Program-made: the position numbers and the translations under genes
Notes under the pieces: model-generated
What the model saw: the letters and a program-made list of their open reading frames with translations, nothing else
The model's database searches: none
Told to the model about the DNA's origin: nothing
Assembly (NCBI GenBank): GCA_016946835.1
Contig: JACVTC010000164.1
Location: 305,001-348,589 of the forward strand
Reading direction: 5' to 3'
DNA: 43,589 nucleotides
Origin: Neocallimastix lanati (nom. inval.)
Lineage: Eukaryota > Neocallimastigomycota > Neocallimastigomycetes > Neocallimastigales > Neocallimastigaceae
Shown here: positions 1 to 43,589 of the stretch, in pieces
How the letters are laid out: every line of letters begins with the position of its first letter
How positions within the stretch are numbered: position 1 is the first letter of the stretch

Positions 1-66
1 ATTATCTTAACAAGTAAAGAATTATTAATAATAAAATAAAGGTTATTAATTCATTCTTTACCATTC
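1..66 (-). repeat. Possible 5' end of a D-related LTR, cut by the window edge and by element A
   Basis: Read on the minus strand, this stretch begins (G)AATGGTAAAGAA and later contains ATTCTTTACTT. The plus-strand start of the D LTR at 35452 also begins TGATGGTAAAGAA and carries ATTCTTTACTT at about 35530. At both places the sequence lies immediately upstream of, and divergent from, an F-family LTR beginning (R)TTAGTAAAATTAG. I infer a second D-type insertion extending left of the window. The match is short and gapped, so an older shared flank is the alternative. Confidence 0.3.
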
Positions 67-775
67 TGTAATAACACAAAATTAATACTTAACTTTTATT
101 AAAATAACAATAATTGATAAAAAATATTTCGAGTTTATTAAGAAATTTTATTATATATTATTTTCTAAATAATAACTCTTGATTTTTATTTTATAGAAAA
201 AATCAAGGTTATTTATAATTTTTTTTGTTCATAATCTTAAAAGTTATTCTTTCAGGAAAAAGATTATGAGAAAAAACCTGAAAGATAAAATAAATTAATT
301 ATTTATTATTTAATATTATTTAATATTATTTAATATTATTTAATATTGGCAATTAACCAATATTTTATGAAATTATTTATTATGATGTTTTAAGTTTATA
401 ATTATTAACTAATTTTATATTAATTTAATATTAATTATATTAATATTAAATGTTTTAATATAATTAATCACGTATTATTGTTAATGATAAATCAAATGAT
501 TAATTATTTATATTAAATAGAAATTGGTTATTAATTAAAGATATTGTTTATATTTCATAATAATTAATTATTAATTAGTTAAAAAATTAATTTTATCAAT
601 TAATAATTATTTTTATTTTATTATTTAATAACAATTATTAAAATTATAGTATATTAAATAATATTAAGTGTTATTTTATTGAAAAATTATTTAAATCTTA
701 ATTAATAATAAAAATAAATATAATATTTATATTATATTTGGTTAAGTGTGACTAATTAATTAGTCAACACTTACA
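67..775 (-). repeat. Element A 3' LTR
   Basis: This 709-bp repeat is identical to 4927-5635. In element sense it starts TGTAAG and ends TTACA. A TATAAATA box (element sense, from about 217 downward) lies roughly 36 nt before the inferred transcript start CAAGAGTTATTAT at 181-169, giving a U3 of about 594 nt and R-U5 of about 115 nt. Its first bases provide the TAA stop of the integrase frame. A tandem TAATATTATT repeat lies near 310-345. Confidence 0.95.
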
Positions 776-2675
776 TTGTCTCTCCTACGTTTGATTCACT
801 ATTGTTTAGGTTTTTATTCCTTTCCGTATATGGTTCCAACTGAGAAATGTGAAATATTGGATGTAATTGTGAATTCTCGGGAAGCTTTAGCTTAAAATTA
901 TTTCTACCTTTATCTTCAATTATTTCAAAAGGTCCTAAGTATTGGACCGATAACTTCCTGGAAGGTTCGTTAGTGAAATAATATCTTCTAAGCCAGACTT
1001 TATCATTGATTGTTAATTTTGGACCTTGTTGTTTTTTGTTGTCTCCATATTTCTTGAAATCCTGTTTTGCCTTTATCAATTGTTTCTTTAAAGCATTGAA
1101 ATGTTCGGTCCAATTTCTAACGAGCTCTGATGCATTATCTTTAAGAAGACTCGGAGGTGTATCAATTTGGAATGAGGGGTTGAAACCGTAATTTGCAACA
1201 AAGGGTGTTTTACCTATTGATTTATGAATTGAATCGTTGTAAGTGATTTCACAAAAAGGAAGATAGAAAAACCAGTCATGCTGAGTTAAAGAACAATAGC
1301 AACGTAAATATTGCTCTATTACTGCGTTTGCTCTTTCCACCTGTCCGTTTGATTGTTGGTGATGTGCCGTTGCTAAATTTGGTTTTGCATTTATATAAGA
1401 ACATAAGGCAGTCCAAAATTCAGCTGAAAATTGTGATCCGTGATCCGATACTATAACTTTAGGGAATCCGTGGTATTTGAATACGTTAAATAGTAGAAGT
1501 TTTGCCGTAAGTTCCGAAGAGGGTACATCAGAGGTAGCAACCAAATGAATCATTTTTGTGAGATGGTCTGAAACAACCATTATACAGGTACAATCTTGGG
1601 ATCGTGGAAGTTGAACGATGAAATCTACACCTATTATTTCCCATGGTTTAGTTGGTACTGGAAGCGGAATAATTAAGCCATATGGTTTATGACGGCGTAC
1701 TTTGCAAGATCCACATGTTTTACATGAAAGAACGTAATTGGAGATATCGTTCTTCATCAGCGGCCACCAATAATTCCTGCTAATTCTTTCAAGAGTTTTT
1801 TCAATTCCAAGGTGTCCTCCAAGTGGATCATCATGCATTTTTCGAAGTAAAGTAATTCTAAGATTAGAGGGAACAATAATTTTGTTATTAAAGTGGAGAA
1901 TGTTATTTTTTAATTGAAATAGTGAACTTTTAAAATTTTTTGTTTTATCTTTGAATTTGTTAAGTATATTGGAACAATAAGGGTCTTGAGATTGCATTTC
2001 TTGAAGTTTGACTAAGTTATCTTCCATAGAGAGGCAAAAATTATTTTCTTTTAATAAAATTTGAGATTCATTAATGTTTTTGGTGAGGTAATCTGGTCTT
2101 CGGGATAACGCATCTGGTTTCCCACCTTGAACCCCAGGCCTATAAGAAAGAACAAAATCAAATTTGGATAAGAAGAGACTCCATCGAATTTGTCGGGGGC
2201 TCAATTTTTGAGGTTTTTTGAAAAACAGAAGATTCCTATGGTCCGTAAAAACTTTAATAGGAAATTTTGCTCCTTCAAGGTGATGTCTCCATACATCAAA
2301 GGCAGTAATTATCGCCAATAATTCCTTGTCATAGATAGCGTAATTCGTTTCAGGACTTGTCAGTGAACGGGAATAAAAGGCAATAGGATGGATTAAGTTG
2401 TCGATCGATGAGTTTTGAGATAATACACATCCGAGGGCAAATTCGCTTGCGTCAGTTTCCAAAAAGAATTCTTTATCTTGGTCTGGAAAAATAAGGATAT
2501 CAGTTGAATTAAATGATTTCTTTAAACTATCAAAAGCATTCTGAGCATCCTTATCCCATAGAAAAGTATTATTCTTAGATAAAAGTTTTCTTAAAGGATC
2601 CATAATTTTTGCGTAATCTTTGATAAAACGTCTATAAAAATTTGTAAACCCAAGGAAACTTTGCAGTTCAGTAAG
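771..2675 (-). CDS. Element A Pol, 3' part: RNase H and integrase (frameshifted from the upstream part)
   Basis: This is the downstream half of the A polyprotein. It is open from the A7 run at 2683-2677 and has its first internal Met at 2603 (610 aa from there). From the N-terminus it shows the end of RT, then RNase H (ETDASEFALG, later TDHRNL and PDALSRRP), then an integrase zinc finger (H...GGH and CKTC), then the DDE core with VDFI, SDHGSQF and NGQVERAN. The C-terminal sequence HPIFHISQLEPY ends without a chromodomain. The last codons overlap a purine-rich tract (about 776-790), and the TAA stop is made by the first bases of the LTR. The upstream frame reads into this one if one A is removed from the run. 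All catalytic residues seem present, so the lesion is young or a base-calling error. Confidence 0.9.
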   Translation of the reverse strand, partial: LTELQSFLGFTNFYRRFIKDYAKIMDPLRKLLSKNNTFLWDKDAQNAFDSLKKSFNSTDILIFPDQDKEFFLETDASEFALGCVLSQNSSIDNLIHPIAFYSRSLTSPETNYAIYDKELLAIITAFDVWRHHLEGAKFPIKVFTDHRNLLFFKKPQKLSPRQIRWSLFLSKFDFVLSYRPGVQGGKPDALSRRPDYLTKNINESQILLKENNFCLSMEDNLVKLQEMQSQDPYCSNILNKFKDKTKNFKSSLFQLKNNILHFNNKIIVPSNLRITLLRKMHDDPLGGHLGIEKTLERISRNYWWPLMKNDISNYVLSCKTCGSCKVRRHKPYGLIIPLPVPTKPWEIIGVDFIVQLPRSQDCTCIMVVSDHLTKMIHLVATSDVPSSELTAKLLLFNVFKYHGFPKVIVSDHGSQFSAEFWTALCSYINAKPNLATAHHQQSNGQVERANAVIEQYLRCYCSLTQHDWFFYLPFCEITYNDSIHKSIGKTPFVANYGFNPSFQIDTPPSLLKDNASELVRNWTEHFNALKKQLIKAKQDFKKYGDNKKQQGPKLTINDKVWLRRYYFTNEPSRKLSVQYLGPFEIIEDKGRNNFKLKLPENSQLHPIFHISQLEPYTERNKNLNNSESNVGETM

Positions 2676-4785
2676 GTTTTTTTGGAACTGGCCATTCCAT
2701 AATGCATTTTATCTTGTCTTTATCCATTAGTAACCCATTAGCGGACACAACGAAGCCGAGAAAGGTGGTTTGTTTAACATGGAACTCACATTTCTCAATC
2801 TTGCAGTATAATCCATTATTTAATAACTTACTCAATACTACTTTAACATGATTAATATGTTGATTTTCATCTGAAGAATAAATGATAATGTCATCTAAAT
2901 ATATTTGAACGAATTTATTCAATTCTTCTGATAACGTGTCTTGAATGAACCTTTGGAAAACTGAAGGGGCGTTTCTTAATCCAAATGGCATTACTCTATA
3001 TTGAAAATGTCCTAGTGGTGTCCTAAAAGCTGTTAAGTATTCACTATCTTTACTGACTCGCACGAGATTGTAAGCAGATTTGAGGTCTAATCTAGAAAAT
3101 ATTTGTGCCCCTTTAAAAACTTCGATAAGGTCATTAATTCTTGGAATTGGGAAACTGTTTCTTATTGTAATCGAATTGAGTCTACGGTAGTCAACACATA
3201 GACGCAACGATCCATCTTTTTTCTTCACAAACATTACCGGAGCACCTGCAGGAGAATTTGATTTAACAATGAACCCTTTGGTCAGATTTTCATGAATATA
3301 TTTTTCTAATTCTTCCTTTTCCTTTCTAGTAAGTGAATAGATAGGTCCGAAATACAATTGTCCCCCAGGGATGATATTTATTGTGATATCGTAGGGTCTA
3401 TGTGGCGGAAGGGTATCCGCATTTTTAGTTTCAAATACGTCCAGTAAGTTGCTATAATATCTTAAGATAATTTCTTTGCTTTTACTGTTATTTAGTTTTG
3501 ACTTCAACTCCTTAGACATCATAATATAACATATTTCATCTTCAAAAAGGTCTTTCAGATCAGGTTTGGCAGTGTCTTCTGACATTGGGTCTTCAGTTAC
3601 AATTGCGGCTGTGACGTTCTTTGTGGATTGGATCTTGGTGCCTTTACAAGATGGGCAATGATCCAAACAATTTCCTTCTAAAAAGAAAATGTGGTTATTC
3701 GAAAAGTTAATATATGGCTTATGGATGGAAAGCCAATCACGTCCCAAAATAGCGGATATTCCAGTAAGTTGAAGGTTGGCAACACTAAATTGGAATCTTT
3801 CTTTGTGATCAAATATGAAGAGATCTAATTGGCCAGTTGTATGAGTTATTTTCATAGTTTTGTTGTTTGGCAATCTAATTTCAATAGGGGAAGGTAGTTC
3901 AAAAGTTCTCAACTTCTGGGAGGAAACAAATTGCTTGCACATTAAACTTCTACTTGAACCTGAGTCGATTAATAGTCTAAGAGGAATTTTTTTATTTTTT
4001 CCTTGAATGTAAAAGGTAGAAACCATTTTTTGATCCGATTTACTGTTGGTGTAGCTAGTGGAAAGCGTAACTTCTTCTTTTCTTTTATAGTTATTATTTC
4101 TATTTCTTTTAATATCTTGATGTTTTCCGACAATATTAATTCTTCTTTTATTAGTTTTTTCATTTATTCCGTTATTTAAAATATTATTTCTGAAGTAGCA
4201 ATATTTATCAATCTTTATAATAAGGTTTGTTGCCTCGAATAGCTTTGTAGGTAAATCCTTTTTGTCATATTCTTCCCTGACTTCCTCAATTAGTCCCCTT
4301 CTCAATAAGTCTATCAAGACAGAATCTGGCCATTTGATACGAGTTGCCAAATGTCGGAATTGTATTGTATATTCAGCTGCATTGCCTAATTTTCTTTGTT
4401 TTAAATTTAGCAGCTTTTCAATTAAAGAGTATCTTTGTTCTTTGGAATCTCCAAAATTTTCAATAAGAAGTCTCTTGAATTCTTCATAAGACAAATCATC
4501 CAAAATATCATCAGATTTAAGGGATAGTCCCCATTTCTTGGCAAGCCCTTTAAGGTTAATTGTGACATAAGATATCTTTGAAATATCATTGGTAAAGGAG
4601 TTAGGATGATCTATTATAAATTTGTCACATTGACAGAGTAGTTCGTTAAGATTTAAAGATTCATTTCCCTTTGCATGGAGGTTCTCAGCAAGGATACCGT
4701 TAGGAGCAAAAAAAGTAGGGATAAATTCAGTAATTGTAGATATAAGTTTTGTTTCGTTGGCCGGAGTAGTGTTATTTTGGTCCAT
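2668..4785 (-). CDS. Element A Gag-protease-reverse transcriptase (truncated by frameshift)
   Basis: This 705-aa frame begins with a Gag region (about residues 1-230; retrotransposon Gag-like, with a lysine/arginine/asparagine-rich tail and no CCHC knuckle that I can see). The aspartic protease has LLIDSGS with D274. The reverse transcriptase has its N-terminal region from about 480, a VKKKDGSLRLCVDYRR block, and the catalytic YLDD at 629-632. It ends abruptly after EWPVPKKPY, where relatives continue into the FLGF block. The stop follows an A7 run (2677-2683 on the plus strand). The single Gag-Pol frame is typical of Tf1/sushi elements. The start is the first Met after a 141-nt leader that includes a T tract at about 4851-4890. 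Confidence 0.9.
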   Translation of the reverse strand: MDQNNTTPANETKLISTITEFIPTFFAPNGILAENLHAKGNESLNLNELLCQCDKFIIDHPNSFTNDISKISYVTINLKGLAKKWGLSLKSDDILDDLSYEEFKRLLIENFGDSKEQRYSLIEKLLNLKQRKLGNAAEYTIQFRHLATRIKWPDSVLIDLLRRGLIEEVREEYDKKDLPTKLFEATNLIIKIDKYCYFRNNILNNGINEKTNKRRINIVGKHQDIKRNRNNNYKRKEEVTLSTSYTNSKSDQKMVSTFYIQGKNKKIPLRLLIDSGSSRSLMCKQFVSSQKLRTFELPSPIEIRLPNNKTMKITHTTGQLDLFIFDHKERFQFSVANLQLTGISAILGRDWLSIHKPYINFSNNHIFFLEGNCLDHCPSCKGTKIQSTKNVTAAIVTEDPMSEDTAKPDLKDLFEDEICYIMMSKELKSKLNNSKSKEIILRYYSNLLDVFETKNADTLPPHRPYDITINIIPGGQLYFGPIYSLTRKEKEELEKYIHENLTKGFIVKSNSPAGAPVMFVKKKDGSLRLCVDYRRLNSITIRNSFPIPRINDLIEVFKGAQIFSRLDLKSAYNLVRVSKDSEYLTAFRTPLGHFQYRVMPFGLRNAPSVFQRFIQDTLSEELNKFVQIYLDDIIIYSSDENQHINHVKVVLSKLLNNGLYCKIEKCEFHVKQTTFLGFVVSANGLLMDKDKIKCIMEWPVPKKPY

Positions 4786-4848
4786 TTGATAAAGTAATAA
4801 TGATATAATAAAGATAATAGTTTATTAATAAAATATTATTATTTTTAA

Positions 4849-4894
<46 letters not shown>

Positions 4895-4913
4895 TACTAA
4901 ATATTAAAAAAAA

Positions 4914-4926
4914 CAAGAGTTATTAT
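4914..4926 (-). promoter_or_regulatory. Element A self-primer binding site
   Basis: Immediately after the 5' LTR the element-sense sequence is ATAATAACTCTTG. Its exact complement CAAGAGTTATTAT lies inside the LTR (5041-5029 in the 5' copy, 181-169 in the 3' copy), about 36 nt downstream of a TATA box. In Tf1 the first 11 nt of the mRNA fold back and prime reverse transcription; the same arrangement is inferred here. No tRNA-type TGG is present. Confidence 0.85.
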
Positions 4927-5635
4927 TGTAATAACACAAAATTAATACTTAACTTTTATTAAAATAACAATAATTGATAAAAAATATTTCGAGTTTATTA
5001 AGAAATTTTATTATATATTATTTTCTAAATAATAACTCTTGATTTTTATTTTATAGAAAAAATCAAGGTTATTTATAATTTTTTTTGTTCATAATCTTAA
5101 AAGTTATTCTTTCAGGAAAAAGATTATGAGAAAAAACCTGAAAGATAAAATAAATTAATTATTTATTATTTAATATTATTTAATATTATTTAATATTATT
5201 TAATATTGGCAATTAACCAATATTTTATGAAATTATTTATTATGATGTTTTAAGTTTATAATTATTAACTAATTTTATATTAATTTAATATTAATTATAT
5301 TAATATTAAATGTTTTAATATAATTAATCACGTATTATTGTTAATGATAAATCAAATGATTAATTATTTATATTAAATAGAAATTGGTTATTAATTAAAG
5401 ATATTGTTTATATTTCATAATAATTAATTATTAATTAGTTAAAAAATTAATTTTATCAATTAATAATTATTTTTATTTTATTATTTAATAACAATTATTA
5501 AAATTATAGTATATTAAATAATATTAAGTGTTATTTTATTGAAAAATTATTTAAATCTTAATTAATAATAAAAATAAATATAATATTTATATTATATTTG
5601 GTTAAGTGTGACTAATTAATTAGTCAACACTTACA
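4927..5635 (-). repeat. Element A 5' LTR
   Basis: I found no mismatch to 67-775 over 709 bp. It drives transcription leftward; the inferred R start is at 5041. The CATTC that follows at 5636-5640 is both A's target duplication and the left duplication of the older solo LTR. Confidence 0.95.
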
Positions 5636-5640
5636 CATTC

Positions 5641-6204
5641 TGTAATAGCTATACTAAAACTAGAATTAATTAATATAACTATTATCTACAATTTTAATAT
5701 TATTTTTACATAATATTAAAATTGAGAAAATAAAATTAAAAAATAAAAATTATACTTAATTATACAGAGTTTATTATAAGTAAATATAACAAACAATAAC
5801 CAAGCAACGGTAGAATAGTAGTTGAAAATATTCTTTTTAAAAAAACCTTTTATGATTAATAACAGTTTTTTTTTGATATATAAATAAAAAATTTATTTTA
5901 TTTGTTATTATTTATTATATTTTCTTAAAATAATAACTCTTGATTTCTCAAAGAGAATTCAAGAGTCCTATTTATATTTTTTAAAAAATTAATCGGTTAA
6001 ATAAATTTGTTTTCTAATCTTAACAAAAAATCTATTTAGGAAAAGATTAGAAGAAAAACCTAAATAGTTTTTCGATCAATATTCTAATCATATTGATCAT
6101 CGTATAATTAAAGAAAACCTATTTGTTAGGAAAAACATTAATTACCGATTTTCTAATTAATTATAAAATATTAAATATTGATAGGATAGGAATTAATGAA
6201 AAAA

Positions 6205-6241
<37 letters not shown>

Positions 6242-6678
6242 CATTTAAAAAATAAAGATTAAATAATATGATAGATTAGATACATTTATAGTTTATAATA
6301 TATTATAAAATACATAATTCATTTTAATTAAAATAACTAATATTTTTATGGTAAAATATTAAATACAAATTTACATAATTTTTTGTAAAAATTCTATTTA
6401 AATGAATAATAATAATAAGTAAATAAATTTTATATTATTTATATAAATGTATAAATTATAATATGTAAATAAATTTAGATCAATATATGAAAATATAACT
6501 ATTAAATAAATTTATAAGTTAAAATCAATGATTATATTAATTATTATTTAAATAAATATTTTTTTAAAAATAATTATTATTTTATAAATAATTATAAATT
6601 ATTAATTATTTTTCATTAGTTATAAGAAATATTAATTATTCATTATTGAATAATTATGATTTCTTACAATTTCTTACA
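5641..6678 (-). repeat. Solo LTR, diverged relative of the element A LTR
   Basis: The stretch begins TGTAATAG and ends TTTCTTACA, matching the TGTAA...TTACA ends of the A LTR, and is flanked by CATTC on both sides (5636-5640 and 6679-6683). Internally it keeps A-like blocks: AATAACTCTTGATT at about 5931, a TATAAATAG box on the minus strand near 5972, and the gapped AGGAAAAGATTA block near 6040. A T tract lies at 6209-6240. There is no coding capacity, so it is best read as an LTR left after LTR-LTR recombination. The A element sits precisely in its left target duplication. Confidence 0.8.
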
Positions 6679-6686
6679 CATTCAAT

Positions 6687-7185
6687 TGATAAGAATGTAC
6701 TAAATAATGCATTCTTAATTAAATCTACGATTTATTTCTAATACATTATGTGTACATTATTATTTTTGTACTTTAATAAATTTTTAAATCCAAAGATCAA
6801 AAATTAAATCAAATATTATATTAAACTTTATATTTTTATATTAAATCTTATATTAAAAGTAATATTTTTATATATTTAAAACTTATATTAGCAATATTAA
6901 TAATAAATCTTATTTTTTTTTTTATATTAATAATGAAAATTTATATTAATAATATTTTTATATATTGATAATTAAAAATTTATATATTATATTTTAACTT
7001 TTTATTATAAAATTTTATATCGAAATGTTTTATTTTATATTGAAAAATATTTTATTTTATTAAAAACCTTTATATTAGAATAGTATTTTTATTTTTATTT
7101 GAATATTTTAACAGATTGTAATAAAAATTATAGCCAATTAAATAAATTCTTATTAGTAATATTTTAGATATTTTTAAATAAATAA

Positions 7186-7239
<54 letters not shown>

Positions 7240-7540
7240 TTTTATTAATATTATAAATGTATTTTATTTATATTGTTATAATTAAATTTTATATAATTAA
7301 TTATAAAAATCAATTTAAATTTAATAGTTTTTATAAAAAAAAAAAAAAAAATAAATAAAATGTAATTTAGTGGCAAGAACAACTTTTATGCCTTGAAAAA
7401 AGTATAAATAGTTGTAAATTTTGCTACTAATTTTTAAATATCATCAAATAAATTTAATAAAATAAATAAATAAAATAAATAAATAAATAAAATTTGTGTT
7501 TCCTTACTTTATTTTTATTTAATTCTCTAAAACCTTAACA
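6687..7540 (+). repeat. Element B 5' LTR
   Basis: This 854-bp LTR starts TGATAAGAATG and ends CCTTAACA. A TATAAATA box is at 7403-7410. An A tract of about 50 (7188-7237) is two bases longer than in the 3' copy; I see no other difference. Confidence 0.95.
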
Positions 7541-7546
7541 TTTATA

Positions 7547-7564
7547 TGGTGGAGATATCGGGGA
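7547..7564 (+). promoter_or_regulatory. Element B primer binding site (tRNA 3'-end type)
   Basis: TGGTGGAGATATCGGGGA lies 6 nt after the LTR. Its complement ends in CCA, as a tRNA acceptor end would, and the same 20 nt (plus AT) recur at 36301 in element D. The implied acceptor strand is GGAGATA. I could not assign the tRNA. Confidence 0.75.
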
Positions 7565-7759
7565 ATTAAATAGAAATAATAGTAAATAACATAGATTTTT
7601 TTTTTTTTTTAATTTTTTTTATTTTATATTGATAAACAAGTAAGTCGTTAATCCTTTGATTAACCTATGGCGCTTGTTTGATATATATATAAAAAAAATT
7701 TTTTTTAAATAAGTAAAATTAAGATTCTAAAAAAACAAATTTTGTAAAATTATAACAAG

Positions 7760-8123
7760 GAGCGGATAGAGCTCATACACAGTGTATTCTCAGATAGCAA
7801 CAAATTAACTCTATTCATAGTAGGTTATTGAATAGTAGTTAATTTGGAGATTAATTGGAAAGTAGACGAAGGTATTTGGTTACCGACCCGGTAATAATAG
7901 TTCAGCCTTCAACGTTTCAACACACGAAGGTGCGGGTACTTTCCAAGCACTGGCGAATAAGGAGCTTACGTCACCGAAGGCGTAAGATTGTTTTTTTTTT
8001 ATATATATTTTTTTTTACTTTTCTTTGTGCTAGTTATAAGGCACTTTATTATATAAAGTATCAGACTTTGACTAACTTCGCCATTTAAATTTTTTTTATT
8101 TTTTTTTATTACTGATACTTTAT
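7760..8123 (+). ncRNA. Structured leader module M1 (shared with element F)
   Basis: The head (7760-7782) differs from F 19507-19529 at 2 of 23 positions, and the 40 nt at 7950-7989 are identical to F 19656-19695. Within the latter, CTTACGTC (7965-7972) and GGCGTAAG (7979-7986) form an 8-bp stem (one G-U) with loop ACCGAA. Downstream, GTGC/GCAC (8027/8041) recurs in F at 19727/19740. A perfect 12-bp helix (8053-8064 with 8112-8123) occupies the place of a 9-bp helix of entirely different sequence in F. The middle differs between elements. It belongs to the transcript leader; function unknown. Confidence 0.6.
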
Positions 8124-8238
8124 TTGTTTAATAATTCCTGTAAAAGAATCTTAATTTACTTTGAAAATATTGTGTTTTTAGTTAATTTTTATTAGTTAAT
8201 AAAAATATTATTGAATACTTTTAAAATTTTTTTTATTC

Positions 8239-8398
8239 CGTACATAGATTATCGGATTAAGTTTATCCTACATAGTAATTGGGCTAGTGGGCTCTGAACT
8301 GCTATATTTTATATTGAATATAGTAATCGTGGCACACGCGTGGCATGACACCATTAGGTAAGCTGCACGTCAGACAGTGTGTACTATCAGATTGTACG
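8239..8398 (+). ncRNA. Structured leader module M2 (shared with element D)
   Basis: About 160 nt align with D 36375-36537. The closing helix is CGTACA/TGTACG here (8239-8244 with 8393-8398) and TGGATA/TATCCA in D: three of six pairs change with pairing kept. A 7-bp stem CTATATT/AATATAG (8302-8308 with 8317-8323, loop TTATATTG) becomes CTGTATT/AATACAG in D. A short ACC/GGT stem (8350/8357) becomes GCC/GGC. Invariant single-stranded blocks include CCTACATAGTAATTGGGCTA and GCTGCACGTCAGACAG. It does not resemble a ribozyme class that I know. Confidence 0.65.
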
Positions 8399-8566
8399 AC
8401 AATAAAGATTATTTTTTTTGTATTTAATTATTATAATTAATTAATAATTTTATTAGCTATAACAATACAATATTTATCGTTTAAAAAGAAAAATTTTTGA
8501 AAGGTGAAAATAACAAATAAAACTTTGCTTCTAAATTTATTACTACAAATATACTAAATTACAAAA

Positions 8567-8838
8567 TTCAAGTGGTCGATAAAGATTTCGAGCTTGAAAA
8601 ATATTCTATTAAGTTGTCGATAAAGATTTCGAACTTAAAATTATTCTATTAAGTTGTCGATAAAGATTTCGAACTTAAAATTATTCTATTGAGTTGTCGA
8701 TAAAGATTTCGAACTTAAAAATTATTCTATTGAGTTGTCGATAAAGATTTCGAACTTAAAAATTATTCTTAATAAGTAGTCGAAAAGAACCTCGTGCTTT
8801 ATAATTTCTACTAAGTTGTCGATAAAGATTTCGAGCTT
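8567..8838 (+). repeat. Array of seven two-stem hairpins before gag
   Basis: Seven repeats with a period near 40 bp start at about 8567, 8609, 8649, 8689, 8730, 8771 (degenerate) and 8813. The first is outer stem TTCAAG/CTTGAA, 3x1 internal loop TGG/G, inner stem TCGA/TCGA, loop TAAAGATT. Later copies have outer stems (T)TAAG/CTTA(A). The outer stem varies with pairing mostly kept, while the inner TCGA and the loop stay nearly constant. Element D has an analogous array at the same place with different sequences. Confidence 0.7.
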
Positions 8839-9013
8839 ATATCTACTAAAGAAAGCAAATAAAATTATTATTTTCAAAAGTTACTAAAATATATTGTTTT
8901 AAAAATTGATTCGATATTAAATTACCTATTAAATTATATTTTTAAAGTTGTATTTCCAAATTTATTCTTATTTAATCACCTCATTAATATACAACAAGAA
9001 ATATTTAAACAAA

Positions 9014-9925
9014 ATGTCCAAGGAAACAACTTTGAGCTTTAAAGAATTGAAAAAAGAATTAAGAGATATTGTGAAACTTAGCAAGGACAATTTAGATATT
9101 AAGTCCTGGGCTACTGAATTAAAACTTTGGATCAAGATACAAGGTATTACAGATCCAGAAACAATATTTAATGCTTGTTTACTTACCAGCTCTGGTGAAG
9201 TACAACGCGTTATTGAAGATTTGGGAGAAGATAGTGATGATGAAAGTGATGATTCATCAGATGAAGAAGAAGAACATGATGAAGAAGAAAATGTTGATGA
9301 TGATATTAAATTTCCTTCTCTTGGAAAAATTATTTCAAGTCTTGAAAATTTTTACGGTATTAAAGAAGACCAAAATTTACTTCTTAAAGAACTTCGTGCA
9401 ATGCGAATTAAAAGAAACGAAAAGATTAAGGACTTTAATGTAAGATATAGAACTTTGTACACTAAACTTGATAAAAAGAGAAGAAAGCGCATCGGTGTAC
9501 TAGATTATATTGATTCTATTCAAAATAATTATGAAGCCTGGAAGAAATTATCCCTTAAAGATGATATAAGTATGGAGAAAGCTTTCAAAATTGCCGAGAA
9601 AGTAGATAGACTTTCTGTAAGGAACAATAATATTAATACCTATAATGTTAATAATTCCCAGCATAATCAAAATAACCAAAACAGTACTCCTTCAAGACTT
9701 TATCCTAAAAGAAGAAACGAAACTTTCCAAACAAGTCAAACAAATAATAAACTGAAACCTCAAGATATTATAGAAGAATCAACCCAGAAAATGAGAAATT
9801 TATCCGTTAAAACTTGTTTCTTCTGTAAGGAAGAAGGTCATTACTCATACTATTGCCCTCAATTAAATAAGATTATGGAAAAAAATAAAAAAGAAATATA
9901 TTCCAAAAAGTCTTTAAACTTCTAA
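9014..9925 (+). CDS. Element B Gag
   Basis: This is the structural protein of the retrotransposon particle. From Met 9014 it has 303 residues. The N-terminal part (ELKKELRDI, KSWATELKLWIK) aligns with the D Gag, followed by a strongly acidic Asp/Glu/Ser segment and a conserved block EDQNLLLKELRAMRIKRNEKIKDFN (cited in parts) typical of gypsy Gag capsid C-terminal regions. An Asn/Gln-rich linker follows, and then a CCHC zinc knuckle (CFFCKEEGHYSYYC) near the C-terminus for RNA binding. The frame ends TCT TTA AAC TTC TAA, with a slippery heptamer just before the stop, so a fraction of ribosomes should continue into Pol. Confidence 0.9.
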   Translation: MSKETTLSFKELKKELRDIVKLSKDNLDIKSWATELKLWIKIQGITDPETIFNACLLTSSGEVQRVIEDLGEDSDDESDDSSDEEEEHDEEENVDDDIKFPSLGKIISSLENFYGIKEDQNLLLKELRAMRIKRNEKIKDFNVRYRTLYTKLDKKRRKRIGVLDYIDSIQNNYEAWKKLSLKDDISMEKAFKIAEKVDRLSVRNNNINTYNVNNSQHNQNNQNSTPSRLYPKRRNETFQTSQTNNKLKPQDIIEESTQKMRNLSVKTCFFCKEEGHYSYYCPQLNKIMEKNKKEIYSKKSLNF

Positions 9926-9965
9926 ATGGGAGCAGAAGCACTCCCAATGACAAAACAATAGCTTC
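9913..9965 (+). promoter_or_regulatory. Programmed -1 frameshift signal, slippery UUUAAAC plus pseudoknot
   Basis: T TTA AAC (9913-9919) lies in the Gag frame two codons before its stop. Eight nt later, stem 1 is TGGGAG/CTCCCA (9927-9932 with 9941-9946). Its loop contains GAAGC (9935-9939), which can pair with GCTTC (9961-9965) to form an H-type pseudoknot. The pol frame is -1 to gag and is open through this region. The same layout recurs in C and D with compensatory changes. Confidence 0.85.
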
Positions 9966-12900
9966 ATTAAATAATTTACAAAATAATACTTTTACTAAGA
10001 ATACTCCAATTGATAATAATTCCTTTAATGAAGAATCTGAAGAATTTGATTTTAGTGACACACCTGATAGTGAGGATGATATCATTATAAATGCTATAAA
10101 AAGAAAAATGAATGATAATAACAGCGAAAAAGAAGAAAGTAATTCCAAGAAAGTACATAAAAGTTTAAAAGATAATCCACGTCCTTTCGCAACTCCTGCT
10201 TTAAGAAAGAAGAAAGAAAATGAGCTACATAATAAACCAAATAAAGCTTATAAAAATCAAATACTTCCATCAATTTTAACTCAACCAAATATTAACAAAG
10301 AAAAACAAAAAGAAAAGGAATTAAGAAATATGACAAGAGTAAGAGAAAGTAAAGAAGAAAACAACAATTATTCATCAAAAGGAAAGGAAAAAGTTGAATC
10401 TGAAGATATACTTGTAATCGATAATGAAATAGAAGATCTAGAAATGAATAAAGATAATCAACAAAATAAAACTAATACTTTGGAAAAATTAATTTCAACA
10501 AAAACTAAAGAAACTAATAATGGAAATACTCAGTTAGTAAAAAGGAATATTAAAATGATGAATAATAAAGAACCTTACAATATTATGGATGATTTAAATA
10601 ATCTTAAATCCAGTATTACGATAGGTCAACTCTTGAATGCATGTCCGAAAATTCGTTCACAACTAACTCAAGGTTTAAAGTTAGAAAAATCTAAAATAAT
10701 TGGAACTGTAGACAATGTAATAGCACGAACTTTATTAGTAAATAACTATGATCATAGCTACATAAGTAAAAGTAATGAAGTAGCCGAAGAAGACTTAGCA
10801 ATGGTTGATGCAAGTGTTGACGGAGTACTAGGAAAACTTTTAATTGATTCTTGTAGTAACCTAAGCATCGTTACTAAGCAGTATTTTGATAAATTACCTG
10901 GTGAATATGAAACAGTTGGAAAAAGTCGTGGAAGAATCCAACTAGCAACACAAGATGAAGAATACTCGGAAGGAATTATTGTTCGATTACCAGTAAAAAT
11001 TAATAATTATGAATTTAATGCGGACTTTAGAATTATTGAGAAAGAAGACTCTTTTTATGATATGTTAATAAACTTTAAAACTCAAATCGATCATTGTTTA
11101 TTTATTCATCCGACCTTAAACAGTTTATGTAAACTTTTGTCAGAAAGTGAATACGAAGAAATAGCTAAAATAAATAATCAATATTATGATGAAGAAAGTA
11201 TAATTTGCACTATTAGAAAAGTTAAAGAAACGAATAATGAAAAGGAAATTATAAAGGAATTAACTCCAATGGAATTTATTGAGAGTGATGAATTTTTAAG
11301 TACCTTAAATAAAGATTATAAAGAACAAATTATTAAAATTCTCAAAGAAATGATTGACATAGTTGCTACTTCAACAGAAGAACTAACTCCTTCTAAACTT
11401 TCACCACATAAGATCCGTTTAAAAGCAAATTCAAAGCCAGTAAAATTAAGAAGTTATAGGTTAACTAAATTAAAATCAGATATCTTAAAAGAAGAACTTA
11501 CAAAACTTATTAAGAAAGGATTGATAGAACCATCCTGTTCAGAATGGTCATCTCCAGTAGTACTTATTCTAAAACACAATGGAAAGTGGCGCTTGTGCAT
11601 TGACTACCGAAAAGTCAATGATATGACAGAAAAAGATTCTTATTCAGTTCCATATATAGATGAAATTTTTGATAGTCTCGGAGGAGCTAAAATATTTACA
11701 ACTCTTGATTTATTTTCTGGTTTTCACCAAATCTTAATGGATGAAGAAAGCGTTGAAGTAACCACTTTCACTACTAAGTTTGGAAATTATCAATTTAGGG
11801 TTATGCCTTTTGGACTTACTGGAGCTCCCTCAACCTTCCAAAGAGAAATGAATAAAATTTTATTCCCTTTTATTGGTGAATTTGTATACGTATTTATTGA
11901 TGATGTTTTGATCTATTCAAAAAGTATCGAAGAACATTTAATTCATATTAAACAAGTATTAGAAGTATTTAAAGAAAACAAGTTAAAAATTAATATTGAA
12001 AAGTGCCATTTTCTTCAAACTGAAGTTGATGTATTAGGTCACAAACTTACTACTAAAGGATTAAGTCCCATGGAAAGTAAAATAACAGCTATTAAGAAGT
12101 GGGAAGCCCCTTCATCAGTTCATGAATTAAGATCATTTCTAGGAGCAATAGGGTATTATCGTGACTTTATTTCTAAATATGCTCAAATTACCTCACCTTT
12201 ATGTAAATTATTGAAAAAGAATACTAAATATGAATGGAATAAAGAACAACAAGAAAGCTTTGAACTCCTAAAAGAAAAATTAATCAATGCGCCTATTCTA
12301 AAATTTCCGTCATTTGACAAACCTTTTATCATTAGAACTGATGCTTCGTATAATGGAATTGGTGGAGTTCTTTTACAAAAAGAAGAAGAAACCGGTAAGG
12401 AGCATCCAATACACTTTATAAGTAGAAGTTTAAAGAAAGCTGAAAAGAATTATGGTATTACCGATTTGGAAGGAACCGCTTTGTTTTACTGTATGACTAA
12501 ATTTAAATCTTATATTGAAGGAAATCCACTACCTACAACTATTTACACAGATCATAAACCATTAGTTGGTTTATTTAAGAATAAAGAACCTTTGAATGCA
12601 AGGCAAACAAGATGGTGTCTAACCGCTAGTATGCTTGGAATTAATATAAAATATGAATCAGGCAAAAAGAATGTGTTAGCTGATGCTCTTTCAAGAATGA
12701 AAAGTAAGGAAGAGAGAAAGATATTATTAACAAAAATTACTGATGGAAATAATGAAGAATTATTATCTAAAGTTATAAAGGAATTTATTAATGAAAAGTT
12801 TACTGTTATTGATGGTGAAGATTACTTTATCGACAATGGAAATTATAGAAAATTAATAACGGACGAAAATGAAAGGTTTAAATTAATTTTAGAAGCTCAT

Positions 12901-13923
12901 AATATTGGCCACGAAGGATATTACAAAACATATCAAAGACTTAAGAAAAACTTTTATTGGAATCATATGATTAAAGATATCAAAAGAATTGTTAGTAATT
13001 GTGAAAAATGCCAATTAAATCGTCCTCAACCATATCCAGAACCAACCGAAAACCATCCAACTAAAGTGGAGGGTCCCTTTGTGCATTTAGGATTAGATAT
13101 TATAGGACCGTTACCAAAAACAAGAAATAATAATCAATATATTATAGTAACTGTTGATTACTTTACCAAATGGGTTGAAGCCGAACCCACTGAAAACATA
13201 ACTTCCTCTGATATAATTAAATTTTTAATAAACGTTTTTGCAAGACATGGTGTACCTCAAGTTATTACTACTGATAATGGAGTCCAATTCACTTCTGATA
13301 TGACTAAAATCTTTCTTGATCTTTATGATGTATATGTTAAATTTGTAGCTACTTACCACCCTGAATCAAATGGCCTTACTGAAAATCGAAATAAAGAAAT
13401 TGGAAAATTACTTCGTTTATTAGGAAGGAAAAATCAAGATTGGGATGAAGTTTTACCTTCTGCTTTATGGGCACTTCGAACTACCAAAAATACAGCTACT
13501 GGACATTCTAGTTTTGAATTAGTATATGGAAGAGAAGACCAACAGCCTTATGATATAGCCATAAGAACAATTGAAAATGCAGGTAAATCATATGATGAAA
13601 TTTTAATGGAAAAATTTGTTCGTCATTATCAATGGACTAGAGAAGCATGCGAAAATGTGAAGAATGCTAACAAGTATTGGGCAACAAGACGAGAAGAACA
13701 AATAAGTATGAAAAAGGGAAAAGAATTAAAGGCTGGTGATCTTGTTCTTGTTAGAAACTTTAGCCGCACTAAGCTAGAACCATATTACAATGGACCATTT
13801 AAAATTTTAAAAATTCAATTCAACACGGCAACCCTAATCGATCAGAAGACTGGAAAGCAACTCGATAGGAATGTTCACTTTAAAAATTTAGTAAAGTTTA
13901 ACTCCGCTTACAGAGAAGCTTGA
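9919..13923 (+). CDS. Element B Pol (protease, RT, RNase H, integrase), made by -1 frameshift
   Basis: The frame is unbroken from the slippery site; its first Met is 10108 (1271 aa; residue numbers below count from it). The N-terminal linker is basic and Asn/Lys-rich, with the motif LPSILTQPNI shared with C and D. The protease has LLIDSCSN with D247, that is DSC rather than the usual D(S/T)G. RT has FIDD at 596-599. RNase H has RTDASYNGIG and ends near VLADALSRM. Integrase has the H-x3-H (H931) and C-x2-C (C965) finger and a DDE core (GLDIIGP, TTDNGVQF, NGLTENRN). There is no chromodomain. It ends just before the 3' LTR. This is the only gypsy pol in the window without a break. Confidence 0.93.
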   Translation, partial: LLNGSRSTPNDKTIASLNNLQNNTFTKNTPIDNNSFNEESEEFDFSDTPDSEDDIIINAIKRKMNDNNSEKEESNSKKVHKSLKDNPRPFATPALRKKKENELHNKPNKAYKNQILPSILTQPNINKEKQKEKELRNMTRVRESKEENNNYSSKGKEKVESEDILVIDNEIEDLEMNKDNQQNKTNTLEKLISTKTKETNNGNTQLVKRNIKMMNNKEPYNIMDDLNNLKSSITIGQLLNACPKIRSQLTQGLKLEKSKIIGTVDNVIARTLLVNNYDHSYISKSNEVAEEDLAMVDASVDGVLGKLLIDSCSNLSIVTKQYFDKLPGEYETVGKSRGRIQLATQDEEYSEGIIVRLPVKINNYEFNADFRIIEKEDSFYDMLINFKTQIDHCLFIHPTLNSLCKLLSESEYEEIAKINNQYYDEESIICTIRKVKETNNEKEIIKELTPMEFIESDEFLSTLNKDYKEQIIKILKEMIDIVATSTEELTPSKLSPHKIRLKANSKPVKLRSYRLTKLKSDILKEELTKLIKKGLIEPSCSEWSSPVVLILKHNGKWRLCIDYRKVNDMTEKDSYSVPYIDEIFDSLGGAKIFTTLDLFSGFHQILMDEESVEVTTFTTKFGNYQFRVMPFGLTGAPSTFQREMNKILFPFIGEFVYVFIDDVLIYSKSIEEHLIHIKQVLEVFKENKLKINIEKCHFLQTEVDVLGHKLTTKGLSPMESKITAIKKWEAPSSVHELRSFLGAIGYYRDFISKYAQITSPLCKLLKKNTKYEWNKEQQESFELLKEKLINAPILKFPSFDKPFIIRTDASYNGIGGVLLQKEEETGKEHPIHFISRSLKKAEKNYGITDLEGTALFYCMTKFKSYIEGNPLPTTIYTDHKPLVGLFKNKEPLNARQTRWCLTASMLGINIKYESGKKNVLADALSRMKSKEERKILLTKITDGNNEELLSKVIKEFINEKFTVIDGEDYFIDNGNYRKLITDENERFKLILEAHNIGHEGYYKTYQRLKKNFYWNHMIKDIKRIVSNCEKCQLNRPQPYPEPTENHPTKVEGPFVHLGLDIIGPLPKTRNNNQYIIVTVDYFTKWVEAEPTENITSSDIIKFLINVFARHGVPQVITTDNGVQFTSDMTKIFLDLYDVYVKFVATYHPESNGLTENRNKEIGKLLRLLGRKNQDWDEVLPSALWALRTTKNTATGHSSFELVYGREDQQPYDIAIRTIENAGKSYDEILMEKFVRHYQWTREACENVKNANKYWATRREEQISMKKGKELKAGDLVLVRNFSRTKLEPYYNGPFKILKIQFNTATLIDQKTGKQLDRNVHFKNLVKFNSAYREA

Positions 13924-13941
13924 GTCTTCGTCGGGGCATCT

Positions 13942-14440
13942 TGATAAGAATGTACTAAATAATGCATTCTTAATTAAATCTACGATTTATTTCTAATACA
14001 TTATGTGTACATTATTATTTTTGTACTTTAATAAATTTTTAAATCCAAAGATCAAAAATTAAATCAAATATTATATTAAACTTTATATTTTTATATTAAA
14101 TCTTATATTAAAAGTAATATTTTTATATATTTAAAACTTATATTAGCAATATTAATAATAAATCTTATTTTTTTTTTTATATTAATAATGAAAATTTATA
14201 TTAATAATATTTTTATATATTGATAATTAAAAATTTATATATTATATTTTAACTTTTTATTATAAAATTTTATATCGAAATGTTTTATTTTATATTGAAA
14301 AATATTTTATTTTATTAAAAACCTTTATATTAGAATAGTATTTTTATTTTTATTTGAATATTTTAACAGATTGTAATAAAAATTATAGCCAATTAAATAA
14401 ATTCTTATTAGTAATATTTTAGATATTTTTAAATAAATAA

Positions 14441-14492
<52 letters not shown>

Positions 14493-14793
14493 TTTTATTA
14501 ATATTATAAATGTATTTTATTTATATTGTTATAATTAAATTTTATATAATTAATTATAAAAATCAATTTAAATTTAATAGTTTTTATAAAAAAAAAAAAA
14601 AAAATAAATAAAATGTAATTTAGTGGCAAGAACAACTTTTATGCCTTGAAAAAAGTATAAATAGTTGTAAATTTTGCTACTAATTTTTAAATATCATCAA
14701 ATAAATTTAATAAAATAAATAAATAAAATAAATAAATAAATAAAATTTGTGTTTCCTTACTTTATTTTTATTTAATTCTCTAAAACCTTAACA
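13942..14793 (+). repeat. Element B 3' LTR
   Basis: This 852-bp copy matches 6687-7540 apart from a two-base shorter A tract (ending 14490). The duplication CAAT follows directly and is already part of the F LTR. Confidence 0.95.
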
Positions 14794-14797
14794 CAAT

Positions 14798-15422
14798 TAG
14801 TAAAATTAGAACTTTGGTTCAATGGTTAGTTACATTGACCATGATCAATACTTCATGGGTTCGACTCACACCTCAACCAATTTTGCATTAATAATTATTT
14901 TATTAATTATTTTATTAATTATTAATAATATCTTCTTGAATATTCTTTCTGTATAAAATTATAGAAAGTTAAAGATTCTTTCGGTTCGTAATTCAACCGA
15001 AATGAATTTAGAAATTCTTATTATATAAATTATTTTATTCTTTTTGATAAGATTCATTTTCATCAATTAAAATCTATATTCTAGAAACTTTACATTATTA
15101 ATTATTACAAACATATTTCTAAATATTTCTTTAAAATTATTTTTACATGTTAAAACTGTTTTTCCGTTAAAAGTATAAATAGTGCGAACTTCACGAATGA
15201 AAATATTTTTCTTCGTGCTTTTATTAATAATAATTAACGTATAAGTAATTCGAAATATTACCTTGTTGATTAATATTAATAATTATTTTAAATTTTATAA
15301 TTAATAAAAAATATTTCTAATAAAACGAATTATTTATACAGATAGTGTAAACCTATTGAGTTTTCTCCTTTCTGTGTTTCTATATCTCATCCCACCTTTA
15401 CAATAGAAGCACCTCCGTTACA
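14798..15422 (+). repeat. Element F 5' LTR (5' end lost to insertions)
   Basis: It is nearly identical to 23200-23823. It has a TATAAAT box at 15174-15180 and an inferred R start GTGCTTTTATT at 15215-15225. The last 35 nt hold a near-duplicate of the LTR end plus PBS: TTACAATAGAAGCACCT then CGTTACAATAAAAGCACCT. Confidence 0.85.
14815..14867 (+). promoter_or_regulatory. tRNA-like Pol III promoter motif (A and B boxes) inside the F LTR
   Basis: TGGTTCAATGG (14815-14825) fits the A-box consensus TRGYNNANNGG. GGTTCGACTC (14858-14867) fits the B-box core. The spacing is tRNA-like and TTTT follows within about 20 nt of the B box. Acceptor and T stems do not pair properly, so this is tRNA-derived rather than a working tRNA. 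The same motif occurs at 23216-23268, 27984-28036 (minus) and 35380-35432 (minus). Confidence 0.6.
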
Positions 15423-15433
15423 ATAAAAGCACC
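15423..15433 (+). promoter_or_regulatory. Element F self-primer binding site
   Basis: ATAAAAGCACC directly follows the LTR. With the terminal LTR A, AATAAAAGCAC (15422-15432) is the exact complement of GTGCTTTTATT (15215-15225), about 41 nt downstream of the TATA box. This 11-nt self-pairing is the Tf1 type of priming. Confidence 0.7.
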
Positions 15434-15865
15434 TGCTAATCCAAGCCCTCAATACCTTTACGCTATTTCTCAGACATTCTACCGTACTTTTAGGAATTCT
15501 ACCTTCTCAATATCTTTTGGCAATCGTTGGGTTTCTACTTTTACTATTCTACTATTAAAGAACAAATACCTACTCTTCCGGTTCTCTCTATCTTAGTCTA
15601 ATAATCTTTGAATAAATCTTCTTATCTACTATCTCTTTAATACCGGACTTCTATATCTTTTAATCTCGGATTTTATCTCTTCCCAGACGAATAATTACTG
15701 CCTATTGATTCCTATTCCAATTATCACCTTGTCTGTTCTAAGTTACCTTCACTATTATATAATTCAACCCTTTGAATCTATTATATTACCGGATAATCCT
15801 AATCCTATGGTTGTTGAAATTAATTCTTATAACAAAAATTCTTGTACTACCTGATCAAATAATTC
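15434..15865 (+). other. Element F leader, first part
   Basis: This stretch is non-coding and pyrimidine-rich (many CTACC, CTATC and TTCTA words), unlike the AT-only surroundings. The same composition returns just before gag at 20230-20414. It is cut at AATTC (15861-15865), the E target site. Confidence 0.6.
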
Positions 15866-16225
15866 TGTTAGAAAATTAGTATTTTTAGTTTATAAATTTA
15901 ATTAACATTTTAATTAATATTTTTATTTTATTACAACTTTTATTATAATTTTAAATATTAAATAGTTTATTATAAATAAATAGGATATATTATATTAATA
16001 TATAGTTTATATAGTTTATGAATATAGTTTTAAAAAATTTTATTTTTATAAGCCTCTTTTATATAGTTAATATTAAAACATGTATTTAATGTATTAAAAT
16101 ATGTATGATCCATCAAATGTATTTTGTATGTATAAATAACATTAAATTATGTATTCTTAAAAAATAAGCCTTTTGCTTCAAATAAATAAAGTTAATAAAT
16201 AAACAAATATTGAGATTTTTTAACA
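15866..16225 (+). repeat. Element E 5' LTR
   Basis: The 360-bp repeat starts TGTTAG and ends TTAACA, and has a TATAAATAA box near 16130. It is 99.7% identical to the 3' copy. Confidence 0.95.
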
Positions 16226-16240
16226 GATTAAGAGTCTCAT
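16226..16240 (+). promoter_or_regulatory. Element E PBS complementary to a tRNA-Lys(CUU) anticodon arm
   Basis: GATTAAGAGTCTCAT touches the LTR. Its complement ATGAGACTCTTAATC matches the anticodon stem-loop of eukaryotic tRNA-Lys(CUU) as I know it (loop CUCUUAA). The primer 3' end would fall in the anticodon stem near nt 40, so the primer must be a 5' tRNA fragment, as for Drosophila copia (initiator Met) and yeast Ty5. Confidence 0.7.
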
Positions 16241-16289
16241 TTGACTCGATAAGTTTGTGTGGAAATTTAGAATACTTAGTTAATTAGGA

Positions 16290-16377
16290 AATTTAGTAAT
16301 TTAGTAATTTAGTAACTTATTAACTTAGTAATTTAGTAATTTAGCAATTTAGTAATTTAGTAATTTAGCAACATAGT
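16290..16377 (+). repeat. 8-bp minisatellite, about 11 units
   Basis: AATTTAGT is repeated in tandem with variants AACTTATT, AACTTAGT, AATTTAGC and AACATAGT in the E leader. The rest of the leader (16241-16573) is AT-rich with nothing else recognisable. Confidence 0.85.
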
Positions 16378-16573
16378 ATAATTAGGATATTTAAGATTAA
16401 CAATACTTAAATATACACATAAGTAAATAAGAAATACATCAGAATTAGGAAATTAGTATTTGAATGTTTCTTATATAATTTAGTAATTAGAATTTAGAAA
16501 TAGTAATTAGCAATTTATAATTAATAAACAAATTCATTAAATAATATTAAAAATATATTATTACATTTAAGAA

Positions 16574-18526
16574 ATGACCGGAACAACTAGAATAGTTCTT
16601 AATAGGATGGAATATGTCCTAACAGAAGATAACTACGATGAATGGTATGAAGACTTTATCCTCGAACTCCAAGGCGCTGGATTAAGTGAATACGTAGAAA
16701 AAAACATAGATGATATAGTAAAAGAAGTAGAGAAGAAATATACAACCAAAGATAAGAAGGGAAATAATATCTTATCTGAAGAAGGCGAAAACAAAATTAA
16801 GGAACATAAAATGAACAACTTCAAAGTTTTGAGTTTTTTAAGAAAATCTGTTGATGCAAAAATAAAATCCTTTATTAGAAGTAAGGAAGAAGAAAAAAAT
16901 TCAGCATACTTAATATTAAAGGTACTAAAGAAGAAATACCACGAAGAAGAATTCAATGAAATACCAAAACTCTACAGAAGATTAGAAAATATGAGGGCCG
17001 AAAGCGATAAAGAAACTTTAGAATACATCGAAGAATTTTTAGAAATCACGCAAAAGTTAGGAAAATTAAATAATAAACTTAGCAATAGGGAAAAATTAAA
17101 CTACTTGTTTAAAGGACTACCAGAGAAACAATTAAATTTCTTAGAAATAAGATACAGTATCTCAGAAGACGTCAATGAAATATTAGAAGATATGAAGAAG
17201 CAAATTAGAAATCGTAGAATCTTTATCCCGGGAAAAAATAAAGAAAAAGAAGAAGAAATATCACAAATATCCAAAGGAAAAAATAAGAATAAAAATAAAG
17301 ACAAAGGCAATAATTACGAAAGTTGTGATGAAGACGATATCTGCGAGAAATTCAATAATAAAAGAAGTATAAATAATAAGAAAAAGCGTTGTTATTTATG
17401 TGATAGTGAAAACCATTTAGTTTACAACTGCCCCTTTAACCCTAAGAATCCTCATAACAATATTAAACACATAGCAGAACAATTCCAAAAATTAAATATT
17501 TCAGTTGATGAAATAAACGATATTGAATTATGTTATGACAGTGTTTCGGATAGCGATAGTAGTATAGTTAAAATAAAAGAAATAAATTTAATTGAAACTG
17601 AAAATAGTATAATGGAAACAAATTTAATTGAACCTGGAAATAGTATCAAAGAAATAAATTTATGTGAAATAAGCACTACTTCAGAAAAAGAAAAAGAAGA
17701 TAATAATGATAATCGATATTTAGAATTTAAAACTATAGATGATACAAGAAAATTCAATTATGATACAAATTATTGTAATAACTGTGGTGAAAACAACAAA
17801 TTTAAAAATAATAACACACCAAATAAAACAGAAAACACAAATATTTTTCAAAAGGAAAATAATATTAATTATGATTTAAATAATTATTTTATTAATGGTA
17901 TTTATAATAGCAATGAATATAATAACGGCAACTATAAGAATTTAGGTATAGATAGTAACGTACATAATAATGAAATAGAAAGTATGAATAAAAATAATAT
18001 TTCGAATAATTACCAAAATTATGAAAATCCTGTTACGATAGATAAATATGTAATTGAATCATTTCAAGATAAAATAAACAAAACAAATTGTAAATTGAAT
18101 AAATTATTGAAATGTTTGAGTGAAATTGAAGAAAAGAACAATAACATCCAGAAAATTATTAAAGAATATTTACAAATTATGAGATTTGATAATACTTATG
18201 AAAATTATGAAAAATATATGAAAATAATTAATCAATATAACAATATTTTGAATGTTAATTATTATAATCCAGGGAATGAAATTGAAAAAGGTGTAAACAA
18301 AAATAGTCTAGGCAAAAAAACTGGTGAAAATTATAAATATATGAAGAAAAACATTTTTTCAGAAAAAAATTTTTTTAATAATAAAAATTTGTCAAAAATT
18401 GATCAAAAATTAAAAATCAATACGAATGAGCAAAATTTGAAATTTAATTCTAATGTACATGCGTTTGAATTTAAATCTGATTCGTTAGCTGAGAAAAATT
18501 TAGGTTGTACTACTACAGATAAATAA
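16574..18526 (+). CDS. Element E Gag-like protein
   Basis: This 650-aa protein begins like Copia Gag (UBN2-type): LTEDNYDEWYEDFILEL near residue 16, then a helical region around LENMRAESDKETLEYIEEF and EKLNYLFKGLPEKQL. A CCHC knuckle (CYLCDSENHLVYNC) near residue 275 suggests RNA binding. The remaining half is low-complexity, rich in Asn, Lys, Glu and Ile, with short repeats (KEINLIE, ETNLIE, KEINLCE) around 340-365 and a Cys pair (CNNCGE) near 403. It has no protease, integrase or RT. The long disordered tail is unusual for a Gag and may be lineage-specific. The first Met gives a start 348 nt after the LTR. Confidence 0.8.
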   Translation: MTGTTRIVLNRMEYVLTEDNYDEWYEDFILELQGAGLSEYVEKNIDDIVKEVEKKYTTKDKKGNNILSEEGENKIKEHKMNNFKVLSFLRKSVDAKIKSFIRSKEEEKNSAYLILKVLKKKYHEEEFNEIPKLYRRLENMRAESDKETLEYIEEFLEITQKLGKLNNKLSNREKLNYLFKGLPEKQLNFLEIRYSISEDVNEILEDMKKQIRNRRIFIPGKNKEKEEEISQISKGKNKNKNKDKGNNYESCDEDDICEKFNNKRSINNKKKRCYLCDSENHLVYNCPFNPKNPHNNIKHIAEQFQKLNISVDEINDIELCYDSVSDSDSSIVKIKEINLIETENSIMETNLIEPGNSIKEINLCEISTTSEKEKEDNNDNRYLEFKTIDDTRKFNYDTNYCNNCGENNKFKNNNTPNKTENTNIFQKENNINYDLNNYFINGIYNSNEYNNGNYKNLGIDSNVHNNEIESMNKNNISNNYQNYENPVTIDKYVIESFQDKINKTNCKLNKLLKCLSEIEEKNNNIQKIIKEYLQIMRFDNTYENYEKYMKIINQYNNILNVNYYNPGNEIEKGVNKNSLGKKTGENYKYMKKNIFSEKNFFNNKNLSKIDQKLKINTNEQNLKFNSNVHAFEFKSDSLAEKNLGCTTTDK

Positions 18527-18622
18527 GAATTATTAGCAAATTAGTAAAGATATAAAAATATTAAAAAAATAACAAATTTTCTTAGTAAACAAAGATTTTA
18601 CAATACTTTGTTTAGGGGGGAA

Positions 18623-18982
18623 TGTTAGAAAATTAGTATTTTTAGTTTATAAATTTAATTAACATTTTAATTAATATTTTTATTTTATTACAACTTTTAT
18701 TATAATTTTAAATATTAAATAGTTTATTATAAATAAATAGGATATATTATATTAATATATAGTTTATATAGTTTATGAATATAGTTTTAAAAAATTTTAT
18801 TTTTATAAGCTTCTTTTATATAGTTAATATTAAAACATGTATTTAATGTATTAAAATATGTATGATCCATCAAATGTATTTTGTATGTATAAATAACATT
18901 AAATTATGTATTCTTAAAAAATAAGCCTTTTGCTTCAAATAAATAAAGTTAATAAATAAACAAATATTGAGATTTTTTAACA
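18623..18982 (+). repeat. Element E 3' LTR
   Basis: This 360-bp copy follows a purine run (18614-18622) and is followed by the duplication AATTC. It has one visible substitution relative to the 5' copy. Confidence 0.95.
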
Positions 18983-19250
18983 AATTCAAATTAAATTTGT
19001 ACTACCCTATTAAGATAAAACTTGCATTACCTTAACCTTTTAAAAAAAAAAAAAAAAAAAATTTTAGATATTAAATTAATCTTGTATTACCTTAACCCTT
19101 TAAAACTAATTCTAATATTTACCAACAAAATTAATTTATAATTAGATAAATAATATTAAATTAATTTAGTAAAAAAAAAATTTTAATTTTAATTTTTAGA
19201 TAAATATTTTAGATTAATTTAGTGAATAAATCAATTAGTTCTAGATAAAT

Positions 19251-19281
<31 letters not shown>

Positions 19282-19329
19282 TTTTCATTTAATTTATCAC
19301 AAAAATAATAATTTTTTAAATTAGCTTAG

Positions 19330-19372
<43 letters not shown>

Positions 19373-19506
19373 ATAATAATAATATTAATAATTATAATAA
19401 TAATTTTTATTTTTAATTATTTTAATAAATTACTTGCTTGCAATAATAGCAAGAAAAACCCGTTCAATTTTATTTTTTATTTATTTATTTAAAAAGGCGT
19501 TTATAC

Positions 19507-19797
19507 GAGCGAATAGAGCTCATATACAGAGTTAGAAGAATTGTCTTCTTTAGTGTTGCACTCGACGAATAGATTTGGTTCTAGACTAGGTAAAACTCTA
19601 TAAGAGAGCACCGTAGCCTATTATAAAGGAAAACGGTTCTAGGTTTGCAACAACTCTGGCGAATAAGGAGCTTACGTCACCGAAGGCGTAAGATTAAAAT
19701 TATATAGTATTTTAAAATTTTATTTCGTGCTTACTCGCGGCACTAGTTATAATAGTACTGACGGTTTTTTCTATAGTTGTGAGTCAATAGTACTATT
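19507..19797 (+). ncRNA. Structured leader module M1 in element F
   Basis: This is the counterpart of B 7760-8123. The head (19507-19529) has 2 differences from B. The 40 nt at 19656-19695, with the CTTACGTC/GGCGTAAG hairpin (19671-19692), are identical to B. GTGC/GCAC lies at 19727/19740, and the helix AATAGTACT/AGTACTATT (19751-19759 with 19789-19797) replaces the unrelated 12-bp helix of B. F and B are from different gypsy lineages, so identity here against divergence elsewhere suggests selection or recombination. Confidence 0.6.
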
Positions 19798-19983
19798 CTA
19801 TTTTATCAATCAATAATTTTATAATTAATATTATAATTTTATAATTAAGAAAACAAAGATTAAAATATAAATATAAGGTTTATACGACTTCCAAAGCGAC
19901 AGAAGTTGGTCTCTGTTTTCGTAACATTTTAGTGTTCAGATACTATTGATATAGGGGAAAATAATTTGTTTTATTCTTTTCAG

Positions 19984-20148
19984 CTAACAATAAGTTAGAC
20001 ATAATAAAGAATCTAACAACATTACTTCCTTTTGTCTATAAGACATTAACAATCGATTTTATCTGCGTTATCACTAAAAGGCTAAAGGAACTTATCGTAT
20101 AAAACTTTGATAGATTATATATTTAGTTGGTCCAATACTATATAATCT
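19984..20148 (+). ncRNA. Structured leader module M4 in element F (shared with D)
   Basis: It opens with the hairpin CTAACAATAAGTTAG, identical at D 37910-37924. It shares ATTAACAATCGA and a GGCTAAAGG.ACTTAT-like block, and closes with a 10-bp helix AGATTATATA/TATATAATCT (20112-20121 with 20139-20148). In D that helix is AGCTATATA/TATATAGTT, which still pairs with one G-U. Confidence 0.5.
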
Positions 20149-20414
20149 AGTTTATATTTCAGTAATTTTTGATAAATAATTATAAAATAAAAATATTTAA
20201 TTATAAAATATTATAAAGTGTTATTAAAATTTTGTGTTCTTATCCATTAACCTTGGAAACCTACCAATAAACAACTTTTGAACTTTTGGAATCTCTACTA
20301 CCTATCTACCTTTTGGATTATTGGAATCTCTACTACCACTTTGGGAACTTCTGGATTCTACCGCCTATTCTTTACCTTTGAAAACTTATTCTACTTTACC
20401 TTATCTATTTCAAT

Positions 20415-22853
20415 ATGGACAACTATAATCAAGAAAATCCTACCTTTAAGGATGGTTTTGCTGGTGATCGTCGATTCTTTAAAGGATTTCTAGCTAAAAT
20501 GGAACTTATTTTTATGATTCAACCAGAAAGATTTGCAAACGATGAAGCTAAAGTAATCTATATCATTTCTCGTTTGTATGGAAACGCCATGAATTGGGCT
20601 GATACTCTCATTGAAAATCAAGATCCTTGTCTCCTTAATTATAATCAATTCATTGCTAGATTAAAATCAGTATTTGGAAGCTACGATTCTACCTTTATTG
20701 CGAACCAGAAATTAAGAACAATCAAACAAAAACGAATTGGTGAAGTCAGAAATTATATTTTAGAATTTAATAAATACGCCGATGAATCTTCTTGGAATGA
20801 AGAAGCCAAGATGGACGCCTTTCTTGCCGGTCTACACGACCATATTGCTACTAGAATTTTAGAAATGTTTCCTGGACCTCAAACCCTCTTTGCTATGCAA
20901 ACAATTGCATCTAGAATCGATAATCGTATCTCTACTCATAGACAATTTTCCAATCTTCAAGGTCAAAATTCAAATAATAGTAATAATAATAAAAATAAAA
21001 AGGGCAAAAAATCATTCTTTTTCCAAAAGCAATTTAAATCCAAACCTCATGGACCTCTATCTCAAGAAGAAAAAGAAAGAAGAAGAAGAAAAAATCTTTG
21101 TTTATATTGTGGATCCTCTGAACATTCTCTCGACAATTGTCCACTTAAAAATAAATACAAAAATAAACCTTCATCAAGTAGCACTTATATTTCTAATCCC
21201 GAATCAAAACCTATATCTAGACCCAGAGTTTCTGACTCAAATCTTCCTATTTACGAATTTTCTTTAAGTATTGATAATACAAATTCTACTGCTAAAATTC
21301 TTCTCGATACTGGTTCTCAAATCAATTTAATGGATATCTACTATGTTAAAGAAAATCATATCCCGTATTCAACCAAAACTAATTTCCCTAAGGTATCTGG
21401 CATCGGTGGAAAGCAAACTATTCTTGGTAAAACTCTTCCTATTTCCATCACTTATAATAACCATAAATGTAAGACTCAATTCTATGTGGTTGACCTTCCT
21501 TCTTATTGTGCTATTTTAGGTTTCGAATGGATTTCTACTCACAATCCCGACATTGACTTCAAAAATAAAGTCTTAAGATTTAATTCCAATTATTGCATTG
21601 AAAATTGTTTAATCATCCCTAACTCCTTTACTTCTTATGTTCCTTTAAATACTACTAAACAAAATGATAAAAATGAAAATGAAGAAATCAATAATAAAAT
21701 AAGCAAATCATTACCAAAAAAATTACTTCCCTTTATAGACACTTTCAGTAAAATATACACTAATGAATCACCTCCTTATTGTCCTTTTGATAGCGAGATT
21801 AAACTCAAACAAAATGAAAAACTTCATTATGACCCAATCTACCCCTTAACTGAAAAAGAACCTCTAGCTCCGAAGAAATATATTAAAGAAAATGAAGACA
21901 AAAAATTTATTAGTAAATCTAAATCTCCAGCTGCCGCTTCTATTTTATTTGTTCCCAAGAAAGACCTAAATGATCTCTTTCGTATTCATAAACCACCCTC
22001 CGATTTTTTTTCCGATAAAGATACTCAATTCACTTCAAAATTTTGGTCAGCTATTTGTAAATCCTTCAATATTACAACAAAACTTGCTTCTCCCTTCCAT
22101 CACCAAACCAATGGTTTAACGGAGAGGGTGAACTCCGTTATTGAACAATACTTAAGATGTTATTCAAACTTTAAAGGTTCTGATTGGTATAATTTTTTAT
22201 TCCTAGCAGAATTCAGTTATAATAATTCAATTCAAGAATCAATTAAGCACTCACCTTTTTATGCAAACTATGGATATAATCCAAGATATTCACCATCAAT
22301 TCCAAACAGTACAGATGTTCCTAGAGCTGATGAATTTACAAAAGATTTTTCAGAATTATTTAAAACACTTAATGGAAATTTACAACAAGCAAGAAAAAAG
22401 CAAGAAGAATTCGCAAACAAACATCGTATTGAAGCTCCAAATTTTAAACCTGGTGATAAAGTGTGGATTAATAGTTCACTTATAATTCATAATGGAAATA
22501 AAAAGCTTAAACCTAGAAAACTTGGTCCATATAAAATCATTAAGAAAATTTCTCCCGTTTCATATAAGTTAGACTTACCAAAAGAAATCAGAATCCATCC
22601 TGTAATACATGTTTCTGAACTTGAACCATTTTATGAAGATCACTTTGGACGAAAGAAAGAACCACCACCACCGATAATTATTGACAATGAAGAAGAATAC
22701 GAAGTTGAAAAAATTCTTGATAAAAGAAAACATTATGGCAAAACCCAATATCTTATTAAATGGAAAGGTTATCCTTTATCTGAAGCATCTTGGGAACCCG
22801 AAGAAAATCTAAATTGCCCTAAACTCTTAAAAGAATTTAACAAAAATAACTAA
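20415..22853 (+). CDS. Element F Gag-protease-integrase tail-chromodomain fusion (RT deleted in frame)
   Basis: This 812-aa open frame starts with Gag (about 1-225, retrotransposon Gag fold with [27 protein letters not shown]) and a CCHC knuckle ([14 protein letters not shown], 229-242). The protease has LLDTGSQ with D298. The first part of RT (YPLTEKE to ILFVPKKD, about 475-516) joins directly to integrase just before [12 protein letters not shown]. By comparison with A, roughly 550 residues (RT core, RNase H, zinc finger, first catalytic Asp) are missing, with the frame kept. The integrase C-terminal domain ([12 protein letters not shown]) follows, then a chromodomain ([13 protein letters not shown]...YLIKWKGYP...SWEPEENL) at about 761-808. 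Gag, protease and the targeting domain may still be made; polymerase must come in trans. Confidence 0.88.
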
Positions 22854-23180
22854 AATTAAAACTTGAAAATGAATCTTTACTTTATTAATATCAAACTTAT
22901 ATTAATTTGTTAATATCAATATTACTAAATATTATTTTATATTATTAAATATTATTAATATTCATGTATTCTTATTATATATTATATTCATGTAACTTTA
23001 TTAATATCATGTAATTTTATTCAAAAAAGTTCGTACTATAAAATGGTTAATTAAATATTTTTATTTTATTATATTTTATTTTATTTTAATTTAGTTTAGT
23101 TTAGTTTAGTTTGCTTAATTTTAGTATAGTTATGCCTAACTGTTAGATTCGTCTGGTATCCGAATCCTGGAGGCGGACCA
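22854..23180 (+). other. Element F 3' untranslated region and polypurine tract
   Basis: The AT-rich stretch includes a tandem TTTAG run (about 23091-23113), a perfect 6-bp hairpin GATTCG/CGAATC (23146-23151 with 23161-23166), and the purine-rich CCTGGAGGCGGACCA just before the LTR. No gene is seen. Confidence 0.6.
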
Positions 23181-23823
23181 TGTAACGAAATCTTCAGTTA
23201 GTAAAATTAGAACTTTGGTTCAATGGTTAGTTACATTGACCATGACCAATACTTCATGGGTTCGACTCACACCTCAACCAATTTTGCATTAATAATTATT
23301 TTATTAATTATTTTATTAATTATTAATAATATCTTCTTGAATATTCTTTCTGTATAAAATTATAGAAAGTTAAAGATTCTTTCGGTTCGTAATTCAACCG
23401 AAATGAATTTAGAAATTCTTATTATATAAATTATTTTATTCTTTTTGATAAGATTCATTTTCATCAATTAAAATCTATATTCTAGAAACTTTACATTATT
23501 AATTATTACAAACATATTTCTAAATATTTCTTTAAAATTATTTTTACATGTTAAAACTGTTTTTCCGTTAAAAGTATAAATAGTGCGAACTTCACGAATG
23601 AAAATATTTTTCTTCGTGCTTTTATTAATAATAATTAACGTATAAGTAATTCGAAATATTACCTTGTTGATTAATATTAATAATTATTTTAAATTTTATA
23701 ATTAATAAAAAATATTTCTAATAAAACGAATTATTTATACAGATAGTGTAAACCTATTGAGTTTTCTCCTTTCTGTGTTTCTATATCTCATCCCACCTTT
23801 ACAATAGAAGCACCTCCGTTACA
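23181..23823 (+). repeat. Element F 3' LTR
   Basis: This 643-bp LTR has perfect 7-bp inverted ends TGTAACG/CGTTACA. The A box is at 23216-23226, the B box at 23259-23268, and a TATAAAT box is about 360 bp further on. This is the only copy in the window whose first 16 bp (TGTAACGAAATCTTCA) are intact, because no element has inserted there. Confidence 0.85.
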
Positions 23824-23829
23824 AAATTA

Positions 23830-25287
23830 AGATTATTTATTTTAAATTAATATTTATATCGTTTAAATCAATTAAACAATCTTTCTATAATTTAACTAAT
23901 TCATTTCTGTTGCATCCATTATAAAATAAATTTATTTCCTTACTTTTGTAATTTTCAATTAAAATTTTAATTTCATCAGTTGCACTAAATATTTTTTGCT
24001 TTTTTTTCCAAGTTCCTTTAGTTCTCCTTTGGTAATCATTATAAGATAAGTTTTCTTCTTCTTTTAATATATATATTAATTTATAAAATAAAGGTTTATT
24101 TGGAAATATATTATTTAAGTAGCTATTATAAGATTCTGATACATTGTTTGTTAAATGCTCTATATTTTCATAATAATTCCAATTATTAACATTATACTTA
24201 AGTAAATAATTTTTATTAAAATATTCTAAAAATTGTAGAAAATTATTATACTTTTTTTTTTTTTTTTTTTTTTTGACAAATTCTTTTTATTATAATATAA
24301 ATATCAAATATATAGTTAGGGTTTAAAAACAATAAGTTCGAAATAGCTTTATAATAAATATATACATCATTATTATTTTTCACTTCATGATAACATTATA
24401 TATTGTTTTGTTTTTCTAATGATCTTTTGTAATGCCAAACACAATATTTAATATTTATATTGGGAAAAACTTTTTTTGCGGCATTAGATATACCTTGTTC
24501 AAAATCACAATGAAAATTAATTGTAGTAATTAATGTATTACTCCTAAATTTATTTGCATTTTTTTTTTATTTCTTTAAATAATGTTTCATATGTAGATTG
24601 TTTTTTAATTTTTTAATATAGAAATGGAAGTAGTGTAAAACATATTAAATTCCCCAACATAAGTTCTTGTTATAAATAACTGATAACTAAATTTCGGTGC
24701 TGCATAAAATGTACCGTCCGCAAATATATTTTTATGATAATTCGAAAATAAATATGCTTGGAATGGTGATTGAAAGATTATTAGATCAGTATTTTTAAAT
24801 ATCATAAAATTTTTCATTTCTTTTCGTTTTATAATATTTTGATTCAATGGGAATATCATCAAAACTTTTTATGTTTGGAGGAAATTGTTTATTTATATTT
24901 CTTATTATTTGGGATCTAATTGTACTATATTCGGGACATATAAGTTCCATTTCTTGAGAAACGGCATTAAATATATGTTTAGGTTTTATATCCATAGGAA
25001 TTGAATTTTTCCTAATTTCTTCCTTATTTTATGTTTTGCTACTGATATAGACACATCAATTTCTTTTTCGAGATGGTTATGTAAACTTTCATATTTTAAA
25101 ACCTCCTTTTTATCATTTAAAATAATTAAAGATTTGCATTTATTTAAAGTCTTATATTTTTGCATCTATAAATTTTTGATTTATCTTTCCTTTGAAATGA
25201 AAAATTAAATTTGTATTTTTTATTAATAATAATTTGTTCATTTCCTCGATTTGTTTCACTTATTTCAATTTCTATATTTTCTTCCAT
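23830..25287 (-). pseudogene. MULE transposase relic, left copy
   Basis: On the minus strand a decayed transposase reads from Met 25287. It has a FLYWCH-like zinc-finger region, then a helical linker (SQEMELICPEYSTIRSQIIRNI), then the MULE catalytic block FADGTFYAAPKFSYQLFITRTY with the first Asp. HCDFEQGI has the second Asp, followed by the conserved NAAKKVFP...YCVWHYKR segment near 24410-24485. Several frameshifts and stops and a T tract at 24250-24274 break it. Its 3' side meets the F LTR. It is certainly non-coding now. Confidence 0.8.
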
Positions 25288-25870
25288 TGATAATTAAAAG
25301 TTTTCAATAAAATATTTTAATAAATATACTTTTAAATGCTTTGAAACTTTTTTTTTTTTTAATGTTTAAAATAATAAACCTTTTTTTAATTAATTATATA
25401 ATTATTTAAATAATTATTTAATTATTAATTATTTATTATTTCTTTATTTACTATTTTATTTATTTATTTTTATTTTTTTTTATTTTTTATTTTATTTTTT
25501 TTTTTATTTATTTTTATTTTATTTTTTAATGTTTAAAAAAAAAGTTTTCTTATTATTTTTATTTTATTTTTTTAATGTTTAAAAAAAAAAAGTTTTCTTA
25601 TTTCTTATTTTTTTTTTTATTTTTTAAGCATTAAAAAATAAAATGTTTATTTATTTTTATTTTATTTTATTTTTCAATGTTTAAAAAAAAAGTTTTCTTA
25701 TTTCTTATTTTTATTTTATTTTTTAATGTTAAATAGAAATACCTAACCTAATTATTATTTATTGAAGTGTTGTATTTCGCCAAAAGTTAAATTCGTCCAG
25801 TTGAATTTCCCAAATTCTTGGTGGCTTATATATTTATGTCATTAAAATATCACCACAATTATAATTCACG
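24480..25870. repeat. Left arm of a 2.9-kb imperfect palindrome
   Basis: This arm is the reverse complement, with scattered differences and slippage in T/A runs, of 26120-27427. It contains most of the MULE gene and its upstream AT-rich region (T-rich 25330-25740). The spacer between the arms is 25871-26119. Inner edges carry GAAGTGTTGTATTTCGCC (25764) and its complement (ending 26227), about 464 bp apart, which look like terminal inverted repeats of about 100 bp. Confidence 0.75.
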
Positions 25871-26227
25871 GGGAGTGTGCATTTCGAAAATTTTTATTAC
25901 AAAAATTTGTATTTTGTTGTATGGCTTAAATATTTTTAATTTTAAGCCACTTAATATTATTAAAAATTTAATGAATAATAATTAATTAATTAAATAAATA
26001 AAATTACAATTCTCAAAAATTTTCAAACACGTAATCTTACGTGGGGCGTATATCTAATTGTATCATATTTTTGTGGCTTTTTTCTACAATTTTTAAAAAG
26101 CCATATATTTACAATATGGCGTGAATAATAAATGTGGTGATATTTTATGACGAAAATTTATAAGCCACCAAGAATTTGACGAAATTCAACTGGACGAAAT
26201 TCAACTTTTGGCGAAATACAACACTTC
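25764..26227. mobile_element. Fold-back core or MITE-like unit at the palindrome centre
   Basis: GAAGTGTTGTATTTCGCC at the left and its exact complement at the right start inverted repeats of roughly 100 bp (to about 25870 and from about 26120). The interior (25871-26119) has no coding frame; it holds ATGGCTTAAA...TTTAAGCCA-type hairpins and GGGG(A/C)-containing words. The flanks are also inverted repeats, so no clean duplication can be read. It could be two MULE ends head to head or a separate element. Confidence 0.45.
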
Positions 26228-27427
26228 AATGAATAATAATTAGGTTAGGTATTTCTATTAAACATTGAAAAATAAAATAAAAAATAAATAAACATTTTAT
26301 TTTTTAATGCTTAAAAAATAAAATAAAAATAAGAAATAAGAAAACTTTTTTTTTAAACATTGAAAAATAAAATAAAAATAAATAAAAATTTATTTTTTAA
26401 GCATTAAAAAATAAAAAAAATAAAATAAAACTAAAAATAAATAAATAAAAATAGTAAATAAAGAAATAATAAATAGTTAATAATTAAATAATTATTTAAA
26501 TAATTATATAATTAATTAAAAAAAGGTTTATTATTTTAAATATTAAATAAAAAAAAAAAGTTTCAAAGCATTTAAAAGTATATTTATTAAAATATTTTAT
26601 TGAAAAATTTTAATTATTAATGAAAGAAAATATAGAAATTGAAATAAGTGAAACAAATCGAGGAAATGAACAAATTATTATTAATAAAAAACACAAATTT
26701 AATTTTTCATTTCAAAGGAAAGATAAATCAAAAATTTATAGATGCACTGAATATAAGACTTTAAATAAATGTTAATCTTTAATTATTTTAAATGATAAAA
26801 AGGAGGTTTTAAAATATGAAAGTTTACATAACCATCTCGAAAAAGAAATTGATGTGTCTATATCAGTAGCAAAGCATAAAATTAAGGAAGAAATTAAGAA
26901 AAATTCAATTCCTATGGATATAAAACCTAAACTTATATTTAATGCCGTTTCTCAAGAAATGGGATTTATATGTCCCGAATATAGTACAATTAGATCCCAA
27001 ATAATAAGAAATATAAATAAACAATTTCCTCCAAACATAAAAAGCTTTGATGATATTCCCATTGAATCAAAATATTATAAAACGAAAAGAAATGAAAAAT
27101 TTTATGATATTTAAAAATACTGATCTAATAATCTTTTAATCACCATTCCAAGCATATATATTTTCGAATTATCATAAAAATATATTTGCGGACGGTACAT
27201 TTTATGCAGCACCGAAATTTAGTTATCAGTTATTTATAATAAGAACTTATGTTGCGGAATTTAATATGTTTTACACTACTTCCATTTCTATATTAAAAAT
27301 TAAAAAACAATCCATATATGAAACACTATTTAAAGAAATAAAAAAAAATGCAATTAAATTTAGGAGTAATACATTAATTACTACAATTAATTTTCATTGT
27401 GATTTTGAACAAGGTATATTTAATGCC
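26120..27427. repeat. Right arm of the MULE palindrome
   Basis: This is the inverted copy of 24480-25870. It stops abruptly at 27427, where an F-family LTR begins with TGTAACGG; the left arm's gene continues beyond the matching point. Confidence 0.75.
26620..27427 (+). pseudogene. MULE transposase relic, right copy (truncated)
   Basis: It starts MKENIEIEISETN at 26620 and has a FLYWCH-like region (FNFSFQRKDKSKIYRC, TLNKC, then LHNH). A stop follows at about 26773, then an open piece 26854-27114 (SQEMGFICPEYSTIRSQ, DDIPIESKYYK). A frameshifted catalytic block with FADGTFYAAPKFSYQLF follows, and then the HCDFEQGIFNA segment (27266 onward), where the F-family LTR cuts it. An open frame seems to continue into the LTR by chance. 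The third catalytic residue is absent. Confidence 0.8.
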
Positions 27428-28057
27428 TGTAACGGAGGTGCTTCTATTGTAACGGCGGGACGTGGTATAGAAACACAGAAAGGAGAAAACTCAATAGGTT
27501 TACACTATCTGTATAAATAATTCGTTTTATTAGAAATATTTTTTATTAATTATAAAATTTAAAATAATTATTAATATTAATCAACAAGGTAATATTTCGA
27601 ATTACTTATACGTTAATTATTATTAATGAAAGCACGAAGAAAAATATTTTCATTCGTGAAGTTCGCACTATTTATACTTTTAACGGAAAAACAGTTTTAA
27701 CATGTAAAAATAATTTTAAAGAAATATTTAGAAATATGTTTGTAGTAATTAATAATGTAAAGTTTCTAGAATATAGATTTTAATTGATGAAAATGAATCT
27801 TATCAAAAAAGAATAAAATAATTTATATAATAAGAATTTCTAAATTCATTTCGGTTGAATTACGAACCGAAAGAATCTTTAACTTTCTATAATTTTATAC
27901 AGAAAGAATATTCAAGAAAATATTATTAATAATTAATAAAATAATTAATAAAATAATTATTTATGCAAAATGGGTTGAGGTGTGAGTCGAACCCATGAAG
28001 TATTGGTCATGGTCAATGTAACTAACCATTGAACCAATGTTCTAATTTTACTAACTG
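27428..28057 (-). repeat. F-family LTR inserted in the MULE relic (minus strand)
   Basis: The 3' end CCGTTACA is at 27428. It matches the F LTRs through the TATA box and the tRNA-like motif, up to CAGTTAG at 28057, where element C begins; the first 16 bp are missing. It differs from F near the 3' end (CACGTCCCGCCGTTACA versus CTCATCCCACCTTTACA), so it is an older or separate copy. The tRNA-like boxes are at 28026-28036 (A) and 27984-27993 (B). Confidence 0.85.
27942..28057 (+). repeat. 116-bp direct repeat, left of element C
   Basis: It is identical to 35338-35453 on the other side of C, including a private variant (ACCAATGTTC) absent from the F copies. See the right copy. Confidence 0.9.
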
Positions 28058-28546
28058 TGATAAATAACAAAATTAATAAATCTTGAAAATTTATTATACA
28101 TAAAATCAAAACTAACCTTAGCAAAGTTTAATAATAATTTAATAAAATAAAAAAAAATTAATTAATTAATTAATTAAAACAAATAAATTACACTTAAAAA
28201 TTACATAAATACTCAGATATGAAAGAAATATTATATATTTTTCAAAATAAAAATATTAAGATTAAATTTAAAATAAAATAATTAGTTTTAATAATTAGTT
28301 TTATAATAATTTTTATAATTAATTTTATAATTAAATAATAATTTTATAATAACAAAATTTATTAATTTAAATAACAAAATATTTTTAATTATTTTTATAA
28401 TAAACAAATTTATTTATTTTATTATTAAATATTTATTTTATTATTAATTTTATTACTTTTATTTTATTTAATTATTCTTTTTATTTATAAATTATAAATA
28501 GTTTAATTTTAAAGAAAAATATAAATACTTGTAAATATTTCATGTA

Positions 28547-28578
<32 letters not shown>

Positions 28579-28811
28579 ATTTTATAATTTTAATAATCAC
28601 TTTTAATTTTTATAATGGTTAATAAATTTTAATAAAAGATTTATAAAATAAAATATTAGAAAACAAGTGTTCTAATAAACCAAATTTTTAGTGTTATTTT
28701 TAATAAAACATTTTTAATTCATAAATAACTTATACAGTTATTATTAAAATAAATTGAAATTATCACTTTTTAATTCTATATTAAAATTAAGATAATTTCT
28801 AAAATTTATCA
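28058..28811 (+). repeat. Element C 5' LTR
   Basis: This is a 754-bp LTR with inverted ends TGATAAAT/ATTTATCA. A TATAAATA box is at 28520-28527 and an ATT triplet run near 28550-28575. Confidence 0.93.
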
Positions 28812-28812
28812 G

Positions 28813-28830
28813 TGGTCCTTCGAACCGGAG
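28813..28830 (+). promoter_or_regulatory. Element C primer binding site
   Basis: TGGTCCTTCGAACCGGAG lies one nt after the LTR. It begins TGG as a tRNA-type PBS does. The implied 3' end has TTCGA too close to CCA for a normal tRNA end, so the tRNA is unassigned. Confidence 0.6.
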
Positions 28831-29766
28831 AGGCAGCTAACTTATTATTAATAAGTATTATTTATTAACACTAGAGTATGAACTAGTATAAAAATTCATA
28901 ATAATAAAATAAAGGATAAATAATATTTATTATAATAATAATTAAAAATAAAAACTAGAGTATGAACTAGTATAAAAATTCATAATTTAAAATTAAAAAT
29001 AAAAATATATATATGTATATATATATAATAATATAATAATAATATAATAAATAAAAATTAAATTAATATTGGGAAGAAAGCCATTTATATTAAGAAGAAA
29101 ATAATAAATAAATAGGAAAAGAACGACAAATATAAGGAAAGGAAACGATAGATAATATTTTGAAAAAAAAAAAAAAAAAAAAAAAATTCTATTTTAATTT
29201 TAAAGAATTATATAGGTTTATATTTTATTAATCATAAACTATTGGAGCTTGACTCTAGGTCGCGATTAATAAGATATAAATTAGAGTAGCAAGAGAGAGT
29301 ATTGGGTCCTGATTATAGAGAGTAGAGGTTAGACAGAACTGAAAATTGTACTGGAGAGTAATTGATTGGTTATATCGATACTTTGGTGAGAGATCCAGAG
29401 AAACGGAAAACTTTATAACCAGTCGAATGAAAACAGCACAAGAGAGTAAGTAGAGTCTAATGAGGTCGAAAATATAATCAGAACGCCAAGAAAATCTATT
29501 ACTGCTACATATATAATTCGAGGTTCTTAAATAAATAAATAAAAAAAAAAAAAAAAAAAAAAAAAAAATAATTAAAGAAACGTATAATAAGTGAATGAAT
29601 AAATAAATTGAAATTGAATATATAAAATTTTAATTAATTAAAAAATTGATTAAATAATTAAATTTAAATATATAAATATTTTGTTAGTGAATAAATTATT
29701 ATATAAAATAAAGTATATAAATTATATAAAAGAGAAAACAAAATTACTTCTAAATTCCAGAGTAAA
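28831..29766 (+). other. Element C leader
   Basis: This is non-coding. A 33-bp direct repeat with the hairpin ACTAG/CTAGT lies at 28870-28902 and 28954-28986. A TATATATG microsatellite lies near 29005, A tracts near 29162-29185 and 29540-29568, and a GC-richer purine-rich region (29245-29530) that probably folds. I found none of the modules M1, M2 or M4. Confidence 0.6.
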
Positions 29767-30705
29767 ATGTCCGATTTAAAATCAATTAATTTCAACAGAA
29801 TTCCTATATTAGGACAACCGACTGTAGAATTTGATGATTGGAATTTCTCATATACTCGTTGGTGTAATTCCAATAAAATTGACGAAGAAGAAAAGATAGA
29901 ATGTTTAATTTCAATTACTACTGGTATTGCAAGAAAGATAGTAATAAATTCATTAAATAAGACTACCCCAGATAAATATGATACCATTATAAGTAAATTA
30001 CAGGAACATTACAAGGGACCTCTTCCTAAAAATTCAAGGTTATTAGAACTTTCAACAGCTACAATTAAGAAAGGTGAAAGTGTTGCAGAATTCAACATAA
30101 GGTTTGAAACACTTTTAAATAAAATTAGAATTGATTTAAATAAGGAAGTTATAATCTCTTATTATATTAATGCATTTCGGACTTTAACTAAAACCTATGA
30201 GGCTTTATTAGAAGCAGAACCTCAAAACTTAAAAGATGCAATGCAAATAACGTCTAAAAAGGAGAAGATATATAAATTAGTAGAATCAAATAGATCTAAA
30301 GAAAAAGCAGAACCAAACAAAAGAAAAATAAAATCTAACACTCAAAATAATTATGGAACATATTATACAAGTACTTATAATAAAAATAATACATTTAATA
30401 ATAAGAATAATAATATAAATAATAGTCACAACAATAATTACCAAAAATATAATAATAATATAAATAATAGTCACAACAATAATTACCAAAAATATAATAA
30501 TAATATAAAGCCTACTCATAATTATATTAATCAAAATGTTGAAAATAGAAAAATCACATTGAAACCTACACAACTCCAAGATGATGAATTGCAAGAAATA
30601 ACTCAGAAACTTGCTGATTTAAAAATCAATGTATGTTTAAATTGTCAAAGAATAGGTCATGTTAAAGATGATTGTCCTGAATTAGAAGAAGAATGTTTAA
30701 ATTAA
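29767..30705 (+). CDS. Element C Gag
   Basis: This 312-aa Gag has a retrotransposon-Gag capsid region (WNFSYTRWCNSNKI, LSTATIKKGESVAEFNIRFE; about 20-150). An Asn-rich tail carries a perfect tandem duplication of a 15-residue unit (NNINNSHNNNYQKYN, about 30415-30504), and a CCHC knuckle (CLNCQRIGHVKDDC) lies near the C-terminus. It ends TGT TTA AAT TAA, so the slippery heptamer U UUA AAU touches the stop. It lacks the acidic insert of the B and D Gags. Confidence 0.9.
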   Translation: MSDLKSINFNRIPILGQPTVEFDDWNFSYTRWCNSNKIDEEEKIECLISITTGIARKIVINSLNKTTPDKYDTIISKLQEHYKGPLPKNSRLLELSTATIKKGESVAEFNIRFETLLNKIRIDLNKEVIISYYINAFRTLTKTYEALLEAEPQNLKDAMQITSKKEKIYKLVESNRSKEKAEPNKRKIKSNTQNNYGTYYTSTYNKNNTFNNKNNNINNSHNNNYQKYNNNINNSHNNNYQKYNNNIKPTHNYINQNVENRKITLKPTQLQDDELQEITQKLADLKINVCLNCQRIGHVKDDCPELEEECLN

Positions 30706-30745
30706 ATTATGGGAGTAAGCAATCTCCCAAAATAACTAAAATTGC
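30696..30745 (+). promoter_or_regulatory. Programmed -1 frameshift signal of element C
   Basis: The slippery T TTA AAT is at 30696-30702. Stem 1 is TGGGAG/CTCCCA (30710-30715 with 30724-30729). Its loop holds GCAAT (30719-30723), complementary to ATTGC (30741-30745). B and D use GAAGC/GCTTC instead, so this second stem is kept by compensatory change. The pol frame is -1 to gag. Confidence 0.85.
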
Positions 30746-33680
30746 ATCATCAAATCAATCAACAAATTACCTTAATAACGAAAATAATCAAATCCCTCAA
30801 ATTAATGTAGCCCAGAAAAAGAAAGTGCCTACAAGTACCTTGGATAAGAATAAAATCTCTCCAAATAATAAAAGTATCGTTAAACCATCCATTCTTAATC
30901 AACCAAATATTAAGAAAGTTAAACAACAAAAGAAAGCAATCAGGAATACAAGAAGAAGAAAAATAAGTGAAGAACTTAATAATGAAAAACAAAATGACCA
31001 TGAATTAAATGATAATGATGAAATTATTATTGATGAACCAAATAATACAAAGGAAAATACAAAAGATTCTGAAATGAAAAATAATCCAGAAAACAATAAT
31101 GGAAATAATAATGAAAGTAATAATGGAAATAATGAAAATAATGTAATTAACATAATTGATGAACGTAGTAAAATAAATAATGAAAACAATACCAAGGATG
31201 TTCTAACTCATAGTCAATCTCTCAGTCAAACTAAACAAACCAGAAAAAGAAGAATGACAGATATACAAATGTTAGAACCAGGTAATAAATTTAGTATAAT
31301 TAAGGAAGCCAACAACTTGTTTCCGAAAATTAGTCTTGCACAATTACTTTCTATTAGTCCTACTCTTAGGAAGGAATTAGGACAAGGATGTAAGCCAAAA
31401 ATAGATAATGTATTATGCTCTCTTTATAATATTCCTATTCCAATCTTCATTGGAAAAACGAAAGAAGTATTTTTAAAAATTCTTTACGATACAGGAGCAA
31501 ATGTAAATGTTATAACAACAGGATGTTTAAATAAATTTAATGATGTGAAAATTGAAGAAGATATAATAGAACAAAATATTACTTTAGCAAATGGATCTAC
31601 AGTACCTACTAAATACTATGTTCCATTGAAAATTAACATTAATGATTCTTGCAACATTTATGAAAAATTTTATATTATAAATCAAGATAATCCATACTTT
31701 GATATTATTTTTGGAAGAAGTATCCAAAAGAAATATAGATTACTTATTGATCCAGATGATGATTTCATATATCAGAAAACAAGAAAAGGTCTTAAAAAGA
31801 TAATCCAGATAATTAACTCAAATAATACGAATAATATTCCCTTAATGAATGCTATTTATGTATCTAAAGAAGATGAAGAAATTCATGAATTTAACTCTAC
31901 CTTAAACGAAATTCTCAATTCTGTTCCAGATAAAGTTAAATCAAAATTTGAAAGTCTTATTAATCAATACAAAAACTGTATGGCAACATCACTAAGTCAG
32001 CTAACAACTGCTAACCTTGAACCACATTCAATAATTACTACTACTGAAAAACCTATTAAGCTAAAACCTTATAAATTATCAAAAGAGCATTCTGATATTC
32101 TAAAAGAAGAAATTATATCCTTACTTAATAAAGGTTTAATTATTCCCTCGCATTCCCCTTGGTCATTTCCTGTTTTATTAGTCAGAAAGAAAAATGGGAA
32201 ATGGAGACTATGTATAGATTACAGAAGGCTTAATGAAATCACTATTAAAGATTCATATGCACTTCCTTTCATCGATGAACTTGTCTCTTCAGTTAGAGGT
32301 GCTAAAATATTTTCAGCCCTTGACTTATATTCGGGTTATCACCAAATCCCAATGAATCCTAGAGATATTGAAAAAACTTCTTTCACAACAAAATTTGGAA
32401 ACTATAATTTTGTTGTTATGCCTTTCGGTTTAACTAATGCTCCCGCTACCTTTCAAAGGGAGATGAACAGAATCCTTTTACCCCTCATTGGTAAATGCTT
32501 ATTCGTTTACATCGATGACATAGTTGTATATTCTACTTCTGTTGAAGAACATCTTGAACATTTAAAACAAGTATTTGAAATATTCTCCAAGTATAATCTC
32601 TCCCTCAATCTTCAAAAATGCAAATTTTTCCAAGAATCAATTGAAGTCTTAGGTCATGTTCTTACCCCTAATGGTTTAAAAACTGTTCCTTCTAAAGTTC
32701 AAAGTATAGCCCTTTGGGAAGCTCCCAAAAATGTTAATGAGCTCAGGTCCTTCCTTGGTCTTGCTAGTTATTACAGAAAATTTATACAAAATTTCTCTAT
32801 AAGAGCTGACTCTCTTTTTAAACTACTTAAGAAAAATCAACCATATATATGGACTTCTGATCGTAATGAAGCTTTTGAAGACATACGTCACTGTTTATTG
32901 TCTGACCCTATATTATGTTATCCTGACTTTGATAAAGAATTTATTGTTAGAACAGACGCCTCTACTCAAGGTATCGGTGCTGTCCTCTTACAGGTGGAGG
33001 AAGACAAATTGGAACACCCAATTTGTTGTGTAAGTCGTACTTTATCACCTCCAGAAAGAAATTACTCTGTAACTGATCTTGAAGGTTTGGCTATTAATTA
33101 CGCAATCCAAAAATTCCGTCAGTACTTAATTAGTAACAAGAAACCAACTATATTCATTACGGATCATAAACCACTCTTAGGATTTTACAAAAATACTATT
33201 CCAAATAAAGGAAGACATATGCGTTGGATAGAAGAATTTAACAAATATAAAATTGAACTAAAATATGAAAAAGGAAAGAAAAATGTTTTCGCAGACGCTC
33301 TTTCAAGACTACCTTCAAAAGACAGCGAAGATATTATAAAATGTATTAATACAATTTTAGCTGATCTTAATCCAAAAGATTTAAACCTACCAGAAGGAAT
33401 AATCAAATACTTCACTAAGAATTATCAAGTTGTTGATAACACCTTATATTATAAGAAAGATGATACTTATTTAAAAGTTATCTACCGTGATGAAGACAAA
33501 AAGGATATAATTAATCGTGCTCATTCTGTAGGACATGAAGGAGCCGAAAAAACTGTAAACAGAATACTAAATTCATATTATTGGCCCGGCATTTGGAATG
33601 ACGTTAGGATGTGGATCAAATCTTGCAGAAAATGTCAACTTTGTAGACCAAAACCAATCCCGAAAAAACACTGCAGATAA
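30702..33680 (+). CDS. Element C Pol, 5' part: protease, RT, RNase H, integrase finger
   Basis: The frame reads from the slippery site. The Lys/Asn-rich linker includes KPSILNQPNI, the motif shared with B and D. A QLLSISPTLRKEL block follows, then the protease LYDTGAN (D about residue 266, counted from 30693). RT has WRLCIDYRRLN and YIDD (606-609), RNase H has RTDASTQG and ends at VFADALSRL, and the integrase finger has H...GHEG and CRKCQLC. It stops at 33680, after an A6 run (33663-33668) shifts the frame; one A fewer would continue into the next part. Confidence 0.9.
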   Translation, partial: LNYGSKQSPKITKIASSNQSTNYLNNENNQIPQINVAQKKKVPTSTLDKNKISPNNKSIVKPSILNQPNIKKVKQQKKAIRNTRRRKISEELNNEKQNDHELNDNDEIIIDEPNNTKENTKDSEMKNNPENNNGNNNESNNGNNENNVINIIDERSKINNENNTKDVLTHSQSLSQTKQTRKRRMTDIQMLEPGNKFSIIKEANNLFPKISLAQLLSISPTLRKELGQGCKPKIDNVLCSLYNIPIPIFIGKTKEVFLKILYDTGANVNVITTGCLNKFNDVKIEEDIIEQNITLANGSTVPTKYYVPLKININDSCNIYEKFYIINQDNPYFDIIFGRSIQKKYRLLIDPDDDFIYQKTRKGLKKIIQIINSNNTNNIPLMNAIYVSKEDEEIHEFNSTLNEILNSVPDKVKSKFESLINQYKNCMATSLSQLTTANLEPHSIITTTEKPIKLKPYKLSKEHSDILKEEIISLLNKGLIIPSHSPWSFPVLLVRKKNGKWRLCIDYRRLNEITIKDSYALPFIDELVSSVRGAKIFSALDLYSGYHQIPMNPRDIEKTSFTTKFGNYNFVVMPFGLTNAPATFQREMNRILLPLIGKCLFVYIDDIVVYSTSVEEHLEHLKQVFEIFSKYNLSLNLQKCKFFQESIEVLGHVLTPNGLKTVPSKVQSIALWEAPKNVNELRSFLGLASYYRKFIQNFSIRADSLFKLLKKNQPYIWTSDRNEAFEDIRHCLLSDPILCYPDFDKEFIVRTDASTQGIGAVLLQVEEDKLEHPICCVSRTLSPPERNYSVTDLEGLAINYAIQKFRQYLISNKKPTIFITDHKPLLGFYKNTIPNKGRHMRWIEEFNKYKIELKYEKGKKNVFADALSRLPSKDSEDIIKCINTILADLNPKDLNLPEGIIKYFTKNYQVVDNTLYYKKDDTYLKVIYRDEDKKDIINRAHSVGHEGAEKTVNRILNSYYWPGIWNDVRMWIKSCRKCQLCRPKPIPKKHCR

Positions 33681-34572
33681 TGTAACACCAGTTGAACAAC
33701 CATTTACTCGTGTTGGACTTGATACGATTGGTCCTCTTCCAATTACTAAAAATGGAAATATGTATATTATTACATTGGTTGACTACTTCACAAAATGGGT
33801 TGAAGCTAAAGCCATTCCAAACACAAAGTCTGAAGAAGTTATAAAATTTTTAACTGAAGTTATATCAAGACATGGTCCTCCAGAAATAATTGTTACAGAT
33901 AACGGAAGTTCGTTCGCATCAGATATTACTAAAATGATGATCGATCTTTATGGGTCATGGGTGCACTTTGTATCTCCACATCATCCAGAATCAAATGGTA
34001 TGATTGAAAACCGTAATAGAGAAGTAGAGAAAATTCTAAGACTCTTAGTTGAAAACGAAAGTGAATGGGATGAATATTTACCATCCGCACTTTGGGCTCT
34101 TAGAACAACAAAAAATTCCAAAACAAAATTTAGCAGCTTTGAATTACTTTATGGGAGAAAAGACACCTGGCCATTAGAAGTAATGTTTCCAGATATTTAC
34201 AAAGATCCAAATGAAACGGATGAAGAATATATTTTTAGAAGATTCCTAAGACATCAGAATTGGGTGAAACAAGCAACAGAATATTCGGATTACGCAAATC
34301 AATATTGGGAACATCGCATTGGACTATCGAAATCACTAAAGAAAAATTATAAACCCGGAGATTACGTGATGATAAGATTAATTGGAAGAAGTAAGTTAAA
34401 TCCTTACTTTTATGGACCTTATAAAGTAATTAACAAACAAAAATTCAATACAGTTGTCCTCGAAGATCCTCAAACAGGAAAACTTCTTGATCGAAATGTA
34501 CATATTAAAAATGTTTTCCCTTATATCATTCCAGAAAAAGAATTAACTTCAAGGGACGAAGTTCAATCTTAA
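33670..34572 (+). CDS. Element C Pol, 3' part: integrase core and C-terminus
   Basis: This continues Pol in the +1 frame, with VGLDTIGPLP, VTDNGSSF and HPESNGMIENRNRE giving the DDE triad. A GPY/F-like C-terminal region (LNPYFYGPYKVINK) ends in NVHIKNVFPYI. There is no chromodomain. It ends 12 nt before the 3' LTR, with GAGGAA as a short purine tract. It would be functional if joined in frame with the upstream part. Confidence 0.88.
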   Translation, partial: TADNVTPVEQPFTRVGLDTIGPLPITKNGNMYIITLVDYFTKWVEAKAIPNTKSEEVIKFLTEVISRHGPPEIIVTDNGSSFASDITKMMIDLYGSWVHFVSPHHPESNGMIENRNREVEKILRLLVENESEWDEYLPSALWALRTTKNSKTKFSSFELLYGRKDTWPLEVMFPDIYKDPNETDEEYIFRRFLRHQNWVKQATEYSDYANQYWEHRIGLSKSLKKNYKPGDYVMIRLIGRSKLNPYFYGPYKVINKQKFNTVVLEDPQTGKLLDRNVHIKNVFPYIIPEKELTSRDEVQS

Positions 34573-34584
34573 CCGCCGAGGAAT

Positions 34585-35073
34585 TGATAAATAACAAAAT
34601 TAATAAATCTTGAAAATTTATTATACATAAAATCAAAACTAACCTTAGCAAAGTTTAATAATAATTTAATAAAATAAAAAAAAATTAATTAATTAATTAA
34701 TTAAAACAAATAAATTACACTTAAAAATTACATAAATACTCAGATATGAAAGAAATATTATATATTTTTCAAAATAAAAATATTAAGATTAAATTTAAAA
34801 TAAAATAATTAGTTTTAATAATTAGTTTTATAATAATTTTTATAATTAATTTTATAATTAAATAATAATTTTATAATAACAAAATTTATTAATTTAAATA
34901 ACAAAATATTTTTAATTATTTTTATAATAAACAAATTTATTTATTTTATTATTAAATATTTATTTTATTATTAATTTTATTACTTTTATTTTATTTAATT
35001 ATTCTTTTTATTTATAAATTATAAATAGTTTAATTTTAAAGAAAAATATAAATACTTGTAAATATTTCATGTA

Positions 35074-35105
<32 letters not shown>

Positions 35106-35337
35106 ATTTTATAATTTTAATAATCACTTTTAATTTTTATAATGGTTAATAAATTTTAATAAAAGATTTATAAAATAAAATATTAGAAAACAAGTGTTCT
35201 AATAAACCAAATTTTTAGTGTTATTTTTAATAAAACATTTTTAATTCATAAATAACTTATACAGTTATTATTAAAATAAATTGAAATTATCACTTTTTAA
35301 TTCTATATTAAAATTAAGATAATTTCTAAAATTTATC
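34585..35337 (+). repeat. Element C 3' LTR (terminal A missing)
   Basis: This 753-bp LTR is identical by eye to the 5' copy up to ATTTATC; the expected last A is replaced by T of the flanking 116-bp repeat. Loss of the conserved CA end is unusual for an integrase product. Confidence 0.9.
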
Positions 35338-35453
35338 TAATTAATAAAATAATTATTTATGCAAAATGGGTTGAGGTGTGAGTCGAACCCATGAAGTATT
35401 GGTCATGGTCAATGTAACTAACCATTGAACCAATGTTCTAATTTTACTAACTG
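35338..35453 (+). repeat. 116-bp direct repeat, right of element C, with tRNA-like boxes
   Basis: It is an exact copy of 27942-28057. It contains the B box (35380-35389) and A box (35422-35432) on the minus strand and ends ACTAACTG, where the D LTR begins (its TG may be the last two bases). Confidence 0.9.
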
Positions 35454-36293
35454 ATGGTAAAGAACGAACATATAATGGATTATTAATTAGAATTTCAACT
35501 TACTTTAGAATCCATTATATTATTCTTTACTTAATATTACTTTACTATATTTTCTATACTAAAATATTTTTTAAATATATTTTTTTTATATTTTTATTAA
35601 AAGTTTCTAAAATATTATCAATAATTCTATATTTTTACTATTAATATCAATATCTATAATTTACCTAAAATTTTATTATTTTATTAAAGTGTTTATTATC
35701 AATATTAATATTTTATTTTTATTTTCAAATATATTATTATATTATTATTATATTGTATCAATATTAAACTTGTATTCTTTTTAGTATTTTATTTTATTTT
35801 TAAATTGATTATTTAATATTTTTTTTATTCCCCACAAATAAAATCAAATCTTAATTGATTAATAATAAATATTAAATATATTATAGTTTTTAAATTTATT
35901 TTATATAAAATATAAGAATATTATATTAACATTCTTGATTAAAATAACTTTATTTTTCTGTAAAATCTTTTTAAATTTTGTTTGTTACTTTTCGTATATA
36001 TTAAATAATTTAGTTTTAGTATATGAAAAATAATATAAAATTATATAAACAAAATTTATTAAAATAAAAATACTTATGAATTAGTTAATTTAAATTAATA
36101 TAAAATTTTAAGTAATTAGTAATAGTAAATATTTTTTTTTAAATATGATAATAAAATGTAGAAAGGCTTTACATATTTATTTTTTTTCAAAAAGTATAAA
36201 TAAGTGAAGTTTTTCAATAATTAAAATGTAGACAAAAAGAATATTGAAAATAAATAATTAAATAAAAATTCTAATAAAACCCGAACCATAACA
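35452..36293 (+). repeat. Element D 5' LTR (left edge inferred)
   Basis: It ends CCATAACA 7 nt before the PBS. A TATAAATAA box is at 36195. The start is set at TGATGGTAAAGAAC by adjacency to the F-family repeat. No second copy is in the window to prove it. Confidence 0.65.
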
Positions 36294-36300
36294 TAATTTA

Positions 36301-36318
36301 TGGTGGAGATATCGGGGA
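36301..36318 (+). promoter_or_regulatory. Element D primer binding site
   Basis: It is identical over 20 nt to the B site at 7547 (TGGTGGAGATATCGGGGAAT), so both should use the same unassigned tRNA. Confidence 0.75.
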
Positions 36319-36374
36319 ATATTAGAAAAATAAAATTTAATATTATTTATTAATTAAATTATTTAACAAAGCCT

Positions 36375-36537
36375 TGGATATAGATTTCCGGGCTAAGTTT
36401 AACCTACATAGTAATTGGGCTAGTAGGCTCTGGACTGCTGTATTTTATATTGAATACAGTAGCCGTGGTACCCGCGTGGCATGACGCCGTGAAGAGGCAA
36501 GCTGCACGTCAGACAGGGTATACTATCAGATTATCCA
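36375..36537 (+). ncRNA. Structured leader module M2 in element D
   Basis: This is the counterpart of B 8239-8398. The closing helix is TGGATA/TATCCA (36375-36380 with 36532-36537), the hairpin CTGTATT/AATACAG (36438-36444 with 36453-36459), and GCC/GGC lies at 36486/36496. It lies about 60 nt after the PBS here but about 675 nt after it in B, so the module is independent of distance from the PBS. Confidence 0.65.
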
Positions 36538-36600
36538 TAAGTTTTGTTAAATAATAATAATTAATAATTTAATATTAATATTAATAATAATAAAAGTTAT

Positions 36601-36662
<62 letters not shown>

Positions 36663-36849
36663 TTGGAAAACTTTGGAAAACTTTAGTTTTTGTAGTAACT
36701 TTATTTAATTATCGATTATAGAATAAAAAATAATAATAATAAAAAAAAAAATAATAAAAAGTTAACAAATTTACGAAGTTAATATTCGAGTAAGACAGTG
36801 TTAGCTTGCAGGATATTAATTTCATAAACTCTTATTTACAATTTTGCAA

Positions 36850-37025
36850 GGTTTTGTAGATTGTAAACGCGAGTATCTCAAGGAACAAATCCTTGACAAT
36901 TAGGCAAATACGCCCTAGAACTATAAAACCTTCACGCTGAAGGCAACTACACACTTCAACAGGTGATAGTTTGTTCACTCGCGCAGAAAATAAGAGGTGG
37001 GTCAGGTTCGATCCCTGATAAAACC
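36850..37025 (+). ncRNA. tRNA-like / tmRNA-like fold in the D leader
   Basis: GGTTTTG (36850-36856) pairs with TAAAACC (37019-37025), a 7-bp acceptor-like helix. Directly before its 3' strand is a perfect T arm: TCAGG, loop TTCGATC, CCTGA (37002-37018), which contains a full B box GGTTCGATCCC. TA follows the 5' acceptor strand, as U8-A9 would. Instead of D and anticodon arms there is a 7-bp helix CGCGAGT/ACTCGCG (36868-36874 with 36977-36983) enclosing hairpins TCAAGGA/TCCTTGA (36878-36896) and CCTTCA/TGAAGG (36929-36943). The layout recalls tmRNA. No CCA follows. Confidence 0.55.
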
Positions 37026-37103
37026 CTGGTCATTCTTGCGAAGTGACGTTAAAATATATAGTTTTTTTTATTTTTATTTTAGGCTTTTATAAATTTGTTC
37101 GCC

Positions 37104-37134
<31 letters not shown>

Positions 37135-37253
37135 TTTGCAATAAAATAAAAATATATATATATTTTTTTTCCTTTTATTAAAATAATAAATATTTCATTA
37201 ATAAATTTTTTTTTATAAATAATAAATTAAATTTTTCTTTAGTGTAGAACAAA

Positions 37254-37302
<49 letters not shown>

Positions 37303-37346
37303 TTTTTTTTTAACCAATAGTATTATCATAGATATAGATTTATATA

Positions 37347-37390
<44 letters not shown>

Positions 37391-37909
37391 TAATTAATGA
37401 TAAATATTAAAATAATAAGCAAAAAAATTTTTTTTTTTGTAGTACAAATTTTTAATTTTTTTTTTTAAATAAGAATAAATTTTATAAATAAATTTTTTTT
37501 ATATTAATAATTCTAAATAATAAATTGTAATTTTTTTTTATGTTTATCAGTTTATTTTATTTTTTTTTTAATATATACATGTACAATATATATATATAGA
37601 ATATATAAAATTAGATTATTATTATTATTTTTCAAATAAGTGTATTATTTTTATGATTTTATATAATTAAATTTTTTTTTTTTTTTTTTTTCGAAATTTT
37701 TATAATTGAAATTTTTTTTTTTGTGTGTGTTAAATTTTCTATTATTCGTTATATAATTAATTAAATTTTAATTAAAAAGAAAAATATAAATAAGCTGTCT
37801 TACAACTCTCTACGCGGGATAGTTGAACACCCACACATAATACTTTATTGTTTTGATCTTGTTGATACTGGGAAGGATACGTTATTATCTTCTTTATTAC
37901 TAACAATAA

Positions 37910-38069
37910 GTTAGCCAAATTAAAAAGAATTTAATATTGCTACCTTCTTTTTATTAAGTTTCTTAATAATTAACAATCGACATTATCAACTTATCAATAA
38001 AGAGCTAAGGGGACTTATTGTAAGAAGGGTTAACAAGCTATATATTTGATGGTTCAACACTATATAGTT
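37910..38069 (+). ncRNA. Structured leader module M4 in element D
   Basis: It has the hairpin CTAACAATAAGTTAG (37910-37924), the shared block ATTAACAATCGA, an AGCTAAGGGGACTTATTGTA segment and a terminal helix AGCTATATA/TATATAGTT (38036-38044 with 38061-38069). It corresponds to F 19984-20148. Confidence 0.5.
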
Positions 38070-38377
38070 TGGCTTGTATTTTAACTTTTTATTTAATATT
38101 TCATTAAATGTTATAACAAAGAATTAATAGAATAATAAATATATACAAAAAAGAAATAAAAATAAAAATAAATATACATTATTATTATTATTTAAGTATT
38201 TATACAATTTGCTTTATGTTATATTAATTATTTTAATAAAGGAAATAAATATATTAAATAAAATTAAATAAAGAAGTTATTACTACAAATAAATTTAAAA
38301 AAAAAATTAAGATATACATATTTTGTGTATTAATGCTTAAGAGAATATAATAAACATTAAAATTCATAATAAAAAGC

Positions 38378-38548
38378 TTCAGATTTTCAAATTGCGTTTT
38401 TGAGTCTGAATTTATTTTTTTTTTAGTTTCAGATTTTCGAAGGGTGTTTTCGAGTCTGAATTAATTTATCAGATTTTCAGAGAGAGATTCTGAGTCTGAA
38501 TTATTATTGGAATAAAGAATTGGATTGTCAGAGGGTTTTCTGAGTCCA
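38378..38548 (+). repeat. Array of four two-stem hairpins before gag
   Basis: The units start at 38378, 38428, 38469 and 38521. The outer stems are TTCAGA/TCTGAA (twice), TCAGA/TCTGA and TGGA/TCCA. The inner stems are TCAAA/TTTGA, TCGAA/TTCGA and TCAGA/TCTGA (twice). All have a 3x1 internal loop (TTT or TTG opposite G) and a 6-7 nt loop. Both stems covary between units while the internal loop stays, which is strong sign of a selected RNA shape, matching the B array in design. Confidence 0.75.
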
Positions 38549-38672
38549 TAATTATATTATTATAAAACAAAGATAAATTTATTTTTTTTTTTTTTGTTAT
38601 TAAATATATTTTTAAAGTAAACATATTTTTAAATTGGATATCATAGCATTAATACCATTTTTAAATTTTCAA

Positions 38673-39566
38673 ATGGCTGAAAATAAAATCAATTTTAAAG
38701 AATTAAAAAAGGAATTAAAAGATATCGAGAAAATTTCAAAGGAAAATCTCGATATCAAATCTTGGGAATCAGAAATCCGATTATGGATAAAACTTGAGGA
38801 AGTTACTGATCCCAAAAAGATTTTTACCGCCTGCTTACTCACGTCTACTGGAGAGCCTCGCGAAGTTATCCAGGATTTAATTGAAAGTTACAGTACCGAT
38901 TCTGAATCAGAAAGTGAGGACGAAGAAGAAGAAGAATCTGATTCAGAAGAAAAGAAAAAAGATGAATATCCTTCCTTAAAGGAAATTGTAGAAGCAATAG
39001 AAACTTTTTATGGTCTTAAAGAAGACCAGAATATGTTACTTCGTGAGCTCCGTGCTTTAAGAATTAAAAGAAATGAGCGAGTAAAAGACTTTAATACTCG
39101 TTTCCGATCCATATATTTGAAATTAGATAAGAAAAGAAAGAAGCGAGTCAGTGTTCTCGATTATATTGATGCTCTTAGGAACAATGAAGAAGCTTGGAAA
39201 AAGGTCTCCCTTAAGGATGACATTTCTTTAAATCGGGCGTTTGACATTGCCGAAAAAGTTGATAGAGTAATGAATTTGAGACCCTCAAAAGAGTACTCAA
39301 CTGAAATTGTCAACCCAAGAATAAATATCAGGAATAATTATCAAAACAACAGAAAGGTAGTAAGAGAGAATTATGAAGTTAGAAGCCCAAAAAGAAATAA
39401 AGATTACGAATTGGAGGACTTAACAAAAAAAATGAAAAATCTTACCATTAAAGCCTGTTTTTATTGTAGCGATCCAGGACATTTGCAGTATAATTGTCCT
39501 AAGTTAAATGCAATTATTCAAGAAAATAAGAAACGGTTATATAGTGGAAAATCTTTAAACCACTAA
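38673..39566 (+). CDS. Element D Gag
   Basis: From Met 38673 the protein has 297 residues; an in-frame ATG at 38634 exists, but alignment with B starts at MAENKINFKELKKELKDI. An acidic Glu/Ser/Asp insert (YSTDSESESEDEEEEESD) follows the first conserved block. Then come EDQNMLLRELRALRIKRNE, a basic Asn/Arg-rich linker and a CCHC knuckle (CFYCSDPGHLQYNC). It ends TCT TTA AAC CAC TAA, with the slippery heptamer placed exactly as in B. It is about as long as B Gag, which supports function despite the damaged Pol. Confidence 0.9.
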   Translation: MAENKINFKELKKELKDIEKISKENLDIKSWESEIRLWIKLEEVTDPKKIFTACLLTSTGEPREVIQDLIESYSTDSESESEDEEEEESDSEEKKKDEYPSLKEIVEAIETFYGLKEDQNMLLRELRALRIKRNERVKDFNTRFRSIYLKLDKKRKKRVSVLDYIDALRNNEEAWKKVSLKDDISLNRAFDIAEKVDRVMNLRPSKEYSTEIVNPRINIRNNYQNNRKVVRENYEVRSPKRNKDYELEDLTKKMKNLTIKACFYCSDPGHLQYNCPKLNAIIQENKKRLYSGKSLNH

Positions 39567-39606
39567 AAGGGAGAGGAAGCACTCCCTATAAAAATAAAAT
39601 AGCTTC
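39554..39606 (+). promoter_or_regulatory. Programmed -1 frameshift signal of element D
   Basis: T TTA AAC is at 39554-39560. Stem 1 is AGGGAG/CTCCCT (39568-39573 with 39582-39587), where B and C have TGGGAG/CTCCCA. Loop GAAGC (39576-39580) is complementary to GCTTC (39602-39606). The pol frame is -1. Confidence 0.85.
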
Positions 39607-42600
39607 ATTACAATACAAATCCATTCCTAGTAGTACAAATGATTATAATAAGGAAGAAAAAGAAGATGCTTCCTATACTAATGAAACTCACAAAGAATCC
39701 GATAATGAGAATGATGTAGAATTTATAGTTAGTGCGACAAAAAGGAAGTTGACGACTAACGATGAAACTAGTGAAAATAATGAAAAGAGACAACGTAAAA
39801 GTCTCAAAGATAATCCTACCCCTATAACAACTCCTGCAATAAGAAAGATAAAAGAGAAGGAAATAGAAAATAGAATAATTGTTAAAAATAAAAATCAACT
39901 ACATCCTTCGATAATGGCGCAGCCTAATATAAATATTGAGAAAGCCAAAGAAAAACAAATTCGGAATAAAGAAAGAGCTAACTTTGGAAATAACAAGGGA
40001 AAAAGGAAGGAAAGGGAGGATAATATTACTATAAGAGAAAAGCAAAGTCTGGATTCTTCAAAACAAAGAAATAGCATCAGTACTACTAGTGATAAAATGC
40101 ATCAACGATTAAATAAATTAATTGATAATGAAAACGATAAAATTATTAAAACAAAACAAATCAATGAAATGGAAGTTATTGAAGTTCCTGAAAAGCTTAA
40201 TGACGAAGGTCATGAGAATATTACATTACAGAAGCTCATAGATTTTCAAGAGCCTAAAGAAAAAGCAACAATTAGTAGAACGCTTAGGAACATCAAGATG
40301 TGTAAGGATCAGGAAGAATATAATGTTTTACAAGATTTGAATGAAACCAAGTGTAATATTAGTTTCGGTCAGCTCCTCAATGTTTCTCCAAAAGTCAGAA
40401 GTCAAGTAAGTCAAGGATTAAAATTAGAAAAACCTGAAAAGAAAATAATAGGTGCATTAAACAATACTATTGCTGCTGCTACCTTGGTAAATAATATTGA
40501 TCACTCTTATATTAGCAAAAGTAAGGAAACCTCAGAAGAAGATATTGCCATGGTTGATGTAACAGTAGATGAAATTCCTGGTAAAGCACTAATTGATTCT
40601 TGTAGCAATCTCAATGTTATCACAAAAAAATTTTATGAGAAATTACCTGGAAATTATGAAGAAGTAGGTATTAGTCGTGGAAGGATACGTTTAGCAACTA
40701 AGAATGATGAGTATTCAGAAGGAATCATTGTACGAATACCTGTTAAGATTAATGATTATAAAATGATAGTAGATTTTCGTATAATTGATGATGATGACCC
40801 ATTTTATGATTTGTTGATTAATTTTCAAACTCAAGTAGAACACAATCTTTTTATCCATCCTATAAGATATAGTTTATGTCAATTTAATTCTCAAGGACTA
40901 ATCGACGTTATAGCTCCTATTAATAATAATTTCCAAGAAGAAGAAAAATTAGTATGTATAGTAAGGAAAATACTTGAAGATGAAGACACAACTAATGAAT
41001 TAAAGAAACTTGAAGGTCTATCCCCGCAAGAGTATATCCATGATGAAAAATTTTTAGCAAGTCTTTGTAAAGATTATAAAGATGTAATAGTAAAATTACT
41101 TGAAGAAAACTTGGACATTATAGCGACATCTTCTGAAGAATTAACCCCGTCAGACTTAGCACCTCATAAGATTAACTTGAAAGCGAACGCAAAACCTGTT
41201 AAACAAAGATGTTACAGGGTAACCAAATTTAAATCGGATATTATTAAAGAAGAACTAATTAAACTTATTAAGAAAAAGCTAGTTGTACCATCTTACTCAG
41301 AATGGTCTTCACCTGTTGTTGTGGTCCCAAAGGCTAATGGAAAATGGAGATTGTGTGTGGACTACCGCAAGGTGAATGATCTAACCGAAAAAGACTCTTA
41401 TGCCCTTCCATATATTGACGAGATATTTGACAGTTTAGATGGTGCCAAAATCTTTACTACTATGGATCTATACTCAGGTTACCATCAAATCCTAATGGAC
41501 GAAGAAAGTGTTGAAATAACCAGTTTTACAACCAAATTTGGCAACTACCAATTCAAAGTTATGCCTTTCGGATTAACTGGAGCTCCGGCTACCTTCCAAC
41601 GGGAAATGAATAGAATTTTATTTCCTTTAATCGGAAAATGTGTTTTCAACTTTATTGATGATATACTTATATATTCAAAAACTGTCGAAGAACATATCCA
41701 ACACATAAAACAGGTTTTAGCAATCTTCAAGGAAAATAAATTAAAAATTAATATTGAAAAATGTCACTTTATGCAAACGGAAGTTGAAGTTCTTGGTCAC
41801 AAGATTTCTACTAAGGGTCTTAGTCCTCAAAATAGTAAAATTGAAGCAATTAAAGCCTGGAAAGAACCCACGAATATACATGAGTTAAGATCATTCTTAG
41901 GTGCTGTAGGATATTATAGGAACTTTATAAATGAATATGCTCAAACCTCAGCTCCTCTTTGTAAGCTATTAAGAAAAGGCGTAAAATATAAATGGAATAA
42001 TGAACAAAAACAAAGTTTTACCAAATTAAAAGAAAAATTAATTAATGCTCCTATTTTAAAATATCCTGATTTTTCCAAAGAATTCATTATTCTAACAGAT
42101 GCATCATATGAAGGTATTGGTGGAGTTTTATTGCAGAAAGACGAATCGGAAATAGAACACCCGATTCATTTCATTAGCCGTAGCTTAACCAAAGCAGAAA
42201 AGAATTATGGAATAACCGATTTGGAAGGAACGGCTTTATATTATTGTATTACTAAATTAAAACCTTATATTATGGGAAGCCCCTTTAGAACCATAGTTTT
42301 TACAGATCACAAACCTCTACTAGGTTTATTTAATAATAAGGAACCGAATAATGCACGACAAACAAGATGGTGTTTGACTGCAAGTATGCTAAAAGTGGAT
42401 ATTCGCTATGAGCAAGGTAAAAAGAATGTAGTAGCCGACGCTTTATCTAGAATGAAGAACGATAAAGAACAAAAGGTATTAGCTATAAAAACGAATAAAG
42501 ATGATGAAAATGATTCACTTTCTAAAGTAATTAAAGAATTTATTGAAGAAAAATTTACAAAGATTGATGGTATAGATTATTTTATAGATGGAAATAATTA

Positions 42601-42889
42601 TAGAAAACTTGTTACCGAAACAAATGAAAAACTAAAATTAATTCTCGAAGCACATCATGTTGGCTATGAAGGTTATTATAAAACATATCAAAGACTTAGA
42701 AAAAGTTACTACTGGAATGATATGGTCAACGATATAAAACGGATAATTTCAAAATGCGAAAAATGTCAGTTAAATCGCCCTCAGCCATATCCAGAACCAA
42801 CCGAAAACATTCCAACAGAAGTTGAAGGCCCTTTTACTCATCTTGGACTTGATATTATTGGTCCCTTAATAAAGACTGGTAATAAAAAA
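39560..42889 (+). CDS. Element D Pol, 5' part: protease, RT, RNase H, integrase finger
   Basis: The frame is open from the slippery site (first Met 39749). The linker has SLKDNPTPITTPAI and HPSIMAQPNI, both shared with B. The protease has ALIDSCSN (D283 from 39749), the same DSC variant as B. RT has FIDD, RNase H has LTDASYEG and VVADALSRM. In the integrase finger the second zinc His is replaced (AHHVGYEG against AHNIGHEG in B, one C to T change), with CEKCQ intact. The frame breaks at an A6 run (42884-42889), one A too long. Confidence 0.88.
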
Positions 42890-42890
42890 C

Positions 42891-43471
42891 CAATATATCA
42901 TTGTTGCGGTGGATTATTTCACAAAGTGGGTGGAGGCTGAACCTACTGAAAATATTACATCTAAGGACATCATTAAGTTTTTAATAAATGTTTTCGCTAG
43001 ACATGGAGTTCCTCAAGTCATTACAACGGATAATGGCGTTCAATTCACATCGGATATGACTAAAATATTCCTAGACTTATATGATGTTTACGTAAAATTT
43101 ACCACTACCTATCACCCAGAAAGTAATGGATTGGTTGAAAATAGGAATAAAGAAATTGGTAAATTATTGAGATTACTTGGTGAAGAAAATAAAGACTGGG
43201 ATGAGGTATTACCTTCAGCCTTGTGGGCCCTTAGAACTACAAAGAATTCTGTAACCAAACATTCTAGCTTCGAATTAGTTTATGGTCGTGAGGATCAACA
43301 GCCTTTCGACATTGCTGCTAGACCTACACAAGGAGTGAATAAATCTTCAGATGAAATTCTTTTAGAAAAATTTATCTCACATTATAGGTGGACCATGGAA
43401 GCAGCTGAAAATGTAAAGAACGCAAGTAAATATTGGGCCAATCGAAGGGAAGAAAAAAATAGCATGAAAAA
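42891..43471 (+). pseudogene. Element D Pol, middle part: integrase core
   Basis: The part restored after the first A run encodes VDYFTKWVEAE, TTDNGVQF and HPESNGLVENRN, very close to B. It breaks again at an A5 run (43467-43471), one A too short, giving a stop at 43484. With the Tyr in the zinc finger, this copy is probably inactive unless the changes are sequencing errors. Confidence 0.8.
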
Positions 43472-43589
43472 TTCCAAAACATAAGAATCGGTGATTTAGT
43501 TCTTGTTCGAAATTTTAGTCGTTCTAAATTAGAACCTTATTTTGTCGGTCCTTTAAAAGTAATAAAAAAACAATTTAATACCGTAACAC
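43472..43589 (+). pseudogene. Element D Pol, 3' part: integrase C-terminus, cut by the window
   Basis: A third frame continues with IGDLVLVRNFSRSKLEPY and FVGPLKVIKKQFNTV, the GPY-like C-terminal domain seen in B (LEPYYNGPFKI). The sequence ends here. Confidence 0.75.

Follow-up and report, generated by a model that had tools for sequence, protein, structure and literature searches.

Insertions of Ty3-like retrotransposons converge upstream of tRNA-gene-like boxes in the LTRs of another retrotransposon of Neocallimastix lanati

Elements stacked before a tRNA-gene-like module

Why should several retrotransposons end at one and the same point, some 20 nucleotides before an A box that itself lies in the LTR of another retrotransposon? 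This question is raised by a stretch of 43,589 nucleotides of Neocallimastix lanati (contig C73:305001-348589 of an AT-rich 199 Mb assembly in 762 contigs), hereafter called the window, whose content is stacked LTR retrotransposons and in which all positions are counted from the first letter. In a protein comparison in which most relatives were unnamed, the closest named relatives of the ORFs of two of these elements, F and B, were labelled Orpsp1, which we take to stand for Orpinomyces, a genus of Neocallimastigomycota, and the host is probably an anaerobic fungus of the gut. The best reading of the locus, which we consider very probable, is that integration is directed to Pol III promoters as in Ty3, with a transposon serving as the landing pad.

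Uninterrupted copies of the F LTR measure 643 bp, from TGTAACG to CGTTACA, and the true start, TGTAACGAAATC, lies 35 nt before the A box. Position 14794, near which the alignments of all four copies in the window begin, was ruled out as the start of the LTR, since other copies reach 14 nt further to TGTAACG. In the remaining part of the 5' LTR of F (LTR positions ~15-643; 14794-15422, forward strand), the first-pass annotation had recognised A- and B-box motifs, and both were recovered: the A box, TGGTTCAATGG (14815-14825, forward strand), whose T at 14815 is used here as reference point 0, and the B box, GGTTCGACTC (14858-14867, forward strand), 43 nt after this T. A run of TTTT read from the sequence at 14881-14884 of the same strand is a possible Pol III terminator. 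The 3' LTR (23181-23823, forward strand, A-box T at 23216) is uninterrupted, and the reverse strand carries a further F-family LTR (27428-28057, A-box T near 28036) and a piece of 116 bp (35338-35453, A-box T near 35432). The pattern GGTTCGA.TC has four matches in the window, all of which belong to F-LTR modules and lie 43 nt downstream of an A-box match.

Neither ARAGORN nor Rfam at the gathering score found a tRNA in the window, and the Rfam tRNA model RF00005 gave no hit to the modules even with E relaxed to 5-10, in a low-threshold search that recognised two real tRNAs. Further modules, named F2, F3 and F4, were found beside B or D insertions. The A block is conserved and GGGTTCGA of the B block invariant among the four modules F, F2, F3 and F4; beyond the insert, F2 and F3 show LTR starts resembling that of F, and F4, which has tRNA-like boxes with no LTR start seen beside the box, may for this reason be no LTR. 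Genome-wide, 287 matches were obtained with the A-box pattern of F (up to 3 mismatches), 287 with its B-box pattern and 215 with the B-box pattern of F2 (both up to 2 mismatches), and none with the reversed-pattern controls for the F and F2 box searches. F itself may likewise use the conserved boxes, either as a Pol III promoter or as a TFIIIC-bound boundary.

Inserts separate the first ~10-15 nt of the F LTR from its remainder. On the left of the window, E, A, a solo LTR and B stand in this order before the A box. Only the end of E is visible, its LTR start in reversed orientation (1-63, reverse strand), since the sequence upstream of the window reads N; the same end is found at two other F LTRs (L092 and L111). 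Element A (67-5635, reverse strand), with LTRs of 709 bp that are 100% identical, turns its own LTR start towards the A box and is flanked by CATTC at 62-66 and 5636-5640, the solo LTR (5641-6678) by CATTC at 5636-5640 and 6679-6683, and element B (6687-14793, forward strand), whose LTR end faces the box, by CAAT at 6683-6686 and 14794-14797. Elements C (28058-35337, forward strand, with LTRs of 753 bp that are 100% identical) and D (35455-43589, forward strand, cut by the contig end) each adjoin another F module with their LTR start, at the junctions 28057/28058 and 35454/35455. When later inserts are discounted, the distance from the element end to the A-box T is 25 nt for A and for the solo LTR, 23 nt for E, 22 nt for D and 21 nt for B and C. 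The junctions named in the first-pass annotation thus exist, and the convergence before the A box that it had described holds; its count of five insertions at 18-25 bp becomes six, as E had been missed, at 21-25 nt.

It had also been proposed that CATTC was used by the solo LTR and then by A, an order that the direct repeats leave unfixed; if every insertion hits -25 to -21, the solo LTR would instead have followed A. Because CATTC contains the terminal CA of E, part of this target was created by an earlier insertion. Since each insertion leaves the boxes intact, the pad is reusable and elements can stack, with the newest probably nearest the boxes. The target duplication is short (4-5 bp; CATTC for A, CAAT for B); D is cut, and the right junction of C is abnormal, with 116 bp of F duplicated (27942-28057 and 35338-35453) and the terminal A of the LTR lost. 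Another copy of C (L203) ends TTTATCA, and we read the junction in the window as an aberrant integration or repair event. The same arrangement of C, F piece and D is found on contig C315. The LTR pair of B differs by a gap only and that of F at 2 of 630 sites; together with the identical pairs of A and C, this fits an F pad older than its inserts.

Domain search of the A, B, C and D ORFs gave matches to Ty3/gypsy-type (Metaviridae) families of RT, RNase H and integrase, and none to a chromodomain. The order RT-RNase H-integrase is contained in one ORF in B and spread across adjacent ORFs in A and C; in D it reads RT-RH-H2C2, the contig end cutting off the rest. B and D have the same putative primer-binding sequence, TGGTGGAGATATCGGGG (7547-7563 and 36301-36317), and their LTRs show no match.

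Position of the breaks in F and F2 LTRs of the genome

Outside the window, 79 F LTRs were read, of which 36 were interrupted, with the break in every case 20-25 nt ahead of the A-box T (mean 22.5; one site, L233, was taken as 22 by its GTATTA end, and reading it as 19 would give a range of 19-25 and a mean of 22.4). The first set, anchored on the A box, comprised 60 sites, namely the first 62 of the 100 listed (out of 287) minus two in the window, with 34 intact LTR starts and 26 interrupted ones; as the exact sequence from -14 to +15 was required, breaks in that interval could not show. This limit does not apply to the second set, for which 20 B-box-anchored sites absent from the exact A-box list were taken and one (L225), cut by a contig end, was dropped, and here 9 of the 19 were intact and 10 interrupted. 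In a sample of 40 F2 sites, read among 100 listed out of 215, 30 were intact and 10 had a break, 21-26 nt ahead of the A-box T (mean 22.1). The first-pass annotation predicted a peak of junctions near -20 of A boxes, and all 36 F and 10 F2 breaks fall 20-26 nt before the A-box T.

The same picture could arise from a few nested insertions if segmental duplication, uncollapsed haplotypes or F-LTR gene conversion had multiplied them, and duplicate loci do exist (C401/C395, C167/C23, C358/C115 and C315/window), as do common downstream flanks (L003/L004/L009, and likewise L015/L022). As the main cause, however, this is contradicted by the junction strings, which differ in 34 of the 36 F and in all 10 F2 cases, by the several distances and by the 12 distinct LTR ends found at F (A-like junction ends being counted as TTACA), and we regard it as extremely unlikely; the first-pass annotation had named duplication of one event as what would overturn its reading, and the flanks do not mainly arise in this way. 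A junction pattern for B in reversed orientation had 13 matches in the genome, of which at least 2 have a different LTR end, and no match in the reversed control.

Selection could also concentrate the breaks, if insertions elsewhere in F LTRs were lost and those at -22 tolerated, and an insertion at LTR position ~13 indeed spares most of the LTR. In F LTRs with long flanks, 12 of 30 were broken at LTR positions 10-15 (at least some of the 12 being duplicate loci), but none of the 30 was broken at positions 322-643, the 322 bp that the search did not constrain. The LTR pairs in the window, identical in A and C and differing only by a gap in B, moreover point to recent insertions, and the same families lie at the same distance at tRNA genes, as described below. 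We therefore consider selection to be very unlikely as the explanation.

The same families at tRNA genes

The families that end at F modules also lie before real tRNA genes of this genome, and the distance is unchanged. For 13 insertions of A, B, C or D at tRNA genes, with distances entered partly by hand from the reading of insertion flanks, the element ended 19-25 nt before T8 of the A box, which corresponds to 12-18 nt before nt 1, with a mean of 21.8. These distances did not differ significantly from those at F (Mann-Whitney p = 0.11) or F2 (p = 0.80). B was found before tRNA genes for Arg, Ser and Val, A before those for Asn, Met, Trp and Ala, and C before those for Arg, Met and Cys, and a D LTR, 99.8% identical over 843 bp, ends 16 nt before a tRNA-Arg gene. 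The 30 best-scoring tRNA loci were taken for this comparison, with genes for Arg(UCU), Thr and Asn called among them by ARAGORN, and only high-identity rows of the BLAST of LTRs against them were used, since AT-rich matches otherwise dominate. On contig C555 there are 34 tRNA matches, all on one strand, and those fetched (L055-L060) include tRNA-Arg(UCU).

Among 39 insertions of A, B, C or D with both flanks read, whose targets were classified by hand, 14 were at a tRNA gene (12 called by ARAGORN, and B_C68 and A_C588 by eye), 11 at a tRNA-like module, 13 showed only other LTR ends and 1 was unclear. With repeated arrangements removed, the 34 remaining insertions comprised 13 at tRNA genes, 8 at modules, 12 with other LTR ends and the unclear one. 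The original target is not visible for the 13 of 39 in which the sides read held just the ends of other LTR elements, and the side with the LTR end was overlooked in B_C2 and B_C1 when the flanks were read. In 24 of the 25 resolved cases the target lay on the LTR-start side of the element; other exceptions are B of the window, L270 and an A at L031.

An LTR-end motif, from a list drawn partly from F sites, was present 10-22 nt upstream in 29 of 44 distinct tRNA upstream sequences, compared with 15% in shuffles. Eight of the 15 upstream sequences in which it was absent belong to the second gene of a tRNA-Asn/tRNA-Arg pair: in these pairs the motif stands before the first gene and never between the two, as expected if the start-site complex, rather than the A box alone, is read.

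The integrases might instead prefer a DNA motif or bend at F LTR positions 10-15, Pol III factors being uninvolved, and within F the breaks do fall in a short, nearly constant stretch. The target sequence varies, however, from TTCAG in F to an A run in F2 and to tRNA genes, whereas the A box remains ~22 nt away, and such a preference seems highly improbable. Together, the position, the common families and spacing, the involvement of several families and the stacking demonstrate positional targeting.

Proposed mechanism, known systems and the role of F

As a mechanism for Pol III promoter-directed integration, we propose that Ty3-like families, A, B, C and D among them, select Pol III start sites, a point ~22 nt ahead of the A box, and that the chromodomain retrotransposon F and its sister LTRs F2 and F3 would attract them with the tRNA-gene-like A and B boxes near their LTR start. 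TFIIIC would bind these boxes and set TFIIIB just upstream, and the integrases would recognise the TFIIIB complex on the F LTR as on a tRNA gene. Factor occupancy, transcription of the module by Pol III and the order of the insertions are all deduced here from the sequence.

According to two publications, insertion of Ty3 falls 1-4 bp before the start site, duplicates 5 bp and involves contacts with TFIIIB, and a long helix, also present in PFV, is said to place the CTD for contact with TFIIIB (PMC5911963, PMC8632968). The chromodomain of its integrase acts as a positional ruler. The elements described here share with Ty3 of Saccharomyces cerevisiae the RT-RH-IN order of Metaviridae, a short target duplication, landing upstream of Pol III starts and, in the model of B, a long helix between core and barrel. 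In contrast to what these sources describe for Ty3, A and B lack a chromodomain after the CTD, several families are present in one genome and the pads include LTRs of another group. By sequence comparison, Ty3 is the best solved relative of the Pol of B (E 4.8e-105); by fold, foamy-virus integrases outrank Ty3 for the B integrase model. This model (mean pLDDT 82, pTM 0.45, the domain arrangement being unreliable) has a helix of 42 residues between the core and the C-terminal barrel and leaves no room for a C-terminal chromodomain, the match to Ty3 (7q5b) ending at residue 375 of 382 and the last strand of the model at 374. The A integrase has none either, its match stopping at 595 of 610. That A and B nevertheless keep to this distance suggests that Ty3-like positioning can do without an integrase chromodomain, and the tether in the two families may be the CTD or another partner.

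Ty3 and DGLT-A of Dictyostelium insert roughly 15 bp before the mature tRNA (PMC5006619), which is matched by the 12-18 nt before tRNA nt 1 found here. Tj1 of Schizosaccharomyces japonicus also inserts upstream of tRNA genes, but in the direction of the gene itself (PMC4600332), whereas the direction is opposite here, as seen from the targets on the LTR-start side. Helenus/TRIMp3 and Cassandra resemble F in having LTRs with A and B boxes like those of small RNA genes, probably Pol III promoters, with no functional tRNAs, and Helenus is a short TRIM of 311-1263 bp (PMC10886601). F differs from Helenus in its size of ~5.9 kb, its gag/chromodomain ORF, its self-complementary PBS and its use as a landing pad.

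With an LTR-to-LTR spacing of ~5.3 kb, F is not a TRIM. Its ORF of 812 aa (20415-22853, forward strand) carries, by domain search, gag, an integrase C-terminus (PF24626, E 3.6e-19) and, after the C-terminal barrel, a chromodomain (PF00385, E 4.7e-18), with no RT match. As many relatives, with ~1400 aa, carry all domains, the copy in the window is probably non-autonomous.

Tf1 and Tf2 are chromoviruses with SH3_Tf2-1 and a chromodomain, and their PBS is complementary to their own LTR. F is similar in its domains and in its putative PBS but, unlike them, has tRNA-like boxes A and B close to where its LTR begins. Its putative primer-binding site, ATAAAAGCAC (15423-15432, forward strand), is the reverse complement of 10 nt of the LTR (15215-15224) and would fit a self-priming, Tf1-like mechanism. 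An insert in the 5' LTR lies upstream of the transcript start predicted from this self-complement (15215) and should leave the F RNA intact.

Nested inside F, at 15866-18986, is what appears to be a gag-only copia derivative, with terminal repeats of 364 bp and a copia-type gag ORF of 650 aa. A large fold-back at 24480-27427, with inverted copies (24480-25870 and 27427-26120) that are ~90% identical, abuts an F LTR end. Upstream of the intact starts of three F LTRs (L074, L108 and L128), at slightly differing offsets, lies one sequence ending ATTTTATTTTACA, which may point to a target hit repeatedly by F itself. Two F elements (L018/L017 and L025/L024) are surrounded by 5-bp target duplications, AATAT and ATATC, and the bases read there show no obvious tRNA gene.

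Targeting of tRNA upstream regions by Ty3-like elements is already known, and so, from work on Helenus, are LTRs with tRNA-like Pol III boxes (PMC10886601). The combination of Pol III-targeting elements with a tRNA-like LTR as their pad was unreported in the literature searched, subscription papers being mostly outside it. The first-pass annotation had spoken of parasitism among retroelements, an ecological interpretation that goes beyond positional targeting itself. Tentatively, and with less than even confidence, we speculate that a tRNA-gene-mimicking promoter is retained in the LTRs of chromodomain families and offers a guild of Ty3-like elements a decoy or safe haven that replicates itself. 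If this were true, the pads, with about 500 F and F2 box matches in the genome, would draw insertions away from the limited set of tRNA genes, or supplement it, and each would stay reusable. A specificity for Pol III genes that is met by another mobile element means a target that multiplies by itself, and the insertions provide a natural readout of possible Pol III factor sites in a little-studied fungal lineage. The idea that retrotransposon promoters act as decoys sparing tRNA genes thereby becomes testable.
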